Shown: positions 1 through 64,000 of the stretch, one piece after another
Layout: each line of letters starts with the position of its first letter
How positions within the stretch are numbered: the stretch's first letter is position 1
Assembly (NCBI GenBank): GCA_029262235.1
Contig: JAJCZU010000004.1
Coordinates: 558,001 to 622,000, forward strand
DNA from: Candidatus Eiseniibacteriota bacterium
GTDB taxonomy: Bacteria; Orphanbacterota; Orphanbacteria; Orphanbacterales; Orphanbacteraceae
Length of the DNA stretch: 64,000 nucleotides
Reading direction: 5' to 3'
Notes under the pieces: generated by a model
Database searches by the model: none
What the model was told of the DNA's origin: nothing
Seen by the model: the letters and a program-made list of their open reading frames with translations, nothing else
Made by a program: the position numbers and the translations under genes

Positions 1-762
1 CAGCGCGATCTTCCCGCCGACGATCTCGAGTTCGGCTTTCCGATCGACGGCACGCATGACTCGAAACGCCCCGAGAATGCCGCGATTCACGCGTTCTGGA
101 AGTCGTTCGATCGTCCGTTCGATCTGCACGCCACTCTGCACAGCCTGAGCATCGGATACGGCCCGTGGTTTCTCGTGGAAGAATCGTGGAGCGGGAGACT
201 TGCGCCGCTGTATCGTGCATGCGCCGAAGCCGTGCACGCGCTCGGCTATCGTCTGCACGACATCGATCGAGCCGGCGAGAAGGGCTTTCGCAGGCTGGCG
301 CCCGGATTTTCGACGCGGCCCGACTCGCGCGCCATGCGCGCTTACTTCCTCGCGCAGAAAGACGAGAAGAGCGCCGCCCATTTCCATCCGAGTTCGATGG
401 AGTCGATCCGGGCGTTGCAGGAGGGTACTGGCGATACGCTCACTCTCGTGACGGAGATGCCGAACTTTCTGATGCCGCCCGATTGCGCGCCGCAGATCAA
501 GACCTGGCCCGATCCCGGTCTCGAAGCGTTTCGCGCGCGCCTGGCGTTCTGGATGATGCGGCTGCGCGGCAGCGATGGCAGCCGCGATGCAGGCCGCGAT
601 GCAGGCCGCGACGCAGGCGGTGACGATACGCGCGGTCGCGCGCGCGACGATACGTTGCGCGCCATCGAAACGTCAGGCATCACCCCCATGCCGATTGCCG
701 ATCAGATGCGGCTGCAGTGGGCGTTCGTTGCCGCGGGTCTCGACGCCGCTTTGAGCGAGTAG
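1..762 (+). CDS. M14-like zinc carboxypeptidase, 5'-truncated
   Basis: The frame is open from base 1, so the N-terminus lies outside the window; 253 residues and a TAG stop remain. The visible part resembles the C-terminal half of the M14 carboxypeptidase fold: DLHATLHSL (residues 41-49) carries a probable zinc-ligand His, followed by a GYGPWFLVE strand, and TEMPNF near residue 152 has the position of the catalytic Glu. The first zinc motif (HxxE) would be upstream and cannot be checked. Around residues 198-208 the codons for GRDA repeat three times (near bases 590-625), probably a recent slippage expansion in a surface loop. It converges on copA with only 18 bp between. The family call is moderate; the substrate is unknown. 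Confidence 0.6.
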   Translation, partial: QRDLPADDLEFGFPIDGTHDSKRPENAAIHAFWKSFDRPFDLHATLHSLSIGYGPWFLVEESWSGRLAPLYRACAEAVHALGYRLHDIDRAGEKGFRRLAPGFSTRPDSRAMRAYFLAQKDEKSAAHFHPSSMESIRALQEGTGDTLTLVTEMPNFLMPPDCAPQIKTWPDPGLEAFRARLAFWMMRLRGSDGSRDAGRDAGRDAGGDDTRGRARDDTLRAIETSGITPMPIADQMRLQWAFVAAGLDAALSE

Positions 763-780
763 CGCGACCAGCGTCCCGGT

Positions 781-2934
781 CTATCCCAGATCGGCGCTCC
801 TGAGGCGCAGCGAGTTGGCAATGACCGACACGGAACTCAGGCTCATGGCACCGGCCGCGATCATGGGACTCAGCAGCACTCCGAAGAACGGATAGAGCAC
901 GCCGGCCGCAACCGGAACGCCCACCGCGTTGTAGATAAACGCAAAGAACAGGTTTTGTTTGATGTTGGCCATCGCGAGGCGACTCAGGCGGCGTGCGCGC
1001 AGAATGCCGTGCAGATCGCCTTTCACGAGGGTGATCGAGGCACTCTCGATCGCCACGTCGGTACCCGTGCCCATCGCAATCCCGATGTTTGCGGTCGCGA
1101 GCGCGGGGGCGTCGTTGATGCCGTCGCCCGCCATGGCGACCACCGCACCCTCTTTCTGCAGATCGCGCACGATCGCGGCTTTCCCTTCGGGCAGCACTCC
1201 CGCGTACACGCTGTCGATCGACAGCTGACGGGCGACGGCCTGCGCCGTGGTCTCGTTGTCGCCCGTCACCATGATGACGCGGATCTTCTCCGCCCGCAGT
1301 CTGTCGATCGCCGCCGCGGTCGTTTTCTTGATCGGGTCCGTTACGCCGAGAAGGCCCGCGAACCTGCCCCCGATCGCAACGGACATCACGGTCTGCCCTT
1401 CGCGGCGCAGTTCTTCGGCGCGCTTCGATTCCGCCTCGGTCGGCTTCGCACCGGCGTCCGTCATGAGCGCGTTGTTGCCGATCGCCACTTTGCGACCGCC
1501 GACCGTTCCCAGCACGCCTTTTCCCGTTACGCTCTGAAAGTCCGTCGGCTCCTCGAACCGAATCCCGCGCGCCTGCACCTCTTCCACGATCGCCTGCGCG
1601 AGCGGATGCTCGCTTGCACGCTCGATCGCGGCGGCGGCGCTGAGCAGCGTTGTTTCGTCGACACCGGCCGCGGGTTCGACCGTTACGAGTTTCGGATTTC
1701 CTTCTGTAAGCGTCCCGGTCTTGTCGACAACGAGCGTGTCGACTTCACGAAGACCCTGGATGGCTTCCGCATTGCGAAACAGGACGCCGACACCGGCGCC
1801 TTTGCCCGTTGCCACCATGATCGACATCGGTGTCGCGAGGCCGAGTGCGCACGGACACGCAATGATCAGCACGGCAATCGCGTTCAGAAGGGCGTAGGCG
1901 AGCTTCGCTTCGACACCCAGCCACGCCCATGCGACGAACGTAATGACTGCAATGATGAGAACGGCCGGCACGAAGTAGCCGGCCACGGTGTCCGCCAGTT
2001 TCTGGATCGGCGCGCGGCTGCGCTGCGCTTCCGCGACCATGTCGACGATGCGCGAAAGCAGCGTCTCCGCGCCCACTTTCTCGGCGCGCATCAGAAGACC
2101 GCCGGTTTTGTTGATGGTCGCTCCGATCAGGGAGTCGCCCGGGCCTTTTTCGACAGGAATCGCTTCGCCCGTCACCATCGACTCGTCAACGGTGCTGGAT
2201 CCTTCGATCACTTTGCCGTCGACCGGGATTTTCTCGCCCGGCCTCACCCGGAGCCGATTGCCCGGTTCCACTTCGTCCATGGCGATGTCGCGTTCGGTTC
2301 CGTCGTCATCGACGAGTCGCGCCTCTTTCGCCGCAAGCCCGAGCAGGGACCGCACGGCCGCCCCCGTCTGCGAGCGCGCCCGCAGCTCGAGCACCTGACC
2401 GAGCAGGATCAACGTCGTGATGACGGCGGCCGCTTCGAAGTACACGCCGACCTGGCCCGTGTGCGTGCGAAACGACGCGGGGAAAATGTCCGGTACGAGT
2501 GCGGCGACGATGCTGTAGCCGTACGAGATGCCGACGCCGATTCCGATCAGCGTGAACATGTTCAGGCTGCGATTTACGATCGACTGCCACGCCTTCTGAT
2601 AGAAGGGCCAGGCGGACCAGATACAGACAGGAGTGGCCAGCGCGAGTTCGAGCCAGATGCGCAAACGGTACGAGAGCATGCGTGAGATCGGTTCGCCGGG
2701 AAGCATGTCGCCCATGCTGAGGATCAGAATCGGTACGGTCAGGCACGCTGCGAACCAGAAGCGGCGTGACATATCCCGCAGTTCGGAATCGTCCTCGTGA
2801 TACGGATCCGGAACGCCCGTGGGTTCGAGAGCCATGCCGCACTTCGGGCAGCTTCCCGGACCGTCCCGCACGATCTCGGGATGCATCGGGCATGTCCACT
2901 TCACGCCGGAAGATTTCGCTTGCGCGCCGGTCAT
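781..2934 (-). CDS. copA: Copper-translocating P1B-type ATPase with N-terminal heavy-metal-binding domain
   Basis: A 717-residue inner-membrane ATPase that exports Cu(I)/Ag(I) from the cytoplasm. Visible motifs: a Cys/His heavy-metal-binding domain (WTCPMHPE...CPKCGM, residues 13-34) instead of the usual ferredoxin-like HMA domain; TGEA 255-258; the transport-site CPC 360-362; DKTGT with phosphorylated Asp 404; the SEHP nucleotide-binding motif; and the GDGINDAP hinge. The start is the ATG at 2934, which overlaps the cusA stop as TGATG, implying translational coupling; the long open frame upstream of it is cusA in another frame. Last gene of the copper operon. Cu(I)/Ag(I) specificity is inferred from CPC and the cus neighbours. 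Confidence 0.95.
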
Positions 2935-5900
2935 CACGATCCCCTTTCCGCCCGCGGCCGGCCGCCGGCAATCCGCCGTTCCATGACGGCGCAGTAAAGT
3001 ACGGGTACGAGAATTGTCGAAAGAACGACGAAGATCATCCCGCCGAATGACGGAATCGCCATCGGAATCATGATGTCCGCGCCGCGGCCCGTTGATGTGA
3101 GTACCGGGAGCAGCGCGAGGATCGTCGTCCCCACCGTCATGAGACAAGGCCGAATACGTTGACGGCCGGCGGTCAGTGTCGCTTCGCGAATCTCCGCGAT
3201 CGATTGCGGCTTGAGACGATCGAACGACTGGTTCAGGTACGTTCCGATGATGACGCCGTCGTCGGTGGCGATTCCGAAGAGCGCCAGAAATCCGACCCAG
3301 ACGGCGACGCTCAGATTCACCGGGTGAACGAGGAACAGGTCGCGCATCGAGACGCCGAGCAGAGAGAAGTCGAGAAACCAGCTCTGCCCGTACATCCAGA
3401 GCATCAGAAAGCCGCCCGCCCACGCGATCCCGACGCCCGAGAATACGAGAGACGCGGTTACGGCCGACCGGAACTGGAAATACAGAATCAGAAAGATGAC
3501 GACGAGCGAAAGCGGAAGCACGACCGAGAGCCGCTTCTGTGCGCGCACCTGATTCTCGTAGCTCCCCGCGAACGTGTAGCTGACACCCGCGGGCACCGTA
3601 AGGTCGCCCGACGCGATACGCGTGTCGAGCCATGCGCGCGCGTTCTCGACGACATCGACTTCGGCGATGCCGTCGTCCTTGTCGAAGATCACGTAACCGA
3701 GCAGGAACGTGTCTTCGCTTTTGATGACCTGCGGGCCGCGCACGTAGCGGATGTCGGTCAGTTCGGCGAGCGGGATCGACGCGCCGCCGGGGGAGGTGAC
3801 GAAGATGCGCTCGATGTCGTCGATGTTGTCACGCAGTTCACGCATGTAACGCACGCGAACGGGATAGCGCTCGCGGCCTTCGACCGTGCGCGAGACGGGC
3901 TTTCCGCCGATCGCGGATTCGATCACGTTCTGCACGTTCTCGAGATGAATGCCGTGGCGCGCGATCGACTGCCGATCGATATGGATCTCGTAGTACGGTT
4001 TGCCGACGATGCGATCGGCGATCACGGTGTTGGCGCGAACGCCGGGAACCTGCTTCAGTTCGCGTTCGAGTTCGAGTCCGAAGGCTTCGATCGTCGGGAG
4101 GTCGGGACCTTTGACTTTGATGCCGAGCGGGGCGCGCATGCCGCTCTGGAGCATCACGATGCGAGCCGCGATCGGCTGCAGTTTCGGCGCGCCCGTCGTG
4201 CCCGGGATCTTCGTTGCCTTCCCGATCGCGTCCCAGATGTCTTCGGGACTGCGCACGCCGGGCCAGGCGGCGCGCCCCTCGTTCAGGTCCGGGTCGAGCG
4301 CCGGCCGCCATACGCGGAACGGGCGCCCGCCGCGATCCGGTATCAGCGCTCCCGCCTCGTCGCGAACGAACCGGCCCTGCACGACATACGGTTCGCCGTC
4401 GGGCGCGTTCACCGGGTCGCCTTCCGCGGTCCGGAAGAGATCGTTCTCGCTCCGGTCGAAACGAAAACGCAGTCTCCGCCCCGCTTCGTCGTGCCGATAC
4501 TCGGCGTGGTAATCGATAATCGTCTCGATCATCGATACGGGAGCGGGGTCGAGCGGCGATTCGACGCGCCCGAGTTTCCCGACGGCGCTTCGCACTTCGG
4601 GAATCGCCTGAATCGACATGTCCTGTTTGCGAAGCACGTCGTACGCTTCGCCGATCGACGCATGCGGCATGGTCGTCGGCATGAACAGGAACGAACCCTC
4701 GTCGAGCGCCGGCATGAACTCGCGCCCGAGTCCGGGGAATGCATGCGCCACGGCGCTGACGGGCGCAAACGTGCGAACCGGTGCGGGGAGCCACGGGAAC
4801 AGCCGGTCGAATCCGAGCCACGCCATGCCGCCGAACAACAGAACGGTGCCCGGTATCAGCAGGAACTTGCGCTTGTTCGCAAGCGCCCATCCGAGGATTC
4901 TGCCGTACGCTCTTTGATAGAGAAGCAGCGCGCCGAGCAGTCCGCCGATCACAACGAACACAAAAAAGACGTTACGGACGAGCCCTCGTTCCGGGCCGAG
5001 CGGAAGCCATTCCATCGACAGAATAATGAGTACGACGCCCGCGACGATCAGGGGGACGTACGGACGCGCGGGTCCGGTCGTTTTCTTTCTTCTGCGGAAC
5101 AGAATGTGAGCGGCCGCCGGAATGATGAAGAGCGCAACCAGTACGGCCGCGCTCAGCGCGAATGTTTTCGTGAAAGCGAGCGGGCGGAACAGTTTTCCCT
5201 CGGCCGCGGTCAGCGTAAAGACGGGCAGAAAACTGACGACGGTCGTCGCGACCGCGGTGAGTACCGCGCTGCCGACTTCGCGCGTGGCGCGCTCCACGAT
5301 CGCGAGCCGGGATTCGTCGGGATCGGCCGACTCGAAATGTTTCAGTATGCTCTCGCAGACAACGATTCCCATGTCGACCATGGTCCCGATCGCGATGGCG
5401 ATGCCTGACAGCGCTACGATATTCGCGTCGATGCCGAACGTGCGCATCCCGATGAAACAGATGAGCACCGCGAGCGGCAGAAGCGCGGCGATGAGCAGCG
5501 AACTCCGCAGGTAAAGCACCATCAGAATCACGACGAGAATCGTTACGAGAATTTCTTCGCGAAGGGCGGTCTCCAGTGTCTCGATCGTCTCGTGAATGAG
5601 TTCGGTGCGATCGTAGAACGGCACGATCGTGAGCTGCGACACAGTGCCGTCTTCGAGCGTCTTCTTCGGCAGCCCGGGCGCGATCTCGGCGATCTTCTTC
5701 TTGACGGCTTCGATGGTCGCAAGCGGGTTGTCGCCGTACCGGACGACGACGACACCACCGACGACTTCGGTGCCTCCCTTGTCGAGCACGCCGCGGCGAA
5801 GGGCCGGGCCGAGCTGCACGTGGGCCACGTCCTTCACAAGCACGGGCGTGCCGTCTTCCGCGCGGACGACCGCGTTTTCGAGATCCTCGACTTCCCGCAC

Positions 5901-6680
5901 GAACCCGACGCCGCGGATCACGTATTCCACGCCGTTTCGCTCGATGGTGCGCGCGCCGACGTCGAGATTCGACATCTTGACCGAAGCGATCACCTGTTCG
6001 AGCGAAACACCGTAGGCGCGCATCGCGTCCGGATCGACGTCGACCTGATACTCCTGCACGAACCCGCCGACGGACGCGACTTCGCTGACGCCCTTCGCCG
6101 ACGCGAGCGCGTAGCGAACGTGCCAGTCCTGCGTGCTGCGAATCTCGTGGGGATCCCAGCCGCCCGTCGGTTTGCCGCCCTCGTCACGCCCTTCGATCGT
6201 GTACCAGTAAATCTGGCCGAGCGCGGTGGCGTCGGGACCGAGCGCGGGCTTCGCTCCGTCGGGAAGCGTCCCGGCGGGAAGGCTCGCGAGCTTCTCGAGG
6301 ATGCGTGACCGCGACCAGTAGAACTCGACGTCTTCTTCGAAGATCATGTAAATCGTCGAAAAGCCGAACATCGAAAAACTGCGCACGGTTTTCACGCCCG
6401 GGATCCCGAGCAGGGATACTGTGAGCGGATAGGAAATCTGATCTTCGACGTCCTGGGGAGATCGCCCTTCCCATGTCGTGAAAACGATCTGCTGATTCTC
6501 GCCGATGTCGGGAATCGCGTCGACATGCACAGGGTCGCGCGGCAAATTGCCGACGTTCCAGTCGAACGGCGCCACGAGTGTGCCCCACGCCACGATGCCC
6601 ATCACGAGAATCGCCACCACGAGCTTCTGGCGAAGGAAGAAACTGATCATGCGATCAAGAATGCCGGACTCTTTATTCAT
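2934..6680 (-). CDS. cusA: CusA/CzcA-type heavy-metal efflux RND transporter
   Basis: A 1248-residue RND pump that uses proton flux to drive metal through the CusCBA tripartite channel. The N-terminus (one TM segment then a periplasmic loop with [14 protein letters not shown]) and the C-terminal half ([25 protein letters not shown]) match the heavy-metal RND subfamily. It is about 200 residues longer than E. coli CusA. The extra length lies in a membrane/cytoplasmic insert near the midpoint and in a charged periplasmic insert holding [16 protein letters not shown]. The start ATG overlaps the cusB stop as ATGA and its stop overlaps the copA start. Cu/Ag specificity is inferred from copA and the HMBD on CusB rather than from pump residues. 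Confidence 0.93.
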
Positions 6681-8458
6681 TGTGCGGCCTGACTTCCGCC
6701 CGCCGCGGCGTCCGGAGACAACACGACCCTGGTCTGCGAACCGCAGCGATACATCGCGGACCCGAAGTACGGGTTTTCAGTCTGGCTCGCCGTCTGCAGC
6801 CAGGCGGCGCCCTTGTTGTGATCGGCCATCGGGCAATGGAAGATCGAAACCGTCTTTGCATACTCGGGACGGAACGTTTCGGTGATCGGAATCATGGCGT
6901 TCGACATCGGCAGAAATGCCTCTCGCGCAATCGCCAGATCGGCCGCGCTCTCCAGAGCATGGGCCGCCCGGGCGGCTTCCATCGAGAGCGCCTCCCACTC
7001 GGATCGCGCGCTCTCATCAAGGCTCGACGGATCGATCGCGTGGAGTCCATGAGCAAGTGCAGTCGCTCCTTTTTGCGCGGTTGCCAGATCATCCACGCTG
7101 AGTGCGGCGCCGACGGCAAGGTAGTGGCCGAGCGCGACCCCCGCGCTCTTTCGAAAGTTCGCCGAGACCGTGCCGTAGTCCATGCTTCCCGCGCTCATCA
7201 TGCTCGTCTTCGCCTGGATCTGAAGCGCGCTGTCGATCTTGAATGCGCCGTTCGTGACGACGCGCTCGCCTTCGCGAAGCCCGCTCTTTATGACCTGCAT
7301 GTCGCCGGCGCGCGTTCCGAGCACGACTTCGCGGCCCGTGTAGCGTCCCGGCTCGTCTTCGACATAGACGACAGCACGTTTGCCCGTCACGAGGAGCGCG
7401 GTCGCGGGGATCACGAGCGGATCGCCTTCGCCTGCGCCGCCAGTCCAGGGTGCGCGGATCGTTGCGCGCGCAAAGAGTCCAGGCTTCAGCCGGCCGTCGC
7501 CGTTCTTCACCGCAACGCGCACTTTCGCGGTCCGTGTCTTTGTGTTGAGCACAGGGTCGATAAACTCGATCGAGCCTTCGAACGTCTCGCCGGGAAAGGC
7601 GCCTGTCTTGAACTGGACGATCTGCCCGGTGCGAAGCCAGGGAAGGTCGGACTCGTACGCGTCGATCTGCAGCCAGAGCTCGGAGAGGTCCGTGATCGAA
7701 AAGAGATGCTGCCCTTCTTTGAACGTGGACCCTTCGGATACGGCGCGATGCGTGATCGTGCCGCTCACGGGCGCCACGATCGTGATGCGCGTCATCGGCG
7801 TTCCGCTTTTTTCGATCGCACTGATTTGAGCGTCGCTCAGACCCCAGAGCCGCAGTCGCTCACGCGCCGCGTCGACCGCCGTCGACGCCGTTCCTGAGCG
7901 CGCGCTCGCACGCATGGTCTGAATCAGCGCTTCCTGGGCGGAGTACGCTTCGGGACTGTAGAGCTCGTAGAGGCGGTCGCCCCTTCGAACCGAGGCGCCC
8001 TCGAAGTTGACGTACAGTTTTTCGACGCGCCCGGGAACCCAGGCCGTGATTTCGCGAACCCGCGGCTCGGCGACTTCGAGCGTGCCGAGCAGGCGGAGGC
8101 TCTTCGCCACCGGTCTTCGAACGGCCATGGCGGTCTGCACTTCCGCGATTGCGCGGGCGGCAGGCGAAAGCGTGAGCGTCCGGGGGCCGTCGTCTCCGCC
8201 GCCGGATGTTTCGAGTGGGATGAGGTCCATGCCGCAGATCGGACACTGCCCGGGTTCCGGCAGCTGGATCTGCGGGTGCATCGAGCATGTCCAGATCGTC
8301 GCTTCGGCCGTATTCGTTTCCAGGCCGGGGCTCATCGCGTCGTGTTCGTGCGCTCCGCCCGCACGCATGGAGGCGCCGAAGTAGCCGATCAGCAGAGCCG
8401 CCAGGATCGTAGCTCCCCAGACGGCGGGCATTTTCCATGGACTCGTGAGTCGCGTCAT
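6677..8458 (-). CDS. cusB: CusB-type periplasmic adaptor with HMBD and DUF3347-like domains
   Basis: A 593-residue membrane-fusion protein linking the RND pump to the outer-membrane factor. Order: N-terminal membrane anchor (about 12-30), Cys/His heavy-metal-binding domain (WTCSMHPQ...CPICGM, about 56-77), adaptor core with the lipoyl hairpin and beta-barrel (GRVEKLYVNFEGASVRRGDRLYEL is part of the hairpin region), and a C-terminal DUF3347-like helical domain (FHCPMADHNKGAAW near the end). The two metal-binding ends suggest that it also captures periplasmic Cu(I)/Ag(I) for delivery to CusA. It overlaps cusC upstream and cusA downstream by ATGA. DUF3347 is called by motif only. Confidence 0.92.
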   Translation of the reverse strand: MTRLTSPWKMPAVWGATILAALLIGYFGASMRAGGAHEHDAMSPGLETNTAEATIWTCSMHPQIQLPEPGQCPICGMDLIPLETSGGGDDGPRTLTLSPAARAIAEVQTAMAVRRPVAKSLRLLGTLEVAEPRVREITAWVPGRVEKLYVNFEGASVRRGDRLYELYSPEAYSAQEALIQTMRASARSGTASTAVDAARERLRLWGLSDAQISAIEKSGTPMTRITIVAPVSGTITHRAVSEGSTFKEGQHLFSITDLSELWLQIDAYESDLPWLRTGQIVQFKTGAFPGETFEGSIEFIDPVLNTKTRTAKVRVAVKNGDGRLKPGLFARATIRAPWTGGAGEGDPLVIPATALLVTGKRAVVYVEDEPGRYTGREVVLGTRAGDMQVIKSGLREGERVVTNGAFKIDSALQIQAKTSMMSAGSMDYGTVSANFRKSAGVALGHYLAVGAALSVDDLATAQKGATALAHGLHAIDPSSLDESARSEWEALSMEAARAAHALESAADLAIAREAFLPMSNAMIPITETFRPEYAKTVSIFHCPMADHNKGAAWLQTASQTENPYFGSAMYRCGSQTRVVLSPDAAAGGSQAAQ

Positions 8459-9864
8459 GGCGAGTTTTCCTTTCCGAGCGGGGAGGTTGCTTTTCCGCCC
8501 GCGAGTCTTTCGATTGCGGCTGCGGCATTCGCGCGATCCGCCGCCGCGCGCTCTCTGGCGAGCGCGAATTCGAGCAAGGTTCGTTCGGCGTCGATCAGGT
8601 CGAGGAAGTCGGCCGTCCCTGTCATGAATGCCGACGTGCTCGTCTCGTACATCTCCCCGGCGCGGGGAACGAGAACGTCGTCATAAAGTTCGATGCGCCG
8701 GCCGTGGTCACGATATTCGAAGAGGGCCAGCTCCCATTCGGCGCGCAGCCGGTTCTTTTCGTCGGCCAGGCGCTCCTCCGATGCCCGCACGCGGGCGCGC
8801 GCCTCGTTTTTCTCCGCCCTGTACTTGCCGAACCAGAGCGGAAGCCGGACGCTGGCCATCGCGATCGCCGCATCCTGCCCGTTGTCCGGCGGACTGGCGA
8901 TTTCGGACTTGTCCGTCACGATGTATTCGATGCCCAGTGTGAGATCGGGGACGGCGCTCTTTCCTGCCAGGTCGCCTGCCGCACGGGACTTCTCGATCAT
9001 GGCTTCGAGTTCACGAATGCGCGGGTTCGCATCGAGGACGTTCGCTTCCCCGTCTTCTGTTGATGTTGCGTAGTCGGCCGGTTCAACCGGCAGAGCGGCG
9101 TAGGAAGCCGACGCCGGAACGGCGAGATCATGCGAAGCGGGGAAGTCGAGTTCGGCACGGAGGCTCTGCACGAGCGGATTCCTGCGGTCTTCCAGCGTGC
9201 GGACTCTGTCTTCCAGTCGCCCGCGTTCGATCTGTGTTTTCAGCACGTGTCCGTACGATCGCCGGCCGGACGCGTATTCCTTGAGCAGAACCTCCTCCAG
9301 CGACGAGAGAAGCACGGCATTTTCTTTCGTGATTGCGATCGCGTTTTCCAGATACAGAAGCTCGTTCCAGATCCTTGTAACGCGTTCGCGGAGCGCCCGG
9401 TGTGCGGACTCAAAACGAGCGGCGGCGGCGTTCGCCTCATGAACCGCCACTTCGCCACGGAGCCCGCGCTTCCCGAACAGGGGGAAGCTCTGGGCCAGGC
9501 CGAATTTCTGAGTCTGCGGCCCCACACGGGTTTCCACGGACTCGAGAAAGTACGCGTACGTGAAGTTCGGGTCCGGCAGCGCGCGCGCCTGGGGAACACG
9601 GTCGAGCGCCGCTTTCCACTCTTCACGTTTCGCCTGCAGAGCCCGGTTCGAGCGAACCGACTCTTCGAGCAGCGAAGCCAGCGTGATCGCATCCGGGGCA
9701 GCGCGAACAGCACCGCCGGAGTCCTCGCTACCGGCCCGCACCTCGTAAGCCTTCTCCCAGTCGTGGCGCGCCTGCTGCTCCCCCGTCGTGCCGCACCCGG
9801 CAAGGACCAGGAATGCGAGGGGGAGCGCGAACAGGCGCGCGCGCGTCCTGCGATGTCGTTTCAT
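8455..9864 (-). CDS. cusC: CusC/TolC-family outer-membrane efflux lipoprotein
   Basis: A 469-residue outer-membrane factor that forms the exit duct for the Cus pump. It starts with a lipoprotein signal (MKRHRRTRARLFALPLAFL, lipobox LAGC), followed by the two-fold helical repeats of the TolC fold (LEESVRSNRALQAKREEW; a second copy with ANPRIRELEAMIEKSRAAGD). The ATG at 9864 was chosen because a GGAG lies at good distance and it places the basic n-region of the signal first; an in-frame codon at 9906 would add 14 non-signal-like residues. It lies 25 bp after the triple-motif metal protein and overlaps cusB by ATGA. Confidence 0.9.
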   Translation of the reverse strand: MKRHRRTRARLFALPLAFLVLAGCGTTGEQQARHDWEKAYEVRAGSEDSGGAVRAAPDAITLASLLEESVRSNRALQAKREEWKAALDRVPQARALPDPNFTYAYFLESVETRVGPQTQKFGLAQSFPLFGKRGLRGEVAVHEANAAAARFESAHRALRERVTRIWNELLYLENAIAITKENAVLLSSLEEVLLKEYASGRRSYGHVLKTQIERGRLEDRVRTLEDRRNPLVQSLRAELDFPASHDLAVPASASYAALPVEPADYATSTEDGEANVLDANPRIRELEAMIEKSRAAGDLAGKSAVPDLTLGIEYIVTDKSEIASPPDNGQDAAIAMASVRLPLWFGKYRAEKNEARARVRASEERLADEKNRLRAEWELALFEYRDHGRRIELYDDVLVPRAGEMYETSTSAFMTGTADFLDLIDAERTLLEFALARERAAADRANAAAAIERLAGGKATSPLGKENSP

Positions 9865-9889
9865 GTCACCATCTCCGCCCGGGCTCGGC

Positions 9890-10564
9890 TCAGTGCTGGT
9901 GATCATGCGACTCGTGGTCGTCGTGTGCGCTCTTCGCGCCCGCCTCTAGCTTTGCAAGAGCGGCAGCGGGATCAGCTTTGAACTTGTCGATGCATCCCGA
10001 GCAGCAGAGGCGCACGAGGCGGCCGGCATATACATAGTCGTATGCTTCGCCCATGCTTCCGAGCGGCTCGCCCGAGATCGGGCAGACCGTCGCCGTGTAC
10101 GATTTTGCCTGCGTGGCGATGACCGCCTGGTCCAGCTTGGCGATGAACGCGGCGGGGTTCGCGGCCAGCTTGTCCTGGCATCCCGAGCAGCAGAGACGGA
10201 CGAGGCGGTTCCCGACGATCCGGTTGATCGGTTCACCCATCGAACCAAGCGCTTCCCCGCTTACGGGGCACGTGCCCAGCGGATAGATCGGAAGCTGCGT
10301 TTCGATGATCAGGGCGTCGAGTTTTTCGACGAACGCGGCCGGTTCCTTCTTGAAGTCGCCGACACAGCTTTTGCAGCAGAACGTGATTTCACGTCCTTCG
10401 TGCATCATGGAAATGGCGCCCGCGTCGAGCGTTTCGCCGGAAACGACACAGACGGACAACGGGTACGAGGCGAAATCGGAAATGGCGGGCGTTTCGACAG
10501 CGTCGGCTGCGTATGCTGCGCCGGAGCCCAGTAGAATGGCGAACAATGCTTTCAGAGTATTCAT
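9890..10564 (-). CDS. Periplasmic protein with three tandem Cys metal-binding repeats and His tail
   Basis: A 224-residue exported protein (signal to about residue 20, AYAAD). It has three copies of one module of about 65 residues: CVVSGE...FCCKSC, CPVSGE...LCCSGC and CPISGE...LCCSGC, each followed by a helix ending PAA...KLD/KLE. The tail is a His/Asp cluster (DDHESHDHQH). The module resembles TRASH/YHS-type Cys motifs, so the protein probably binds or delivers Cu(I)/Ag(I) in the periplasm. Repeats 2 and 3 (LGSMGE...NRLVRLCCSGC versus LGSMGE...GRLVRLCCSGC) are closer to each other than to repeat 1, suggesting stepwise duplication. Second gene of the copper operon. The metal is inferred from context. 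Confidence 0.8.
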   Translation of the reverse strand: MNTLKALFAILLGSGAAYAADAVETPAISDFASYPLSVCVVSGETLDAGAISMMHEGREITFCCKSCVGDFKKEPAAFVEKLDALIIETQLPIYPLGTCPVSGEALGSMGEPINRIVGNRLVRLCCSGCQDKLAANPAAFIAKLDQAVIATQAKSYTATVCPISGEPLGSMGEAYDYVYAGRLVRLCCSGCIDKFKADPAAALAKLEAGAKSAHDDHESHDHQH

Positions 10565-10711
10565 GACTTGTTCCTCTCGAGAGACTCGTGGGAATTCGCG
10601 CGCCGGTCGTCAGTGAAATGAAAGACGATCCGGTACATGGGATTACGAGTGGAGAGAGCGCGCAGAAACGCGGGATCGATATCCCGTCGCCGGCTCTCGT
10701 TCACGAGAGGT

Positions 10712-11185
10712 TTAGATCAGGTAGGAAGAAATGCGTTCGTAGATCGGCCGGGACGCAGGACCTGGCGGTGCTCGTTCTGCCGCGGCTTTTTCTGAAATCG
10801 TGTCGCAGGCGTTCTGATCGAGGTCGGCGACGAGGAATCGGTCGGAGGCATTCTCTTTGACCGTCGTCTTGGTCTGGGACGGCGCCACGGGGGTCAAATC
10901 GGAGGACTCGATCCCGAGGCGGCAGGCACTGGCGGCAATCGCCAGAACGGGAACGAAAGGATTGTCCCTTTCACTGAAGCCTGCCGCATGCCCGTCTTCC
11001 CGGCAGCAACCGTCCGCTGCGTCGACTTTCTCCGGTGCGGGTATCGTCGCGCAGCACGCCATCGCGCCGGGCGTATCGCAGAGGCAGATGGCCTGCGCAA
11101 TCGAAAGCTGGGATAGAACGAACACAAACACCAGCGCAAGCGAGATCGCGCGGGAGAGGATTCGATTGACGCGGCAGTAACTCAT
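10712..11185 (-). CDS. Small exported Cys-rich protein at the head of the copper operon
   Basis: A 157-residue protein with a clear signal peptide (basic n-region, hydrophobic core LALVFVFVLSQLSIAQA) and a Cys cluster just after the cleavage site (CLCDTPGAMACC...GCC) that looks metal-binding. The rest is low in secondary-structure signals. Small exported proteins of this layout (DUF2946-like) often precede bacterial copper-efflux genes, but I cannot confirm the family. It is the promoter-proximal gene of the operon, 147 bp upstream of the triple-motif protein, and faces away from the glycerophosphodiesterase gene. Function unknown; a periplasmic copper buffer is the simplest guess. Confidence 0.6.
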   Translation of the reverse strand: MSYCRVNRILSRAISLALVFVFVLSQLSIAQAICLCDTPGAMACCATIPAPEKVDAADGCCREDGHAAGFSERDNPFVPVLAIAASACRLGIESSDLTPVAPSQTKTTVKENASDRFLVADLDQNACDTISEKAAAERAPPGPASRPIYERISSYLI

Positions 11186-11197
11186 ATCACTACTATA

Positions 11198-11260
11198 CCA
11201 CTCAGTGGATGCGGGTTCCGATCAATCTCGGGGGCCCTCGTGACGATCTTATACAATGTA
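11198..11260. promoter_or_regulatory. Divergent intergenic region with two short palindromes before the copper operon
   Basis: The region between the copper operon (leftward) and the lipid operon (rightward) has two perfect short dyads: CCACTCAGTGG (11198-11208) and TACAATGTA (11252-11260). On the minus strand TATAAG (11248-11253) overlaps the second dyad and could be a -10 element, with a weak TTTCCG 17 bp upstream. A second TATAGT lies right beside the first dyad. TACA/TGTA half-sites are typical of CopY/BlaI-family repressors, though those usually have a 2-nt spacer. No copper regulator gene is nearby. This is inference from pattern only. Confidence 0.3.
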
Positions 11261-11337
11261 GCCCTTATTACGGAAATCGGCCATTTGCGGCGAACCATGA
11301 GCCTGCGGGCGCCGGTAGGAGCCCAGGGGAGCGGAAA

Positions 11338-12084
11338 GTGCCCGTGAAATCGAAAGCGGCGGACAGAGTCGTGGCGCACAGAGGGTATGCCGCCCTCCAT
11401 ACGGAAAATACGCTGGCCGCGTTCAATGGAGCCGCTCGGGCGGGATGCCGCTTCGTCGAGTGCGACCTCCAGCTGACAGCCGATCGTGTGCCCCTGCTCC
11501 TTCATGATGACTCCCTGGCCAGGACCTTCGCAATCGATCGTTCGGTCTTCGATGTGTCTGCAGGCGACTTGATCGACGGGGAAAACCGCGACGGCGCGCC
11601 GGGACCACCCACGCTCGCCGCATTTCTTGCCTGGCTGGCGTCCGAGCCCGGCGTGCAGGCCTTTCTCGAGCTCAAGGAAGAGAGCATCGCGCGATTCGGG
11701 CGGGAAGTGTTCGTCGCGGCCGTCCGTTCCGCGCTCCACAAGTTACGGAAAGCCGGCTCTTCGCCGCGAGTGGTCGTCATCTCGTTCGACTACGACATAC
11801 TGCTGCCGTTTCGTGACGCGGGCATTCCGATCGGCTGGGTTCTCCGCGAAAAAACGCACGACGCGCTTTCGGCTGCGCAGACCCTCGCGCCCGAGTGGCT
11901 CTTCTTCGACATCAGGAAAGCGGGCGCCGACACGCTGGAAGAGGGGCCGTGGAAATGGTGTCTCTATGAAGTAACGGGCGCCCGGGACGTGGAGCGCTTT
12001 CGCGATCGCGGGGACGTCTACTTCGAGACCATGCAGGTCGCGAAGCTGCGGGACGAACTGTGCGCGTGGGATGAACCCGCATGA
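11338..12084 (+). CDS. Glycerophosphodiester phosphodiesterase
   Basis: A 248-residue enzyme that hydrolyses glycerophosphodiesters to sn-glycerol-3-phosphate and an alcohol. The GDPD signature is clear near the N-terminus: AHRGY...ENTLAAF with the catalytic His, VECDLQLTAD with metal-ligand Glu/Asp, and LLLHDD with the second His; LELKEE follows. The start is a GTG at 11338, 6 bp after AGGGGAG; the frame is open further upstream but that part has no ribosome-binding site and is not GDPD-like. There is no signal peptide, so it acts in the cytoplasm. It overlaps the glpD-like gene by ATGA, matching a pathway in which the released glycerol-3-phosphate is oxidised next. Confidence 0.85.
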   Translation: MPVKSKAADRVVAHRGYAALHTENTLAAFNGAARAGCRFVECDLQLTADRVPLLLHDDSLARTFAIDRSVFDVSAGDLIDGENRDGAPGPPTLAAFLAWLASEPGVQAFLELKEESIARFGREVFVAAVRSALHKLRKAGSSPRVVVISFDYDILLPFRDAGIPIGWVLREKTHDALSAAQTLAPEWLFFDIRKAGADTLEEGPWKWCLYEVTGARDVERFRDRGDVYFETMQVAKLRDELCAWDEPA

Positions 12085-13277
12085 GGGACCGTTTCGATAT
12101 CGCGATCATCGGCGGAGGCATTCACGGGGCCGGCGTTGCGTTTCTGGCATCGGCGCGCGGATACGACGTGCTTCTTGTCGAAAAGGGCGCGCTCGCGGAC
12201 GGGACGTCGAGTCGATCGAGCAAGCTGATTCACGGCGGGCTTCGCTATCTCGAAACGATGCAGTTTTCGCTCGTTCGCGAAAGTCTCGCGGAGCGTGCGT
12301 GGCACCTGGAGCATGCTTCGTCGCTCGTGCGACTGCGTCCTTTCGTCATTCCCGTTTACCGCGGACAGCGCAGAGGATCCCTTACGATTCGTGCGGGGCT
12401 CACGCTGTATTCCCTGCTTGCCGGGCTCGCTCCCGAGTCACGGTTCCGCAGCTTCAGTCCGGCAGAGTGGGAGAACGAACCAGGCCTCGAAGTCGACGGT
12501 CTGCGCCGCGTGTTTCAGTACGCCGACGCGCAGACGGATGACGCCGCGCTGACACGGGCGGTGGCCGCGCGCGCAACAGAGTGGGGCGCCGGGATAAGGA
12601 CGCAGACTGAGTTCGTGGCGGCAACACGTGATGAAGAGAACGGGTGGGAAGTGACGCTTCGGGCGAAGGAAGATACGGAGCATCCCGCGCACGAGACGAG
12701 CGTTTTTGCGCGCGCGATCGTGAACGCCGCGGGGCCGTGGGTGAATATCGTGGCGGAGCGCATCGACCCGGCGCCGGCCATGCGCCCGATCGAACTCGTG
12801 CAGGGGGCCCACATCGTCGTTCCCGGTTCTCTCGGCGAGTCCATCTACTATCTCGAGGCGCCGTCCGACGGCCGGGCCGTGTTTGCGATGCCGTGGGGCG
12901 CGGATACGCTTGTCGGCACTACGGAAACGATCCACAGCGGTTCGCCCGACTCCGCCGCGCCGACGCCCGAGGAAGAGCAGTACCTGCTTTCGGTTTTTTC
13001 GCACTACTTTCCGGGCGCCGCAAACGGCGGTTCCCTGATGGTGCAACGTTCTTTCGCGGGCCTTCGCGTTCTGCCCGTATCGAGCAAATCGCCGTTTCGT
13101 CGCTCCCGTGAGACCGGCATCGACCTGGACGCGGCCGCCGGCGCTCCCCTGCTGGCCATCTACGGTGGTAAACTTACGACATGGCGTGCGACGGCAGCGC
13201 GCGTTCTGGATCGTCTGGTCGAAGCCGGGGCGCTCGCAGCGCGATCCCCGAGGCAGGCTGCCCCGTCTGTCGATTGA
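12081..13277 (+). CDS. glpD: FAD-dependent glycerol-3-phosphate dehydrogenase, short form
   Basis: A 398-residue flavoprotein that oxidises glycerol-3-phosphate to dihydroxyacetone phosphate. It has the Rossmann FAD motif IIGGGIHGAG at residues 8-17, the substrate-loop block SSRSSKLIHGGLRYLE, and NAAGPWVN. E. coli GlpD is about 500 residues; this protein ends after the LLAIYGGKLTTWRATA segment and so lacks the C-terminal helical domain of the full-length enzyme. Short forms of this kind exist, so this is not necessarily a truncation. Coupled by ATGA overlap to the phosphodiesterase. Confidence 0.85.
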   Translation: MRDRFDIAIIGGGIHGAGVAFLASARGYDVLLVEKGALADGTSSRSSKLIHGGLRYLETMQFSLVRESLAERAWHLEHASSLVRLRPFVIPVYRGQRRGSLTIRAGLTLYSLLAGLAPESRFRSFSPAEWENEPGLEVDGLRRVFQYADAQTDDAALTRAVAARATEWGAGIRTQTEFVAATRDEENGWEVTLRAKEDTEHPAHETSVFARAIVNAAGPWVNIVAERIDPAPAMRPIELVQGAHIVVPGSLGESIYYLEAPSDGRAVFAMPWGADTLVGTTETIHSGSPDSAAPTPEEEQYLLSVFSHYFPGAANGGSLMVQRSFAGLRVLPVSSKSPFRRSRETGIDLDAAAGAPLLAIYGGKLTTWRATAARVLDRLVEAGALAARSPRQAAPSVD

Positions 13278-13337
13278 CGAGCAGTGCCGCGGCCCGGGGC
13301 CGCCGTTTTCCTTTTCCCGCGAGCGGGGATTACTGAT

Positions 13338-14486
13338 ATGAAGCGTTCCACAAGCCAGACGGCAGGCGCCGCCCGCGCGGAAGCCGGGCAGGAGGGCAAT
13401 GCGCCGACCAGGGCATGGGGCCTCGGCGCGCTCGCTGTCGCGTGTACGCTGGTGGCGGGCTTCCTGCTGTGGAGGCTCGCCGGCGCCCCCGATTTCACGG
13501 CGATCCACCGTTCCTCCCTCGGCCTCGTCCTGAAGAAGTGGACGTACTATCCGGCGTACGCGCTTGTCGTCGACACGCTGGCGCGCCCGCTGTTCTGGGT
13601 ACTGTTCGGCGGCATCCTGGTGCTGGAGAAGTTGTTTCCAGCGCGAAGGGAACAGAAGCTCTTCAGCGTCAGCTTCGCGCAGGATCTCGTCTGGTTCTTT
13701 TTTTCGATGACAGTCGGCGTTGTTTTCATCGGCGCGTATGTGACGATTCTGCGCGATTTCTATGCGGATCATCTGACGTTTCTTACAGTCGAACCGATCC
13801 GCGCGCTTCCGGAATGGGCGCGTTTTGCGTGGGGCGTGCTGCTGACCGACTTCCTGCGCTGGCTTCACCACTGGGTGCGTCACAAGGTGCCCGTGTTCTG
13901 GCACTTTCACGCCGTACATCATTCGCAGAAGGAGCTGAACCTCTTTACTCAACTGCGCTATCACATACTCGAGTACATCATCGCGCATACGATCAGCACG
14001 ATTCCCCTGCTCATGCTGGCGGTCGACGTCCCGGTCATCGTCGCCTGGAATATCTTTCACATGTGGTTCGCGAGGTTTTACCATGCGAACATTCGCATGA
14101 ATCTCGGCCCGCTGCGCTACGTGCTCGTCACGCCCCAGTCGCACCGGATCCATCATTCGAACCTTGCCGAGCATCAAGACAAGAACTTCGGTGTGATGTT
14201 CAGCATATGGGACAGACTTCTGGGAACACAGATCGAAGACGCGGATCTCTATCCTGAAACGGGGATTCACGACCGGAGCTTCCCGCATGAGAAGACGGCG
14301 CGCGGCGTGGCGCTGATTACGACGCCGATCGCGCAGCATCTCTATCCGTTTCGTGCGATCTGGCGCGACTGGCGCGCGAAGCACGGGGGCGGAACGGATG
14401 CGGACGCGCCTGACAACGGCCAGACGGACGCCCCGGACCGCGGCCGCACGCACGCGTCTGACAACGACTCTACGGGCGCGTCTTGA
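13338..14486 (+). CDS. Membrane fatty-acid hydroxylase / sterol desaturase family protein
   Basis: A 382-residue di-iron membrane oxygenase. Several TM segments surround the diagnostic histidine boxes: HHWVRH, HFHAVHHS and HRIHHS, with an extra HMWFARFYHANIRMN segment. The ATG at 13338 follows a GGGG and excludes 18 non-conserved upstream residues. The last 30 residues are a degenerate, Asp-rich repeat (APDNGQTD / APDRGRTH / ASDNDSTG) encoded at about 14396-14482. The substrate is not visible. The superfamily includes sterol and fatty-acid hydroxylases as well as alkylglycerol monooxygenase, and the adjacent phosphodiesterase and GlpD make a glycerolipid or ether-lipid substrate attractive. 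Confidence 0.85.
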   Translation: MKRSTSQTAGAARAEAGQEGNAPTRAWGLGALAVACTLVAGFLLWRLAGAPDFTAIHRSSLGLVLKKWTYYPAYALVVDTLARPLFWVLFGGILVLEKLFPARREQKLFSVSFAQDLVWFFFSMTVGVVFIGAYVTILRDFYADHLTFLTVEPIRALPEWARFAWGVLLTDFLRWLHHWVRHKVPVFWHFHAVHHSQKELNLFTQLRYHILEYIIAHTISTIPLLMLAVDVPVIVAWNIFHMWFARFYHANIRMNLGPLRYVLVTPQSHRIHHSNLAEHQDKNFGVMFSIWDRLLGTQIEDADLYPETGIHDRSFPHEKTARGVALITTPIAQHLYPFRAIWRDWRAKHGGGTDADAPDNGQTDAPDRGRTHASDNDSTGAS

Positions 14487-15697
14487 TCGGGCTTCGTCGC
14501 TTTCTGCGTGAAAGGGAGCATCACCCCGAGTGGCTGCTCTATCTGATGGCGGCGGCGGTGCCGTTCAGTTTTTCCATCTGGCGCGCTCTCCTGAACAACT
14601 TCGCGGTGGAGGAAGCGGGCTTCACGGGAATCGAAATCGGCATTCTGCAGAGCGTCCGCGAAATCCCCGGGTTTCTCGCGTTCGGCGTCATCTTCGTCAT
14701 CCGCTATCTGCGCGAACAGACCGTTGCCCTGCTTTCTCTCGTCATTCTCGGATTCGGAGTGTGTATTACCGGTCTCTCGACCGAAGCCGCGTGGCTTTAT
14801 CTTACGACCGTAATCATGTCGATCGGGTTTCACTACTTCGAAGCGGTCAAGACGTCGCTGTTCATGCAGTGGGCGCCGAAAGAACAGGCGCCGGTCATCA
14901 TGGGCAAGATCGTGGCCGTGGGTTCGCTCTTTTCGATCGTGAGTTTCGGGATCGTCTGGCTTGCGTTCGAATGGCTGCAGATCTCGTTCAATCCCGTGTA
15001 CATACTGGGAGGCGGGCTCACGATCCTGATGGTCGTGCTGGCTCGCGCGCTTTATCCGTACTTCCCGCAGCACGTGAAGCAGAAGAACGAGATCGTCCTG
15101 AAGCGCGCGTACTGGCTCTATTACGCGCTCACGTTTCTTTCGGGCGCGCGGCGCCAGATCTTCGTCGTGTTCGCGGGGTTTCTGCTCGTGGAACGATTCG
15201 GTTTGTCTGTCGGCGCGATGTCACTGCTGTTCCTCGTGACGACGACGATCATGACCGTGCTGGCCCCGATGGCGGGACGATGGATCCGGGATCATGGCGA
15301 GCGCAACGCACTCGTTATCGAGTACGTCGGGCTCGTGATCGTGTTCACGGGATATGCGTTTGCGGGAAGCGTTGCTGTCGTGATCGGACTCTATCTGCTC
15401 GATAACCTGCTGTTTTCGCTGTCCACGTCCATCAAGACATACTTTCAGAAAATCGGGGAGCCTGACGATTTCGCGGCGACGGCGAGCGTCGGGTTCACGA
15501 TCAATCATATCGCGGCTGTCGGGATTCCTGTCGTGTTCGGCATGCTCTGGGCGCGCTCGCCTGCGCTGGTCTTTCAGATCGGCGCGGTGCTCGCGGCGCT
15601 CTCGCTCGTAATCTCGTGCCTCGTGCCGCGGCATCCCTCGCGAGAGAATCGGATTGCGCGGCCGTTTCAGGAGCGCGCGGCCGAATCACCCCTCTGA
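14483..15697 (+). CDS. MFS-family transporter
   Basis: A 404-residue inner-membrane protein with about 12 predicted TM segments and an MFS-like internal repeat: GILQSVREIPGFLAFGVIFV in the first half and MTVLAPMAGRWIRDHGERNA in the second, the latter carrying the loop 2-3/8-9 type charge motif. The start is TTG at 14483, overlapping the hydroxylase stop as TTGA. Substrate unknown; being last in the phosphodiesterase/GlpD/hydroxylase operon, it may move a glycerolipid-derived compound. Its 3' end overlaps the convergent glycosyltransferase gene by 12 bp. Confidence 0.8.
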   Translation: MIGLRRFLREREHHPEWLLYLMAAAVPFSFSIWRALLNNFAVEEAGFTGIEIGILQSVREIPGFLAFGVIFVIRYLREQTVALLSLVILGFGVCITGLSTEAAWLYLTTVIMSIGFHYFEAVKTSLFMQWAPKEQAPVIMGKIVAVGSLFSIVSFGIVWLAFEWLQISFNPVYILGGGLTILMVVLARALYPYFPQHVKQKNEIVLKRAYWLYYALTFLSGARRQIFVVFAGFLLVERFGLSVGAMSLLFLVTTTIMTVLAPMAGRWIRDHGERNALVIEYVGLVIVFTGYAFAGSVAVVIGLYLLDNLLFSLSTSIKTYFQKIGEPDDFAATASVGFTINHIAAVGIPVVFGMLWARSPALVFQIGAVLAALSLVISCLVPRHPSRENRIARPFQERAAESPL

Positions 15698-16609
15698 GCC
15701 GATGCCGGGCGGCATGGAGCGGTACTGGCGCATGAGTCCGCGCGTTCTTCCGAGTTCGATCCCGGCGTGAAGTTTCGCGCGGGGCGAAAGCGCCAGCGTA
15801 TAGCGAAACCACGCGATCACGACGGCGCGCGTCAGATAGCGAGGCGCGCCGAACCACGAAGCTCCCCCCGGGTGGCCGTTCTTCTGCGCTTCCATGCGTC
15901 CGGCCCGGAACGCGCGTCCGAAAAGCCACGGAGCACCGAGCTGCTCCTCACGAATCTGGTGTTCGACGCAGGCGCCCGGAAGATAGACGGGTTCGTGGCC
16001 CGCGTCTGCCAGGCGCGACGTGAACTCCGTTTCGCTCCCCATCACGTAATCGGTTCCGTTCGGCCCGAAAGCGGGGTCGAACGACCATCCCTCGCGAAAG
16101 AGTTTTGCGCGCACCATCATGTTCGGTCCCCATACCTGGGTTGCCCCGCACGGCCCTTCGTCCTGCGGCCAGTCGGCGACGACATACGCGGCGCGGTAGA
16201 ACGGGTGGGACGGATCGAGTACCGGTTTCCGGTCGCGCGGAAACGCCGGCAGGATACGGCCGCCGAACACGTCGTGACCGGGCCATCGGGCGGCGCCCGC
16301 GGTGAGTTCGCGTAGCCAGTCCGGCGAGGGAAGGATGTCGTCGTCCGTGAATACGAACCAGCGTCCGCTCGCTTCGGAGACGCCGCGGTTCAATGCGTTG
16401 TTTTTGCCCGGGGTCGTCTCACGGACGCAGCGCACGGGAATGCGGTCCGTGTACGAAGCGACGATCGCGTTCGTCTCTTCGTCGCCCGCGTTGTCGACCA
16501 CGATCACTTCCCACGCGAGCCCGCTCGCTTCGAGCGCGCCGAAGCGCGCGAGCATGGGGCCCAGCGTTTCCGGCCGTCGATGCGTCGCGAAAATGATCGA
16601 AAGTTCCAT
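15686..16609 (-). CDS. Family 2 glycosyltransferase
   Basis: A 307-residue GT-A fold transferase: LSIIFATHRRPETL at the N-terminus (nucleotide-sugar binding), VIVVDNAG, and FTDDDILPSPDWL, whose DDD corresponds to the DxD metal site. A later GSETEFTSRLADAG block resembles the ED acceptor-side motif. It is probably soluble or peripheral, since the only hydrophobic stretch near the end (AVVIAWFRYTLAL) is short. The ATG at 16609 has GGAG five bases upstream; an adjacent TTG would place it too close. Donor and acceptor cannot be told from sequence. Confidence 0.88.
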   Translation of the reverse strand: MELSIIFATHRRPETLGPMLARFGALEASGLAWEVIVVDNAGDEETNAIVASYTDRIPVRCVRETTPGKNNALNRGVSEASGRWFVFTDDDILPSPDWLRELTAGAARWPGHDVFGGRILPAFPRDRKPVLDPSHPFYRAAYVVADWPQDEGPCGATQVWGPNMMVRAKLFREGWSFDPAFGPNGTDYVMGSETEFTSRLADAGHEPVYLPGACVEHQIREEQLGAPWLFGRAFRAGRMEAQKNGHPGGASWFGAPRYLTRAVVIAWFRYTLALSPRAKLHAGIELGRTRGLMRQYRSMPPGIGSEG

Positions 16610-16714
16610 CAAAACTCCGTGATCGATCCCGTTCTGTCGTTCCTGCAGTCGTTCCTATAATAGTGGGCGGGGCGCTCATCGCCTCCCGAAATCATGACCG
16701 GCGCCGTTTTCTGT

Positions 16715-18220
16715 TCATGCGCCCTCGTCTTCGATGAACGCACCGATCACTTCCCCGAGTACGGCAATCCCTTCTCGTATCGTATCGACCTCGAGCGTCG
16801 CGATCCCGAGAAGAAGGCCGGCAGACGGTCTCGTCAGCAGTGTGTACGGCTGGTCTGGGAAGATCGAAATCCCCCGCTCCCAGATGGCGTTCGCGAGGGC
16901 CTCCACTCGTTCGGGCGACCATCCGCGCATGCGAAAGTGGACGTGAAGTCCCGCGTTCGAAGGGGAGAGGGCGAGGGGGAGGTCGCGAAACGCCAGCAGC
17001 GCCTCCCGGGCCGCCTCGCGCTTGGCGGCCAGGCGGCGGTTCAGGCGTCGCAGAAATGACTCCATCTCGCCCGAATCGAGAAACTGCGCGAGGACGTCGG
17101 TCTCGAGCGGCGCGCAGTAGTTCCCCATCGTCACGTCTTCCGCGCGAAAGATATCTTTGAGATGGGGAGGTACCACCAGATACGCGATCGCGGGATCGGG
17201 TGAGAAGAGCCGCGAGAAAGTGCCGACGTGCAGCACGAGACCGTCGTCGTCGAGCCCCTGCAGCGACTCGACCGGAGTTCCTTCGTAGCGGTATTCGTTG
17301 TTGTGGTCGAATTCGAGAACCCAGTAGCCGCGCTCCCTGGCGCGCTCGAGCAGTCTGAGCCTGCGGGCGAGCGGCATGTGCTGACCGGACGGCATCAGGA
17401 ACGACGGGTTCGTGGCAAGCAGCCGGGCGTGTTCGTCCTGTTCCGCGACCTGCGTGATCATGAGCCCGTCGCTGTCGGTCGGGACCGGAACGGGATCGCA
17501 TCCGTGCAGCCGGATGGCGTTCCGCAGCCCGTAGGAATGGGGATCTTCGAGAAGCACGCGTTCGCCAGGCTCGACGAGAACACGCAGCACCATCTGAAAC
17601 GCCTGCATGTACGTGCTGACCAGGACGACCTGTTCCGGTTCGCAGCGAACACCGCGCATGCGATGCAGATAGCGGGCGATCGACTCCTCGACTTCGCCGA
17701 ACGGGGGGCGGTCGAGCGCGTATGTGGCAGGCACCGTCTCGTAACGCACGGCGGCGCGCCGCAGGAACCGGTACCACTCACGCCGGGAGCGCGCGTCCGA
17801 AACCGAGGCGTTGTATTCGAAATCGTAGCGGATGTGCGATCGCGGGCGGCGGGCGAAGGGGGGGAGGGCGTCCGAGTACTGCAGGAGTCGCGCGCCGTGG
17901 GGGGCAGGATCGGGAAGGCGCACGCTAACCGGCCGATCCGGATTCACCCCGGCGAGTCCACGCCCTGAAGGAGCCAGCCCGCGCGGGATTCCCGGCTGGA
18001 CGCGGGTTCCCGAAGCGCCCCTTCCTTCGACATAGCCCTCTTCGTGCAAACGATCGTAGGCGCGCACGACGGTATTGCGCGCGACGCCCAGCTCCGCGGC
18101 CAGCGATCGGCTGGAATCGAGGCGTGCGCCCGGCGCCAGGCGGCCCGCCAGGATCATCTCACGCAGATACCGGTAGATCTGGTCGGCCAGCGGGCGTGAT
18201 CTGTCGAGTGGAATCAGCAT
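16715..18220 (-). CDS. MocR-type (GntR/aminotransferase fusion) regulator lacking the PLP lysine
   Basis: A 501-residue transcription factor. Residues 1-75 form a GntR winged helix (SRSLAAELGVARNTVVRAYDRL); the remainder is a type I aminotransferase-like effector domain. The usual GTFSK block that carries the PLP Schiff-base lysine reads GTFSRLFSPDPAIAY, with Arg 337 (codon CGG, bases 17210-17212) in place of Lys. The ExDYDSEFRY block reads EFDHNNEYRY and the PSHQ block reads NPSFLMPSG, so several cofactor-site positions differ. Covalent PLP binding is therefore unlikely; another ligand or a ligand-free mode is possible. The upstream region has direct repeats suitable for autoregulation, and the FG-GAP gene reads away from it. 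Confidence 0.85.
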   Translation of the reverse strand: MLIPLDRSRPLADQIYRYLREMILAGRLAPGARLDSSRSLAAELGVARNTVVRAYDRLHEEGYVEGRGASGTRVQPGIPRGLAPSGRGLAGVNPDRPVSVRLPDPAPHGARLLQYSDALPPFARRPRSHIRYDFEYNASVSDARSRREWYRFLRRAAVRYETVPATYALDRPPFGEVEESIARYLHRMRGVRCEPEQVVLVSTYMQAFQMVLRVLVEPGERVLLEDPHSYGLRNAIRLHGCDPVPVPTDSDGLMITQVAEQDEHARLLATNPSFLMPSGQHMPLARRLRLLERARERGYWVLEFDHNNEYRYEGTPVESLQGLDDDGLVLHVGTFSRLFSPDPAIAYLVVPPHLKDIFRAEDVTMGNYCAPLETDVLAQFLDSGEMESFLRRLNRRLAAKREAAREALLAFRDLPLALSPSNAGLHVHFRMRGWSPERVEALANAIWERGISIFPDQPYTLLTRPSAGLLLGIATLEVDTIREGIAVLGEVIGAFIEDEGA

Positions 18221-18266
18221 TTGGACCTATGATATTAGCAGGAATTGGATCTATCCGCGAGTCCAA
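18221..18266. promoter_or_regulatory. Direct-repeat operator candidate between the MocR gene and the FG-GAP gene
   Basis: Two near-identical decamers, TTGGACCTAT (18221-18230) and TTGGATCTAT (18245-18254), stand 24 bp apart in the same orientation, with an inverted TCCAA at 18262-18266. MocR proteins such as GabR and PdxR are known to bind spaced direct repeats as head-to-tail dimers. The repeats abut the MocR start codon, and a TAATAT lies between them on the minus strand (a possible -10 giving a very short leader), so binding would probably repress the regulator's own gene and might control the divergent gene. Confidence 0.5.
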
Positions 18267-18340
18267 ATCTACGGGATAATTCACCCAACGGACGTACAAC
18301 TACGATGCGGAACAAAGACTTAGACTGGGAGGATCCGCCG

Positions 18341-20173
18341 ATGACATCAGGAAGAAGAGACAGCTATGGTGCCCTGGCACTGGCAGTTTGCGCACTGCTT
18401 TTCCAGGCCATTCCGGCCGGCGCACAGAATTTCAGCCGGATCCTCGACGGTCCGGCGATCGCTACGGGAAGCTCTCGCTCGGTTAACTGGGTAGACGCCG
18501 ATGGAGACCAGGACCTTGATCTCTATGTTACGAGCGGGGGCTCCCTTTATGAATTGAACGAGTATTACCGGAACGATGGCGGCGGCGTTTTCTGGCGCGA
18601 CACGACCGCCGCGATCACGCTGGACAGCCTGCGCGCGGACGGAAGCGCATGGGGCGACTACGACAACGACGGCGATCCCGACCTGCTCGTGGTCAGCTGG
18701 TACGGCGAAGTGAACGCGATCTTCGAGAATGACGGAGGCGGCGCGTTCACGCGGGTGACGACGGGTCTCCCTTCGACGACCGGCACGTTCAGCGAAGGGT
18801 GCGCGTGGGTCGACGCCGACAACGACGGTGACCTCGACATCTTCATCGCGAACTCGGGGTCGGGGGCGTTCCGGAACAACATTTTCTATCGGAACGACGC
18901 GGGTACCTACGCGCAGGTGACCGGCGAACCGCTCGTGACAGACAACACGATTTCGCGTCAGGGGAGCTGGGCGGATTACGATAACGATGGCGACCAGGAT
19001 CTGTATCTCGCGAACGAGAGCAACTTCCCGAATCATCTGTATCGCAACGAACTCATCGAGACGGGCACGGCGAACTTCTCCGACATCGACGGCGGAGACG
19101 CGACCGCGGCTTTCCAGGAGTCGTGGAGCGCGAGCTGGGGCGACTATGACAACGACGGTGACTTCGACCTGTTCGTCGCGAACTGGAGCGGCCAGAAGAA
19201 CGCGCTCTATCGAAACGAACTGACCGAGTCCGGCGACGCCACGTTCAGCCTGATCGCGGATCAGGATCCGACGCTGAACGGCGGATGGGGAACGGGCTCG
19301 AACTGGTTCGACTGGGACAACGACGGCGACGTGGATCTGCTCCTGACGAACGGCTTCACCACGAACCCGGTGAACACCAGGACGAACTGGTACTACCGGA
19401 ACGATAACGGCGTTCTCAATCGAAACACCACGCATCCGACGGCGAGCGACGCGGCCTGGTCGTACGGGGCGTCGTTCGGGGACTACGACGCCGACGGCGA
19501 TCTTGATGTCGCGGTTGCGAACTGGCAGGGCACGGGGCAGGCGAACTATCTGTATCGAAACGAGGCCGACGTGCTCGGCAATGCGTGGCTGACCGTGAAG
19601 ACGGTCGGCACCACGAGCAACGGGTCCGGGATCGGCGCCCGCATTCGGGTAAGCGCGAATATCGGCGGGAACGACGTGAACCAGATACGCGAAATCACCG
19701 GAAGCGACGGCTACTGCGGCCATCAGCTCCGCGCGCATTATGGTTTGGGAGACGCCACGATTGTCGATTCGCTGATCGTGAACTGGCCGTCGGGGCAGAC
19801 GCAGGTTCTGACGAATGTGGGTGTCAATCAATTGCTGACGGTGACCGAAGGCGTGACGACCGAAGTGCCGCTCGACATGGGAGGGAGCGTGCCGAGTCGC
19901 CTGCAGTTTGCGGTGGCGCCGAACCCGTTCGCGTCGAGCGCCGTGATCCGCTACGCGCTCGAGCGCCCGTCGCGTGTCGCGCTTGCGATCTACGACGTGG
20001 CCGGCCGTGAAGTCCGCACGCTCGTGAGCGGCGTGCAGAGCGCCGGTGCCTACGCGCACGAATGGGACGGCCGCGACACGCGCGGGCGCGCGCTGCCGAG
20101 CGGCGTCTATCTTTCGCGCATCGAAGTGGGCGATTCGATTCGCGAAGGGCGTAAGATCGTGCTTGCGCGGTAG
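18341..20173 (+). CDS. Secreted FG-GAP/ASPIC-UnbV repeat protein with C-terminal sorting domain
   Basis: A 610-residue exported protein (signal peptide ending around IPAGAQ). It contains seven calcium-binding FG-GAP/VCBS-type repeats of the form WxDYDNDGDxDLxx, then an ASPIC/UnbV-like domain (NAWLTVKTVG...GLGDATIVDSLIVNWPSG), then a FlgD-Ig-like C-terminal domain (PNPFASSAVIRYAL...WDGRDTRGRALPSGVYL...KIVLAR) of the type that marks T9SS cargo. The ATG at 18341 follows GGGAGGA at ideal spacing; two upstream in-frame starts lack signal-peptide character. The family (CRTAC1-like) is thought to form beta-propellers on the cell surface; the ligand is unknown. Confidence 0.85.
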   Translation: MTSGRRDSYGALALAVCALLFQAIPAGAQNFSRILDGPAIATGSSRSVNWVDADGDQDLDLYVTSGGSLYELNEYYRNDGGGVFWRDTTAAITLDSLRADGSAWGDYDNDGDPDLLVVSWYGEVNAIFENDGGGAFTRVTTGLPSTTGTFSEGCAWVDADNDGDLDIFIANSGSGAFRNNIFYRNDAGTYAQVTGEPLVTDNTISRQGSWADYDNDGDQDLYLANESNFPNHLYRNELIETGTANFSDIDGGDATAAFQESWSASWGDYDNDGDFDLFVANWSGQKNALYRNELTESGDATFSLIADQDPTLNGGWGTGSNWFDWDNDGDVDLLLTNGFTTNPVNTRTNWYYRNDNGVLNRNTTHPTASDAAWSYGASFGDYDADGDLDVAVANWQGTGQANYLYRNEADVLGNAWLTVKTVGTTSNGSGIGARIRVSANIGGNDVNQIREITGSDGYCGHQLRAHYGLGDATIVDSLIVNWPSGQTQVLTNVGVNQLLTVTEGVTTEVPLDMGGSVPSRLQFAVAPNPFASSAVIRYALERPSRVALAIYDVAGREVRTLVSGVQSAGAYAHEWDGRDTRGRALPSGVYLSRIEVGDSIREGRKIVLAR

Positions 20174-20207
20174 GCGTCTGGAGTGACGTTTCGATCGAAT
20201 CGGTACG

Positions 20208-20246
20208 AGCGGCGTGGCTTCAAGGAGTCGCGCCGCTTTTCTTTTG
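20208..20246 (+). terminator. Rho-independent terminator after the FG-GAP gene
   Basis: A GC-rich stem (AGCGGCG paired with CGCCGCT) with an imperfect upper stem and loop, followed by TTTTCTTTT, 35 bp downstream of the stop codon. Confidence 0.7.
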
Positions 20247-20278
20247 GATCGAGGCACGAGTAGTCTATTGTTTCGGCC

Positions 20279-21859
20279 ATGAAAGAACGAAGACTCGCTT
20301 TCGGATTGGCCGTGCTTCTGGCTCTTCTGGTCATGGTAACTCGGTGGGGAGTGGCAATTCTCGACTCCGAGCACTACGTGCCCATCGCGAGCTGGGATGC
20401 CGGCTGGCACTATTGGCAGGCCTCGTTTGCTTCTGACAATCTCCGCCCTCCCCTGTTCGAAACCGACTTCGATCTTGATGGCGCCTATCCGATGAATCGT
20501 CTCTGCTATCCGCCCTATCTTAATCAATGTACGAGCAGCGTCGCGCCGACCGCCGCGTTGCCGGCGGTGATCATCGGGCTGCTGATGAGAGCAGGGCTGG
20601 ATTGGTCGGTGGCCACTGCTGTATTTACATGGTGTACAGAACTGGTCCTGCTTCTTGTCTTGTTCAAAGGACTACACAGAGTGGGCGGAATGATTCTCGC
20701 GTCGATTGCGGTTCTCTTCGTCGCCACCTCACCCGCTCTCGTTTGGAATCTGACCGAGACGGCTCACAATATTCTGTTCGGTACTCTGTTCCTCTTCATT
20801 CTTCTTGATCGAATGAAGAACTCTACATGCGGTCCCGTGTCGACGAGAGCCTGGATTCTGTTTCCTGTACTTGGGTTGCTCTGCACGCTTTCCTTTCGCT
20901 CGTTCGTGCTCATTGTTCCTGTGATTCTGATTCCGACTGGCCTGTTCCTGCGCGGGAATGCGCTCAAGGGGGCCTTACTGGCCTGCATCGGTACGATTGC
21001 AACTCCGTATCTCTGGATGTATCCCGGCGATTTTCTGCGGATGGTGCAGTTCCGTTTGCAAACGCCTCCGCCTCAAGTCCTCCGGCCGGGATGGGACCTG
21101 CAGCCGAGCGTGGCCTTTATTACCGGCTTTACGGAAGAGTTCTATCATGGTGTTTCGTTGCTGCAGGTCGGCAGTACTTTCCTTTTTATTGCTCTGATTG
21201 GGGTCGGTCTCTACTGGTTGGCCCATGAAAAGGCGTGGCACTACCTTGTGCCCGCCATGGTCTCGATCATGATCTTTCTCTATGCAGATCTGTCGTGGAG
21301 CGGCTACCCGGTGTTTCGCTACGTTGCTCTCCACGCCGCTCTCGCCTCCCTCGCCGGGGCAGCGGGCGTACACGTTCTTCTTACGCATTCCCGGGGCGTT
21401 TCCCGGCTCCTGATTGTTGCGTTCATGATCGGACTTCTCGGAGTGCGCGCGGATGCACTCATGAGCAGAGTGAGCAGGGATAACGAAACGGCAATGGATA
21501 TGGTCTTCGTGGAAACGCTGGACTCTGTGGCGCGCAGTCACTCGAGCCCGGTCTTCGTCCTTTCTCGCGGGGGTACCTACCACACATCATTTATCGGAGC
21601 CCGGCTCGGAGTCGCCTCGTACGATTTCTCCCCCATGTACTCTGAGCTCTTCGTTTACGACCGGGAAGCGGGGCGGCTCTCCGATTTGATGCTCGCCGTC
21701 TACTACACGAAACGGCCGCTTCCGTATGTGTCGGTCGAGCAGTGGGAAGAACTGCTGGTGAGCAGGGATCTGGAGTCAGGGGATCAGATTCGGGTGGGAT
21801 GGGTTTCCACGCGTTGGCTGGTCGAACAGATTCAGGCGCAAGCGGCTATCGCGAAATAG
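20279..21859 (+). CDS. Polytopic membrane protein, GT-C glycosyltransferase-like
   Basis: A 526-residue integral membrane protein with roughly ten TM segments and a soluble C-terminal region of about 120 residues. Its first periplasmic loop (DSEHYVPIASWDAGWHYWQ) has acidic residues where GT-C transferases place their catalytic Asp, and the overall layout resembles the two nearby GT39-like proteins, but I do not recognise a family. Third codon positions are visibly richer in A/T than in neighbouring genes, and runs such as TTTATTGC are frequent, which fits a gene of separate origin. It is followed 27 bp later by a methyltransferase gene. Function unknown. Confidence 0.6.
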   Translation: MKERRLAFGLAVLLALLVMVTRWGVAILDSEHYVPIASWDAGWHYWQASFASDNLRPPLFETDFDLDGAYPMNRLCYPPYLNQCTSSVAPTAALPAVIIGLLMRAGLDWSVATAVFTWCTELVLLLVLFKGLHRVGGMILASIAVLFVATSPALVWNLTETAHNILFGTLFLFILLDRMKNSTCGPVSTRAWILFPVLGLLCTLSFRSFVLIVPVILIPTGLFLRGNALKGALLACIGTIATPYLWMYPGDFLRMVQFRLQTPPPQVLRPGWDLQPSVAFITGFTEEFYHGVSLLQVGSTFLFIALIGVGLYWLAHEKAWHYLVPAMVSIMIFLYADLSWSGYPVFRYVALHAALASLAGAAGVHVLLTHSRGVSRLLIVAFMIGLLGVRADALMSRVSRDNETAMDMVFVETLDSVARSHSSPVFVLSRGGTYHTSFIGARLGVASYDFSPMYSELFVYDREAGRLSDLMLAVYYTKRPLPYVSVEQWEELLVSRDLESGDQIRVGWVSTRWLVEQIQAQAAIAK

Positions 21860-21886
21860 TCACGTAAGTCGTTCCGGGAGAATGTC

Positions 21887-22594
21887 GTGTTTACGAAATC
21901 GGCAGCCTACTACGATAAACTTTATGCATGGAAGGATTACGAGTCCGAAGTGCGGGCGGTGCGGGCGCTGATCGAGCGTCATAAGCGCGCGCCCGGCAGT
22001 CGCCTGCTCGACGTTGCGTGCGGGACCGGCATGCATCTGGCGTTGCTTGCGGAACAGTACGATTGTGCCGGGCTCGATCTCGACGAGAACCTGCTTGCGA
22101 TCGCGCGGGAACGCTGTCCCGGCCTCGCGTTTCATCATGCCGACATGCGCCGCTTCGATCTCAGCGAGACGTTCGACGTCGTGACGTGTCTCTTTTCATC
22201 GATCGCCTATCTCGTGGAAGAGGGCGACCTCCTGCGCGCGCTCCGATCGTTTTACGAGCACCTCGCGCCCGGCGGCGTCGCGATCGTCGAAGGATTCGTG
22301 CGACCGGAAGAGTGGAAACAGGGATTCATTCACACGCTGCACGTCGACGAACCCGATATCAAGGTCACGCGCATGAACGTGTCGGAGCGGCAGGACAAGA
22401 TCGTGCGGATGGAGTTTCACTACCTTGTCGGAACGAAAGAGGGCGTTGCGTACGAAACGGAAACGCACGTGTCGCGACTCTATTCGGACGCGGAGTTTCT
22501 CGCGGCATTCGCGGACGCCGGGTTCGAGGCAGAGCGCGTCGACGGCCTGATGCCGGCGCGTTCGCTGTTCGTGGGAGTCAAACCGCTGGCTTGA
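21887..22594 (+). CDS. Class I SAM-dependent methyltransferase
   Basis: A 235-residue soluble Rossmann methyltransferase: motif I LLDVACGTGMHL (residues 40-51), acidic motif II AGLDLDENLL, and post-I FDVVTCLFSSIAYL. The N-terminal YYDKLYAWKDY and the block EHLAPGGVAIVEGFV resemble sugar N,N-dimethyltransferases of the DesVI/TylM1 type, so an amino-sugar or small-molecule substrate is possible. The start is GTG at 21887 with GGGAG 6 bp upstream. It lies between two GT-C-like membrane proteins, which supports a role in modifying a surface glycan or lipid-linked sugar. Confidence 0.82.
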   Translation: MFTKSAAYYDKLYAWKDYESEVRAVRALIERHKRAPGSRLLDVACGTGMHLALLAEQYDCAGLDLDENLLAIARERCPGLAFHHADMRRFDLSETFDVVTCLFSSIAYLVEEGDLLRALRSFYEHLAPGGVAIVEGFVRPEEWKQGFIHTLHVDEPDIKVTRMNVSERQDKIVRMEFHYLVGTKEGVAYETETHVSRLYSDAEFLAAFADAGFEAERVDGLMPARSLFVGVKPLA

Positions 22595-22660
22595 CGAACG
22601 CTTTTCACTCGCACCCCACCCGCGCCTCCGGTAGGTTCATCTGCCAGGAGGCTCCACGAT

Positions 22661-24022
22661 TTGATCACACGCACGCACGCATGCTGGATCCTGCTCGCTA
22701 TCGTTCTGGCGACGGGTGTCCTTCGGTTCACTTATCTGGACGCGTTCCTGGGCCACGTGCCCGAAGCAACGATTCTAAAGAGCCTCACGAGTGACACGGA
22801 CACGTACCTCGCCATCGCGAGAAGCCTGGCGAACGGCTGCGGTTTTCTGGGAACCGATCACGATACGGTGCTGAACCGTCCTCCCGGATATCCGCTTTTC
22901 GCGCTTCCGTTTCATGTAACGGACTCGCTCCCGCGCGGGATCGTCCGGGCGCAGGTCCTGCTCACGCTGTTCGGTCCGTGGTTCGTGTATCGGGCGGTGC
23001 GGGAGGCGGGATGCGGGCGTGGCGCCGGGCTCGCGGCGGGGGCCGCTCTCGCGTTCTCGCCGACCAACATCGCCATCACGGGCTTCGTGATCCCCGACTC
23101 GGTGTTCGCTACGATCATGACGCTCGCGACCTGGCTTCTCGTGCGAGCATGGCGAAGAGGAACAACGGGCGCCGCGTTCCCTGCGGGGATCGCGCTGGCC
23201 CTCGGGCTGCTCATGAAGCCGGCGATCTCTTTCTGGTGGATCCTGGCGCCGGCGTTGCTCCTTCTTGCGCGGTTTGCAACTCGTCGCCCTGTTCGCGCGC
23301 CGGCGCTTCTCGCACTGGCGCTACCCCCGCTTCTGCTCCTGCTCGGCTGGAGCGCCCGCAATTATGTGGCTGAGGGTGTCTTTCAATACTCGACCGTCGG
23401 CATGCGTACGATACGGTTCTATACTGGCGTGCAGATCGAAGAGTGGAACCGCCTCGGACGATTTCCCACGATGGAAGAGGAGCAGGAGCGCCGCCACGCT
23501 CTCTACGACCACTACGGACCGAAAGTGGAACTTCGCATGATTTCGATGCAGGAGTATCGTGATGAGATTCAGGCGGACACGCGCGCGATCCTGACGGAGA
23601 ATCCGGGGCGGACGATTCGTGCCTTCGTGCGAAGCTCGCGCCAGATCGCATTCGGGCGCTGCGGATATCACCGCAGGCAGCTCCCAGAGTCGCATGATCT
23701 CTACGCGCTCTTCGAGCGACTCTCGTATCTGGAATGGAAAGCGCGCCGTCTGATTCCCCCCGTGGTTTTCGTTCTGCTCGCCGTGGGGGCCGTGATTGTG
23801 CGGCGATCGCGTCAGGATCGCTCGTTCCGCGATCGCTTCGTCGTGTCCGTGATGCTGCTCATCATTTACGCGTACTTCTGGACGGCGTGCGGCGTCACGT
23901 CGAATACGGGGCCGCGCATCGTGCACCCGGGTGAGCCCGCGCTCCTGGTCGCCGTGATCGCGCTCTTCTCGCTGATTGCCGACACGACGGCCCGCGGCAG
24001 GAGCGATTCTGCCAGCGCCTGA
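22661..24022 (+). CDS. GT39/ArnT-like membrane glycosyltransferase
   Basis: A 453-residue polytopic membrane protein. The first periplasmic loop has SDTDTYLAIARSL, with acidic residues in the place of the GT-C catalytic Asp, then NRPPGYPLF, a common block in PMT_2 (family 39) proteins. About nine TM segments are visible. It likely transfers a sugar from a polyprenyl-phosphate donor on the periplasmic side. The TTG at 22661 is preceded by CAGGAGG at good spacing. It shares no overlap with neighbours but is codirectional with the methyltransferase. Confidence 0.75.
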   Translation: MITRTHACWILLAIVLATGVLRFTYLDAFLGHVPEATILKSLTSDTDTYLAIARSLANGCGFLGTDHDTVLNRPPGYPLFALPFHVTDSLPRGIVRAQVLLTLFGPWFVYRAVREAGCGRGAGLAAGAALAFSPTNIAITGFVIPDSVFATIMTLATWLLVRAWRRGTTGAAFPAGIALALGLLMKPAISFWWILAPALLLLARFATRRPVRAPALLALALPPLLLLLGWSARNYVAEGVFQYSTVGMRTIRFYTGVQIEEWNRLGRFPTMEEEQERRHALYDHYGPKVELRMISMQEYRDEIQADTRAILTENPGRTIRAFVRSSRQIAFGRCGYHRRQLPESHDLYALFERLSYLEWKARRLIPPVVFVLLAVGAVIVRRSRQDRSFRDRFVVSVMLLIIYAYFWTACGVTSNTGPRIVHPGEPALLVAVIALFSLIADTTARGRSDSASA

Positions 24023-24132
24023 CCGGCTCTGACCGCGCCTGACGGACCTCTCGTTCCGAGCAGCCCGGGAATGATATACTCGCGCGACCGCGGGAGACCC
24101 CCGCCCGAAACGTGTCATCGAACAGGTGGTGA

Positions 24133-26136
24133 ATGGAAACAGGTCACGTCAACAGCGGCGCGCTGACGGTAGCGATCGCGCTCGCGGCCGGGCTCGTCTC
24201 ACAGACGCTCGCGGCGCATCTCCGCATACCGGGAATCGTGCTGCTGCTGGCGGCCGGCGCGATCCTGGGTCCGGACGTGCTGCATATCATCGAACCGCGG
24301 GAACTCGGGAACGCGCTCCCGGCCCTGGTCGGTTTTGCGGTTGCGGTGATCCTCTTCGAAGGGGGGCTGAACCTCAACTTCCGGCGCCTGAAACGCGAGT
24401 CGGTCGTGATCCAGCGCCTCATCACGCTCGGCTCGCTCGTGACGGCAACCGGCGGCGCGGTCGCGGCCCATTTCATCATGGGTTGGGAGTGGCGCCTCGC
24501 GATTCTGTTCGGCACGCTCGTGATCGTAACGGGCCCGACCGTGATCACACCGCTCCTTCGCCGCATCAAGGTGAAGCGCAAACTCCACGTCCTGCTCGAG
24601 GCCGAAGGAGTGCTGATCGATCCTGTCGGCGCGATCGTGGCCGTTGTCGCGCTCGATCTCGCGCTTCGTCCGAGCGAAACGCTCTTGATGGGGATGTTCG
24701 ATCTCGTTCTGCGGCTCGGCTTCGGCTTCGCGGTCGGGGCCGTGGCGGGTGGCTTGATCGCGCTGCTGCTGAAACCGCGCCACCTCATCCCCGAAGGCCT
24801 CGAAAACATCTTCACGCTCTCGCTCGTGCTCGCGCTCTTCCATCTCTGTAACCTGTACGTCCCCGAGAGCGGCATCGGCGCCGTCACGATCGCGGGGCTC
24901 ATCGTCGGCAACGTGCGCAGTCACGCGCTCGACGAATTGCGCGAGTTCAAAGAACAGCTCACGATTCTGCTGATCGCGCTTCTGTTCGTGCTTCTCGCGG
25001 CCGACGTCCGGTTCTCCGAGGTGCAGGATCTCGGCGTCGGCGGGATTCTCACGGTCGTCGTCCTGATGTTTCTGGTACGCCCGATCAACGTGTTTCTCTG
25101 CACGTGGCGCACGGACCTCAAGCTGCGCGACAAGCTGTTCCTGTCGTGGATCGGCCCGCGCGGGATCGTGGCGGCCGCGGTCGCTTCGTTCTTTGCTACG
25201 GAACTCTCGCGCGCGGGACTTCCCGGCGGCGGGGAGCTGCGGGCGATGGTGTTCCTCGTGATCTCGATCACGGTGTTCGTGCAGGGGATGTCGGGCGGCA
25301 TGGTCGCCGCGCTGCTCGGTGTCCGGCTTCCGAAAAGCTCCGGGTACGCGATTCTGGGCGCGAACGAACTGGCGCTTGCGCTCGCCAAAGTACTGCGTGA
25401 CGGCGGCAAGGAGGTCGTGCTGTTCGACACGAGCGCCGATCGCGTGCGCGCCGCGGAGCAACTCGAACTTCCGATCATCTACGGGAACGCGCTCGAGGAG
25501 CGCACGATGCTCCGCGCGGGCCTCGAGACGTATGAGGGCGCGATCGGGCTGACGCCGAACGAAGAGGTGAACCTGCTCTACGTGACGAACGCGCGCGAAG
25601 ATTTCAAGGTTGCCCGCACGTACGTGGCGCTGCACAGGACGCTGGGCATGGTCACGAACAAGATGGTGGAAGAGAACCACAGCCACGTGATCTTCAGCAG
25701 CCCTCTCGATCTGGACCTCTGGAGCGTGCGTCTGCGGCGCGGTACGGGGTCGGTCGAGCAGTGGCGGTATACGCCTTCGACAGCGAAGGACGCCCCGAAG
25801 GACAAAGACAAGGATAAGGAGAAGGAGAAAGCGAAGGAGAAAGCGAAGGGGCAGGGGACGGAAGCGGAAAAGGAGTCGCCCACGAACAAGACCGAGGGCG
25901 TGCCGACTCTCGGGGAGGCGAATGCCGGGAAGAAACCGGAGGCCCCCGTCAATCCGTTCGTGCGCCGCAATCTCTATGTGGGAATCGCGCTTACGCGAAA
26001 CGGGAGCGTGAGCCCCGTCGATGAAACGACGAAGCCGAAGGCGGGAGATCTTGCTCACTTTGTCGTGTTCACGGATCAGCGCGAGGAAGCGGAAGCGAAG
26101 ATGCGCGATGCGGGATGGCTGCCCGCGTCGGAGTAA
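24133..26136 (+). CDS. NhaP-type cation:proton antiporter with RCK-like regulatory domain
   Basis: A 667-residue protein. Residues 1-400 are an antiporter membrane domain (GPDVLHIIEP, FEGGLNL, ILFGTLVIVTGPTVITPLL, EGVLIDPVGAIVA, with the Asp pair region of CPA1 exchangers). After it comes a nucleotide-binding RCK/TrkA-N-like domain (YAILGANELALALAKVL...VVLFDTSAD). The C-terminal part is interrupted near residues 557-590 by a low-complexity Lys/Glu/Asp run (PKDKDKDKEKEKAKEK), then resumes with folded sequence to the end. It likely exports Na+ or K+ in exchange for H+. The charged run could be a salt or pH sensor or a flexible linker. GTG and ATG alternatives exist, but ATG 24133 has AGGTGG upstream. 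Confidence 0.87.
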   Translation: METGHVNSGALTVAIALAAGLVSQTLAAHLRIPGIVLLLAAGAILGPDVLHIIEPRELGNALPALVGFAVAVILFEGGLNLNFRRLKRESVVIQRLITLGSLVTATGGAVAAHFIMGWEWRLAILFGTLVIVTGPTVITPLLRRIKVKRKLHVLLEAEGVLIDPVGAIVAVVALDLALRPSETLLMGMFDLVLRLGFGFAVGAVAGGLIALLLKPRHLIPEGLENIFTLSLVLALFHLCNLYVPESGIGAVTIAGLIVGNVRSHALDELREFKEQLTILLIALLFVLLAADVRFSEVQDLGVGGILTVVVLMFLVRPINVFLCTWRTDLKLRDKLFLSWIGPRGIVAAAVASFFATELSRAGLPGGGELRAMVFLVISITVFVQGMSGGMVAALLGVRLPKSSGYAILGANELALALAKVLRDGGKEVVLFDTSADRVRAAEQLELPIIYGNALEERTMLRAGLETYEGAIGLTPNEEVNLLYVTNAREDFKVARTYVALHRTLGMVTNKMVEENHSHVIFSSPLDLDLWSVRLRRGTGSVEQWRYTPSTAKDAPKDKDKDKEKEKAKEKAKGQGTEAEKESPTNKTEGVPTLGEANAGKKPEAPVNPFVRRNLYVGIALTRNGSVSPVDETTKPKAGDLAHFVVFTDQREEAEAKMRDAGWLPASE

Positions 26137-26142
26137 CCCGCA

Positions 26143-26179
26143 CGCGCGGCCGGGCGCATCGATTCCCGTTCGCCGCGCG
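26143..26179. terminator. GC-rich inverted repeat between convergent genes
   Basis: Arms CGCGCGGC and GCCGCGCG (8 bp, loop of 21) lie between the convergent antiporter and DinB-like genes. There is no strong U-tract on either strand, so termination is only suggested by position. Confidence 0.3.
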
Positions 26180-26193
26180 CTTTAGCCGCCGCC

Positions 26194-26694
26194 TTATGTG
26201 ATGGCGCCGTCACGGCCGATCAGGCGGCGGAGCACCCCCGTCTGGCCGATGTGATACGACTCGTGAAACACGAGCCCGGCCACGAGACTTCCGATCGTTT
26301 CGTCGGGATTGTTGATCGGGCTGAAGGGTGCCCTCTTCCCGAGATCGCCCGCGCTGAGCGTCGCCACCCCCTCGAACATTCTTTCGTGCACAGAAGCGAA
26401 ATCGGCCGCGATTTCCGCAAGCGGCAACACCCCTTCTTCCGGCCCGGTGATGGCCCCGCCCCCTCTCATGTATCGCGCGTACCGCCCTTCCGGAAGCGGA
26501 TCCGCCCCGATCGCAAGCAGAAAACCGTCGCGCGATCCGGTGATGTGCCCCGCGATCCAGTTCAGGCAGTTGCCGCCGGGAGAGGGCTGGACCAGCGACT
26601 GCTCCTGCGTGATGCCCGCCAGGTTCCTCCGGAACGCGAAGGCATTGAAATTCAGTTGAATCATAATCAGTTCGGTCGGATTACCGCTCGTCAT
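26194..26694 (-). CDS. DinB-like four-helix metalloprotein
   Basis: A 166-residue protein of DinB/YfiT-like character: LNWIAGHITGSRDGFL with the first His, and FHESYHIGQTGVLRRLIG near the C-terminus, the HxxYHxGQ motif that supplies the other metal ligands. Family members act in bacillithiol/mycothiol-type thiol transfer or are of unknown function; no specific reaction can be assigned. The ATG at 26694 has GGAGA six bases upstream and lies inside the last codons of the upstream gene (14 bp overlap), so the two are probably co-translated; an upstream in-frame start at 26736 adds residues with no conservation cues. Confidence 0.75.
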   Translation of the reverse strand: MTSGNPTELIMIQLNFNAFAFRRNLAGITQEQSLVQPSPGGNCLNWIAGHITGSRDGFLLAIGADPLPEGRYARYMRGGGAITGPEEGVLPLAEIAADFASVHERMFEGVATLSAGDLGKRAPFSPINNPDETIGSLVAGLVFHESYHIGQTGVLRRLIGRDGAIT

Positions 26695-28351
26695 GCGCTT
26701 CTCCTTCGCCAGGGGGATGAAACGATAGTACCGCATATGAGGGAGGGTCGTGGGGATCGATCATTTCGACGCGCCAGCGGGACGCCGCTTCCTCGCGCAC
26801 CGTCAGCGCGTCCCCCGCGGGCCAGTCGAATAGCTGCGGGAGCGACTCTTCCCGTCGTTCCCAGACTTCGCGATCGAGAACCGCATAGGTGATGTTGCGG
26901 TTGATCATGAGGTCTTCGAGTTCCCGGGCGGCGGCCACTTCCGGGAACATGATGTTATTCGGCGGAACGGGCATTGTGTAGAACATCGGGTAACTGTGCG
27001 ACGGGCCGGCCAGGATCTGTTCCCCCGCGAACGACTCCCTCATCCAGGTCCGCAGCTCCGCATATCCCGAAGGGAGTTGATACGAATGCTTCCAGTCCCA
27101 GTTCTCCTTCTGTTCGTACGCGGCGCGGATTCCGAGCAGCGCGACGAGAGCCGTTGCGACCAGAAAGACCGGCCTGGCCACCTGTTTCTGTCCGGCGAGT
27201 GCGCACGCCTTTCGCGTCGCCCACCAGAATCCCCACGCCGCCGTCGCGAATACGAAAGGAAGCACCGGCAGGTGAAAGCGGGCATGTGTCGTGATCACCG
27301 AATACCAGGTGAAGAAAACGAAGAAGCCCCCGACAAGGAGCAGAGCGGGGAGCCCCCAGCGTCGCCACGATACGATCACGCCTGTCAGGAAACCGAGTGC
27401 GAGCAGGGGAAGCCACGCGCGCCCGGCCCGCCAGAGCACGGGCTCGCTGAACATCCTTCGCAGCAGGCGCGTCTGCCGGTCGAGTCCGGTCGCGATACGC
27501 GCGCGGATCTCATCGCCCGTGTGTTCGCGAAAATAGCGGGCGGGGGAATACGCTCGGCCCCTGCTGTTCATGAATGCGGGCGAAAATACGCTTTCCCAGT
27601 CGTCGAGCCACATGACATGCGTGTTCACGTTGTAGATCGGATTCCTGTGCACGATTGTATTGCGCACGAGCAGCGGGGACGCCGCGACCACGAAACCGAG
27701 AACGACGAAGGCGATCGATCGGACGAAGTGCCGGCGATGGAGGAACGCGAGGTACACGATAATCACGGGAAACAGGAAAATGCCCGTCCCCTTGGTCATA
27801 TAAGCGACGCCCATTGCCACGCCGGTCGCGAGATCGATCGTGCGGGAACGCGTTGTCCGCGTCAGGAAGTACACGGTCCAGAGAAACGCGAGCACGAGCA
27901 TGGCTTCGCACGCGACCATCGACGTCAGATCCGCGTACGTGGCGTTCATGGCGAGGAGTGCCCCCGCCAGCAGGGCAACAGGATCGCCGGCGACCCTCCT
28001 CACGATCCAGAGGAGCGAAATCAGCGAGCCGAGTCCGAAAAGCAGCGAAATCACCTTGGCCCGGACGAAAAACGCGGGATCGGGCTCGGCGCCGAAGTGA
28101 ATCGCGAGCGGGTAGGCGGGATGCTGATTCGTCTCCGTATAGGTGCCGTTCAGGCAGTCGCGAACGAAGCCCGGGAGCCCAGCTCCGAGTCTAAATCCAT
28201 GTGCTATATCAAGATAGGAAGTCGTGTCCGTTTCCGCCAGACCGACATGATTCTGCAGCGCCTCGCCGGCCATCAGCAGGTAGATCAGTACGATCAGAGC
28301 ATAGAGCGAAAGGCGGAGGGCCCGAAAAATGAGAGGTAAGGATCGGTTCAA
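26681..28351 (-). CDS. GT39-like membrane glycosyltransferase
   Basis: A 556-residue polytopic membrane protein with about ten TM segments in the first 400 residues and a soluble C-terminal domain. The first periplasmic loop (AETDTTSYLDIAHGFRL) has the acidic-Tyr pattern of GT-C enzymes and a later QHPAYPLAIHF matches the PMT_2 block. A lipid-linked sugar transferase role is likely. The start is a TTG at 28351, weakly supported by GAGG ten bases upstream; later in-frame starts would remove the first TM segment. It faces away from the starch locus. Confidence 0.72.
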   Translation of the reverse strand: MNRSLPLIFRALRLSLYALIVLIYLLMAGEALQNHVGLAETDTTSYLDIAHGFRLGAGLPGFVRDCLNGTYTETNQHPAYPLAIHFGAEPDPAFFVRAKVISLLFGLGSLISLLWIVRRVAGDPVALLAGALLAMNATYADLTSMVACEAMLVLAFLWTVYFLTRTTRSRTIDLATGVAMGVAYMTKGTGIFLFPVIIVYLAFLHRRHFVRSIAFVVLGFVVAASPLLVRNTIVHRNPIYNVNTHVMWLDDWESVFSPAFMNSRGRAYSPARYFREHTGDEIRARIATGLDRQTRLLRRMFSEPVLWRAGRAWLPLLALGFLTGVIVSWRRWGLPALLLVGGFFVFFTWYSVITTHARFHLPVLPFVFATAAWGFWWATRKACALAGQKQVARPVFLVATALVALLGIRAAYEQKENWDWKHSYQLPSGYAELRTWMRESFAGEQILAGPSHSYPMFYTMPVPPNNIMFPEVAAARELEDLMINRNITYAVLDREVWERREESLPQLFDWPAGDALTVREEAASRWRVEMIDPHDPPSYAVLSFHPPGEGEAHDER

Positions 28352-28482
28352 ATTGGCACTGCCTCGGAGAAAAGAAGCCTCGAATATGCTATACTACATA
28401 GGCTTTCAATATACGAATGCTTTGAGAAACTGTTTGAGATAAGCCAATTGGGAAAAGCCAAACGATCACAGGAGGAACTCAC
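28352..28482. promoter_or_regulatory. Divergent promoter region at the left edge of the starch locus
   Basis: The 131-bp spacer is AT-rich compared with its surroundings. It contains TATACT at 28388-28393 (possible -10, no good -35) and a direct repeat TTTGAGA at 28421-28427 and 28433-28439, spaced 12 bp, followed by AGGAGG for the downstream gene. I see no confident promoter; the repeat could bind a regulator of the starch genes. Confidence 0.3.
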
Positions 28483-29223
28483 ATGAAGAAGATGGCTATG
28501 GTTCTCTCGGTGCTGGCGCTCGTCGCCTTCGCCGGAACGGCTGACGCGCAGCCCTGGCATGCGAAAGGCGACTTGTACTGCGCTCCCGGCTGCTGGAACG
28601 ATGACGCGGGGAATCTCATGTACGACGACGGCACGAACGGCGATGCCGTGTCCGGCGACGGCATCTACACGCGCCTCGTGACGACAGACGTCGGCGCGGC
28701 CGGCAAGTACAGCTGGAAAGCCGCCCTGCAGGACTGGTCGGCCTCGTATCCCGGCTCGAATCAGTTCGTGCACATCAACGCCCCGGCCGAGCAGGTTCTC
28801 TTCACGTTCGACACGAACGCGAACGGCGACGGCTGGATTCCGGACCAGAACATCCCGTGGTCCTCGCACTACGCGCCGGTCGGTTCGGCGTTCGAAGTCA
28901 TCGGCGCGGCTCCGGAAACGGGCGGCTGGGCTGACGGTGTTGTCGCTGCGGAAGCGGGCGGCATTCACTCGATCACGATCACGATCGGCACGGCCGGCAG
29001 CTACGACTTCCTCTGGCGCGTCGACAACGACTGGGACGCCCAGACGATGCGCACCGACGGCGGCGCTTCGGGCGGAGCGAACCTGAGCTACACGACCACG
29101 GTCGACAATCAGGACGTGCTGTTCGAGTTCAACGCCAACACGGGCCGCACGCGTACTACGGTGCTGACCTCGACGGCGACGGAAGAGACCAGCTGGACGG
29201 ATATGAAAGAACTCTTCCGCTAG
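28483..29223 (+). CDS. Secreted protein with DDGT-GDGIY module, probably carbohydrate-related
   Basis: A 246-residue exported protein with a clean signal peptide (cleavage around GTADA-QPW) and an ideal AGGAGG seven bases before the ATG. The first half carries a beta-sandwich-like module (GDLYCAPGCWNDD...DDGTNGDAVSGDGIYT...KYSWKAAL) that recurs in the secreted protein at 36721. The second half (PWSSHYAPVGSAFEVIGAAPE...FLWRVDNDWDAQ) looks like a second sandwich, somewhat like starch-binding SusE/F or CBM-type domains. There is no catalytic signature and no C-terminal sorting domain. It is followed by a strong terminator, so it is transcribed alone, directly in front of the amylase gene. Confidence 0.7.
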   Translation: MKKMAMVLSVLALVAFAGTADAQPWHAKGDLYCAPGCWNDDAGNLMYDDGTNGDAVSGDGIYTRLVTTDVGAAGKYSWKAALQDWSASYPGSNQFVHINAPAEQVLFTFDTNANGDGWIPDQNIPWSSHYAPVGSAFEVIGAAPETGGWADGVVAAEAGGIHSITITIGTAGSYDFLWRVDNDWDAQTMRTDGGASGGANLSYTTTVDNQDVLFEFNANTGRTRTTVLTSTATEETSWTDMKELFR

Positions 29224-29245
29224 GAATTGTTCTGACTGCGATTCG

Positions 29246-29287
29246 AAAGAGGCGGTGAGGGCTACGGCGCTCCCGCCTCTTTTTTTG
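29246..29287 (+). terminator. Rho-independent terminator
   Basis: AAAGAGGCGG pairs with the CCGCCTCTTT that merges into a run of T residues (29279-29286), 22 bp after the stop codon of the upstream gene. It separates the small secreted protein from the amylase. Confidence 0.85.
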
Positions 29288-29336
29288 ATTTCATTTATAG
29301 TGTTCGCAAAGCCCCTGCACCCGAGAAGGATTTCGC

Positions 29337-32300
29337 ATGCGCTTCGCTCTACCTGTACTGACCGCTCTCGCTCTCATCTGGACTTTCCCCGTCGCGGTCG
29401 AGGCGGGCTTTCCGTCGCCCGCTGACTGGCGGAACGAGTCGATCTACCAGGTGTTCACGGACCGTTTTTATGACGGCGATTCCGGGAACAACAACGCCGA
29501 CGGTTCGTACGATCCGGCGCAGGGGGCGAGGACGCACGGCGGCGACTGGGAAGGGATCCGGCAGAAGCTCGACTACATTCAGGGGCTCGGGGCTACGGCG
29601 CTCTGGATCTCGCCCGTGCTCGACAACGCCTACGGCGAATATCACGGCTACGCCACGCGCGACCGCTATTCGTTCGCGAAGCAGTTCGGCGACATCGCGG
29701 CGCTCCGCGCGATGATCGACGACGCCCACGCGCGCGGCATGTACGTCATTCTCGACGTCATTACGAATCACGGCGGCGACTTGATCGACTCCGGCGATCC
29801 GGGCTGGGACTCGTATCAGAACCCGGGCACGTACACTCTGCGCTGGCGGAACAGCGGGAACAAGCCGGGCCCGCCGTTCGACAATCTCGCCTGGTATCAT
29901 AACAACGGCGGCATCGACAACTTCGTCGACCCGAATCAGATTCTCGGCGAGCTGTTCGGACTCGACGACTACAAGACGGAAGATCCCGCCGTGCGCGACG
30001 CGCTGATCGAATCGCACCAGTGGCTGATCGACACGACCGATGCCGACGGCTTTCGGATCGACACTGTGAAGCACGTGGAACTCGGCTTCTGGCAGGAGTT
30101 CGGACCCGCGCTCCGCGCCTACGCGGCCGACTCGCTCGGCAAGGACAACTTCTTCATGTTCGGCGAAGTGTTCGATGGCTCGTCGTTCGAGAACGGCAAG
30201 TTCACGGGCACGCAGGGAGGCGGGGCGTTCGCTCTCGACGCGACGCTGTGGTTCCCGATGCACTTCACGACGAACGGCGTGTTTCGCGACGGCGGTTCGA
30301 CCGAATGGCTCTCCGGTGTCTACGGCGATTCGCTCGACTACGATCCGGCCGCCCGCGAACGCCTCGTCAAGTTTCTCGACAATCACGACATCGCGCGCTT
30401 CATGGGATTCGGTTCGGGGGCGGACCAGGACGAGTCGAAGTTCAAGGTCGGCATGGTGTGGCTCTACGCTTCGATCGGCGTCCCCTGTCTCTATTACGGC
30501 TCCGAGCAGGAGTTCGACGGCGGGGGCGATCCTTACAACCGGGAAGACATGTGGGACGGCCAGTGGGATTTCGGGCCTTCCGTCGGCGACAATTTTCATC
30601 AGGCGGCGCCCCTCTACAAGTACACGCGCCGGCTGCACGAACTGCGCGACGCGCTGCCCGCGCTTCGCACCGGTTCGCAGGAAGAGATCGCGAATTCATC
30701 GGGCGCCGGCATCTATGCGTTCTACCGGCGCGAGGCCGGCCAGACCACGTGCCTCGTGATTCTGAACAACGATGGTGTGGAGCACACGCTCACGATCGAC
30801 CCCGACCTGCCCGGCGGCGTGATTTACGAAGGGATCACGGGGCTCAGCCGCACGATTCCGGGCGGCGGGAACGTGACTTTCACGATCGGAGCCCAGAGCG
30901 CGGCCGTCTGGTCGCAGGATGACGTGGCCCGCGCGCCGTGGGTCGCCCGCACCTGGCCGCCGCACGACGAACCGCTCGGCGATCTGGCGGGGAACATTTC
31001 GATCACGTTTACCGAGGCGATGAACGAAGCCAGCGTCATCGCGGCGCTTTCGATCGCGCCTTCCATTGCATACGGCACACACTGGATCGGCAAGACGCTC
31101 GTAATGACACCGAGCGCGAACCTCGCAAACGGCACGCGCTATACCGTAACGATCGACGAAACCGCGTCGTCAAAGACAGGCGGCGCGGCCGGCGGGGCCG
31201 GCGCGACCGGATCGCTCGGCACGCCGTTCTCGTTCGCATTCGACACTTCGCCGTACGGCGGCGGCGTGAACGTGCCCGCCGCGTACTATGCCTCGGAGAT
31301 CACGACGGGCAAGGACCTGATCACGCCCCTCTGCCTCGAAGCTTCGCGTCCCGGCCTGCTCGACGACCGGCTCCTCGTCGGCGATACCGGATGGGATCGC
31401 GTGTTCTATCACGACGACGACGGCTTCGTCGAGATGCTCTTCGACTATGAAGTCACCGGTTCGCTTCGGCCGCGCTCGATCGCGCTCGACCGCGAGGGGG
31501 GGCACTTCGGGGGCGACCTCGTCATCGCCGACAACGACGCGTTCCTGCGGGGACGTCTCGACGCGGATCACTTCGGCAGCGTCTCGCAGATCGCGTCCAC
31601 GCCGAGCACCGGCCCGGACTGGATCGTGGCCGTCGACCCGTCGGGAGATTTCGGCGGGCTCGCGTACTTCGGCGGCCCAGGCGAGAACACGGTGCGTTCG
31701 CTCGATTCGGCGGGCGCCATCGCGACGTTCGCGACCGGATTCTCGAGCGTGACGGGACTTGCTTTCGGGCGGGAGTCCGGCTTCGGGCGCGATCTCTACG
31801 TCAGCACAGGCTCCGGCACCATCTACCGCGTCGATTCCGGCGGCGGCAAAACCGTCTTCGCCACCGTTACCGGCGCCGGCGCCCTCGTGTTCGACCCTGT
31901 CGGCACGTTCGATTCGTCGATGCTCGTCATGCGCAGCGGAGGCGCGATCGACAAGGTGACGGGCAGTGGTGCGGTGTCGAGTTTCGGGAGCGGCTTCGGC
32001 AGCTTCCCGACCGGAGACTGCGGGGCGATCGATGCACTCGGAAACTTCTATGCCGTCGCGGACGATCGCGTCGTCAAGATCACGCCGCTTTCGCTCGAAA
32101 CCGACGTCGATGATCCCGTGCCGCCGCCTCCGTCCTTCGCGCTCGCGCTCGAACCGAACCGCCCGAACCCGTTCAACCCGTTCACCGTGATCGACTTTAC
32201 CGTTCCGGGCGAACGCGGCCGCGGCGTGCGCGCGAAACTCGAGGTACTCGACATTCAGGGGCGGCTCGTGCGCACTCTGGTCGAGGGCGTTGTCGGCGCG

Positions 32301-32426
32301 GGCGAAGGTTCCGCGACATGGGACGGTCGGAACGACGCCGGCGACCCCGTGGCTTCGGGCACGTACTTCGTGAAGTTCGAGGCGGGCGGGGTCGAGAAGA
32401 ACCGCAAGATTACGCTGGTGCGGTAA
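29337..32426 (+). CDS. Secreted GH13 alpha-amylase-family enzyme with sorting domain
   Basis: A 1029-residue exported glycoside hydrolase for starch-type glucans. After the signal (about 1-23) the (beta/alpha)8 domain shows all GH13 regions: DVITNH (140-145), GFRIDTVKH with nucleophile Asp 242, GEVFDG with acid/base Glu 277, and FLDNHD with Asp 351. The opening IYQVFTDRFYDGD...THGGDW block is like CGTase/neopullulanase-type amylases. Then follow a Big_5-like Ig domain (ISITFTEAMNEASV, about 545-635), a beta-propeller-like region (about 650-925) and a FlgD-Ig-like C-terminal sorting domain (PNPFNPFTVIDFTV...WDGRNDAGDPVASGTYF...KITLVR). Likely exported by T9SS and held at the surface. Exact specificity (amylase, CGTase or pullulanase) cannot be read. 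Confidence 0.9.
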   Translation: MRFALPVLTALALIWTFPVAVEAGFPSPADWRNESIYQVFTDRFYDGDSGNNNADGSYDPAQGARTHGGDWEGIRQKLDYIQGLGATALWISPVLDNAYGEYHGYATRDRYSFAKQFGDIAALRAMIDDAHARGMYVILDVITNHGGDLIDSGDPGWDSYQNPGTYTLRWRNSGNKPGPPFDNLAWYHNNGGIDNFVDPNQILGELFGLDDYKTEDPAVRDALIESHQWLIDTTDADGFRIDTVKHVELGFWQEFGPALRAYAADSLGKDNFFMFGEVFDGSSFENGKFTGTQGGGAFALDATLWFPMHFTTNGVFRDGGSTEWLSGVYGDSLDYDPAARERLVKFLDNHDIARFMGFGSGADQDESKFKVGMVWLYASIGVPCLYYGSEQEFDGGGDPYNREDMWDGQWDFGPSVGDNFHQAAPLYKYTRRLHELRDALPALRTGSQEEIANSSGAGIYAFYRREAGQTTCLVILNNDGVEHTLTIDPDLPGGVIYEGITGLSRTIPGGGNVTFTIGAQSAAVWSQDDVARAPWVARTWPPHDEPLGDLAGNISITFTEAMNEASVIAALSIAPSIAYGTHWIGKTLVMTPSANLANGTRYTVTIDETASSKTGGAAGGAGATGSLGTPFSFAFDTSPYGGGVNVPAAYYASEITTGKDLITPLCLEASRPGLLDDRLLVGDTGWDRVFYHDDDGFVEMLFDYEVTGSLRPRSIALDREGGHFGGDLVIADNDAFLRGRLDADHFGSVSQIASTPSTGPDWIVAVDPSGDFGGLAYFGGPGENTVRSLDSAGAIATFATGFSSVTGLAFGRESGFGRDLYVSTGSGTIYRVDSGGGKTVFATVTGAGALVFDPVGTFDSSMLVMRSGGAIDKVTGSGAVSSFGSGFGSFPTGDCGAIDALGNFYAVADDRVVKITPLSLETDVDDPVPPPPSFALALEPNRPNPFNPFTVIDFTVPGERGRGVRAKLEVLDIQGRLVRTLVEGVVGAGEGSATWDGRNDAGDPVASGTYFVKFEAGGVEKNRKITLVR

Positions 32427-32489
32427 CAGGTCGGTCGTAGAACATTTCCGTCGCGCGCATGAAACACGCCCGCTCGCGCATCGGCCCCT

Positions 32490-33323
32490 CTACCCCTTCA
32501 CGCCACCGAGCGTCAGCCCCGAAACCAGATAGCGGTTCAGCGCTAGAAAAAGCGCGACGACCGGAATACAGACGAGCACCGCGCCGGCGGAGTAGTTCGC
32601 CCACTCGGTCTGGAACGTGCCGGCGAGCGACTCGAGGCCGAGTGGCAGCGTGTAGAGGTCGAGCGACTGAATGATGACGCGCGCGACCATGAACTCGCTC
32701 CACGCCGTGATGAACGAAAAGAGCGCCGTGATCATGAGCGCGGGCGCGGAGAGGGGCAGCGTCACTTTGCGAAACGCCCCGATCTGTGTGAGACCGTCGA
32801 CCATCGCGGCTTCTTCGAGATCGACCGGAATCGAATCGTAATACCCCTTCATCGTCCAGACGCAGAACGGCAGCGCGGTCGCGACGTACGCGATGACGAG
32901 CCCGGGGAGCGCGTCGAGCAGCCCCACCTTCTTCAATAGCAGGAAGAGCGGCAGCAGCAGCATGGTTGCCGGGAACATCTGCGAAATCAGAAACGACATG
33001 AGCCCGATCCCGCGCCCGGGAAAACGGTAGCGGCAGAACGCGTAGCCCGCGGTCGACGCGAGCGCGACGCCCAGAATCGTGACGGTGATCGAAACGAGCA
33101 GCGAGTTCCGCATCCAGAGCAGGAACGGCTTTTCGAACAGGATCGTCTTGTACGCGTTCAGCGTGGCGCCTTCGGGGATCAGCGCGAGCGAAGTGGAGTA
33201 GAGGCTGTCGCCCGGGCGCAGCGAAATGCTGATCACCTGCAGCACGGGATAGATCGTGACGATCGTCGCCAGGATCAGCGTGAGGTGCACGATCGCCGAC
33301 GTCATCTTTTTGCCCATCGCCAT
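32490..33323 (-). CDS. malG: MalG-like ABC sugar permease
   Basis: A 277-residue inner-membrane permease with six TM segments and the EAA loop (EEAAMVDGLTQIGAFRKVTLPL) that docks the ATPase. The C-terminal SGLTLGGVKG tail is characteristic of MalG-type maltose/maltodextrin permeases. GGAGG lies eight bases before the ATG. Last gene of the K-E-F-G operon, 53 bp after malF. Substrate taken from the gene context (amylase) and MalG similarity. Confidence 0.9.
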   Translation of the reverse strand: MAMGKKMTSAIVHLTLILATIVTIYPVLQVISISLRPGDSLYSTSLALIPEGATLNAYKTILFEKPFLLWMRNSLLVSITVTILGVALASTAGYAFCRYRFPGRGIGLMSFLISQMFPATMLLLPLFLLLKKVGLLDALPGLVIAYVATALPFCVWTMKGYYDSIPVDLEEAAMVDGLTQIGAFRKVTLPLSAPALMITALFSFITAWSEFMVARVIIQSLDLYTLPLGLESLAGTFQTEWANYSAGAVLVCIPVVALFLALNRYLVSGLTLGGVKG

Positions 33324-33376
33324 CTAGATCGCCTCCATGCGGACCTGCATCTACGCGCCCTCTTCCGTGGTTCGCA

Positions 33377-34249
33377 TCACACTTCCTCTTTCTGAATGCG
33401 CATGTAGTACACGACAAAGCTCAGCAGAATCAGGAAGATCACGATCGAAAACGCCGCCGCGTACCCGTACCGGTAGTAATGAAACGCGGCTTTGTAGACG
33501 TATGTCACGAGGATGTGGGTCTTGTCGGCCGGTTCGCCCTGGTTCGTCACGAGCCAGATCACGTTCAGGTTGTTGAATGTCCAGATCGTGCCGAGAACCG
33601 CGGCGGGCCCGAGTACGGGCTTGAGCATCGGAAGCGTGATGCGTCGGAACTGATACCACCAGTTCGCGCCGTCGAGCTGCGCGGCTTCGTACATTTCCTT
33701 CGGGATCGACTGCAGCGCGCCGAGTGCCACGACCATCATGAACGGAAACCCGAGCCACACGTTCGCGATGATCGGCGCTATAAACGCCCACGTTTCGTTC
33801 GAGAGCCACGGTACGGCGGGCAGGTGCACGGCCTTCAGCAGCAGATTCACGGCCCCGTATTCGTAGTTGAACATCCCCTTCCATGTAAGCGCCGTAATAT
33901 ACTGCGGCATCGCCCACGGAAGAATGAGCAGCGCGCGAAACCAGGCGCGGCCGCGCACTTCCTGGTTCAGGAGCAGCGCGAGTCCGATGCCGAGCGTGAG
34001 ATGCGAGACGACGTTGATCGCCGTCCAGAGGATCGTCTTCCCGAAGATGCCCCAGATTTCCGTCTCGAGAAAGATCGTCTTGTAATGGGCGAGTCCGATG
34101 AACTGCGGGTCGCGCAGGTGATAGAGCGACATGTTGGAAAACGAGATCGCGACGTTATATATGAACGGATAGAGGACCACGGCCAGCATGACCAGCACGG
34201 CCGGCGCGAGAAAGAGATAGGCCGTTCGGTATCGACGCGCTCCCGCCAA
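33377..34249 (-). CDS. malF: MalF-like ABC sugar permease
   Basis: A 290-residue permease with about six TM segments. The EAA loop reads KEMYEAAQLDGANWWYQFRRI. It is shorter than E. coli MalF, lacking the large periplasmic P2 domain, as is usual outside enterobacteria. The start is a TTG at 34249, three bases after the malE stop; the AGGGG in the last malE codons serves as ribosome-binding site, so translation is probably coupled. Confidence 0.9.
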   Translation of the reverse strand: MAGARRYRTAYLFLAPAVLVMLAVVLYPFIYNVAISFSNMSLYHLRDPQFIGLAHYKTIFLETEIWGIFGKTILWTAINVVSHLTLGIGLALLLNQEVRGRAWFRALLILPWAMPQYITALTWKGMFNYEYGAVNLLLKAVHLPAVPWLSNETWAFIAPIIANVWLGFPFMMVVALGALQSIPKEMYEAAQLDGANWWYQFRRITLPMLKPVLGPAAVLGTIWTFNNLNVIWLVTNQGEPADKTHILVTYVYKAAFHYYRYGYAAAFSIVIFLILLSFVVYYMRIQKEEV

Positions 34250-34252
34250 CGG

Positions 34253-35479
34253 TTACCCCTTCATCTCTCTGATCTTCTTGATGGCGTCCGCCTGCATGGC
34301 CTTCGCGGCTTCCTGCGGCGTCATTTCGCCGTTGATGACGTTTTGATACGCGGGGCGCATCGCGTCCCAGATCGCGCGCATTTCGGGGACGACGGGCATG
34401 CGTTTGCCGTGCCGCAGCTGTTCCCACGCGGCTTTGATGCGCATGTCGCTCTGAATCGCGGGATCCTTCACGGCTTCGATGCTGCTCGGGATCACGTAGA
34501 GTTCGTGCGCGGTGCGGATCTGCACGGCGGGCGACACGAGATAGCGCAGCGTCTCGAGCGCGCGTTCGAGCTTCGCGCCCTTCAGGTTCGCGTTCACGCT
34601 GTAGCCGCGGCTCGACACGAACGGTGCGGGCCAGAGCCCGGTTTCGTCGTGGATCGGAATCGACGTAACGCCGAAGTCGAGGCCCGCGTCGAGGTACCCG
34701 CCCCACGACCAGTACCCGTTGATCGTGTACGCCGCCTTCCCTTCCTTGAAGAGCGTCTCCGCAAGCTGGATGTCCGTACCGGGAGGCATGAGCCCGCGGT
34801 CGACACGGATGTTCTTCATCATCGCCAGTGCGTTCACCATCGCCTGCGTGTCGAGCGTCGGCTCGCTGTTCGCATTCATGACGCGACCGCCGTAAGCGCC
34901 CAGAAACGGCACGAGCCAGAACGGCTCCTTCGAGTCGAACACGAGCCCGTACGTATCGGGGCGTCCGTCGCCGTCTTCATCCACCGTGAGGGTCTCGGCC
35001 TGGTCGAGCATTTCGCGGAGCGTGCCGGGGACTTCGTCCACGAGCGCACGGTTATAGATGAGGCACAGGTGATTGCCGACCTGTGACGGCAGCGTCCAGA
35101 TATGGCCGTCCAGTGTGTCGAACGCGAGCGGTTCGAAGCCCGCGAGATACTGGTTGTCGAACAGTTTTTCGATCGGCTGAATGACACCCGCCACGCTGAA
35201 CGGGCCCGCGTTGTCCGCGGGGCCGAATACGAGATCGGGCCCGCCGCCCGCCATCGCCGCGGTCAGGAACTGCGTGCGCAGCTGCTCGGGCGGGTAGTTC
35301 GTGTGCTTCACGACAAAACCCGGGTTCGTCGCCTGGAACGCTTCGATCGACTCTTCCAGAATCACGCGTTCTTTCGGGTCCATGAATTCCCAGATTACGA
35401 CTTCGGGTATCTTCTCCGTGCCTTCTCCGCAGGACGCGACAAGGACAAGAAGTACGAGGGGGAGCAGGTACGTCCTCAA
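34253..35479 (-). CDS. malE: Sugar-binding lipoprotein of the maltodextrin ABC importer
   Basis: A 408-residue family 1 extracellular solute-binding protein. Signal with lipobox: RTYLLPLVLLVLVASC, then an acidic linker. The mature part has the typical blocks LTAAMAGGGPDLVFGPADNAG and FKEGKAAYTINGYWSWGG. The start is TTG at 35479, seven bases after GGAGG and overlapping the malK stop as TTGA; a start 12 codons upstream would put charged residues before the signal. It captures maltodextrins (or another oligosaccharide) in the periplasm. Specificity is inferred. Confidence 0.88.
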   Translation of the reverse strand: MRTYLLPLVLLVLVASCGEGTEKIPEVVIWEFMDPKERVILEESIEAFQATNPGFVVKHTNYPPEQLRTQFLTAAMAGGGPDLVFGPADNAGPFSVAGVIQPIEKLFDNQYLAGFEPLAFDTLDGHIWTLPSQVGNHLCLIYNRALVDEVPGTLREMLDQAETLTVDEDGDGRPDTYGLVFDSKEPFWLVPFLGAYGGRVMNANSEPTLDTQAMVNALAMMKNIRVDRGLMPPGTDIQLAETLFKEGKAAYTINGYWSWGGYLDAGLDFGVTSIPIHDETGLWPAPFVSSRGYSVNANLKGAKLERALETLRYLVSPAVQIRTAHELYVIPSSIEAVKDPAIQSDMRIKAAWEQLRHGKRMPVVPEMRAIWDAMRPAYQNVINGEMTPQEAAKAMQADAIKKIREMKG

Positions 35480-36549
35480 AGAGAAATCCTCCGTTCGGTT
35501 CGCGGATCGAACCAATGGATCTGTTGGTGATCGAAAGTGACCATGAGTGTTTCGCCCAGCGTGAATCGTCGCATGCCGTCGATCTTCGCCACGAGGCGCG
35601 TGCCGTCTTCGAGGGCGAGATAGACGATGGTTTCGCCTCCCATGGGCTCCACGAGCACAACCTGGGCCGGCAGGCCGCCGCCACCCTCGGCGACGTCGAC
35701 ATGTTCGGGGCGGATGCCGGCGAGCACGGTGTCGAGTGACGGTTCCGCCGCGCCTGTGTTCCCCGTGAAAGGAAGAGGGTGCCCCGCGTACTGAAACACG
35801 CCGTCTTTTTTCGTGAGCGACATGAGGTTCATGGGCGGCGAGCCGATGAACTCCGCGACGAAACGATTCGCGGGTGTATTGTACAGTGTTAAAGGTTCGT
35901 CGGTCTGCTGAATGTGGCCTCCGTTCAGAACCGTGATCCGCTCGCCCATCGTCATCGCCTCCACCTGGTCGTGCGTGACGTAGATCGTCGTGATCTGGAG
36001 CCGTTTGTGCAGGGCCGATATCTCCGCCCGCATCTGAACCCGGAGCTTCGCGTCGAGGTTCGAAAGCGGTTCGTCGAACAGAAACACCTGCGGCTTGCGC
36101 ACGATCGCCCTTCCGAGCGCCACGCGCTGGCGTTCGCCTCCCGAAAGATGGCGCGGGAGCTTCTCGAGCTTGTCGGAAAGGCTCAGCACTTCCGCCGCTT
36201 CGCCCACGAGCCGCGCCAGTTCCTGCTTCGGCGTCTTCCGTACCCGCAGCCCGAACGCGATATTCTCGAATACGGTGAGGTGGGGGTAGAGGGCGTAACT
36301 TTGAAAGACCATCGCGATGTCGCGATCACGGGGGGCGAGGTCGTTCACGACCCGGTCGCCGATACGGATTTCGCCCGCGTCGACCGGTTCGAGGCCCGAA
36401 AGGACGCGGAGAACGGTCGATTTCCCGCATCCGGAGGGGCCCACCAGCACCATGAACTCGCGGTCGTGGACCTCGAGGTCGATGTTGTCCAGAACCGTGA
36501 TTCCGGCCCCGTAGCGCTTCGTGACGCCGCTCAGACGTACTCCAGCCAA
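35476..36549 (-). CDS. malK: MalK/UgpC-type ABC transporter ATPase
   Basis: A 357-residue ATPase: Walker A GPSGCGKST, Q-loop FQSYALYPHLTV, signature LSGGERQRVALGRAI, Walker B VFLFDEPLSNLDAKLR, switch His in THDQVEAMT. A TOBE-type regulatory domain (AGIRPEHVDV...VEPMGGETIVYL) forms the C-terminal third. The TTG at 36549, preceded by GAGGA, gives the usual family length; the frame is open 52 codons further up but that part overlaps the promoter region and is not MalK-like. First gene of the importer operon, ahead of the binding protein and permeases. It may serve other importers as well, as MsmX does. Confidence 0.9.
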   Translation of the reverse strand: MAGVRLSGVTKRYGAGITVLDNIDLEVHDREFMVLVGPSGCGKSTVLRVLSGLEPVDAGEIRIGDRVVNDLAPRDRDIAMVFQSYALYPHLTVFENIAFGLRVRKTPKQELARLVGEAAEVLSLSDKLEKLPRHLSGGERQRVALGRAIVRKPQVFLFDEPLSNLDAKLRVQMRAEISALHKRLQITTIYVTHDQVEAMTMGERITVLNGGHIQQTDEPLTLYNTPANRFVAEFIGSPPMNLMSLTKKDGVFQYAGHPLPFTGNTGAAEPSLDTVLAGIRPEHVDVAEGGGGLPAQVVLVEPMGGETIVYLALEDGTRLVAKIDGMRRFTLGETLMVTFDHQQIHWFDPRTERRISL

Positions 36550-36619
36550 GGATTCCTCGTGGTTGGTCGTGTCGGTCGGTTTCGGCGGATTTCCGCTGTG
36601 ACTGTACACCGCGAGAGTG

Positions 36620-36653
36620 CCACATCTCGATGGATTATTCCACCGGAATGTGG
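36620..36653. promoter_or_regulatory. Nested dyad upstream of the maltodextrin importer
   Basis: An outer inverted repeat CCACAT (36620-36625) / ATGTGG (36648-36653) encloses an inner perfect one, ATTCC-ACC-GGAAT (36637-36649, overlapping the outer right arm by two bases). It stands in the 171-bp divergent spacer between malK and the secreted protein at 36721. A further dyad GATAGACTATC occurs at 36693-36703. Position and symmetry suggest an operator for sugar-responsive control of both genes; the regulator is not in the window. Confidence 0.4.
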
Positions 36654-36720
36654 TACTATCATTTGACTTACGGCAAACCGCTCCAGCTCTGAGATAGACT
36701 ATCACAACAAGGGAGAAGCC

Positions 36721-38820
36721 ATGCGCAAATGGACTTTACTAACGGGCGTTCTGCTCGCCGCGCTCCTGACTCACACGGATGCGCGCGCGGAAGCGTTCGG
36801 AACACCGACGATCGACGGAGTAATCGACGGTGTCTATGGCGCCGCGGAAGCATCGGATCCGTTCGGCGATCACTGGGCATCGAACAACAACATCGATCTC
36901 GGCGACCTGTACGTGTGTAACGACGCGACGTTCTGGTACTTCGCATTCACGGTGAACGACAATATCGTGACGACGAACTGGGGCAAGTACGTACTCAACA
37001 TCGACACGACGAACGACACGAACGGCGGAACCTCGGACCCGTGGGGCCGGAACGTCACGATCAGCGACCCGCACAAGTCGGAATACACCGTACGAAGCTG
37101 GCTCGACGCGCAGCCGTACGGCCCCGAAGACAGCCAGCTCTGGTCGTGGGACCAGGGGACGACGACCTGGAACCTGACGAGCGCGCTCGTGGACGCCAAG
37201 GTCGGCGCCGGCACGACGTCCGTTCTCGAATGGAAAATCGCGAAAGCCGACATCGGCGACCCCGACACGATCTATGTCGAAGTGTGGACGACCGGCGGTG
37301 GTGGCACCGACAACGCGCAGGACACGTCGAACGATCCGGCCGACGACTGGAACGCGACCGACTGGGCGACGACGTCGGTGCTCTCGAGCTCCACGTGCGT
37401 CGCGAAGCAGACGGGTACGGATGTGACGCCGCCGACGGTTTCCTCCGCCCGCCCGACGCTCCAGGACGGCGCAGGCGATCCGGATTATGACAACGTGGTC
37501 GTCAAGTTCTCCGAAGCCGTGCAGATCGGTCAGGCGACAAACACAGCGAACTACACGGTGACAGGCGCCACGATCAATTCGGTAAGCGTCCTGTCGGTCG
37601 ATACTTACCAGCTGAATCTCGCGGCGGACCTGCCGCTCGGAAGCTGTATCACGGTGGAGGCGACCGGCATCGCCGATGCGGCCGGCAACACGATCGTGGA
37701 CAACAATGTAACGAACGTCGACGACTTCTATCTGACGAAACTCGTCATCAACGGCCTCATGAACCTGCATCTGCAGTCGACGTCCTACTTTCCCGCCGCC
37801 GACACGTTCGGGATCGAAGGAAGCCTGGCGCCGCTCACGTGGGATCCGCTCTGCGACGACCTGATGAACGACGCCGGCACGGGCGGCGACGCCGCTGCAG
37901 GCGATTCGATCTACGCGAAGACGCTCGTGTTTGCGAACGGCTGCACCGGCGGCCTGACCGACACGCTGACCGTCGAGTACAAATTCAATCATCAGTGCAC
38001 GAACCCGGGCTACGAGTCGACGTCGAATCACGTCTACACGCTCGACGGATCGATTCCGTGCGACACGCTGAACATCTGGTGGGAAGACATCGCGCCGATC
38101 AACCTGACCGACAAGGACATCGACGTGATCTTCTTCATCGCCGGCCTCGTGCCGCCGTTCGACACGGGCGACAGCCTTGCGGTCAACGGCTCGCAGCTTC
38201 CTTTCGACTTCAACCTGCCGCCGCTTGCGACGAGCGTGATGAATGACGACGGCACGGGCGCCGACTCGACGGCCGGCGACGGGATCTACTCGCTCCGCGC
38301 GACGTTCCCGACCGGAACGATCAAGAACTTCGAGTACAAGCACGTCATGAAGGACTTCGGCGACACGCTCTGGGTCTATGAGTGTGACGGCCAGGGGAAC
38401 CGCAACGTATTCCTGAACGACTCGCTCTTCTCGACGGCGAATCCGATCGTGCTCGACTTGCTCTACTGGGACTTCTGCGGTGATGTGGTCGGTGTCGACG
38501 ATGCCGATCCGGAGAGCGCGATTCCGGGAACGGCGATGAAGCTGTTCCAGAACACGCCGAATCCGTTCAACCCGCGCACGTCGATCGAGTTCAGCCTGCC
38601 TGAGCGTATGGCCGTGAACCTGAACGTGTATGACGCTTCGGGACGGCTCGTGAAAACGCTGCTCGACCGCGAGCTCGGCGCCGGCGCGTACACCGGCGGC
38701 AACGCGGTCGTATGGGACGGCACGGACAACGCAGGAAAACCGGTCTCGTCCGGCATGTACTTCTACAAGCTGCAGAACGAGAAGGAAAACATCACGCGGA
38801 AGATGACGCTGATCCGCTAA
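36721..38820 (+). CDS. Secreted multidomain protein with DDGT-GDGIY modules and sorting domain
   Basis: A 699-residue exported protein (signal to about DARA-E). Order: a CBM9/DOMON-like region (TPTIDGVIDGVYG...DLYVCNDATFWYFAFTVND), a Big_5-like Ig domain (DNVVVKFSEAVQIGQATNTA, about 255-335), two beta-sandwich modules with the motifs MNDAGTGGDAAAGDSIYA and MNDDGTGADSTAGDGIYS, and a FlgD-Ig-like C-terminal domain (PNPFNPRTSIEFSLP...WDGTDNAGKPVSSGMYF...KMTLIR). No catalytic centre is apparent; it looks like a surface glycan-binding protein for the starch locus. ATG 36721 follows GGGAGAAG. It is divergent from malK and ends in a strong terminator. Confidence 0.75.
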   Translation: MRKWTLLTGVLLAALLTHTDARAEAFGTPTIDGVIDGVYGAAEASDPFGDHWASNNNIDLGDLYVCNDATFWYFAFTVNDNIVTTNWGKYVLNIDTTNDTNGGTSDPWGRNVTISDPHKSEYTVRSWLDAQPYGPEDSQLWSWDQGTTTWNLTSALVDAKVGAGTTSVLEWKIAKADIGDPDTIYVEVWTTGGGGTDNAQDTSNDPADDWNATDWATTSVLSSSTCVAKQTGTDVTPPTVSSARPTLQDGAGDPDYDNVVVKFSEAVQIGQATNTANYTVTGATINSVSVLSVDTYQLNLAADLPLGSCITVEATGIADAAGNTIVDNNVTNVDDFYLTKLVINGLMNLHLQSTSYFPAADTFGIEGSLAPLTWDPLCDDLMNDAGTGGDAAAGDSIYAKTLVFANGCTGGLTDTLTVEYKFNHQCTNPGYESTSNHVYTLDGSIPCDTLNIWWEDIAPINLTDKDIDVIFFIAGLVPPFDTGDSLAVNGSQLPFDFNLPPLATSVMNDDGTGADSTAGDGIYSLRATFPTGTIKNFEYKHVMKDFGDTLWVYECDGQGNRNVFLNDSLFSTANPIVLDLLYWDFCGDVVGVDDADPESAIPGTAMKLFQNTPNPFNPRTSIEFSLPERMAVNLNVYDASGRLVKTLLDRELGAGAYTGGNAVVWDGTDNAGKPVSSGMYFYKLQNEKENITRKMTLIR

Positions 38821-38850
38821 CGGATCGCCGCCAGAAATGACGCAGTACGC

Positions 38851-38885
38851 AGGGGCCGGCCGATCGATTCGGTCGGCCCTTTTTT
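38851..38885 (+). terminator. Rho-independent terminator
   Basis: AGGGGCCGGCCGA (38851-38863) pairs with TCGGTCGGCCCT (38869-38880) and is followed directly by TTTTT, 30 bp after the stop of the secreted protein. Confidence 0.85.
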
Positions 38886-38897
38886 GTTCGCCCGCGA

Positions 38898-38926
38898 TGT
38901 CGATTCGCGCGCGCCATTTTCGTCGA
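38898..38926 (+). promoter_or_regulatory. ECF42-type promoter of the DGPF/sigma operon
   Basis: TGTCGA (38898-38903), a 17-bp spacer, and CGTCGA (38921-38926). A conserved TGTCGA -35 and a CGA/TC-type -10 are the signature of ECF42-dependent promoters, which normally drive DGPF-protein genes. The element lies about 94 bp before the DGPF-protein ATG and just downstream of the terminator of the preceding gene, so the operon is probably autoregulated by its own sigma factor. The consensus is recalled, not searched. Confidence 0.65.
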
Positions 38927-39019
38927 GAGGGTGAAGCGGGCGGAGAATCCGTCCGCCGCCGGAACACCCGCGAGAATCCGCCCGAGGGCGCCCATCGCAG
39001 TAGTAAGGAGACGGGAATC

Positions 39020-39376
39020 ATGCCGAAGTATCTTTTGGAGCTTCACGAACCGCCGGTTAAGAAGACCCAGGACATCTCGCCGGAAGAAATGCAGCAGATG
39101 ATCGCCGAATACACCACCTGGAGCCGCAAGATGGGCGAAGCCGAAATCATGGTCGACGGCTGGAAGCTCACGAACGAAGGGGGCAGGCACCTCGTGGCGA
39201 AAGGCGGAAAGGTCGCCGTGACCGACGGTCCCTACAGCGAAGCGAAGGAAATTCTGGCCGGCCTCTTTCTGATTCAGGCGCGCGATTACGATCACGCTTC
39301 GGAAGTCGCGCAGTCCTGTCCGCACATGAAGTTCGGGCGGATCGCGATTCGCCAGGTCGATATGATGGAAGGCTGA
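39020..39376 (+). CDS. DGPF (YCII-related) domain protein
   Basis: A 118-residue ferredoxin-like-fold protein with the family block GGKVAVTDGPYSEAKEILAGLFLI (here DGPY). DGPF proteins are the usual partners and targets of ECF42 sigma factors; their activity is not known. ATG 39020 sits after AAGGAG; a longer in-frame form starting at 38837 would run through the terminator and promoter region and is not credible. The sigma gene starts three bases after its stop. Confidence 0.85.
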   Translation: MPKYLLELHEPPVKKTQDISPEEMQQMIAEYTTWSRKMGEAEIMVDGWKLTNEGGRHLVAKGGKVAVTDGPYSEAKEILAGLFLIQARDYDHASEVAQSCPHMKFGRIAIRQVDMMEG

Positions 39377-39378
39377 TC

Positions 39379-40662
39379 GTGAGTACGCACGACTTCGTCG
39401 AGCATCTCTTTCGGCACCGGGCGGGGCAGATCACCGCAAGCCTCGCCCGGGTCCTCGGCTTCGGGCAGATCGATCTGATCGAAGAAGTCGTGCAGGAGGC
39501 GCTCTACAAGGCGCTCGCGATCTGGCCGTACCAGGGCGTGCCGCGGAACCCCACGGCCTGGATCATCGAGGCGGCAAAGAACGCGGCCTATGATCGTTTG
39601 CGCCGCGAGAAGGTGTGGCGCGAAAAGGAGGACGCCGTGCGGACCGTACTCGAAGGATGGGCCGACAACGAGTTCGAGGCGGGAGCCGGGAGCGCGGCCG
39701 GAGCCGGATTCGCGCGCGAGATCCGTGACGACACGCTCGCGATGATGTTCACGTGCTGCCACCCGAGCCTGTCGCCCGAGTCGCAGGTGGCGCTTACGCT
39801 CAAAGTAGTGGGCGGGTTCAGTGCGTCGGAAGCCGCACGCGCGTTTCTCGTGGCGAAAGAAACGATCGCGCAGCGTATCGTGCGCGCGAAGAGGACACTG
39901 CGAGAGGCCGGGGTTTCACTCAAGATCCCGGGGACGGACGAAATCGAAACCCGCCTCGCGCCGGTTCTGCAGGCGCTCTACCTGATGTTCAACGAAGGGT
40001 ACGCATCCTGGGCGGGAGAGTCGCATCTGCGCCGCGACCTGTGTCATGAAGCGATCCGGCTCTGCGCGCTCCTCACGGAGCATCCGGTGACCGGCCGCCC
40101 GGAAACGCATGCGCTCCACGCACTGTTCCTGTTCCAGTCGTCGCGATTCGATTCGCGCCTCGATGAGGAAGGGGATCTCGTGCTGCTTGCCGATCAGAAT
40201 CGGGGTGCGTGGGATCGTGCCGCGATCGTAGCCGGCGCGGCAGCGCTCAACAAATCGGCGGCGGGCGAAAGGGTGACGCCGTATCACAGGGAAGCCGAGA
40301 TCGCGTCCTGCCACGCTCTCGCCCCGTCCTACGACGAGACCGACTGGACGCGCATTCTCGCCTGCTTCGACGCCCTGATCACGGCGAACCCGTCCCCTGT
40401 CATTCGTACGCATCGCATGGTGGCTCGCATGGAGGCCGGCGATCTGGATGGCGCGAAGCGGGAGGAGCAGCAGCTCGCGGAGGAATCTTCGTTGCTCGAA
40501 TACGTGCCGTTTCTGGTAGCGCGCGCGGAACTGGCCGAGCGAAGGGGGGAACGGGTGAACGCCGCCGCGATCTTTGCGCGCGGGATCGAGCGCGCCGCCT
40601 CCGAACCCGTGAAGCGCCATCTCCAGCGTCGCTGGGCGCGGCTCGCGAGTCAGTCGGGCTGA
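39379..40662 (+). CDS. ECF42-group RNA polymerase sigma factor with C-terminal TPR-like extension
   Basis: A 427-residue sigma factor. Region 2 spans about residues 10-80 (IEEVVQEALYKALAIWPYQGVPRNPTAWI), region 4 about 130-190 (LSPESQVALTLKVVGGFSASEAARAFLVAKETIAQRIVRAK). The unusually long C-terminal part (about 200-427) is a helical SnoaL-free, TPR-like extension (ALYLMFNEGYASW, FLVARAELAERRGERVNAAAIFARGI), the hallmark of the ECF42 group, which is thought to control activity without an anti-sigma factor. GTG start, three bases after the DGPF gene. No anti-sigma gene is adjacent. The inducing signal is unknown. Confidence 0.88.
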   Translation: MSTHDFVEHLFRHRAGQITASLARVLGFGQIDLIEEVVQEALYKALAIWPYQGVPRNPTAWIIEAAKNAAYDRLRREKVWREKEDAVRTVLEGWADNEFEAGAGSAAGAGFAREIRDDTLAMMFTCCHPSLSPESQVALTLKVVGGFSASEAARAFLVAKETIAQRIVRAKRTLREAGVSLKIPGTDEIETRLAPVLQALYLMFNEGYASWAGESHLRRDLCHEAIRLCALLTEHPVTGRPETHALHALFLFQSSRFDSRLDEEGDLVLLADQNRGAWDRAAIVAGAAALNKSAAGERVTPYHREAEIASCHALAPSYDETDWTRILACFDALITANPSPVIRTHRMVARMEAGDLDGAKREEQQLAEESSLLEYVPFLVARAELAERRGERVNAAAIFARGIERAASEPVKRHLQRRWARLASQSG

Positions 40663-40671
40663 CCCCCTGCC

Positions 40672-41436
40672 CTATGTGTTGAAGATCAGACTGCAGCACG
40701 TCACGCCGCCCTCGGCCTTCGCCAGTTCGCCCACCTCGACTTCCCTCGTCCGGATCCCGGCATCGGTCAAACGGGCGCACGTCCGATCGAATCCGGCCGG
40801 GTAGATCACCGTGTCGCCGACGAGCAGCGCGCACGCGGCCCACGGTTCCGCCGGATCGACATCGATCATGCGTACGCCTTGGAAAGCCGACGCGTCCACC
40901 CAGTTGCGGTTGATAAGGAGAGTGTTCGGCGCGACGAGGCCGATTGCCGTTTTCAGATGAAGACATCCGGTGAGTGGCACCGCGATCACGGTGTAGCCGA
41001 AGGGCGCAAGCGTGGTACGAACCTGTTCCACGGCGTGTTCGTTCGTCCGTTCCGAAAGCCCGATGTAAGCGGTGCGGTCCACGACCTGCACGTCGCCGCC
41101 GTCGATCGTGCCCGGGGCGGCGATATGAACGAGGCGGCGATACAGGCCGAGTGCATCGGCGATGCCTATGGTCTCGGGGCGGCGGGAACGGGCGCCCGGG
41201 CGCGTGATGATCGCGACTTCGTCGAGCACGATCGCGCCATCCTCGACGAAAACAGAATCGGGAAGATCCGGTTCCGTCGGCAGCACGCGCAGGTCACAGC
41301 CGAGTGACGTGAGACACCGCTCGTATGCATCGTGCTGTGTGCAGGCGCGTTCCAGATCGATCGGCGCGCGCTCGAGATGTGTCAGCTCACAACGGGCGAT
41401 TCCGGGGCTGACCCCACGTGTAATGGCAACGCGCAA
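40672..41436 (-). CDS. Dimethylarginine dimethylaminohydrolase-like amidinotransferase-fold enzyme
   Basis: A 254-residue enzyme with the DDAH/arginine deiminase catalytic layout: SVFVEDGAIVL (substrate-binding Glu/Asp), GTIDGGDV, catalytic His in GCLHLKTAIG, and the nucleophile Cys near the C-terminus in EGGVTCCSLIF. It should hydrolyse methylated arginines to citrulline and methylamines, or a related guanidine compound. The start is TTG at 41436, weakly supported by GGAGA. It follows the starch-type lipoprotein gene by 42 bp in the same direction and may simply be read through from that operon; no functional link to starch is evident. Confidence 0.82.
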   Translation of the reverse strand: MRVAITRGVSPGIARCELTHLERAPIDLERACTQHDAYERCLTSLGCDLRVLPTEPDLPDSVFVEDGAIVLDEVAIITRPGARSRRPETIGIADALGLYRRLVHIAAPGTIDGGDVQVVDRTAYIGLSERTNEHAVEQVRTTLAPFGYTVIAVPLTGCLHLKTAIGLVAPNTLLINRNWVDASAFQGVRMIDVDPAEPWAACALLVGDTVIYPAGFDRTCARLTDAGIRTREVEVGELAKAEGGVTCCSLIFNT

Positions 41437-41478
41437 CGGCTTTCTCTCCAGTCGCCCGGGCGGCGTGCCCGGCGGGGC

Positions 41479-43131
41479 TCAGCGCTTCCCGATTGCGCGA
41501 ATTGCGTACGTGCGGTTCACTTCGTCCAGCTTCACTTCGTATGTCCCGGGGGCCAGGCTGAACTGGCCGAGCGCGGGCGCTTCGTTGTTGCCGGTGCCCA
41601 GGCAGACGATGCCGGAAAGCGGGTCACTGCAGCTCAGGTTTTCCGAAGTGCAGCTGCCGTAGTCGTTCGCGCCCCAGTCTTCGGCCGTCCGGAACTTGAG
41701 GAACGTGCAGATCTGGGTCGCGACGTCGAGAGTGTCGACCCAGATGCCGCCCTCGATTTCGATCATGCTGGCGCGCGTCGTGCTCCAGTTCGTGACATCG
41801 CCCACGATCCGGATCACGTCGTATTCGGATTCGTAGCCGGCGACGGCTTCGAGCGTCACGGTACCGATGTCGGTCGTGGCGCCTGCCGTGACGACGATGT
41901 CGCTGATTGTCGTGTCCCGGAAACCGGCGGACGACGACAGGAACGCGACGAAGTATGTGCCCGGAGCGAAGTCGGTCAGCAGGAACGTGCCGTCGACGGG
42001 GTCGGCGAATACGGTCACCGTGTCACCCTCGGCGCGTACGGCGACCGCGGCGACGCCGGGTCTCGGATCCGGCGTTTCGCTGAACGCGACCGTGCCGCTG
42101 ATATTCCCGGCGCGACGCATCGTGATCGGAGCAAGATCCGTTTCGTCGCCCGCCTCGAAGTCGGTGCCGTCGACGACCTGCGTCACATAGCCGGGCGCCG
42201 ACAGAACGAACTCGTACGCGCCGTCGCTGAGACCCTCGGCCGTGAACGTGTTCGCGTCGGGCGCGATCAGAAGCGTGTCGACCACGCCGCCGGTGTCGCT
42301 GAAGCGCACGAGCACGGTCACTTCGGGGCGCACGGCCGGGTTGTCTTCGAACGACACGGTCCCGCGAATGAAGCCTTTGGGTACCACCTGGATCGTGCCG
42401 AGGTCGACGCCCGCCTCACCCGTGACCTTGACCTTGCGCACGAAGCGGGTCGGGAAGTTCACGCGGTCCGACGGCACGTCGATGACGAGCGTGTAAAGAC
42501 CCGGCAGCAGGTTTTCGAACGCGAAGGAAGTGATGTCGCCGCCGAGCGTATCCCACGGCACTTCTCCTCCGGCCTCGATAATCTGGTAGACGGCGGGAGC
42601 ATTCGAGGCGTTCAGCAGAAAGATGTAGTCGTCATTCACCGGGATCACGGCCGGGATGTCGTCGCCGTTCTCCGGCGTGACTTCGCCTGTCCGCGCTTCT
42701 TCGTCGATCTCGCAGTCACCGCAACCCGCGTAGCTGCCGTCCCACGCGCGATTCGTGACGAACTTCCACGCAAAAGCGTCATCGCTCGTGAGCGAGATCG
42801 TCTCCATCCAGAGGCACGGGAACATCTGCGTCATGCCGGGAGTCGTGTCCCAGAGCCCAATGTCCCAGGCGGTGTACGTACCGGTAACGTGAATGCTCGA
42901 GGGACCGTTCGCGCAGGCGGGATCGTAATCTTTGAAGATGTAAACGACCGTCTGCGGGTTCACCGGCACGTCGCCCCAGTCGAGGATGCCGGAGACGAGT
43001 CCCTCGGCGACGATGACGTCGGCGAACGGGTCGAGAAACGGACTGCTGGTATTGTCGCCGCAGCTCAGCGAAAACGCGAGCAGCGCAAAGAGGGGAAGTG
43101 CGACCAGCAATGGATATCGCTTGGTTGGCAT
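41479..43131 (-). CDS. Surface/periplasmic lipoprotein with carboxypeptidase-regulatory-like repeats, SusE/F-like ends
   Basis: A 550-residue lipoprotein (MPTKRYPLLVALPLFALLAF, lipobox SLSC). The N-terminal 200 residues and the last 110 residues (VGDVTNWSTTRASMIEIEGG...APALGQFSLAPGTYEVKLDEVNRTYAI) resemble starch-binding modules of SusE/SusF or pullulanase type. Between them are three carboxypeptidase-regulatory-like beta-sandwiches (RGTVSFEDNPAVRPEVTV, SGTVAFSETPDPRPGVAA and one earlier). It likely binds alpha-glucans at the cell envelope. GGAG stands before the ATG. It follows the small CBM48 lipoprotein by 12 bp. Binding is inferred from fold resemblance and location. Confidence 0.7.
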   Translation of the reverse strand: MPTKRYPLLVALPLFALLAFSLSCGDNTSSPFLDPFADVIVAEGLVSGILDWGDVPVNPQTVVYIFKDYDPACANGPSSIHVTGTYTAWDIGLWDTTPGMTQMFPCLWMETISLTSDDAFAWKFVTNRAWDGSYAGCGDCEIDEEARTGEVTPENGDDIPAVIPVNDDYIFLLNASNAPAVYQIIEAGGEVPWDTLGGDITSFAFENLLPGLYTLVIDVPSDRVNFPTRFVRKVKVTGEAGVDLGTIQVVPKGFIRGTVSFEDNPAVRPEVTVLVRFSDTGGVVDTLLIAPDANTFTAEGLSDGAYEFVLSAPGYVTQVVDGTDFEAGDETDLAPITMRRAGNISGTVAFSETPDPRPGVAAVAVRAEGDTVTVFADPVDGTFLLTDFAPGTYFVAFLSSSAGFRDTTISDIVVTAGATTDIGTVTLEAVAGYESEYDVIRIVGDVTNWSTTRASMIEIEGGIWVDTLDVATQICTFLKFRTAEDWGANDYGSCTSENLSCSDPLSGIVCLGTGNNEAPALGQFSLAPGTYEVKLDEVNRTYAIRAIGKR

Positions 43132-43143
43132 GACCGGAATCTC

Positions 43144-43554
43144 CTATTCCACAATGAGGAGCGAGTTGTAACCGCCGAAGCCGTCGTCGACGCGCAGCGG
43201 ATTGTTCGGATCCTCTTTCCAGGTGTTTTCGTCGATTACGAATTTGTACTGATACCGGCCCGTGGGGAGAGCCTCGACCAGCGTCCAGACGCCGTCGCCG
43301 TCTTCGTCGGACATGAGGCCGATGTTATAGCTGCCCGTTTCGGCCTGGCCCGCGAGCCAGTTGTTCCGCTCCCAGTTGCCCGCAAGCTGCACGCGGTGCG
43401 CGGAGGGCGCTTCGAACTGGAAGTGAATGCCGTTTTCGACCGGATAGGGCGGAGGGAGACGCCGCTTGATGAAATCGAGCCCGCCGCATCCGAGCGGCAG
43501 AGCGACGATCAGAGCGAGAAGGGGGAGCCATCGTTTGTGTCGTGCGTTTTGCAT
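43144..43554 (-). CDS. Small CBM48 glycogen/starch-binding lipoprotein
   Basis: A 136-residue lipoprotein (signal ending LPLGC). The mature part is almost only a CBM48/isoamylase-N-like domain: HFQFEAPSAHRVQLAGNWERNNW and GRYQYKFVIDENTWKEDPNNP, containing the aromatic and Lys residues used for alpha-1,4-glucan binding in AMPK-type CBM48 domains. ATG 43554 follows AGGGG at eight bases; an upstream in-frame start would lie inside the preceding gene. It sits 16 bp after the CBM48-barrel gene, and its domain is clearly related to the N-terminal domain of that protein. Confidence 0.75.
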   Translation of the reverse strand: MQNARHKRWLPLLALIVALPLGCGGLDFIKRRLPPPYPVENGIHFQFEAPSAHRVQLAGNWERNNWLAGQAETGSYNIGLMSDEDGDGVWTLVEALPTGRYQYKFVIDENTWKEDPNNPLRVDDGFGGYNSLLIVE

Positions 43555-43570
43555 GCTGCAGACCCCTTGC

Positions 43571-45757
43571 CTAGAAATGAATGATGCCTTCGATCTGGAA
43601 GCGTTCCTCGTCCTGAAGCGCCTGCTCGGCGTCCCGGATCGTGTCCCCGAGGCCGGGGTAGTTCCGCCGGGCGGCATCGCCGTTGGCGCCGCGGTCGAAC
43701 AGGAACGCGTCCCTTCCTATATTACTGTACTCATTGATCGTCTCGTCCACCACGTACGGATCGACTCCGTAGGAGAGGGCGATCTCGAGCCCCTGGCCGA
43801 ATTCCCACGCCACTTCCGCAAATGTCGACGCAAACGACGAAAAGAGGGCGAGAACCGGGTCATTATACTTCGCGAGGCGGGTGTCGCTCATGAGGCGCAC
43901 CTGCTTCCAGGGACGGGCCGTCAGGATGAAATACGTTTCGACGAGCTTCGGATCGCGCCCCTGCACGCCCGAAATTCGGCCGCGATACTCGAAATCGACC
44001 GCTTTCGGTTCGTAGATCGAGAACGCGAGGCCCGGCTTCCAGACCATGACATCCTCGCCGCCGAGCAGCGTCATGCGATGATACGAGACCTCGTGCTCGT
44101 TCTGCTCGAGCCAGAAGTTCCGCTTGTCGAACCAGAACTGATTCTCCCAGGGCGTCCGCGTGTCGTAATCGAAATTATACCAGTCGACTTGAACCCCTAT
44201 CGTGAGCCCGCGCAGGCCCTTGAAGCTCTTGTCGCCCGCGAGCGAGAACGTATTCAGGCTGTTCTCGAGCGTGTCGGGAATGCCCGTAGCGAGGAAGTTC
44301 TGCTCGTGCGTCTCGCGCTCCCAGGCGATTCCGAGGTCCATGTCCCACTTACTAATACGATACGAACCTCCCAGATGGATGCGGTTCGAACGGTCGAGTT
44401 CGTACGATTCCTTCGGAATGGGGCGCTGCTGTGAAATGATCTCGATCCCCGCAACGAGAACCGAGTCCTCTTCGATTTCGTCGTAAACGTTCACGGTGCG
44501 GACCGCCGCGTCCGCTTCGGTGCCGCCCCGGCCGACGACTTCGGCGCGCCCGTGCAGGAATTCGGCCGTGAACTTGTACGGTTTACTCGGATGGGAGTAC
44601 TGGATGTCGCCGCCGCCGGCGTACCACTGCTCCACGGTGTTCGCAAATCCGACCGCCGTGCCGAGCGTGTCGCCGAGGTCGGCTTCGTCATCAATCAGCA
44701 ATGTAAGCGTACCCGGATTGTAGCCCCGGTCGAGGCGGAAAGAGCCGCCGAACCGGAAGTTGTTCAGGGGGAGTCTGGCGCGCGCCGCGAAAACGTCCTT
44801 GTCGTTGTCGTCGTCCGTGACGTCGTAAGTCGTAAACGGGTTCGAAGAGATCGTTGCCCGGTCGGGGTCCGCAAATTCGAACCCGTCGAATTCGTTCTGG
44901 AGCGAGTCGAGCGTGCCGCGTGTCGTGCCGCCGTTCTCGAAATCGTCCGCGTAAAGCAGTGTGAGCGACAGATCGCGCCACTCGGTCGTCGCGATCGCGC
45001 CCTGCTGCCGATACCCGAATGCGTGGTCGTAGATCCCGATGCCGCCGACGATCTGCAGCGGATCGTCCCAGACGACGCGCATCGGATCTTCCCACGTCCC
45101 CACGGCTTCGTTGTCGAACAGCTTGATGTCGAAGTACTCCGTGTTCGCCGTGATCGACCCGCGGTCGAAGCGCATGTTCGTGCGCCAGAACTCCGTGACC
45201 GTGGCCTCGTTCTCGTTGTTGATATTCGTGAGCAGGTGGATCTGCGCGATCTCGTTGACGCGGATATTCCAGTCGAGGTCGATGTCCATCGACGGGCGTT
45301 CCAGTTCGTACTGATCGCCGCGGCCCGCGTTCTCACTCGACTTGTAAAGGCCGATCATGCGGCCGCCCAGCATGATTTTCGGCGAGAAGGCGACGTTCGA
45401 AGTGGCGGTGCCCACGATCTGCGTTCCCGCTGACGAAATTTCGACGACCGAGTTGCCGTAGCCGCCCGCAGTGCGCGGATTGTCGGGGTCGGCGATCCAC
45501 TGCCCGTCCACCACGAACTTGTATTCGTGCGAGCCGGCCGGCAGTTTCACCGTGGTCCGCCAGACATCGCCCTGCTTCCGCATGGCGTGTGTGGTGGTGT
45601 TCCAGTTATTGAATTCGCCGGCGACTGAAACGCTCCCCGCCTGCGGGTCCGAATGCGTGAACACGACCCCCATCGGAGTCACCTCGACCGCGGCGAATGC
45701 GTGCGGCGCGGTCAGCAGGAACGTCAGCGCGAGAGCCGCTCGAATGAACTTGTGCAT
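43571..45757 (-). CDS. Outer-membrane beta-barrel with N-terminal CBM48 domain
   Basis: A 728-residue exported protein (signal to about HAFA). Residues 23-108 are a CBM48 domain (VSVAGEFNNWNTTTHAM, GSHEYKFVVDGQWIADPDNP). The rest (about 120-728) is alternating hydrophobic/polar strands with many aromatic girdle residues and a C-terminal Phe (IEGIIHF), the sign of a BAM-assembled outer-membrane barrel of about 20 or more strands. This suggests a porin or channel with a fused starch/glycogen-binding module, perhaps to capture maltodextrins at the outer membrane. No TonB box or plug is visible. I do not recognise a named family for the full architecture. Confidence 0.72.
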   Translation of the reverse strand: MHKFIRAALALTFLLTAPHAFAAVEVTPMGVVFTHSDPQAGSVSVAGEFNNWNTTTHAMRKQGDVWRTTVKLPAGSHEYKFVVDGQWIADPDNPRTAGGYGNSVVEISSAGTQIVGTATSNVAFSPKIMLGGRMIGLYKSSENAGRGDQYELERPSMDIDLDWNIRVNEIAQIHLLTNINNENEATVTEFWRTNMRFDRGSITANTEYFDIKLFDNEAVGTWEDPMRVVWDDPLQIVGGIGIYDHAFGYRQQGAIATTEWRDLSLTLLYADDFENGGTTRGTLDSLQNEFDGFEFADPDRATISSNPFTTYDVTDDDNDKDVFAARARLPLNNFRFGGSFRLDRGYNPGTLTLLIDDEADLGDTLGTAVGFANTVEQWYAGGGDIQYSHPSKPYKFTAEFLHGRAEVVGRGGTEADAAVRTVNVYDEIEEDSVLVAGIEIISQQRPIPKESYELDRSNRIHLGGSYRISKWDMDLGIAWERETHEQNFLATGIPDTLENSLNTFSLAGDKSFKGLRGLTIGVQVDWYNFDYDTRTPWENQFWFDKRNFWLEQNEHEVSYHRMTLLGGEDVMVWKPGLAFSIYEPKAVDFEYRGRISGVQGRDPKLVETYFILTARPWKQVRLMSDTRLAKYNDPVLALFSSFASTFAEVAWEFGQGLEIALSYGVDPYVVDETINEYSNIGRDAFLFDRGANGDAARRNYPGLGDTIRDAEQALQDEERFQIEGIIHF

Positions 45758-45785
45758 GCTCGATTTCCTATGTGGTTGGGCGAAC

Positions 45786-47345
45786 TTAGAAGTTCCCTTT
45801 CATAATCAGACGAATGATGTCCTTGTTGTCCGCGCTTCCCGCGAGGTCGCCGTCGTTGACGGGGACCGCGTCATCGCCGATCCACCACGGACCGTACGAA
45901 AGAAACATCTCGAAGCTTTCCGCGGGGCGGAACTGCAGTTCGGAGAATATCCCCTTGCGCAGCCGCGCGGGGTCGTTGCCGAACGCGTAACGATTGTAGA
46001 TCTTGAGTTTCGATGTCAGGTTTACGGACGTTTCGAGCGACACGAGCTCTTTGCGGAGCGTGGTCTCGAGGTCCTTGATCTTGCCCTGCACGCGCATCCA
46101 CGCGAGCCGGCTTTCCACCTGCACTTCGCCGAACAGATCGTAGTTCTTGATCTCTTCAGCGAAAAGCGGGTTGCCGAAGTCCGTGGTCTTGCGTCTGTCG
46201 TACCAGATCTTGCTCGTGAAGCCGTTCACGTATTCCGTGTACATCTCGGCCCGGAACTGCTGGAACTTCTTGTCCTCGAAGCGCGTCCGGCGGTTTTCCT
46301 CCCAGTCGAGCGTGACCGTGATCGCGCGCCCGGGGATCAGGTACCAGCTGTTCAGCTTGTAGCCCACGAGATCGTTCGTGGCGTCGCCGAGGTTGGCCGT
46401 GTAGTCGTGTCCGAAATAGTAGTATTGCGGGGCGATGTTGTAGTAGCCGAGCCTCGGATTTCCGAAGCGGAGCGAGCGCAGTTCCGCTTTGAACGCGGCG
46501 TCGTTCGGGAGCAGTCGATTGAACTCGTCGATCTCCCATTCGTCGAACTGGAACGTGCCGTCAGGGGCCGCGTTCGAGCCCGCGATCCGGCTGTCCGCGT
46601 ATTCCACGAAGAGATCCATGTTCATCATCGTGTACCGGAAATCGAGCGCGTACACTTCGTTATAGCCGAGGCCGCTCTCCGTGTCGATGTCCTGGGTTTC
46701 GACCTTGCGCGCGTATGTCATGCCGGCGCGGAACCTGTTGTCCCAGAACGAGCGCCTGAGCCGGAACACGTGCGCGTCGTCGGTGCTCGTGGGAATCGCG
46801 TCGCCGCCGACCTGCGTCTGGCTCGAGAAGTCGCTCATGATATACGTGGCTTCGAAGCCCTTGTAGCGCCGCAGGTCGAGCCGCACGCCCTGCGCGTTTC
46901 CGCCGTCCGTCGTCTGCCCGCCCTGCACGATCTGCAGAAGCTGATTCTCGACCCAGAAACGGTCTTCGCGCGAGAAGAGGTACGAGTCGAACTCGCTGTT
47001 GTCCCCGAACTCCTTGCGGAACCGTATGTGGCTCTCCCGGTACTGGAAGAGCGGGCGTTCGTTGTTGTTCGAACCCGAGTTCCAGTCGGCTTCGAAGCGC
47101 ACGAACCCTTCGACACCCTTGCGCGGTGACGTGAAGACCCGGAACTGCGAGGCCGCCCAGGTGTCGTCGTTGTTCGACTCGAAATTCCACGGATAGAAAC
47201 GGTCCTGTTTGCGGACATCGAGCTGCAGCTGATACTCGCCTTCGACCCGCGTGAACGCGGCGGCATCCGAAGCGAGGAGCAGCCCGAGGAGAGGCGCGAC
47301 GACGATGGCGGTGCGCGCGAGAAGGCGGATCGTACGCGGGATCAT
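45786..47345 (-). CDS. Outer-membrane beta-barrel protein, unknown family
   Basis: A 519-residue exported protein (signal to about DAAAF) with antiparallel beta-strand periodicity throughout (YQLQLDVRKQDRFYPWNF, QFRAEMYTEYVNGFTSKIWY) and C-terminal Phe (MKGNF). Its strands resemble those of porin-like or alginate-export-like barrels, but no family is recognised. Start ATG overlaps the PorV-like stop as ATGA; the CBM48-barrel gene follows 28 bp later. It may form a second pore for the starch operon or be an assembly partner of the PorV-like protein. Confidence 0.65.
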   Translation of the reverse strand: MIPRTIRLLARTAIVVAPLLGLLLASDAAAFTRVEGEYQLQLDVRKQDRFYPWNFESNNDDTWAASQFRVFTSPRKGVEGFVRFEADWNSGSNNNERPLFQYRESHIRFRKEFGDNSEFDSYLFSREDRFWVENQLLQIVQGGQTTDGGNAQGVRLDLRRYKGFEATYIMSDFSSQTQVGGDAIPTSTDDAHVFRLRRSFWDNRFRAGMTYARKVETQDIDTESGLGYNEVYALDFRYTMMNMDLFVEYADSRIAGSNAAPDGTFQFDEWEIDEFNRLLPNDAAFKAELRSLRFGNPRLGYYNIAPQYYYFGHDYTANLGDATNDLVGYKLNSWYLIPGRAITVTLDWEENRRTRFEDKKFQQFRAEMYTEYVNGFTSKIWYDRRKTTDFGNPLFAEEIKNYDLFGEVQVESRLAWMRVQGKIKDLETTLRKELVSLETSVNLTSKLKIYNRYAFGNDPARLRKGIFSELQFRPAESFEMFLSYGPWWIGDDAVPVNDGDLAGSADNKDIIRLIMKGNF

Positions 47346-48235
47346 CGTTCGCCCCCGATCGGAATGGTGAGCGAACTCGTGAACGAGACGCCGAGAGTCT
47401 TGTGCGTGACGAAGCCCGTGTCGAGCTGCCAGCGTTCGGCGATCAGTCCGAAGCCGCCCCAGAATTCGTCATCGAGGAGCCCGCTCCGGAGCGCGAACAC
47501 GTCGTAGAAACGAACCTCGCCGCCGATGTTGACCGCGAGTTCGTCTTTCTTGTTGCGCGCTGTTCCGATCGAAACGACCGAGCTCTCGTTCCAGTAGTAG
47601 GCAAGTCCCGACTCGAACTCCGTGTCGACAGGCGATCCGCCGTTGCCGTCGATGAAGTCGAACTCCGGGTTTCCCAGATTACGAAGCGTGGCGCCGACGG
47701 CCACTTTCGCGTGAGGGCGATAGAGCACACCGACGTCGAGTGCGGCTTTCGTCTGCGAGCCGTAGTCGAAGCTTTCCGCGCGCGCCGTGAACTGGCTGTA
47801 CGAAACGCGCAGCAGTTTTACCGTGGCCCCGATCCCTACGGCGCCGATGCTCGGGAGTTCCGTCTTCCCGCCCCAGGCGAGCGCGAACGCGTCTTCGCTC
47901 TGTACGTCCTGCAGGCCGAGATGATGCCACGAGGCGCCGAGCGTGCCGAAGCGCGTCGGATACGCGGCGGCGATGTAGTTGATCGCGAGATCATTAATAA
48001 TGTAAGGGCGGTAGTGGTTGAAGAGCACGGCGACACGGTTCTGGTTCGCGAGCCCGCCGGGATTCCAGTGAATGGCAGAGGGGTCGTCCGCGATCGCATG
48101 AAACGCCGACCCCATTGAAAGGGCACGCCCGCCGACTTCCATGCGGTCGAAGTAAGCTTCCGCCGGGTCGCCCGTGACAAGCAGTACGCCTGCTGCGAGG
48201 CACGCCGCGAACCGGAATGTGCGTGCGATCTTCAT
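47342..48235 (-). CDS. PorV/PorQ-like outer-membrane barrel
   Basis: A 297-residue exported protein with the PorV/PorQ (FadL-like) opening motif AFHAIADDPSAIHWNPGGLA right after the signal peptide (GGRALSMG), followed by short beta-strands and ending with SLTIPIGGER. In T9SS organisms PorV carries cargo from the translocon to the surface attachment complex, and paralogs exist with other cargo roles. ATG 48235 overlaps the upstream stop by ATGA. Its co-transcription with a sorted CBM9-like protein and a CBM48 barrel suggests a dedicated shuttle for this operon; this is inference. Confidence 0.72.
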   Translation of the reverse strand: MKIARTFRFAACLAAGVLLVTGDPAEAYFDRMEVGGRALSMGSAFHAIADDPSAIHWNPGGLANQNRVAVLFNHYRPYIINDLAINYIAAAYPTRFGTLGASWHHLGLQDVQSEDAFALAWGGKTELPSIGAVGIGATVKLLRVSYSQFTARAESFDYGSQTKAALDVGVLYRPHAKVAVGATLRNLGNPEFDFIDGNGGSPVDTEFESGLAYYWNESSVVSIGTARNKKDELAVNIGGEVRFYDVFALRSGLLDDEFWGGFGLIAERWQLDTGFVTHKTLGVSFTSSLTIPIGGER

Positions 48236-49608
48236 CGAATCACCGAAAACGCTTTGTTCGAACTGTTCTGCCCGGGCTCGATCACGAGTCGCAGCACATA
48301 AATTCCGCCTGGCACCATTTCGCCGCGTTCGTCGCGCCCGTCCCACTGATCGTCTTCGGGCACCGCGTATTCCACAATGGAACGCTGCTCGTTGCGATAG
48401 AGCGTCTTGATGAGCTGTCCCTGGAGATCGTATACCTCGGCCGTCAAGTCCACGTTACGAAACTCGTCGCCGCTCGGCGGGTCCACGAGGAACGTGAACT
48501 CGAGTGGAAGGTCCTCCTCCGGCGAAACGACGGGACGAATGAGAACGATTTCGGAAATCGTGAAGCGAACCCCGAACAGCGGCGGCGCTGCGAGAAAGGA
48601 AACGCGGCGCGAAACGGCCACGCCGTCGAGATCCGGGAGGCCGTCGGCGACAACGGAGTCGACAGTGGACGAGTCGGGGAACAGGGACTGTTCCCCCGTG
48701 CTCGAGAGGTAATACGTGATGTCGAGGGGAACGATGGCGTAGTTGTCGACGGTCACGAGGTCGCTCGCCTCGGTCGTGTGTCCGCCGAAGTTGTCGGGGG
48801 CGGAATCCGGCCCGCCCGTGCCGTCGCCGCCCGCCGTCAGCACGGCCGCGAAACGAATCGTGTGCGCCGGGTCGAGGCCGTTCGGGAGCACGTAAGTCGA
48901 ATCCCCGGTCCGTTCGTCGTATGCGCGCACGAGCAATTCGGGAAAGAAGACCGTCCACGGGATGCGGGCTTCCATCGACCGCCCCTGCGCCCCCTGCGCG
49001 AACGTGGCGACAGTCTCGAACAGCGTGTTGTCGATCTGTGTCACCGTATTGGCGCCGGACGCCCGCCATGTCTGCGGCGTCGTATTGCCGTCCCAGGTGG
49101 CCATGAAGAAGTCGGGGAAGAAGTTGTTCGAGAATACGAAGTTGCGGCGCCACGCGTTCAGTTCGGTCATCTTTTCGAGACCGCCGTTCCGGTAGTCGAA
49201 CAGCAATATGATGTTGTTGTCCCATGCGATCCCGTCGACCGCGACGTAAAGGTTTTCCGCGTCCCAGCTGATCCAGATCTGATTGATATCGTTGTTGAAT
49301 CCCCACCGGGAATCGTCGGGGCGTTCCTGCAGAATGCGCTCCAGGCTGCCGTCGCCGTCGAGGTCCGTGAGCGTTTCTCCGAAAACGAACTCGTCTTCGC
49401 GCGAGAAATCCGTCGAGTTGCCGTCGATCAGAATGCGTTCGGTGAGATCCGGGGCAGTGGCGGCCAGGGCGATCCCGGGGAGAGAGCCATTCATGAGTGC
49501 GAGGCAGAGGGAAATGGCGGCGGCGGATCGCAGGCAGCAACCGGGGTTCGGCCGGCGCGCGCGGTGATGGTGCCGGATCCTGGAAATGATGTCCGATAGG
49601 GGTTTCAT
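48232..49608 (-). CDS. Secreted CBM9/DOMON-like protein with C-terminal sorting domain
   Basis: A 458-residue exported protein. The signal lies at about residues 25-50 (SAAAISLCLALMNGSLPGIA), preceded by an unusually long basic n-region. Its core carries sandwich strands of CBM9-like or glucodextranase-C-like type (ERILIDGNSTDFS, INQIWISWDAENLYVAVDG, RSMEARIPWTVFF). The C-terminus is a FlgD-Ig-like domain (VDLTAEVYDLQGQLIKTLY...DQWDGRDERGEMVPGGIYVLRL). First gene of the leftward starch-type operon; ATG 49608 was chosen over an upstream start because the latter lies within the promoter region and adds non-signal residues. Confidence 0.68.
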   Translation of the reverse strand: MKPLSDIISRIRHHHRARRPNPGCCLRSAAAISLCLALMNGSLPGIALAATAPDLTERILIDGNSTDFSREDEFVFGETLTDLDGDGSLERILQERPDDSRWGFNNDINQIWISWDAENLYVAVDGIAWDNNIILLFDYRNGGLEKMTELNAWRRNFVFSNNFFPDFFMATWDGNTTPQTWRASGANTVTQIDNTLFETVATFAQGAQGRSMEARIPWTVFFPELLVRAYDERTGDSTYVLPNGLDPAHTIRFAAVLTAGGDGTGGPDSAPDNFGGHTTEASDLVTVDNYAIVPLDITYYLSSTGEQSLFPDSSTVDSVVADGLPDLDGVAVSRRVSFLAAPPLFGVRFTISEIVLIRPVVSPEEDLPLEFTFLVDPPSGDEFRNVDLTAEVYDLQGQLIKTLYRNEQRSIVEYAVPEDDQWDGRDERGEMVPGGIYVLRLVIEPGQNSSNKAFSVIR

Positions 49609-49617
49609 GAGGGCCCG

Positions 49618-49647
49618 ATGATAGCACCAGGGGTAGAAAACGAACAA
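49618..49647 (-). promoter_or_regulatory. Possible promoter of the leftward CBM48/PorV operon
   Basis: On the minus strand TTGTTC (49642-49647), 18-bp spacer, TATCAT (49618-49623). The -10 matches five of six consensus positions, the -35 three. The start site would be only a few bases before the ATG at 49608, giving an almost leaderless mRNA. Weak evidence. Confidence 0.3.
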
Positions 49648-49688
49648 GCGGGGGGATAGTCGCCGCAGACGGTTGTGTGGAAGAGAGC

Positions 49689-49718
49689 GGCCCCGGAGCC
49701 TGTGGGTGCTCCGGGGCC
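49689..49718. terminator. Strong hairpin after the beta-helix lipoprotein gene
   Basis: Perfect 11-bp arms GGCCCCGGAGC (49689-49699) and GCTCCGGGGCC (49708-49718) with an 8-base loop, 28 bp after the lipoprotein stop on the minus strand. The following bases on that strand (GCTCTCTTCC) are pyrimidine-rich but not a clean U-tract, so it is a probable terminator, or an mRNA-stabilising end, separating the receptor genes from the next operon. Confidence 0.5.
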
Positions 49719-49745
49719 GGTGAGATCAGCACGCTTGTCGCAGCC

Positions 49746-51068
49746 CTAGTTCTGTGCGCTCGTCGTCCATCCGGCGGTCCAATCGGCCCCGGCGCCGCTG
49801 TCCATGGCGCCGATGAAATCGACGACTGTAAAAAAACCGTCCACCGGCGGGGTGGCCACGGGTACGGATCCATCGACCGCGGGTGATGACGCGCCGGGCG
49901 CAAATCCGGGGGCAATCAGATCGTACGGGCCTACGAGTGCCGGATCGAGCGTATGATTCTCGAAGCCCTCGGTCATCATCCAGCTGACTTCGTCGATCTC
50001 GTCCGTATCGGTCGGGAAATTCGAGTTCGCCCCGGCGATCCTGTTATCGAAGAAGATCGAATGGCGAAGCGAGAGCGCGCCGGAAGCGGCCTGCGACGCG
50101 GTCGCGGCCGTGGCGACGTCCACCCCTCCCTTGTTGAAGCCGAGGACGATCGCGTTTCGGATCGTGCCTGCCGTCCCTTCACGAAGAAGCAGGCCGGTGT
50201 CCGACTCGGGGCCGTTCGGATCGCCGATGATCGTCAGATTGTAGAGCGTGGGGTTCGAGCGAGGCGTCAGATCGTTGTTTGTGCCGTTGTTGTCGGCCTC
50301 GATGCCGTTGTCCGCATCGGCGCCGTTCTGTTGCGCGATCCAGAACTGGCCCCGGCCCGACCAGCCGTCGGTCCAGTCGAAGCTGTCGTCCCGTACGCCG
50401 GTGCAGAGTACGTATTTGGCGTCCACCGTCCCGCCGAAAAACTCGATGCCGTCATCTTGATTGTAGTGCACCTGCACGTATTCGACCGTCGTTCCGCGCC
50501 CGACTCCCTGGAACGCGATTCCGTTCAGTTCGTTGTCGGGGCTGAATTCCTGCCCGGCGAACTCGACACGCACATAGCGGAGCACGCCGCTGTTGTCGTC
50601 AGGATCGCTGCCGCCGTATGTGCCGGTGTTCCCCTCGCCCTGTGCGGTGGTGCCTGTATTCAGCGGGGCCCGCCCGTTGATGATGAGACCGCCCCAGTCG
50701 CCGCGCGACCGCGCACCCTCGACCTGGTCGCTCGTGAACACGATGGGCTCCTCGGCGGTCCCTTCGGCCATGATCTTCGCGCCCTGCGCGATAATCAGCG
50801 TTCCCGGCGGGTTGCCGACGCTCTCTCCGAAGATCGTAGTGCCGGACTCGATCGTAAGGGTGGCCCCGGTTCTCACGAACACGGCACCGCGTAGCAGGTA
50901 GCCTTCGCTGCTCTTCAGCGTGCGGTCGGCCGCGATCTCACCTTCCAGTATGACAATATCGCCGGAGCTGTTGTTGCTGCCGCCCGAATCGGTCGGGCTG
51001 CTGTCGTCGCCGCATCCGAATGCAACGGTGGTCATTGTGAGAAGCAAAATCAACTTGCGCAGGGACAC
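49746..51068 (-). CDS. Beta-helix lipoprotein partner of the TonB-dependent receptor
   Basis: A 440-residue lipoprotein (lipobox AFGC, then a Ser/Asp/Gly linker). The body is made of short parallel beta-strand rungs (GATLTIESGTTIFGES, GTLIIAQGAKIMAEGTAEEPIVF, FQGVGRGTTVEYVQVHYNQDDGIEFFGG) typical of right-handed beta-helix surface proteins. GTG start, six bases after AGGAGG, 42 bp downstream of the receptor stop. Such lipoproteins are often paired with carboxypeptidase-regulatory-like TonB receptors in FCB bacteria and presumably bind the ligand outside the cell. Ligand unknown. Confidence 0.75.
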   Translation of the reverse strand: MSLRKLILLLTMTTVAFGCGDDSSPTDSGGSNNSSGDIVILEGEIAADRTLKSSEGYLLRGAVFVRTGATLTIESGTTIFGESVGNPPGTLIIAQGAKIMAEGTAEEPIVFTSDQVEGARSRGDWGGLIINGRAPLNTGTTAQGEGNTGTYGGSDPDDNSGVLRYVRVEFAGQEFSPDNELNGIAFQGVGRGTTVEYVQVHYNQDDGIEFFGGTVDAKYVLCTGVRDDSFDWTDGWSGRGQFWIAQQNGADADNGIEADNNGTNNDLTPRSNPTLYNLTIIGDPNGPESDTGLLLREGTAGTIRNAIVLGFNKGGVDVATAATASQAASGALSLRHSIFFDNRIAGANSNFPTDTDEIDEVSWMMTEGFENHTLDPALVGPYDLIAPGFAPGASSPAVDGSVPVATPPVDGFFTVVDFIGAMDSGAGADWTAGWTTSAQN

Positions 51069-51110
51069 TGTGAACCTCCTGGACCGACGTTGTCGGTTCG
51101 TTCGTGAGCT

Positions 51111-53909
51111 CTAGAGTTCGTATGAAAGGCCGATCGAGATCGAGCGGCCCGTGCTGTAGCGCCGATAGACGGCGTCGGACTGCGTGTACTCGTTGCGTGT
51201 GTCGAGAATGTTCTTGCACGCGAGCTTGATCTTCGCGTTCGAGGAGAGGCGCTGGCGCAGATCGAAGTCGAGCTGCGCGCGCGCTTCTTCGTAGACGTCG
51301 GCCTGGCCCAGGGCACCGACTTCTTCGATGCGGCGTCCGAACACGTTGAAGAGCAGATTGCCGCTCGTGCCGCGTTCGTCATTGTGGTAGCCGAGCAGCA
51401 CGTTCAGCAGGAACGGCGACTGACCCTGCAGCGCGCGCTTCCGTGTCGTTTCGACCGTCGTACTGTCATCGGAAAGGACGACTTCCGTCTGCATGAGCGT
51501 CAGGTTCGTGTTGAGGGCGAAGTTCGCGAGCCGGCTCGACACGACAGTGAGGGAGCGCCGCCATTCGATTTCGAGCCCGAACGTATTGGCGGAACTTGCA
51601 TTGCGGTAGCTGACAATCGGCGTGGCGTTGTTCTCGATCACCTGTTCGATCGGCTGGTCGAAGTTTTTGTAGAAACCACCGATGGCGAACAGATTATCTG
51701 CGCCCTGAATCGTTTCAACGCGAACGTCGAAATTGTTGATGCGTGTCCGATCGAGGTCCGGGTTGCCGATCTCGGTGCGCCCCCCCACGATGTCCGTATA
51801 TTCGAACGGGGCCAGCTCACGAAAGTCGGGACGCGCTACGGTGCGCGAGAACGCGGCACGATAGTGAATGCGTTCGCTCTGTGCGTACTTGACGCTCAGG
51901 CTCGGAAGCAGCTCAGTCGTGGCGAGTTCCGTTTCGATTGTCTCGCCGGATTCCGAGAACGGGTTGAACGATTCGAGCGCCTGCCTCGAGTATTCGACTC
52001 GCGTGCCGCCGACCGCTTTCCACTGCTCGCCAATCGGCATTTCGACCATCGCGTATGTCCCCGTGATCGTCTGCGTTGCGTCGTAGTTGTCACTGTCCTG
52101 GGTCGTTTCGTTCAGTTCGAACCGGTCGGGGGCAATGTTCTCGGTTGCAAAGATGTCTTCCGGCGCCCCGTTCATGTTGACGGACCCGATGTCGCTCGTC
52201 TGCTTCTCGAACCGAAACCGGCGTCCGGCGAACGTACGATCCTTGTCCTGAAACGATGTGCCGATTTTCAGCATCCGATCCGAACTGCGGGGACCGAGAC
52301 GATGCTTCCAGTCGAGTTTGCCCGACCACTCCACCTCTTCGAGATCGAAGAAGAAACGGCTTCCGCTCTGCGTGATGTCGAAGAACGTCCACTCACCGTT
52401 TCGCTCTTCGTAGAGCACCTCGCGATTGTCCGGCTCGTTCCGCGTAACACGGGCGAACGCCCCCTGCCAGACGAGTTCTGACTCATTCGTCAGGAAGCGG
52501 TCGTGCGTTCCCGTGAACTGCGTGCACAGCAGATCGCGCTCGACGTATCGCAGGCGCAGGCTTTTCGTCTCGTTCCCGCGATCGGCGTTGAATCCCTCGA
52601 CAATGCGTGCCTCGTTGTCCGCGCTCCGGTTGTACATCGTCTTCAGCGATATCCTGTTGTCACGATCGAGCTTCATCGATGTGTTCAGCACCTGGCCCCA
52701 TGATGCGCTTCGCGAGCCTTCCGAACTGACGAAGCTGTTGGCCGGTGACTCGTCCGCGCGGTACGAGTTGATCTCCTTCTCGACGAACTTGCTGTCGTAT
52801 CCGTAGTGCAGGGAGTAGACGTAGCCGACCTTGTGCCCGAAAAGGCCCGCCTGGTCGCCGAGACTGAAGCTGTACGACTGATTCAGGCCCGCCCGTGTTT
52901 CGCGCGGCGACCAGACGTTGTCGAACGAGCGGCCGAACGATTGAACTTCGCCCGGGGCGAATCCGCGGTCCGAAACGACGCTTGTCGAGGAGGTAACAAG
53001 GCGGCCCCCCTGTGCGGTGATGATCCCCGGGAGCGCGCGCGTACCGTTGTCGAACGCCAGGAAGTCGAGATTCCCGCTCGGCGCCACGAGCCCGTTCTTG
53101 AACGACGTGTTCGAGTTGTAGCCGGCCGAAGTGGAGAACGAAAACGCCCGGCTGCCCGGAAACTCCTTCGTCGATATCTGGACGGAGCCGCCGGCGAAGT
53201 CGCCCGCCATGTCCGGCGTGAACGTTTTGGCCACCTGCACTTTCTCGAGAAGTCCGGTGGGGAAGAGATCCATCGGGACAACGGACCGGTTCGGTTCGGG
53301 GCTGGGGATCTTGCTGCCGTTCAGAGTCGTGTTGCTGTACCTACCCCCGAGCCCGCGAACCTGCACGTATTTGCCGTCCGTAACGCTGATGCCGGTCACC
53401 CGTTTGAGCGCGTCGCCCGCATCGCCGGAAGAGCCTTTGCTCATTTGTTCGGCGCTGATACCGTCCTGCACGGCGACCGTCTTCGCCCGCGACATGACGA
53501 GCGCGGCTTCCGCCGATTCGATGGCTTCCTCGCTCACCGCAATGCGCTTCATCTGATGAGTGTTGCCCGAAAGCGAGATCGCCACACGGGTCGTGTCACC
53601 GGGTGGGATCGAGATGGCCGTCAGAACCTTGAACTGATAGGAAATGTGGGCGGCCCGGACATCGTATGTGCCAGCCGGAACGTCGAAGAGGAACGTCCCT
53701 GTGGCGTCCGTAATGCCGCCGTAGCCTGTCTCGAGGACCGCGAGGTCGGCGAAAGCGATGGGCCGGTTCGTCGCTTCATCGACGATCGTACCGTGAATGG
53801 TCCCTCGCGGAGGCTGCTTTACCGGTGCCTGCGCGAAGGAAGTGGAGGTAAATGCTGCAAGCAGCAACGGTAAATGTACCAAACGAATGAATTTTCTGTT
53901 TCCGATCAA
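51111..53909 (-). CDS. TonB-dependent outer-membrane receptor with N-terminal carboxypeptidase-regulatory-like domain
   Basis: A 932-residue exported receptor (signal TFTSTSFAQ region). After it comes a carboxypeptidase-regulatory-like domain (GTIHGTIVDEATNRPIAFAD...TYDVRAAHISY), the plug (VRGLGGRYSNTTLNGSKIP, PMDLFPTGLLEKVQVAKTFT, MAGDFAGGSVQI) and a long beta-barrel ending SIGLSYEL. It actively imports a ligand using TonB energy. The start is TTG 53909 with AGGAGG eight bases upstream; a longer frame upstream overlaps the control region and lacks signal character. It has no SusD partner but is followed by a beta-helix lipoprotein. The upstream repeats suggest regulated expression. Confidence 0.9.
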   Translation of the reverse strand: MIGNRKFIRLVHLPLLLAAFTSTSFAQAPVKQPPRGTIHGTIVDEATNRPIAFADLAVLETGYGGITDATGTFLFDVPAGTYDVRAAHISYQFKVLTAISIPPGDTTRVAISLSGNTHQMKRIAVSEEAIESAEAALVMSRAKTVAVQDGISAEQMSKGSSGDAGDALKRVTGISVTDGKYVQVRGLGGRYSNTTLNGSKIPSPEPNRSVVPMDLFPTGLLEKVQVAKTFTPDMAGDFAGGSVQISTKEFPGSRAFSFSTSAGYNSNTSFKNGLVAPSGNLDFLAFDNGTRALPGIITAQGGRLVTSSTSVVSDRGFAPGEVQSFGRSFDNVWSPRETRAGLNQSYSFSLGDQAGLFGHKVGYVYSLHYGYDSKFVEKEINSYRADESPANSFVSSEGSRSASWGQVLNTSMKLDRDNRISLKTMYNRSADNEARIVEGFNADRGNETKSLRLRYVERDLLCTQFTGTHDRFLTNESELVWQGAFARVTRNEPDNREVLYEERNGEWTFFDITQSGSRFFFDLEEVEWSGKLDWKHRLGPRSSDRMLKIGTSFQDKDRTFAGRRFRFEKQTSDIGSVNMNGAPEDIFATENIAPDRFELNETTQDSDNYDATQTITGTYAMVEMPIGEQWKAVGGTRVEYSRQALESFNPFSESGETIETELATTELLPSLSVKYAQSERIHYRAAFSRTVARPDFRELAPFEYTDIVGGRTEIGNPDLDRTRINNFDVRVETIQGADNLFAIGGFYKNFDQPIEQVIENNATPIVSYRNASSANTFGLEIEWRRSLTVVSSRLANFALNTNLTLMQTEVVLSDDSTTVETTRKRALQGQSPFLLNVLLGYHNDERGTSGNLLFNVFGRRIEEVGALGQADVYEEARAQLDFDLRQRLSSNAKIKLACKNILDTRNEYTQSDAVYRRYSTGRSISIGLSYEL

Positions 53910-53953
53910 GATCAGGGCCTCCTGGATCGATCGTGTGACCTTTTCTTGCCCGC

Positions 53954-54012
53954 ATGGTAGGGAGGGACGATTAGGATTGAATGAGCGAGCCGTTAAGATT
54001 GCATTAGGATCG
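53954..54012 (-). promoter_or_regulatory. 11-bp periodic direct repeats upstream of the TonB receptor
   Basis: Read on the minus strand, 53969-54012 falls into four 11-base units: CGATCCTAATG, CAATCTTAACG, GCTCGCTCATT and CAATCCTAATC. Units 1, 2 and 4 are clearly related and unit 3 is diverged. Nine bases after the last unit is TACCAT (53954-53959), a plausible -10, so the repeats would occupy the -35 region. An 11-bp repeat pitch upstream of a weak -10 is how OmpR/PhoB-family activators bind (the Pho box has 11-bp repeats). No such regulator is encoded here. Whether it serves the receptor or the divergent kinase is unknown; the geometry fits the receptor. Confidence 0.5.
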
Positions 54013-54105
54013 CGTGTCGGGATGCGGATTCGCGCTCGCCACAAATCCCGAGCCCTGCTATCGTTATCCGGACGCGTGAGTTAGCAGGCCAAGGAGACCC
54101 CACGT

Positions 54106-56613
54106 ATGCCGGCCCGTTTCGGACCATACGAGCTGCAGGAGAAGATCGCCTCGGGCGGGATGGCCGCGCTCTATCTCGGCGTTCATACGAGTCTCGGGCG
54201 CAAGGTCGCGATCAAGGTGCTTCCGCCGGCGCTCGCTGCGGACAAATCGTTCATCACGCGGTTCGAGCGCGAAGCGAATACCCTCTCCGGACTTCATCAC
54301 GAAAACATCGTTTCGGTCATCGATCTCGGCGAACAGGACGACACGTATTTCATCGTCATGGAACTGGTGGAAGGGACGGATCTGCGTCATCTTCTCGAAG
54401 AGGTCCCGCGCTTCCCTGTCGAAATCGCGATGGCGATCATCGAAGAGATCGCGTACGGGCTGCACGCCGCGCACGACAAGGGCATCGTGCATCGCGACAT
54501 CAAGCCGGGGAACCTGCTGCTCTCCGCGACCGGTGGCGTCAAGATCGTCGACTTCGGCCTCGCGTTTCGCATGGAAGACATGGAGCGCATGACGCGGCTT
54601 ACGGGCGAGAATCTGTCGCTCGGGACACCGTCGTACATGTCGCCGGAGCAGGCGCGTGACGGCGAAACGGATCCGCGCTCCGATATCTATTCGCTCGGCG
54701 TTACAGCGTATGAGCTTCTGTGCGGGAAGCGGCCGTTCGAGAGCGCGTCGCCGTCCGAACTGCGCGAGAAGATCCTGACCGCGCCGACCCCTTCGCTGAC
54801 GGACGAGATGAAGCTGATCGCGCCCGAGGTCGACAACTTCGTGCGCAGGATGCTCGCGAAGGATCCGGACGACCGCTTCCAGAGCATGTCCGATGTGCTG
54901 CAGGAACTGGCGGTCGTGATGGACGCGCTCGAGCGTTCGGGGCATCTCGTCCAGCACCGGCGCCAGTTTCTGCCCCGCTTCGCGGCCGATCCGCACGCGC
55001 TCATTCAGGAGATTCGCACCGCTAAGATCGAGCGTCACAACGATCGCGGGATCGAGCTCATGTCGATGGGGCCCGGCGCGTTTCAGAAGGCGCGGCGCGA
55101 GTTCGACGTCGTGCTCTGGCTCGACCCGGGGAACGAGCGAGCGCGGGAGGGGCTGGCGAAGATCCGAAAAGAGATCGGAGACGACGCGACGGTCGATGTG
55201 AATCAGGTGTTCGCACCAGGCGGAGGTGCGGGGCTCGCCGGCGGAGGCGAAGGAGGCGGTGCGGGGGGCGGGCGCGGCGGGCCTGGCGGCCCGGGCGGGA
55301 AGCGCGCGGGCGGCGGCAGGGAGGGCTCGAAAACGGAATCCCCCGCCGGACGGAAGCCGCTCATGCTGGCAGGGGCGGCGGCGCTTCTGATCGCGCTGCT
55401 CATCGGCGTGTTTTCGATTTTCAAAGGCCCGGCCGACGGGGCGGTGATGGTAACGAGCGAGCCGGACGGCGCCACCGTTTCGATTCGCGCAGCGGGAGCG
55501 GTCGCCTTCGAGTCTGACGGCCGCACCACGCCGTGTGTCGTGAAACTCGCGCCCGGCGACTGGACCGTGCGCGTGGAAAAGGCCGGGCAGGAACCTTCCG
55601 ACCGCACCGTTACGATCGAGTCGGGGAAAGAGGTCGAGATACACGCGGCGCTCGGAATCATGCACGGCTACATGGTGCTCGAGAGCGATCCTTCGGGCGC
55701 CCGCATTCAGAAAAAGGGGCCGGGCTCCTCGTCGTTCGTCGCACACGAGAGGGCGCTCCCCTGCACCCTCGATATCGCGCACGGAAACTGGAGCTTCCTC
55801 GCTTCGTTCGAAGGAATGCGTCCCGAAACTGTCGACGTCTACGTGCGCGCCGGGCAGTGGAATTACCAGCGGATCGCGATGAAACCGGCCGAAACCGTCG
55901 GCTGGATCGTGCTGAAGAGCGCGCCTTCGGGGGCCGCCATTTCGTTTCGGCGTCCCGACGCGGAGGCGTTTCATACGATCGGTCTCGTAACTCCGTGTTC
56001 GCTCGGCCTCGCGCCCGGCGACTGGGTGGTCCGGCTTGCAGTCGAAGAGCGTCCTCCGGTGGAAATCGAAGTCGCGACCGCGATCGGGTCGGCGGACGAG
56101 CAGTTCGTCGAGATCCCGTCACCCATCAAGGCGGGCGAGACCGCTCCCGGTGTCGGGCGTGTCATGGTGGCCTCGGACCCGCCTGGCGCCTCGGTTCGCT
56201 ATCGCAGGCCGGGAACGCAGAGCAGCAGCAACACGGGAAAACGCACTCCCTGCGAAATCGAACTTCCCGCAGGGAGCTGGGAACTGCTCCTCTCGAAAGA
56301 CTGCTACCGCACGGCGACGGAAGTCACGACCGTGAAAGACGGCATGCGGATGGAGATCATGTCGCCGCTGCGCGCATCCGCCCCGGGAACGGTGCGCGTG
56401 GTCGTATCGCCGCTGTTTGCGGACTTCTATCTCGACGGGAGTCTCGTCGCGAAAGAAAAGCGTGTCTGGGAGGGGGGCGCATCCGCCTGCGAGCAGCATA
56501 CGATCGAAGTGCGCCACGCCGAGTACGGTTCGCGCTCGATTCGGGGCTTCACCCCGACATCAGGAAAGACTATAGTCATCGATACCGTATTCGCCGACAG
56601 GAGAGGCCGCTGA
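54106..56613 (+). CDS. Transmembrane Ser/Thr protein kinase with PEGA-type extracytoplasmic repeats
   Basis: An 835-residue Hanks-type kinase. The kinase domain covers about 7-275: Lys 37 in VAIKVLP, HRDIKPGN (129-136) with catalytic Asp 131, DFG 149-151, SLGTPSYMSPEQ activation segment. The Gly-rich loop is SGGMAALYLG rather than a full GxGxxG. A Gly-rich linker (371-405) precedes one TM segment (about 419-439). Outside are about four PEGA-like repeats (GAVMVTSEPDGATVSI, GYMVLESDPSGARIQ, GWIVLKSAPSGAAISF, GRVMVASDPPGASVRY), each with a PC...LAPGDW strand. It probably senses the envelope. RBS AAGGAGA. Coupled by TGATG to the next gene. Confidence 0.92.
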   Translation: MPARFGPYELQEKIASGGMAALYLGVHTSLGRKVAIKVLPPALAADKSFITRFEREANTLSGLHHENIVSVIDLGEQDDTYFIVMELVEGTDLRHLLEEVPRFPVEIAMAIIEEIAYGLHAAHDKGIVHRDIKPGNLLLSATGGVKIVDFGLAFRMEDMERMTRLTGENLSLGTPSYMSPEQARDGETDPRSDIYSLGVTAYELLCGKRPFESASPSELREKILTAPTPSLTDEMKLIAPEVDNFVRRMLAKDPDDRFQSMSDVLQELAVVMDALERSGHLVQHRRQFLPRFAADPHALIQEIRTAKIERHNDRGIELMSMGPGAFQKARREFDVVLWLDPGNERAREGLAKIRKEIGDDATVDVNQVFAPGGGAGLAGGGEGGGAGGGRGGPGGPGGKRAGGGREGSKTESPAGRKPLMLAGAAALLIALLIGVFSIFKGPADGAVMVTSEPDGATVSIRAAGAVAFESDGRTTPCVVKLAPGDWTVRVEKAGQEPSDRTVTIESGKEVEIHAALGIMHGYMVLESDPSGARIQKKGPGSSSFVAHERALPCTLDIAHGNWSFLASFEGMRPETVDVYVRAGQWNYQRIAMKPAETVGWIVLKSAPSGAAISFRRPDAEAFHTIGLVTPCSLGLAPGDWVVRLAVEERPPVEIEVATAIGSADEQFVEIPSPIKAGETAPGVGRVMVASDPPGASVRYRRPGTQSSSNTGKRTPCEIELPAGSWELLLSKDCYRTATEVTTVKDGMRMEIMSPLRASAPGTVRVVVSPLFADFYLDGSLVAKEKRVWEGGASACEQHTIEVRHAEYGSRSIRGFTPTSGKTIVIDTVFADRRGR

Positions 56614-57182
56614 TGCGCTTCGACAACTTCCCGCGATTCGCCGCCTGCCCGCGTTCTCGATCCACAATCGGCGCGCTCCTGCTCTTCGCTCTGCTCTGCG
56701 CGGTCGCGCAACCCGTTGCCGTTCATGCCCAGACCCCGCGGGACGAACTGAACACCGCCCGCAGCGAGTTCAACTACGGCAATTTCCTGAACGCGCTCTC
56801 GATCGTGAACCGCCTGACCCAGAGCGGGGCGCTTTCCGGCGACGACCGGCGTGACGCGTTTGCGCTGCAGGCCCGCTGCGAAGCCGAGCTCGGGAATCGG
56901 CCGAACGCTCTCGCGGCCTTCTGTGAAGTGATTCAGATCGATCCGTCCTGGCGACCCGATCAATCGCTCTACACGTCGAATGAAAAAGCGATCTTCGAAG
57001 AGGCCTGGCAGGAATGCGCGCCCGCAAGTGGCGGCGGTATGAAGAAGTGGTATCTGATCGGCGGGGGCGCCGCGGCCGTTCTGATCGCGATCATCGCAGG
57101 TGGCGGTGGTGGCGGCGACGATCCCGGTGGCGGTGGCGGCGGCACGACGCTGCCCGAATTTCCGGACCCGCCGACGAACTGA
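56613..57182 (+). CDS. Small membrane-anchored TPR-like protein coupled to the kinase
   Basis: A 189-residue protein: N-terminal signal/anchor (IGALLLFALLCAVAQPVAVHAQ), two TPR-like helical pairs (ELNTARSEFNYGNFLNALSIVNRL, ALQARCEAELGNRPNALAAF), a second TM segment (WYLIGGGAAAVLIAIIAGG) and a Gly-rich tail with PEFPDPPTN. The ATG overlaps the kinase stop as TGATG. Partner or substrate role next to the PEGA kinase is inferred from coupling; no catalytic motif is seen. Confidence 0.72.
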   Translation: MRFDNFPRFAACPRSRSTIGALLLFALLCAVAQPVAVHAQTPRDELNTARSEFNYGNFLNALSIVNRLTQSGALSGDDRRDAFALQARCEAELGNRPNALAAFCEVIQIDPSWRPDQSLYTSNEKAIFEEAWQECAPASGGGMKKWYLIGGGAAAVLIAIIAGGGGGGDDPGGGGGGTTLPEFPDPPTN

Positions 57183-57201
57183 CCGACGCCGTCCTAACGA
57201 A

Positions 57202-58281
57202 TTATCCCCCTTCGATCATCCCTGTCGTCTCTTCGAGCGTCGACTGCAGAGCAGCTGACTCCGGGTTCGTTTCCAGTGCGAGCTCGAGTAGCGCGACGGC
57301 CTCCGGGAAGCGGTCCTGATGGATCAGCTGCGAGGCGACGTCAATCGCAACGCCTTCTGAAATGTTGATTTCGAAACCGTAAGTCCCGCTCAATGCACGA
57401 TAGTACTCCCGCACCGCGTCACGACCCCGCTCGGCGATCTCGACGGGCAGGAGACACTCCCGGTACAGAAACGTGAGGCCCGCGAAGAGGCCCTTCGGCA
57501 GGACCGTCGTATGATCTTCGTCTTCCATGACCTCGCATTGCCATCGGATGCCGTCGGGCGCCGACGTTTCGAGCAGCATCGAGAATCGTGCGAGGGCTTC
57601 GCGGCGAAACGGCGTATTGCCTTCCGCGCAGGCGAACAATCCCCTGCCTCGATAGGAGTGAGTCGAAAATGCGTTCGCGGCGAATTTGGAAGCACGCTCG
57701 GAGATCCCGGTGCCGGATGCGATGTAACCCCGGAAGAGGTCGGGTTTCGTAAACAGCATCCAGAGGCTGATGTTCGCCCCGGAGGACCATCCGTAAATCG
57801 TCCGGTGAGGTACCGTCCGGTACGACGCGTCGATCCCGGGAATGAGTTCGCTTTCGATGAACCGCATGAAGCGAACGTAGGCGGCCGTCGTGTCGAAGCT
57901 TACTGTCAGGTCGCGTGTGCGGTCTGTGTTGGGGATGCCGACGACGATCGTTTCCGGCATTCTCCCGGCGAGTTCGCCCGACAGAAAAGCGACGCTTCCG
58001 GCGGCATAGTCGAAGATCCACTCGGCATCGAGCACGTATAAAACGGGATAGGCCCGATCGGAATCTTCGTAGCCGTTCGGAAGAGAAACTCGAATCTGTC
58101 GCTCTTCGTTCAGATGCTCCGAATGAATCGCAATCGTTTCGGTCAGGCTTCCGCCGTTCGAGAGCGCGGCGTGATCGGAGTCGTGCCCGTGTGCCGTCCC
58201 CCTGCCGGGCGCGAGAGCGGCCAGAAGCAGCAGACAGGCGATTGCGGGCAGGTACGATCTCATCAGAGTCATCAGAGACAT
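57202..58281 (-). CDS. Alpha/beta-hydrolase esterase with C-terminal TPR
   Basis: A 359-residue exported esterase of the Fes/IroE/putative esterase type: LNEERQIRVSLPNGYEDSDRAYPVLYVLDAEW, nucleophile elbow GWSSG, a His-containing block (EDEDHTTVLPKGLFAGL) that supplies the catalytic His, then a C-terminal helical repeat (ASQLIHQDRFPEAVALLELALETNPES). Signal peptide around LPAIACLLLLAALAPG. Start codon uncertain: ATGs at 58281, 58272 and 58263 are all possible and the ribosome-binding signals are weak. Substrate could be a siderophore ester or an acyl ester. Its stop is 19 bp from the convergent kinase partner. Confidence 0.8.
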   Translation of the reverse strand: MSLMTLMRSYLPAIACLLLLAALAPGRGTAHGHDSDHAALSNGGSLTETIAIHSEHLNEERQIRVSLPNGYEDSDRAYPVLYVLDAEWIFDYAAGSVAFLSGELAGRMPETIVVGIPNTDRTRDLTVSFDTTAAYVRFMRFIESELIPGIDASYRTVPHRTIYGWSSGANISLWMLFTKPDLFRGYIASGTGISERASKFAANAFSTHSYRGRGLFACAEGNTPFRREALARFSMLLETSAPDGIRWQCEVMEDEDHTTVLPKGLFAGLTFLYRECLLPVEIAERGRDAVREYYRALSGTYGFEINISEGVAIDVASQLIHQDRFPEAVALLELALETNPESAALQSTLEETTGMIEGG

Positions 58282-58315
58282 TCCGTTACCATGGTTCGTG
58301 ATCCTCGCAACGGAA

Positions 58316-59563
58316 TCAGCGTACGCGAACGAAGCGTTCCGTTCTCGATCCATACGCGGTTTCCAGTCGAATGAAGTAGATGCCGGGCGCGACGGCGCGT
58401 CCCGTGGCCGCCGCCCCGTCCCAGTGTATCTCGTGGTTGCCCGCGCGAAAGTGAGCGTTCGCGATCGACTTCACGAGCCGGCCACGCACATCGAAGATGC
58501 GGGCGCTCACGCGTGACTCGCTACGGACGTGAAAACGGAACTTCGCATCCCCGCGGCCGATGGAAGGCACCGGTGGGTACAGAGCGAGATCACGGTCCGC
58601 GTTCGTGTCCGTGTCCGTGCCGCTGCTGACTGCGGTAACGAGCGCAAACGGCGTCTCGCTGGACCATGCGGGCCCCTGCGTGCCCGCGCCGCCGAAGAAG
58701 ATCACGCCGTCGGATGGCCCGCCCGTTGCGCCGGCCGAGTCGCCGAGCGCAATCCCCGCGCCTTCGTTGAAGTGATAGAGCGCGCGCGTGAACAGGTCCG
58801 GAACATGGGGCACTGTCGGTCGCGGGAAATTTCCGTCGTACCGGAGCGTGTCGGAGAGGCGCACCTCGTCGAGCCAGCCGGAATAGTTGATGCCCTGAAA
58901 TCCGTGTTTCTCCGCGCCGAAAACGAGAAAGCGGTCGGAGTTGTCGCACGTGCTCCCGCCGGCGCCGCCGTCCGGGCTGCAGTAATCCCCCGCACCCGCG
59001 CCATCCGGATACGAAACATCACCGCTCGGGCCGAACGTCGCGGGGCCGTCCGCGTCGAGTGCGCCGTCGACATAGATCGACAGGAGCCCGTCCGACTCGC
59101 GCCTCTGCACCGCGACATGATGCCACGCGTCGTCGCGCACGTCCGTCGTTCCGCAGAGCGTGTAGGCGGTCACGTCGCTCGAAACTCCGAACGCGATGCG
59201 TCCGCCGAGCAGCGCGATCCCCCACTTGCGTTCCTGATTGTAGCGATCGCGGTCGATCAGAATATTGCCGTTCACCCAGTCGATCCCGTACCCGCACGAA
59301 AGCGCCGGGTTCGTGTTCTCGGCTGCCGTGCACCGGAGCCAGAAATCGATTGTAAAGTCACCGGCGCCGATGTCGGCGGGAGAGTGGGGTTCGATCTCGA
59401 TCTTCACGCGATCGGGAAACACGAAGTTCTCGCCCGCGCTTCCGCCGTGCCCGTAGAAGCGAAGCGACGCTTCGACCGCGTGCGCGGGAGGGGCGGCAGC
59501 ACCCAGGCAGAGCCAGGCGGTCGCGAATGCGAGGATCTTCGAGTGGGCGGGCGTGTAGTCCAT
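58316..59563 (-). CDS. Secreted LamG/concanavalin-like protein with sorting domain
   Basis: A 415-residue exported protein (signal to about PAHA). The core is a LamG/laminin-G-like jelly roll (FTIDFWLRCTAAENTNPALS, WHHVAVQRRESDGLLSIYVDG, GINYSGWLDEVRLSD, RALYHFNEGAG) that usually binds glycans or forms adhesins. It ends in a FlgD-Ig-like domain (ALYPPVPSIGRGDAKFRFHV...KSIANAHFRAG...HWDGAAATGRAVAPGIYFIRL). No enzyme centre. ATG 59563 has a weak ribosome-binding site. One of five proteins in the window with this sorting domain. Confidence 0.78.
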   Translation of the reverse strand: MDYTPAHSKILAFATAWLCLGAAAPPAHAVEASLRFYGHGGSAGENFVFPDRVKIEIEPHSPADIGAGDFTIDFWLRCTAAENTNPALSCGYGIDWVNGNILIDRDRYNQERKWGIALLGGRIAFGVSSDVTAYTLCGTTDVRDDAWHHVAVQRRESDGLLSIYVDGALDADGPATFGPSGDVSYPDGAGAGDYCSPDGGAGGSTCDNSDRFLVFGAEKHGFQGINYSGWLDEVRLSDTLRYDGNFPRPTVPHVPDLFTRALYHFNEGAGIALGDSAGATGGPSDGVIFFGGAGTQGPAWSSETPFALVTAVSSGTDTDTNADRDLALYPPVPSIGRGDAKFRFHVRSESRVSARIFDVRGRLVKSIANAHFRAGNHEIHWDGAAATGRAVAPGIYFIRLETAYGSRTERFVRVR

Positions 59564-59644
59564 GCTTCATTTTAACACGAGCGGAGGCGCCGGGCCCGTC
59601 CGGTCACGGTTGCCCGCGCCGCCCGCGAGTGCTAGCCTCTTCTG

Positions 59645-60343
59645 ATGGAATGGTACGTGGGCACGAGCGGCTTCAGCTATAAAGAGTGGAAGGGGAATTT
59701 CTACCCCGAGAAGATTCCGGCGAAGGAGATGCTCTCCTATTACGCGGGACGCCTCAAGGCCGTCGAGATCAACAACACGTTCTACCGCCTTCCGAAACGC
59801 GAGCTTCTCGAAGGCTGGGCGGACCAGGTCCCGGAATCGTTCCGCTTTTCGATCAAGGCCTCGCGACGCATCACGCACTTCAAGCGATTGAAAGAGCCGT
59901 ACGACGAAACCGACTATCTGATCGAAACGGTGGGTGCGCTCGGCGCGCGTCTCGGCGTGGTTCTCTTTCAGCTGCCGCCGAACTCCAAACGTGACGACGA
60001 CCGTCTGGCCGCTTTCGTCGCGAACCTTCCCGAAGACTTTCCCGCGACGTTCGAGTTCCGCCACGAATCGTGGAACGATCCGGCGGTGCACGACATTCTG
60101 CGCGGGAAAAACTGCGCGCTCTGCATCGCCGAGTCGGACGACGACGAGCTTGTGGAGTGTGTCGGTACCGCGGACTGGGGTTATCTGCGCCTTCGGAAGA
60201 CGAGTTACGCCGAGAAGGAACTCGAGTCGTGGCGCGATCGCGCGCGCGACCTCGGCTGGAAGCACGCGTTCGTCTTCTTCAAGCACGAGGACGAAGGGAC
60301 GGGGCCGAAGCTCGCCGAACGCTTTCTGGAAATCACCGCCTGA
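59645..60343 (+). CDS. DUF72 family protein
   Basis: A 232-residue TIM-barrel-like protein with the DUF72 blocks VGTSGFSYKEWKGNFYPE, EINNTFYRLP, FRFSIKASRRITH and FEFRHESW near the middle. The family is widespread and has no confirmed activity. The call is by motif. Start ATG 59645; ribosome-binding site weak. It converges with the small RNA unit downstream. Confidence 0.88.
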   Translation: MEWYVGTSGFSYKEWKGNFYPEKIPAKEMLSYYAGRLKAVEINNTFYRLPKRELLEGWADQVPESFRFSIKASRRITHFKRLKEPYDETDYLIETVGALGARLGVVLFQLPPNSKRDDDRLAAFVANLPEDFPATFEFRHESWNDPAVHDILRGKNCALCIAESDDDELVECVGTADWGYLRLRKTSYAEKELESWRDRARDLGWKHAFVFFKHEDEGTGPKLAERFLEITA

Positions 60344-60464
60344 TCATTCCGCCCCGTTCTGGGGATCGCACGGCCCGGCACCGGTTCCGAACACGGAGCC
60401 GCCCAGCCCAATGGTTCTTGTCGGGCCGGACCGATACGAATCCCGCAGAAATCTCCCTGAAACG

Positions 60465-60492
60465 CAAAAAACCCATCGCGGGTGGCGATGGG
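60465..60492 (-). terminator. Rho-independent terminator of the small transcript
   Basis: On the minus strand CCCATCGC-loop-GCGATGGG is followed by TTTTTT (60466-60471). It ends the small transcript and could also stop readthrough from the globin gene. Confidence 0.85.
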
Positions 60493-60521
60493 CTTACAAA
60501 CGTCGCAAATGGGTTCTTGAA

Positions 60522-60608
60522 TCAACACATGCGAACGCAGCCTGCCGCCTTCCCCTCCAGGGAGTGACAACAACACATACAGGTCATCTGGCGGTTCGTG
60601 TTCTTCAT
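60522..60608 (-). CDS. Leaderless Cys-rich micro-ORF (28 residues)
   Basis: An ATG four or so bases after the predicted start site opens a 28-codon frame, MKNTNRQMTCMCCCHSLEG and then a second Cys pair at the end (six Cys in all). The run TGT ATG TGT TGT TGT is unusual in this GC-rich genome. There is no room for a Shine-Dalgarno sequence, so it would be a leaderless mRNA. Leaderless poly-Cys frames that sense cysteine supply are known upstream of sulphur genes in mycobacteria, but here no same-strand gene follows the terminator. It may be a metal-binding micropeptide, an attenuator relic, or chance coding in an sRNA. Confidence 0.35.
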   Translation of the reverse strand: MKNTNRQMTCMCCCHSLEGKAAGCVRMC

Positions 60609-60617
60609 GTTGATTTT

Positions 60618-60646
60618 ACTATAAAGCGTTGCATCCGGTTCGTCAA
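60618..60646 (-). promoter_or_regulatory. Sigma-70-like promoter of the small transcript
   Basis: Minus strand: -35 TTGACG (60641-60646), exact 17-bp spacer, -10 TATAGT (60618-60623). It is the best consensus promoter I see in the window, five of six matches in each hexamer. It lies just after the globin stop codon. Confidence 0.75.
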
Positions 60647-60654
60647 CGCCTTTC

Positions 60655-61062
60655 CTAATAGTGCCTTTTCATGTGGTTGATCACGTGGCCCAGTGTGCTG
60701 AGCCAGGCCTCCTCGATCGTATCGTTCCATTGGCCGTCGAACTCGCTCGCAGTTTCGATCAGTGCGGAAAGCCAGTAGTCGTAGAGTCGGGGTGCGATAT
60801 CCAGGTGATGGCGATCATGCGTTTCGGCGCGTTCCGTAAGCTCTCGGAGAGCGTTCGAGTCGCCCGCCGTCGCGCCCGCGGCCAGGCGAAGCGAGCGAAG
60901 CAACATCCGATTCTGGCGTTCGAAATCCGTGTCTTTGAACTTCTCCCCGATCTCGTCGGAGGCCGCGATAAAGCGCGCGTAGAATGCGGGGATGAACTTC
61001 TCCGACTCCGCGCAGCGGTCCAGGCTGTCCAGAAATCGATCTTTCGGGGTTCTGTCGTTCAT
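60655..61062 (-). CDS. Single-domain bacterial globin
   Basis: A 135-residue globin-like protein: FIPAFYARFIAASDEIGEKFKDTDFERQNRMLLRSLRLA (helices A-E with the CD-loop Phe region), HHLDIAPRLYDYWLSALIETA (F-G helices), and EEAWLSTLGHVINHMKRHY (H helix). The His in THDRHHLDI is the best candidate for the proximal haem ligand. Probably cytoplasmic, with a role in O2/NO binding or sensing; no fused output domain. Start ATG 61062. It is read alone and its end is 9 bases from the -35 of the small RNA promoter. Confidence 0.78.
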   Translation of the reverse strand: MNDRTPKDRFLDSLDRCAESEKFIPAFYARFIAASDEIGEKFKDTDFERQNRMLLRSLRLAAGATAGDSNALRELTERAETHDRHHLDIAPRLYDYWLSALIETASEFDGQWNDTIEEAWLSTLGHVINHMKRHY

Positions 61063-61128
61063 GCAAAGTTCATTCGGGGTTGGAGTTCAGTGGATGATTA
61101 CTTGAAAGATGAATGGCAAAAACCGAAA

Positions 61129-61752
61129 TCAACTCTTGGGGGGGACCGACAGCTGCAGCGAGATCAGGAGTTCGTCGGCTTTTCGTCCTTCTTTTTCCGG
61201 GACGAGGGATTTGAAGCGCGAAAGGGCTTCCATCGCCTTCGTAAAGTTCTCTTCGACCGCGTAAATGAGTCCCAGATTGAAATAGACGTTCGGGTAGTCA
61301 GGCTCGAGCCGCCCGGCGAACTCATAATGCAGTCTCGACATGCGGACGTCGCCGCTTTCGAAGTACAGGTTGGCGAGGTTGTAGTGACTCTCGAAATGGC
61401 GCGGGTTCTGCAGAAGGGAACGTGTGAAGCAGTCGAACGCGGACACCGTGTCGCCTGACTTCGTATAGATGATGCCGAGGTTCGAGTACGCGTCGTCTCC
61501 GGCATCGCCTTCCGCGATGGCCTTCTCGTAGTACTCGATCGCCCGGTCGTCGTTGTTTTCGTCGAAGCGGAGCGCGAGTTCGAACGAGCTCAGATTGCCG
61601 AGCGGCAGGATTTCGGCGCTTTTCGACTCGAAAAGTCCGAGCTGGGCCTGTGATTCCGCGGCGCCGCGCTTCGCTTTGACGCGCTCGAACGCAACACGCT
61701 GCCCGGCGCCCGGGAAGGGGATGATCTTGTCCTGTATCTTCCTGTCACCCAT
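61129..61752 (-). CDS. TPR-repeat protein
   Basis: A 207-residue protein with about three TPR units (AIEYYEKAIAEGDAGDDAYSNLGIIY, AFDCFTRSLLQNPRHFESHYNLANLY, SRLHYEFAGRLEPDYPNVYFNLGLIY). The N-terminal 50 residues are basic and may bind nucleic acid or another protein; IIPFPGAGQRVAFERVKAKRG. No signal peptide. Function unknown. It is 54 bp after the Ku gene stop in the same direction and could be a weakly linked member of that unit. Confidence 0.75.
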   Translation of the reverse strand: MGDRKIQDKIIPFPGAGQRVAFERVKAKRGAAESQAQLGLFESKSAEILPLGNLSSFELALRFDENNDDRAIEYYEKAIAEGDAGDDAYSNLGIIYTKSGDTVSAFDCFTRSLLQNPRHFESHYNLANLYFESGDVRMSRLHYEFAGRLEPDYPNVYFNLGLIYAVEENFTKAMEALSRFKSLVPEKEGRKADELLISLQLSVPPKS

Positions 61753-61806
61753 AGCCCGTACCCGTCCCGTTCTATCGATCTGCGAATCGCCGGCGACTGC
61801 CCGGCG

Positions 61807-62667
61807 TTATTTGCCCGCGGCTTTCTTCTTCGTCGACTTGGCCGAGGCGCCCTCTTTCGAGCCCTTCGCCTTGACCATGTCCTTCTTCGTCGTCTTCGCC
61901 TGCTTGATGCTGTCTTTGAGCGCCGTCATGATGTCGATGATCGGCGTTTCTTCCTCTTCGACCGTGACGATTTCCTTGCCTTCGATCTTCGCCTCGATCA
62001 CTTCGCGAAGCGCCTCGTTATACTTGTTCGTGAGTTCGATCTTCTCGAGCTTCGTCGTCATCGAGTCGACCAGGCTCTTCGCGAGCTTCAGCTGTTCGGC
62101 GTCCGCATCCTCTTCTTCGAGAAGCGGAACATCGCCCATGCTGCGAAGCTCTTCGGGGTAGCGCAGCTTGTGCAGCAGAATGCCCGACTCATGCGGCGCG
62201 ACGAGCACGATGTCTTCCCGGTCGCGGAGCACCACTTTCCCGACACCCACTTTTCCGGAGTCGAGCAGCGCGTTGCTGAGAAGCGAGTACGTTTTCGACG
62301 CGATCTCGCCGTCGGGGCCCGCGAAGTACGGCGAACTGTACAGCGTGGGGTGAATTTCCTTCGCGTCGACGAAGCCTTCGATCTCGATGACCTTCGTGCT
62401 CTTCAGCCGGATCTTTTCGAAATCTTCCGGTTCGATCGTCGCGTATGTGTCGGGTTCGTACTCGTAACCCTTGACGATCGCTTCGTTCTTCACGACCTCG
62501 AGGCACTTCTTGCACTTCTTGTCGTAGCCGACCCTGCCGTTGCACTCCTTGTGGAGCTGATTGAAACGGATGGTCTGCGCGGTATCGACGGCGTTATAGA
62601 TGCGAATCGGAATCGTGACGAGGGAAAAGCGGATATGGCCCTTCCAGATCGATCTCATAGCGGGCAT
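61807..62667 (-). CDS. ku: Ku homodimer protein of non-homologous end joining
   Basis: A 286-residue bacterial Ku: opening MRSIWKGHIRFSLVTIPIRIYNA, the Cys-type block NGRVGYDKKCKKC, KGYEYEPDTYATIEPEDFE, and the core ring region (LLHKLRYPEELR). The C-terminus is a Lys/Ala-rich tail (KGSKEGASAKSTKKKAAGK) that can bind DNA. It caps DNA ends and recruits LigD. Located 65 bp downstream of ligD, same strand, so they probably share a transcript or are close units. Confidence 0.95.
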   Translation of the reverse strand: MPAMRSIWKGHIRFSLVTIPIRIYNAVDTAQTIRFNQLHKECNGRVGYDKKCKKCLEVVKNEAIVKGYEYEPDTYATIEPEDFEKIRLKSTKVIEIEGFVDAKEIHPTLYSSPYFAGPDGEIASKTYSLLSNALLDSGKVGVGKVVLRDREDIVLVAPHESGILLHKLRYPEELRSMGDVPLLEEEDADAEQLKLAKSLVDSMTTKLEKIELTNKYNEALREVIEAKIEGKEIVTVEEEETPIIDIMTALKDSIKQAKTTKKDMVKAKGSKEGASAKSTKKKAAGK

Positions 62668-62732
62668 AGCATACTCCTCTTCTGAATACGGGTAGGATCC
62701 CGCGTAAGTCTATATGTTGTCAAGATCAATCT

Positions 62733-64000
62733 CTATTCCCAGTCGGTCCGCATGCGCACGAAAACCGGTTCGCGCAAGGTTCCATTATCAGTTATCGACG
62801 CGTAACGCACTTCACACGAGAGGGTGGGTTCGACCCAGACGCTGACCTTGTCGTCGACCGGTTTTTCCTTCACGGGGCGATCGATCGTGTCGAGTTCGTC
62901 GAGGTCCCTGCGCACGGCTGCCAGCATCTTCCCGTCGAACCCGGTGCCTACTTTTCCCAGATACCGGAAACCGCCGTCGTCGTCCGGTTCCGCGATATGC
63001 AGTGCGCCGAACGTGTCCGCGCGATCGCCCGCGCCCTGCGTGTAGCCGATGATCACGCAGTCGATCAGGGAGCGCGACTTGATCTTGAGCCAGCTGTCCG
63101 ATCGTCGCCCCGGCTGGTACGAGCTCTTGCGCAGTTTCGCCACGATCCCCTCGAGCCCCATCTCCTTCGCGGCCTCGAAAAGGGCGTGCCCGTCCTCGAC
63201 CGCTTCGCTCAGTCGATACGGCGCCTCCTGGCTCGGGATGATGACGTCCTTCAGCCATTCGCGCCGTCGTTCGAGCGGTTCGTGCACGATCGCCCGCCCG
63301 TCGAGATAGAGGCAGTCGAATACGTATGCGATCGCGGGGTACTTTGAACGCACGCGCGCGATTCCTTTCTCCGTGCGCTGCTGCAGTCGCCGGATCACGT
63401 TCTTGAACACGGGGCGGCCGACTTCGTCGAGGCAGACGATTTCCGCGTCGAACAGTCCCGATGTCGCGCGAAGCGACTGCTGCGCGTTCAGCAGTTCGGG
63501 GAACTGGTCGGTGATGTCGCGCTGGTTTCGCGAGTGAATGGTCACGACGCCGTCGTCGATCGCGATGAGCGCGCGAATGCCGTCCCATTTCACTTCGTAC
63601 ATCCAGTCAGGCGACTCGGGCGGCTCCTTCACGAGCGTGCAGAGCATCGGTTCGACCGCCGTGCCGAGCCAGTCGATCTGGGGCGAGTCGACGCGTTCCA
63701 GCAGCCACTGGTTCTCTTTCGTCGCGTACATCCTGTACTCGCCCGTCAGTTCGGGGCTGCGAAGCTGAAAGTAGAACCCGTCCTTCTTCTGCTTCGTAAT
63801 CTCGTACTTGCCCGACGCGTAAATCCACATCATGCCGCCGCCGTACTCGCCTTTCGGAATTTCTCCCTGAAAGTGCAGGTACTCGATCGGATGATCCTCC
63901 ACCTTCACTGCCAGCCGTTTCATCCCGGGCTCGGGCGGCATCCCCTTCGGCACGGCCCACGACTCGAGCGTGCCGTCCTTTTCGAGGCGCAGGTCATAGT
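62733..64000 (-). CDS. ligD: LigD ATP-dependent DNA ligase, N-terminus outside the window
   Basis: The frame is open to the window edge, so the protein starts beyond base 64000. Visible: the end of a 3'-phosphoesterase-type (PE) domain (YDLRLEKDGTLESWAVPKG, then KGEYGGGMMWIYASGKYEI), then the ligase domain with adenylation Lys in YEVKWDGIRALI, a FDCLYLDGR block, GLEGIVAKLRKSSYQPGRRS and SWLKIKSRS, and an OB-fold end (VKEKPVDDKVSVWVEPTLSCEVRYASIT). Stop is TAG at 62733-62735. Whether a polymerase domain exists cannot be seen. It works with Ku. Confidence 0.93.
   Translation of the reverse strand, partial: YDLRLEKDGTLESWAVPKGMPPEPGMKRLAVKVEDHPIEYLHFQGEIPKGEYGGGMMWIYASGKYEITKQKKDGFYFQLRSPELTGEYRMYATKENQWLLERVDSPQIDWLGTAVEPMLCTLVKEPPESPDWMYEVKWDGIRALIAIDDGVVTIHSRNQRDITDQFPELLNAQQSLRATSGLFDAEIVCLDEVGRPVFKNVIRRLQQRTEKGIARVRSKYPAIAYVFDCLYLDGRAIVHEPLERRREWLKDVIIPSQEAPYRLSEAVEDGHALFEAAKEMGLEGIVAKLRKSSYQPGRRSDSWLKIKSRSLIDCVIIGYTQGAGDRADTFGALHIAEPDDDGGFRYLGKVGTGFDGKMLAAVRRDLDELDTIDRPVKEKPVDDKVSVWVEPTLSCEVRYASITDNGTLREPVFVRMRTDWE

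Follow-up and report, generated by a model that had tools for sequence, protein, structure and literature searches.

In Bacteroidota, the capture and uptake of starch are carried out by the Sus system (SusCD, SusE/F/G), a single locus that brings together secreted enzymes and binding lipoproteins. In enteric bacteria, the LamB pore passively admits maltodextrins and feeds them to MalE and the MalFGK importer. The sucrose porin ScrY carries an N-terminal periplasmic extension, which is a coiled coil, and CBMs in other systems serve as tethers. To our knowledge, the passage of starch fragments across the outer membrane in Gram-negative bacteria beyond Bacteroidota and Proteobacteria is mostly unknown. 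A further entry route is provided in Caulobacter by MalA, mentioned as a maltodextrin TonB receptor in PMC6851124. The glycogen-binding domain of AMPK contacts beta-cyclodextrin through beta1 residues W100, K126, W133, L146 and T148, and glycogen binding becomes markedly lower when these contact residues are mutated (PMC2642990).

Here, we analyse a locus in which a CBM48 domain of the AMPK type precedes a predicted outer-membrane barrel within a single protein, called the CBM48-barrel below. The window is the whole 64,000-nt stretch of DNA analysed, positions 558001-622000 of contig C4, from a 4.47 Mb assembly in 11 contigs.

Results

On the minus strand, the gene begins at position 45757 and ends at 43571; these are exactly the coordinates of the original prediction, which had assigned the 728-residue protein no strand. 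The CBM48 domain proposed for residues 23-108 was recovered by two Pfam profiles, both above their curated cut-offs: PF16561 (AMPK1_CBM) on residues 33-104 (E = 1.8e-16, 60.5 bits against 26.8) and PF02922 (CBM_48) on residues 27-87 (E = 8.4e-10, 39.3 bits against 22.4). Its nearest PDB sequences are the glycogen-binding domains of AMPK beta-2 and beta-1 (E = 3.8e-12), and the alignment pairs W52, K80 and W87 with the beta1 residues W100, K126 and W133. These three residues, together with N102, are invariant across 21 homologs. The contact L146 is replaced by Tyr100, a position held by Tyr or Phe among the homologs, and T148 lies opposite a two-residue gap. The profile and PDB matches confirmed the assignment of an AMPK-type CBM48 and make the domain a putative alpha-glucan binder.

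The remainder of the protein, residues 126-728, is likely an outer-membrane beta-barrel, as judged from its sequence pattern and from structural models. A signal peptide, read by eye, begins the protein, and an alternating hydrophobic strand ends it; the final Phe is invariant among the 19 homologs whose C-terminus is intact, and these proteins close with QIEGIIHF, GIMAVITF and similar sequences. Hydrophobic alternation in the family profile was found in 89 windows, compared to 31 +/- 10 in shuffles, while the single sequence reached a z-score of only 1.7. Residues 113-728 had no Pfam or NCBIfam family matches, and a PDB sequence search with a barrel profile built from 19 homologs returned chance matches or none, and no solved barrel. 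The search of this remainder against barrel families therefore yielded no named family, although weak Porin_4 matches appeared in 3 of 21 homologs (best E = 0.0025). In Pfam searches, the protein matched neither the TonB plug (PF07715), the TonB-receptor barrel (PF00593) nor LamB (PF02264).

AlphaFold models of the full-length protein and of the barrel only, each from five aligned sequences, both contained long antiparallel strands, about 20-22 in number, at low confidence (pLDDT 43 and 41). Their leading PDB fold matches were outer-membrane barrels, the best being 22-strand TonB receptors, with query-normalised TM-scores below 0.3 that are too low for reliance. The barrel foreseen in the original prediction thus stands on the terminal Phe, the strand pattern and the kind of fold matched, and it lacks a named family and a confident model. 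The linker joining the CBM to the first strand is short, varies little in length and contains an invariant Asn121.

The protein is encoded within a run of genes for secreted and outer-membrane proteins, with a Mal-type ABC importer and a secreted amylase in the same window (Table 1).

Table 1. Positions in the window of the CBM48-barrel gene, its protein regions and the neighbouring genes
Feature	Position	Strand	Evidence
CBM48-barrel protein, 728 aa	43571..45757	-	ORF; PF16561 E = 1.8e-16; homologs
Signal peptide, residues 1-22 (MHKFIRAALALTFLLTAPHAFA)	45692..45757	-	Read by eye; position conserved in homologs
CBM48 / AMPK glycogen-binding domain, residues 24-108	45434..45688	-	Profile, PDB match, homolog alignment
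Predicted outer-membrane beta-barrel, residues 126-728, end QIEGIIHF	43574..45382	-	Low-confidence models, fold matches, C-terminal strand
Short CBM48 lipoprotein, 136 aa from MQNARHKRW, lipobox LPLGC, directly downstream	43144..43554	-	PF16561 E = 1.6e-6; synteny
Secreted or lipoprotein with CarboxypepD_reg domains	41479..43131	-	Pfam; synteny
Second predicted outer-membrane barrel, 519 aa, directly upstream	45786..47345	-	Synteny; hhalign
PorV/PorQ-family (FadL-type) outer-membrane protein	47342..48235	-	NCBIfam PorV_fam; synteny
Secreted protein, FlgD/T9SS-like C-terminal domain, first of conserved run	48232..49647	-	Pfam, NCBIfam, synteny
MalK/UgpC-type ABC ATPase	35476..36705	-	PF00005, PF08402, PF17912
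MalE-type sugar-binding protein	34253..35515	-	PF13416 E = 1.6e-31
MalF-type permease	33377..34249	-	PF00528
MalG-type permease	32490..33323	-	PF00528
Secreted GH13 alpha-amylase, FlgD-like tail	29337..32426	+	PF00128 E = 1.7e-49, PF13860
Small protein, X25 pullulanase-type starch-binding domain	28483..29223	+	PF22058 E = 1.3e-10
Secreted protein, T9SS-like tail; kept beside cluster in G001 and G004	36721..38820	+	Pfam, NCBIfam, synteny

Over about 175 residues, the N-terminal part of the second barrel resembles the CBM48-barrel (hhalign probability 95.3, E = 2.3e-8), and by this similarity the two may be old paralogs. The PorV_fam match of the next protein upstream (E = 6.8e-19, 68.6 bits) falls below the cut-off of 90, and some homologs of the CarboxypepD_reg protein elsewhere carry a CBM48 as well. 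Other genes lie at the edges of the cluster. Just upstream, positions 49746-54044 encode a TonB-dependent receptor (TonB-Xanth-Caul, E = 5.9e-68, below cut-off) and a beta-helix lipoprotein; this pair is absent from the clusters of the other genomes, and it could carry maltodextrin here, though it stands outside the conserved cluster. It is preceded by a Ser/Thr protein kinase with PEGA domains (54106-56613). Between the cluster and the secreted-protein gene that starts at 36721 lies an ORF that looks by eye like an arginine deiminase or DDAH (40672-41436), with a counterpart of 73% identity in the sister contig L017.

We found that the fusion is no isolated case: by sequence similarity, it belongs to a family kept in at least three groups of bacteria. 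All seven genomes of the window's phylum have a homolog, with identities of about 50-87%, and so do 17 of 20 genomes from a second phylum (that of L020). A broader draw matched 23 of 386 genomes: 7 from the window's phylum, 3 apparent duplicates of second-phylum genomes, with which they share contig numbers and almost all details of match position, and a remaining 13. An N-terminal CBM48 is present in every one of the 34 full-length homologs examined (6 + 15 + 13), in one to four copies, with two in L128 and L130 and four in L135. Between the two phyla, the CBM is 53% identical and the barrel 19%; therefore, the binding domain is the more strongly constrained part. The barrel family was not found among 198 Bacteroidota genomes, a group for which no positive control exists, and viral contigs contained no relatives.

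Two unusual forms were set aside. A single ORF that joins a barrel to two tandem CBM48s (L111:5426-8251, genome G020) is likely a deletion or an assembly error, because its junction lacks both the last barrel strand and the signal sequence of the next gene. The upstream extension of a 1086-aa form in G002 (L042) probably reflects a wrong start and not a real domain. The other CBM48 matches that we ran through Pfam were GH13 enzymes, CBM48-only proteins, an esterase or a ParA-like protein, and not barrels. One of these architectures occurs in the window's own genome (L010:670-1767; C4, ~1178-1179 kb), where a ParA/MinD-like ATPase (AAA_31, E = 4.7e-55) ends in an AMPK-type CBM48 (E = 7.9e-13). 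In the same phylum, C-terminal CBM48 matches also fall on ORFs of ParA/MinD-like length in L047, L048, L050, L055 and L058, identified by ORF length and the CBM48 match alone. By its domain content, such a protein could be a partitioning ATPase tied to glycogen.

The gene order around the homologs has a common core: a PorV-like protein, the related barrel, the CBM48-barrel and a short CBM48 protein. Within the window's phylum, this core is preceded by a FlgD-tailed secreted protein and followed by a CarboxypepD protein. In relatives from this phylum, a divergent secreted GH13 with two to four AMPK-type CBMs adjoins the cluster; in the window's own genome, this GH13 gene is ~80 kb away (L065). 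The second phylum places a large secreted protein ahead of the core, and there the short protein has two CBM48s and a lipobox-like sequence. The run then continues with MalF, MalG, MalE, a Glucodextran_C protein and a GH57 with CBM48, and a MalF gene is downstream in all nine loci. Of the 13 loci from other groups, 11 have the related barrel immediately upstream (one contig ends there, and in one locus the barrel was not detected), 12 have the short CBM48 gene immediately downstream (one contig ends there), and 7 include Mal importer genes within the stretch examined. The cluster neighbours tested included no glucan synthase.

We then compared these genomes with the described starch systems. 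Across the two phyla (27 genomes) and 16 further entries, neither SusD (PF07980) nor LamB (PF02264) had a match; positive controls matched in Bacteroides for both and in E. coli for LamB. These 43 entries represent 40 distinct genomes, as three look duplicated, and 37 have a CBM48-barrel while 3 do not. All 15 genomes tested encode SprA, the type IX translocon, which in the window's own genome (G000) lies at C2:833031-834173; its presence is consistent with export of the FlgD-tailed amylases.

Discussion

Our reading, to which we assign a probability of roughly 0.7, is that the CBM48-barrel would be the pore through which alpha-glucan (maltodextrin) enters, in a locus for starch use that lacks both SusCD and LamB. 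We favour an uptake role because the genes kept beside it encode secreted enzymes (GH13 or GH57) and a MalEFGK importer. Outside the cell, these secreted enzymes would break down starch or glycogen, and the resulting maltodextrins would cross the outer membrane via the CBM48-barrel. At its periplasmic mouth, the CBM48 would bind the alpha-1,4-glucan chain, stopping its escape and favouring inward movement, and the short CBM48 lipoprotein and the MalE-type protein would hand the glucan to MalFGK in the inner membrane. The barrel fold, the pore function, the direction (import and not export), the periplasmic orientation and the hand-over to MalE are all parts that we infer.

By the usual topology rule, a domain that is N-terminal to an outer-membrane barrel ending in Phe faces the periplasm. 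Consequently, the CBM48 is more likely a trap that faces the periplasm and holds glucan on the exit side than a gatherer on the cell surface. The original prediction had glucan concentrated at a pore by the CBM. That view gains from the conserved and adjoining amylases, CBM48 lipoproteins and MalEFGK genes, although the cell-surface side is now less likely. In this form, a CBM holding alpha-glucan at a pore is partly supported and agrees with the gene context more closely than the rival readings do.

The structural evidence bears on two of the rival explanations. The CBM48 could be a plug in the lumen of a barrel of about 20-22 strands, displaced or rearranged by glucan so as to make a starch-gated channel. 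The strand number, the best matches to TonB receptors, which are barrels that need a plug, and the constrained linker with its invariant Asn121 would all suit such a channel. We consider it unlikely, since the models are of low confidence and homologs with two or four CBM48s could seat only the last one. It is very unlikely that residues 126-728 form a long soluble beta-rich domain without a membrane barrel. The missing family match, the weak alternation of the single sequence and the poor models would allow it, but it must be set against the invariant C-terminal Phe strand, leading fold matches to outer-membrane barrels, the weak Porin_4 matches and the relationship to the neighbouring predicted barrel.

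The gene context bears on the other two. A non-conducting anchor at the surface or in the membrane, holding starch or amylases in place while the upstream barrel (45786-47345) acts as the pore, would draw on the tethering role of CBMs elsewhere and on the conservation of that barrel alongside (11 of 13 distant loci), with its related N-terminal part. An anchor is improbable, however, as a periplasmic N-terminal domain is ill-suited to catching external starch, and both barrels are conserved together. The PorV-family neighbour, the FlgD/T9SS-like tails of other neighbours and the ubiquity of SprA in the genomes tested could instead point to a cluster that exports or displays alpha-glucan or secreted amylases, its barrels serving in type IX secretion. 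We regard this as quite unlikely, because MalEFGK importers and hydrolases accompany the cluster, a glucan synthase was not seen among the neighbours tested, and a CBM on the barrel has no evident role in protein export.

If the CBM48-barrel is an entry pore, then its family is a conserved candidate for starch-fragment entry where SusD and LamB are not found, and a CBM trap at the pore mouth, if true, would allow directed uptake without TonB energy. More tentatively, and with some doubt on our part, starch may enter independently of TonB across several phyla, with a CBM built into the pore as a plug or periplasmic trap that makes passive diffusion directional. In practice, starch-uptake loci of uncultured groups could be flagged by the barrel profile and by the short CBM48 protein that accompanies it. 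The CBM48-barrel looks like an undescribed route for the uptake of starch fragments; a CBM48-porin fusion had no earlier description in the literature searched, a scope that excluded subscription papers and preprints.

The CBM48-barrel shares features with each of the closest described systems. Like the AMPK beta glycogen-binding domain, its CBM belongs to the CBM48 family and keeps the W, K and W glucan contacts, but here the domain is exported and stands ahead of a barrel, without a kinase complex. As in Sus, a single locus would provide for the capture and uptake of starch at the outer membrane, together with binding lipoproteins and secreted enzymes; the differences are that the genomes lack SusD, the barrel has no plug or TonB-receptor domain by Pfam, the CBM and the barrel form one polypeptide and the inner-membrane step is a Mal ABC importer. 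The predicted passive maltodextrin pore, feeding MalE and MalFGK, recalls LamB, yet the CBM48-barrel is predicted to be larger and carries a CBM48, and the genomes searched have no LamB homolog. ScrY, too, is a porin for a sugar and carries an additional periplasmic domain at its N-terminus, in its case a coiled coil and not a CBM. Caulobacter MalA is similarly an alternative outer-membrane entry for maltodextrin, but a TonB-dependent one (PMC6851124). The CBM48-barrel would be maltoporin- or Sus-like in its working, but by the sequence tests for LamB, SusD, the plug and the TonB receptor it belongs to neither.

Follow-up and report, generated by a model that had tools for sequence, protein, structure and literature searches.

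A putative PHO box ahead of a TonB receptor and beta-helix lipoprotein gene pair in Candidatus Eiseniibacteriota

TonB receptors are commonly guessed to import iron or sugars, whereas here the promoter itself points to the nutrient. Which regulator would read the 11-bp direct repeats that precede one such receptor gene, and in response to which signal? To answer this, we analyzed the window, a 64,000-nucleotide stretch of a Candidatus Eiseniibacteriota contig, together with its genome (G000; 4,466,145 bases in 11 contigs) and homologous loci elsewhere. Sequence comparisons suggest that the repeats form a PHO box, bound by PhoB, that drives the receptor and an ElpS-like lipoprotein in low phosphate, a reading to which we assign a probability of about 0.88.

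Four repeat units in register upstream of the receptor gene

The receptor gene (51111..53909, minus strand) encodes 932 amino acids from a TTG codon and comprises CarboxypepD_reg, Plug and barrel domains (Pfam). The Pfam cut-offs for Plug and barrel were exceeded, and the protein scored 230.4 bits with the TIGR01782 (TonB-Xanth-Caul) model, below its cut-off of 310. The gene probably starts at the TTG at 53909, behind AGGAGG (53918..53923, minus strand), a probable ribosome binding site. A gap of 42 bp separates it from the gene of its putative partner, a lipoprotein of the ElpS/FII type (49746..51068, minus strand) with a lipobox recognized by eye. Judging by gene order, a secreted protein (48232..49647, minus strand) possibly belongs to the same operon; by eye, its end looks like a C-terminal domain of the FlgD type, with no Pfam match. 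The repeats lie in a divergent intergenic region common to the receptor gene and the gene of a PEGA-domain Ser/Thr kinase (54106..56613, plus strand; Pfam).

Read on the minus strand toward the receptor gene (54012-53954), the region consists of unit 1 (CGATCCTAATG, 54002..54012), unit 2 (CAATCTTAACG, 53991..54001), unit 3 (GCTCGCTCATT, 53980..53990), the promoter-proximal unit 4 (CAATCCTAATC, 53969..53979), the spacer GTCCCTCCC and the -10 element TACCAT (53954..53959). The initial annotation had described four 11-base units, three of them alike, nine bases above a plausible -10. This description holds: TACCAT follows unit 4 after a gap of 9 nt, and even the diverged unit 3 retains a TCAT in phase. 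With T[A/C]A[C/T] beginning at offsets 6, 17, 28 and 39 of this region, all four units keep the 11-bp register, and TACCAT begins 14 nt past the last of these starts, the TAAT of unit 4.

This arrangement resembles the PHO box, the operator of PhoB, PhoP and SphR. According to the available portions of two reports, PHO boxes comprise at least two direct repeat units of 11 nt (PMC4415409) and sit ~10 bp above a TAN3T -10 element (PMC1906773); the window has four units and a TANNNT -10 at the spacing given above. The unit core, YTAAY or TCAT, is closer to the cyanobacterial SphR unit CTTAACCT (PMC1906773) than to the CTGTCAT of E. coli (PMC4415409), which it does not match. A CTGTCAT core does not define the family, because the PHO-box consensus differs among species, as stated in the part of the source available (PMC4415409).

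Could the run of similar 11-mers be a product of chance? The divergence of unit 3 would fit such an origin. The pattern YTAAY-N6-YTAAY-N17-YTAAY, however, had a single match in the window and none in 100 shuffles of it, and YYTAAY-N5-YYTAAY-N16-YYTAAY matched only once in the 4.47-Mb genome (reversed-pattern control, 0). The three window matches of YRATCYTAAYS all fell within the box (expected, 0.42), a number reached in 1 of 100 shuffles. Together with the recurrence at pstS described below, these counts render chance extremely improbable. Exact YTAAY triples on three consecutive units were found nowhere in the genome even with one mismatch allowed; this search misses the window box as well, because unit 3 reads TCAT, and the pattern was later loosened from YTAAY to TMAY.

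Recurrence at pstS in the genome and its family

The phosphate cluster of the genome, ~0.4 Mb from the window genes, encodes a PhoB-type regulator, PhoR, PstS, PstC, PstA, PstB and PhoU, with PstS and PhoU exceeding curated cut-offs. A genome-wide search for the two-unit pattern YTAAY-N6-YTAAY returned four places: the window, where a match was guaranteed; the region upstream of pstS, which constituted the actual test; and two sites without an obvious promoter, one at the 3' end of an open reading frame and one without a nearby start of a 100-aa frame. The reversed pattern matched 13 times, as if YTAAY pairs at 11 bp were avoided outside real sites.

The box thus occurs at a core phosphate gene of this genome, pstS. 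The pstS copy reads CTAACGCAATCCTAAC and the window copy CTAATGCAATCTTAAC; the sequence upstream of pstS runs CGACGCTAACG CAATCCTAACA ATACTCGGG TACCTT, with the same -10 offset of 14 as at the receptor gene. Units 1 and 2 of the window contain a 16-mer in common with the pstS promoter, CTAAYGCAATCYTAAC, which with up to two mismatches was found at pstS and in the window only (control, 1); since the pattern was derived from these two sites, this search gauges its rarity. No YTAAY-type box lies ahead of phoB itself.

Combining the two-unit box with a -10 element gave five matches in the genome versus four for the control, so the three besides the receptor gene and pstS are at chance level. Of these three, L168 (G000:C3:611693-611723, minus strand) carries TCACGCAATTCTCAT followed by a correctly spaced TACCAT and lies 71 bp upstream of the gene for a second TonB receptor, an 841-aa open frame in L179; this receptor is a possible further regulon member, its site on its own being not above chance. 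A second such site, L171 (G000:C4:669730-669760, minus strand), precedes the gene of a 356-aa lipoprotein without a Pfam match and is likewise not above chance by itself.

The PhoB candidate (L052:13481-14212) reached 252.2 bits, below the TIGR02154 PhoB cut-off of 296.2. Its phoR-pstSCAB-phoU context supports a PhoB role. The sub-cut-off score would also fit another OmpR-family regulator, such as KdpE or an envelope-stress regulator, binding the repeats, with the receptor answering a non-phosphate signal; regulators of the OmpR family generally bind direct repeats. A case of this kind involves Leptospira LipL48, a putative relative of the window lipoprotein. Its operon with a receptor is under PerR, not PhoB, as stated in the part of that report available (PMC7567364). 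Against such a regulator, the genome's one other promoter with the exact pattern is that of pstS, relatives carry the pattern at pstS with identical -10 spacing, and the PhoB model was the top match for all four regulators scanned, though each fell below the cut-off. We consider control by a different OmpR-family member quite improbable and retain PhoB as the candidate binder.

Searching seven family genomes for TMAY-N7-TMAY-N7-TMAY-N10-TANNNT yielded five matches and no control matches: the window receptor gene, pstS of G002, pstS of G005, and one gene each in G004 and G006. At the G005 pstS, three TAAT units follow one another at 11-bp spacing with the -10 at 14, and the G002 pstS has TCAC, TCAT and TAAC units in the same layout. 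In G003, TAAC pairs at 11 bp lie before a phoB-like gene. No clear box was seen upstream of pstS in two further loci (L122 and L124), and the pstS genes of G004 and G006 appear to be operon-internal.

The G004 and G006 matches (L175, G004:C16:20630; L176, G006:C98:2189) each consist of three TAAC units at 11 bp plus a -10. They precede genes for functionally unassigned secreted proteins with a FlgD-type domain, the G004 one being an FG-GAP protein. An additional box, AATTAATATGTTCTTAAC (a TAAC pair at 11 bp; G003:C23, L160 8869, minus strand), lies before a putative Na/Pi cotransporter gene, named by eye. With respect to PstS itself, the window genome (L052 10398-11468) encodes an E. coli-type protein that scores 396.6 bits with TIGR00975, a model whose cut-off none of six relatives reached, hinting at a pstS replacement.

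Receptor homologues across phyla

A first homologue search covered 60 genomes, 24 of which had a receptor match of any strength, and nine loci (L033-L041) were examined first. A wider scan kept 80 loci from at least 570 relatives, their titles including Poribacteria, Latescibacterota, Acidobacteria, Gemmatimonadetes, Eisenbacteria, Calditrichaeota, KSB1, Ignavibacteriales, Bacteroidetes and Proteobacteria. Removal of near-duplicates reduced 86 upstream regions to 77, comprising 54 from other phyla, 15 from Poribacteria and 8 from which the motif had been drawn (window included).

Within the 54 regions, T[TA]A[CT] pairs at 11 bp numbered 35, as compared to a mean of 6.7 (sd 2.6) at other spacings and to 12 at 11 bp on the opposite strand. 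They were present in 22 of the 54 regions (4 at spacing 12 and 3 at spacing 10) and absent from 32. The stricter YTAAY pairs at 11 bp counted 11 versus 0.4. A weaker excess was seen in the 15 Poribacteria regions (13 T[TA]A[CT] pairs versus 4.5; 10 of 15 regions versus 5 and 5). Exact 6-mer self-matches in the upstream regions gave no single 11-bp peak. A strand control with GTNAC was uninformative, as this motif is palindromic. A tandem-PWM fit to the 77 regions favored the coding strand at high thresholds; we do not count it as evidence because it had been trained on that strand and the opposite-strand fit had the larger total.

The position of the -10 was fixed as well. Among 37 regions with a pair, TANNNT occurred at offset 14, the modal value, in 12 and at offset 36 (14+22) in 7, other offsets being found in at most three. 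Without the window, offsets 14 and 36 accounted for 11 and 6 of 26 non-Poribacteria regions and for 1 and 0 of 10 Poribacteria regions. As a control, the upstream regions of 17 non-family TonB receptors included 5 with a T[TA]A[CT] pair and 2 with a YTAAY pair; the former count indicates that the box is not exclusive to this receptor family. Some of these pair-bearing receptors could themselves be under phosphate control, or else the control is noisy.

Inspecting gene neighborhoods revealed a beta-helix gene near the receptor gene in all nine first loci and in 74 of the 80, where it was a same-strand neighbor in 68. A response regulator was encoded nearby in 19 of the 80 loci, Pst, PhoU, PiT or DUF47 within the fetched flank in 10, and either type in 23, all of these being raw counts. 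In one genome (G015), a single stretch runs RR-HK-RR-receptor-beta-helix-porin-like-PstSCAB-PhoU-PiT. An Alteromonas macleodii plasmid has the order phoB-phoR-phosphate-binding protein-oxygenase-beta-helix-receptor, with GTAAC/GTCAC spaced by 11 bp and, 14 nt farther along, TACTCT (by eye). Near a Marinobacter and a Parabacteroides plasmid copy of the pair, no annotated phosphate genes were found.

These loci also bear on whether the divergent kinase gene at 54106 is a target of the repeats, either on its own or together with the receptor gene. The two genes have the intergenic region in common, and unit 1 lies ~94 bp above the kinase start. Yet repeat orientation and -10 spacing match those of the pstS promoter and of the receptor homologues and point toward the receptor gene, so the kinase is probably not the target; moreover, no homologue of the kinase was found at the nine first loci. 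We deem a role at the kinase gene unlikely and take the receptor gene to be the one controlled.

Because the same site precedes the genome's own phosphate-transporter genes and receptor relatives in many groups, the box reads as a PhoB site. The initial annotation had proposed OmpR/PhoB-type geometry and membership in a phosphate-starvation regulon, with the same units to be sought at the genome's phosphate genes and their absence from related genomes counting against it. Both proposals are supported by the recurrence upstream of pstS, by three-unit boxes with an identical -10 spacing at two family pstS genes (G002 and G005), by the repeats at receptor homologues in unrelated phyla and by relatives of the pair that lie in pst/phoBR clusters.

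Relation to known phosphate-responsive systems and proposed role

A close parallel in gene make-up is the Flavobacterium johnsoniae PhoBR operon (Fjoh_0543-0546), which, in the accessible sections of its description (PMC8115612), comprises PhoR, PhoB, a TonB-dependent transporter (TBDT) and lipoprotein FII. As in the window, the TonB receptor adjoins a pectin-lyase-fold lipoprotein. The same sections report that Pi depletion induces the transporter (8.02) and FII (9.91), which we take as log2 values, and that FI, FII and FIII have 31-36% identity to the Caulobacter lipoprotein (PMC8115612). We found the gene set of this operon also in G051. In the window genome, by contrast, phoBR resides with pst far from the pair, and the likeness is one of gene make-up, not of direct sequence comparison.

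In Caulobacter, ElpS (CC0170) is a phosphate-starvation lipoprotein whose gene has those of a TonB receptor and of type II secretion as neighbors, and the receptor gene cc0171 is reported to be constitutive, according to the available part of PMC2996285. Unlike in that setting, inspection by eye of the open reading frames flanking the window genes showed no type II secretion genes. In Indioceanicola, the homologous pair precedes type II secretion genes; the gene in this elpS setting has 41% identity to the window lipoprotein. The functions of the PhoB regulon in Caulobacter include various TonB receptors, according to the available part of a 2024 study (PMC11208175).

Drawing these lines together, we infer that in low phosphate PhoR would phosphorylate PhoB, which would occupy all four 11-bp repeats in head-to-tail fashion, replacing a -35 element, and recruit RNA polymerase to the TACCAT -10. 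The TonB receptor and the beta-helix lipoprotein would thereby be switched on rather than repressed, and this outer-membrane pair would probably capture and import a phosphorus-containing compound.

Like SusCD and the Pi-regulated PusCD (the latter as described in the accessible sections of PMC8115612), the window pair combines a TonB barrel with a lipoprotein partner; in contrast to both, the partner is predicted to be a beta-helix, with no Pfam match to SusD. More tentatively, and with somewhat less than even confidence, we propose that the pair represents one ancient, PhoB-controlled phosphorus-uptake machine of many diderm phyla, SusCD-like, in which the beta-helix might bind or trim phosphorus-bearing polymers and the box with its 14-nt -10 spacing would be the conserved switch.

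The PHO box is known in kind, and the receptor-lipoprotein box would be a further member. The literature searched, with subscription papers and preprints outside it, contained no description of the box at this pair across phyla. From sequence alone, the box gives access to the phosphate regulon of uncultured phyla, and it links a widespread, poorly named receptor and beta-helix pair to phosphorus.

As for the structure of the lipoprotein, the AF2 model predicts a beta-helix (mean pLDDT 89.8, 44 sequences), its right-handedness being taken from a weak Pfam Beta_helix match. Searches of PDB sequences with the receptor and the lipoprotein returned nothing, and a fold search gave only loose beta-helix matches among the 50 listed (TM ≤0.35 by query length). 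Six acidic residues of the lipoprotein (D205, D206, E209, D227, D231 and E257) are invariant, a cluster that suggests a metal or catalytic site.

Follow-up and report, generated by a model that had tools for sequence, protein, structure and literature searches.

In mycobacteria, short leaderless ORFs carrying polycysteine tracts have been reported to be cysteine-responsive (Canestrari et al. 2020, as cited in PMC9031893 and PMC9094748), while leaders have been listed for mycobacterial cys operons that have no conserved terminator hairpin and for which Rho was suggested (PMC1262725). In Rhodobacterales, the uORFC-8-2 motif, located upstream of cysS, has been predicted to act by ribosome-mediated attenuation (PMC8632094). 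In addition, the trp attenuator RNA of Sinorhizobium meliloti, rnTrpL (with its peptide, peTrpL), starts at its own ATG, persists as a small terminated RNA and has known targets in trans, with a trp gene still located downstream (PMC7298713).

The unit described here was found in a stretch of 64,000 nucleotides from Candidatus Eiseniibacteriota bacterium, which was analysed at its full length (the window). It works, or worked, like the known poly-Cys leaders, and its sequence matches no Rfam family. We consider it probable that it belongs to a cysteine attenuator of the ribosome-mediated kind, as a leader left over from an operon that was deleted. With the mycobacterial ORFs, as they are presented in the papers that cite them, it shares a short leaderless frame with contiguous Cys codons, of a kind found ahead of cysteine or sulfur genes. 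By contrast with the mycobacterial leaders that lack a conserved terminator hairpin, however, it has an intrinsic terminator and appears to have lost its operon. The likeness to uORFC-8-2 lies in the presence of Cys codons in a short frame that is followed by an intrinsic terminator. Nevertheless, that motif has two tandem Cys codons, mostly UGC, and precedes cysS, whereas, in another lineage, the leaders considered here (the window unit and two counterparts in relatives, see below) have runs of three to five, mostly UGU, with cysKE or a siroheme/sulfite-reductase operon following those of the relatives.

The unit is on the minus strand, in the 311-nt gap between a globin-like gene and the convergent DUF72 gene (Table 1). 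An earlier note on this DNA had pointed to a near-consensus promoter without stating its strand, and TTGACG-17-TATAGT is indeed present on the minus strand (60646-60618), where it scores 10/12; no other site in the 64-kb window reaches this score. The terminator described in the same note was also recovered, with an 11-bp stem, six T and a folding energy of -17.4 kcal/mol (z = -5.8), as was the observation that no complete gene on the same strand lies between the unit and DUF72. When the gap was shuffled conserving dinucleotides, a 10/12 promoter appeared in 27 of 3000 sequences and a comparable terminator in 17 of 3000, but the two in the proper order in none of the 3000. The existence of a promoter-frame-terminator unit, beyond what chance would produce, is thus confirmed.

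Table 1. Features of the unit and of its surroundings (positions in the window).
Feature	Position	Strand	Evidence
Globin-like gene, upstream of the unit, last of the LigD-Ku-TPR-globin run	60655..61062	-	PF00042, below cut-off
-35 element TTGACG	60641..60646	-	Sequence, shuffles, genome-wide TTGAC-TATAnT-ATG pattern
-10 element TATAGT, 17-nt spacer; predicted start site ~60611	60618..60623	-	Sequence, shuffles
Putative leaderless leader-peptide frame MKNTNRQMTCMCCCHSLEGKAAGCVRMC + stop	60522..60608	-	Sequence; counterparts in G005 and G004
Putative cysteine control codons TGT ATG TGT TGT TGT (codons 10-14)	60567..60581	-	Sequence; aligned with G005 TGT TGT TGT TGT
Predicted antiterminator 5' half GGCGGCAGGCU	60539..60549	-	Nascent-RNA fold; AGGCTGC block common with G005
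Intrinsic terminator stem-loop, T-tract 60471-60466	60469..60495	-	11-bp stem + six T; folding; shuffles
Shine-Dalgarno-like AGGGAG before in-frame CTG 60448-60446, possible start of truncated gene	60453..60458	-	Sequence; inference
Probable relict of cobA 5' end, TRTIGLGGSVFGTGAGPCDP vs SRGSGSGGSVFLLGAGPGDP	60362..60421	-	tblastn; shuffles; control segments
DUF72 gene, convergent, bounds the unit	59645..60343	+	PF01904

The strong promoter would start an RNA almost at the AUG of the short poly-Cys frame. The predicted start site is only 3 nt ahead of the ATG, a spacing that would make the frame leaderless, and its 28 codons with six Cys agree with what the earlier note had described. Its Cys codons include the run C-M-C-C-C at codons 10-14, and five of the six are TGT, while the predicted genes of the window favour TGC (TGC:TGT 134:38, that is, TGT in 38 of 172). 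Of the 423 frames in the window that begin with ATG and span 20-60 codons, only four have at least six Cys. In its codon usage, the frame does not resemble a gene. The stop codon is followed, 26 nt later, by the beginning of the terminator.

The arrangement TTGAC-(17-19)-TATAnT-(5-9)-ATG is found five times in the whole genome (G000) and never in a reversed control. Three of the other four matches start a long gene at exactly that ATG (for a 127-aa protein, an ArsR-type regulator and a 338-aa protein, all named by eye), and the fourth is located a few tens of nucleotides ahead of where an ArsR-type gene probably starts. As the pattern marks gene starts elsewhere in this genome, it supports the promoter and the leaderless reading, although it does not prove them. 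The loci L077, L078 and L081 of the same genome contain genes that seem to be leaderless, with a near-consensus promoter ending 5-9 nt before the ATG.

No homologue of the unit, as DNA or as peptide, was found in its own genome, 60 relatives, GTDB contigs, viral contigs, plasmids or phages, and pattern matches in L064-L069 proved to be internal to unrelated frames. Counterparts were instead recovered by their architecture. The phylum is represented in our sample by seven genomes of a single family, in which we looked for an ATG placed 4-10 nt beyond a -10 box, together with three Cys codons. This produced four matches and one control match; two of the four are out of frame, and the two in frame are the window unit and G005:C2:268311. 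The latter consists of TTGACA-18-TATACT-9-ATG, the frame MNLSHTICCCCLCLRPGEKG, with four consecutive Cys, and the terminator AGCCCACTGCCGGCCCGGCGGTGGC-T7. It is followed by genes for a siroheme synthase N-terminal domain, cobA (uroporphyrinogen-III methyltransferase), a sulfite/nitrite reductase and cysH (PAPS/APS reductase). Both leaders carry GGGGAA..GG.GG.AGGCTGC, and their similarity was reached by none of 1000 shuffles in global alignment and by 12 of 1000 in local alignment.

A covariance model built from these two leaders and searched in 31 genomes added one more match that is convincing, at G004:C54:14453 (with E 3e-4 in that genome), where TTGACG-17-TAAACT, a Shine-Dalgarno-led frame (MRTFARGIGCCCCCRRARAAGGRGLI, with five consecutive Cys) and a terminator with seven T precede cysK and cysE. 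A weak match in G001 corresponds to a leaderless MarR-type gene, and those in G016, G026 and G028 were attributed to chance after inspecting the alignments. Counted from the codon that closes the Cys run, the terminator lies 71, 72 and 77 nt away in the three leaders, on which the whole comparison rests, and all three are biased towards TGT. As the genes that follow played no part in the selection of the G005 and G004 matches, their shared context of cysteine and sulfate assimilation is independent support. The intact leaders of G004:C54 (L089 1472-2652) and G005:C2 (L084 1477-3044 / L101 13290-18018) are better objects for testing than the copy in the window.

It could still be argued that the hairpin merely terminates the LigD-Ku-TPR-globin operon and that the promoter and the Cys-rich frame arose by coincidence. 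The globin stop precedes the hairpin by just 159 nt, a poly-TGT stretch is of low complexity and, as mentioned above, the frame is not gene-like in its codons. Nevertheless, the shuffles never combined promoter and terminator, matching leaders precede cys genes in two relatives, and the TGT bias extends to all of them; consequently, we regard coincidence as very unlikely, although the hairpin could also terminate the upstream run.

As the same architecture is found before cysteine genes in two relatives of the family, the window unit is best read as the leader of a cysteine attenuator. What the DNA contains is a promoter, a frame and a terminator, and the cys genes of two relatives are preceded by leaders that resemble this one; from this, we infer transcription, leaderless translation, stalling, an antiterminator switch and a deletion. 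When Cys-tRNA is plentiful, the ribosome would pass the Cys codons and the terminator would form. When it is scarce, the ribosome would stall on the Cys run, freeing GGCGGCAGGCU for pairing with AGCCCAUCGCC, the 5' arm of the terminator, and the polymerase would read on into what, in the relatives, is a cysteine or sulfate-assimilation operon. The poly-Cys run and an intrinsic terminator shortly after the frame are both present in the window unit, while the position before cysteine or sulfur genes is found in G004 and G005 and is absent from the window, where only the probable cobA relict remains. Among the functions that the earlier note had suggested, cysteine sensing is therefore supported, by poly-Cys leaders with terminators placed directly before cysK-cysE (G004) and the siroheme/sulfite-reductase/cysH operon (G005).

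Regarding RNA structure, while the 3' arm of the terminator is still to be transcribed, the best one predicted for the window RNA is precisely the pairing of GGCGGCAGGCU with the 5' arm, and the nascent G005 RNA is predicted to form a matching antiterminator at its AGGCUGC. The strength of the duplex is, however, reached in 74 and 291 of 1000 shuffles (G000 and G005, respectively), and fold prediction found no equivalent at that place in the G004 leader. Since the energy is unexceptional and G004 lacks the pairing at that place, this step of the switch is only a putative one. The long-range complementarity proposed by the earlier note fared poorly: apart from the terminator, the RNA folds no better than its shuffles (z = +1.2 without it and -0.9 for the whole unit). 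A pairing between the start and the end of the ORF was considered as a conserved fold and is predicted in all three leaders, but it is only suggestive, as its energy is matched by 130, 11 and 36 of 1000 shuffles. A covariance search, a method proposed in that note, did recover a third leader with a poly-Cys frame; the conservation of an RNA fold was not supported.

The distance from the terminator to the DUF72 stop is only 125 nt, and this remnant probably holds a relict of the 5' end of cobA. By tblastn, 20 residues, TRTIGLGGSVFGTGAGPCDP, on the same strand as the leader, match SRGSGSGGSVFLLGAGPGDP at the start of the G005 CobA with a score of 60, which was reached by none of 1000 shuffles (maximum 48) and by none of 1340 real segments of equal size that were compared with six operon proteins in turn (maximum 54). 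The relict is nonetheless considered probable rather than certain, because the fragment retrieved no methyltransferases in searches by profile or against PDB sequences. Downstream, sirC, sulfite reductase, cysK and cysE gave no relict above the level of shuffles, and a candidate for cysH (score 47, 4 of 1000 shuffles) was within the range of unrelated segments of the window. The siroheme synthase N-terminal family (TIGR01470) has no match in the genome, which is 95.5% complete. The simplest account seems to be that a siroheme/sulfate operon was deleted and its attenuator left behind. As only a fragment of a first gene, probably cobA, remains before DUF72, the switch would be stranded, and its usual product would be a short terminated RNA of ~145 nt. 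The earlier claim that the unit is not a simple leader would then hold for its present state, although it looks like a leader from which the operon was removed.

The sister species G001 retains the globin, TPR, Ku and DUF72 genes (DUF72 with 97% aa identity) and has no such unit at this place, where a gene for a 502-aa multihaem cytochrome c is located between globin and DUF72 (L104 5466-6974, G001:C203). The similarity between this region and the window stops ~27 nt past the globin stop, and no homologue of the cytochrome was found in G000; consequently, an origin of the Cys codons from such a gene was rejected. On the other side of DUF72, between it and a kinase region, the window contains two overlapping minus-strand genes (57202-59563), an esterase-like one and one for a secreted protein with LamG/FlgD domains. 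As this pair is missing at that place in G001, both sides of DUF72 have been rearranged.

It is also conceivable, although doubtful, that the attenuator outlived its operon by acquiring a new use, either in trans, where it would be a small RNA gated by cysteine or a leaderless mRNA for a peptide, or as a switch antisense to DUF72 and gated by starvation. The first option, in which the stranded leader was kept for a trans activity of the terminated RNA or of the poly-Cys peptide, would explain why promoter, frame and terminator are all intact with the operon gone, and a retained role of this kind is possible given the precedent of the Sinorhizobium trp attenuator. The rnTrpL RNA has a trp gene downstream and known trans targets, and the window unit has neither. 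However, the orphan unit is conserved in no relative, and a recent loss of the operon would account for its intactness equally well, so we consider this option unlikely. The second option, that the attenuator still acts in cis and that read-through under starvation is antisense to DUF72 and may continue to the minus-strand pair 59563-57202, is the least probable of the readings considered here. Although read-through would directly enter the 3' end of the convergent gene, and the next minus-strand gene begins 82 nt beyond it, ~900 nt separate the terminator from that start, and the arrangement is missing in G001, where the cytochrome gene follows DUF72.

Read as a stranded cysteine attenuator, the unit places poly-Cys-frame attenuation, of the type that uses intrinsic terminators, in a lineage of phylum level that is sampled here by seven genomes of one family, with two intact examples, in G004 and G005, that are open to testing. 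It also suggests that a “stand-alone small RNA gene” may arise as a regulatory leader left after the deletion of an operon. RNAs that act in trans could plausibly evolve from such orphan leaders, which are also a reason for caution in the annotation of small RNAs and small proteins.

Two other identities suggested by the earlier note were not sustained. A metal-binding micropeptide is not supported, as the Cys spacing differs among the frames of G000, G004 and G005 while the run itself is kept, and MKNTNRQMTCMCCCHSLEGKAAGCVRMC has no match among peptide families. A 6S-like RNA was discarded, as the unit has no Rfam match at gathering thresholds (RF00013 included) and the 6S candidate of this genome is located elsewhere; with a relaxed E-value, the unit matched only ar14 and two human lncRNA models, weakly and far below the cut-off. 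The probable 6S RNA is found at G000:C4:1151075-1151269 (L075), with 36 bits, a score below the Rfam cut-off in this genome for a family whose matches in three relatives are above it.
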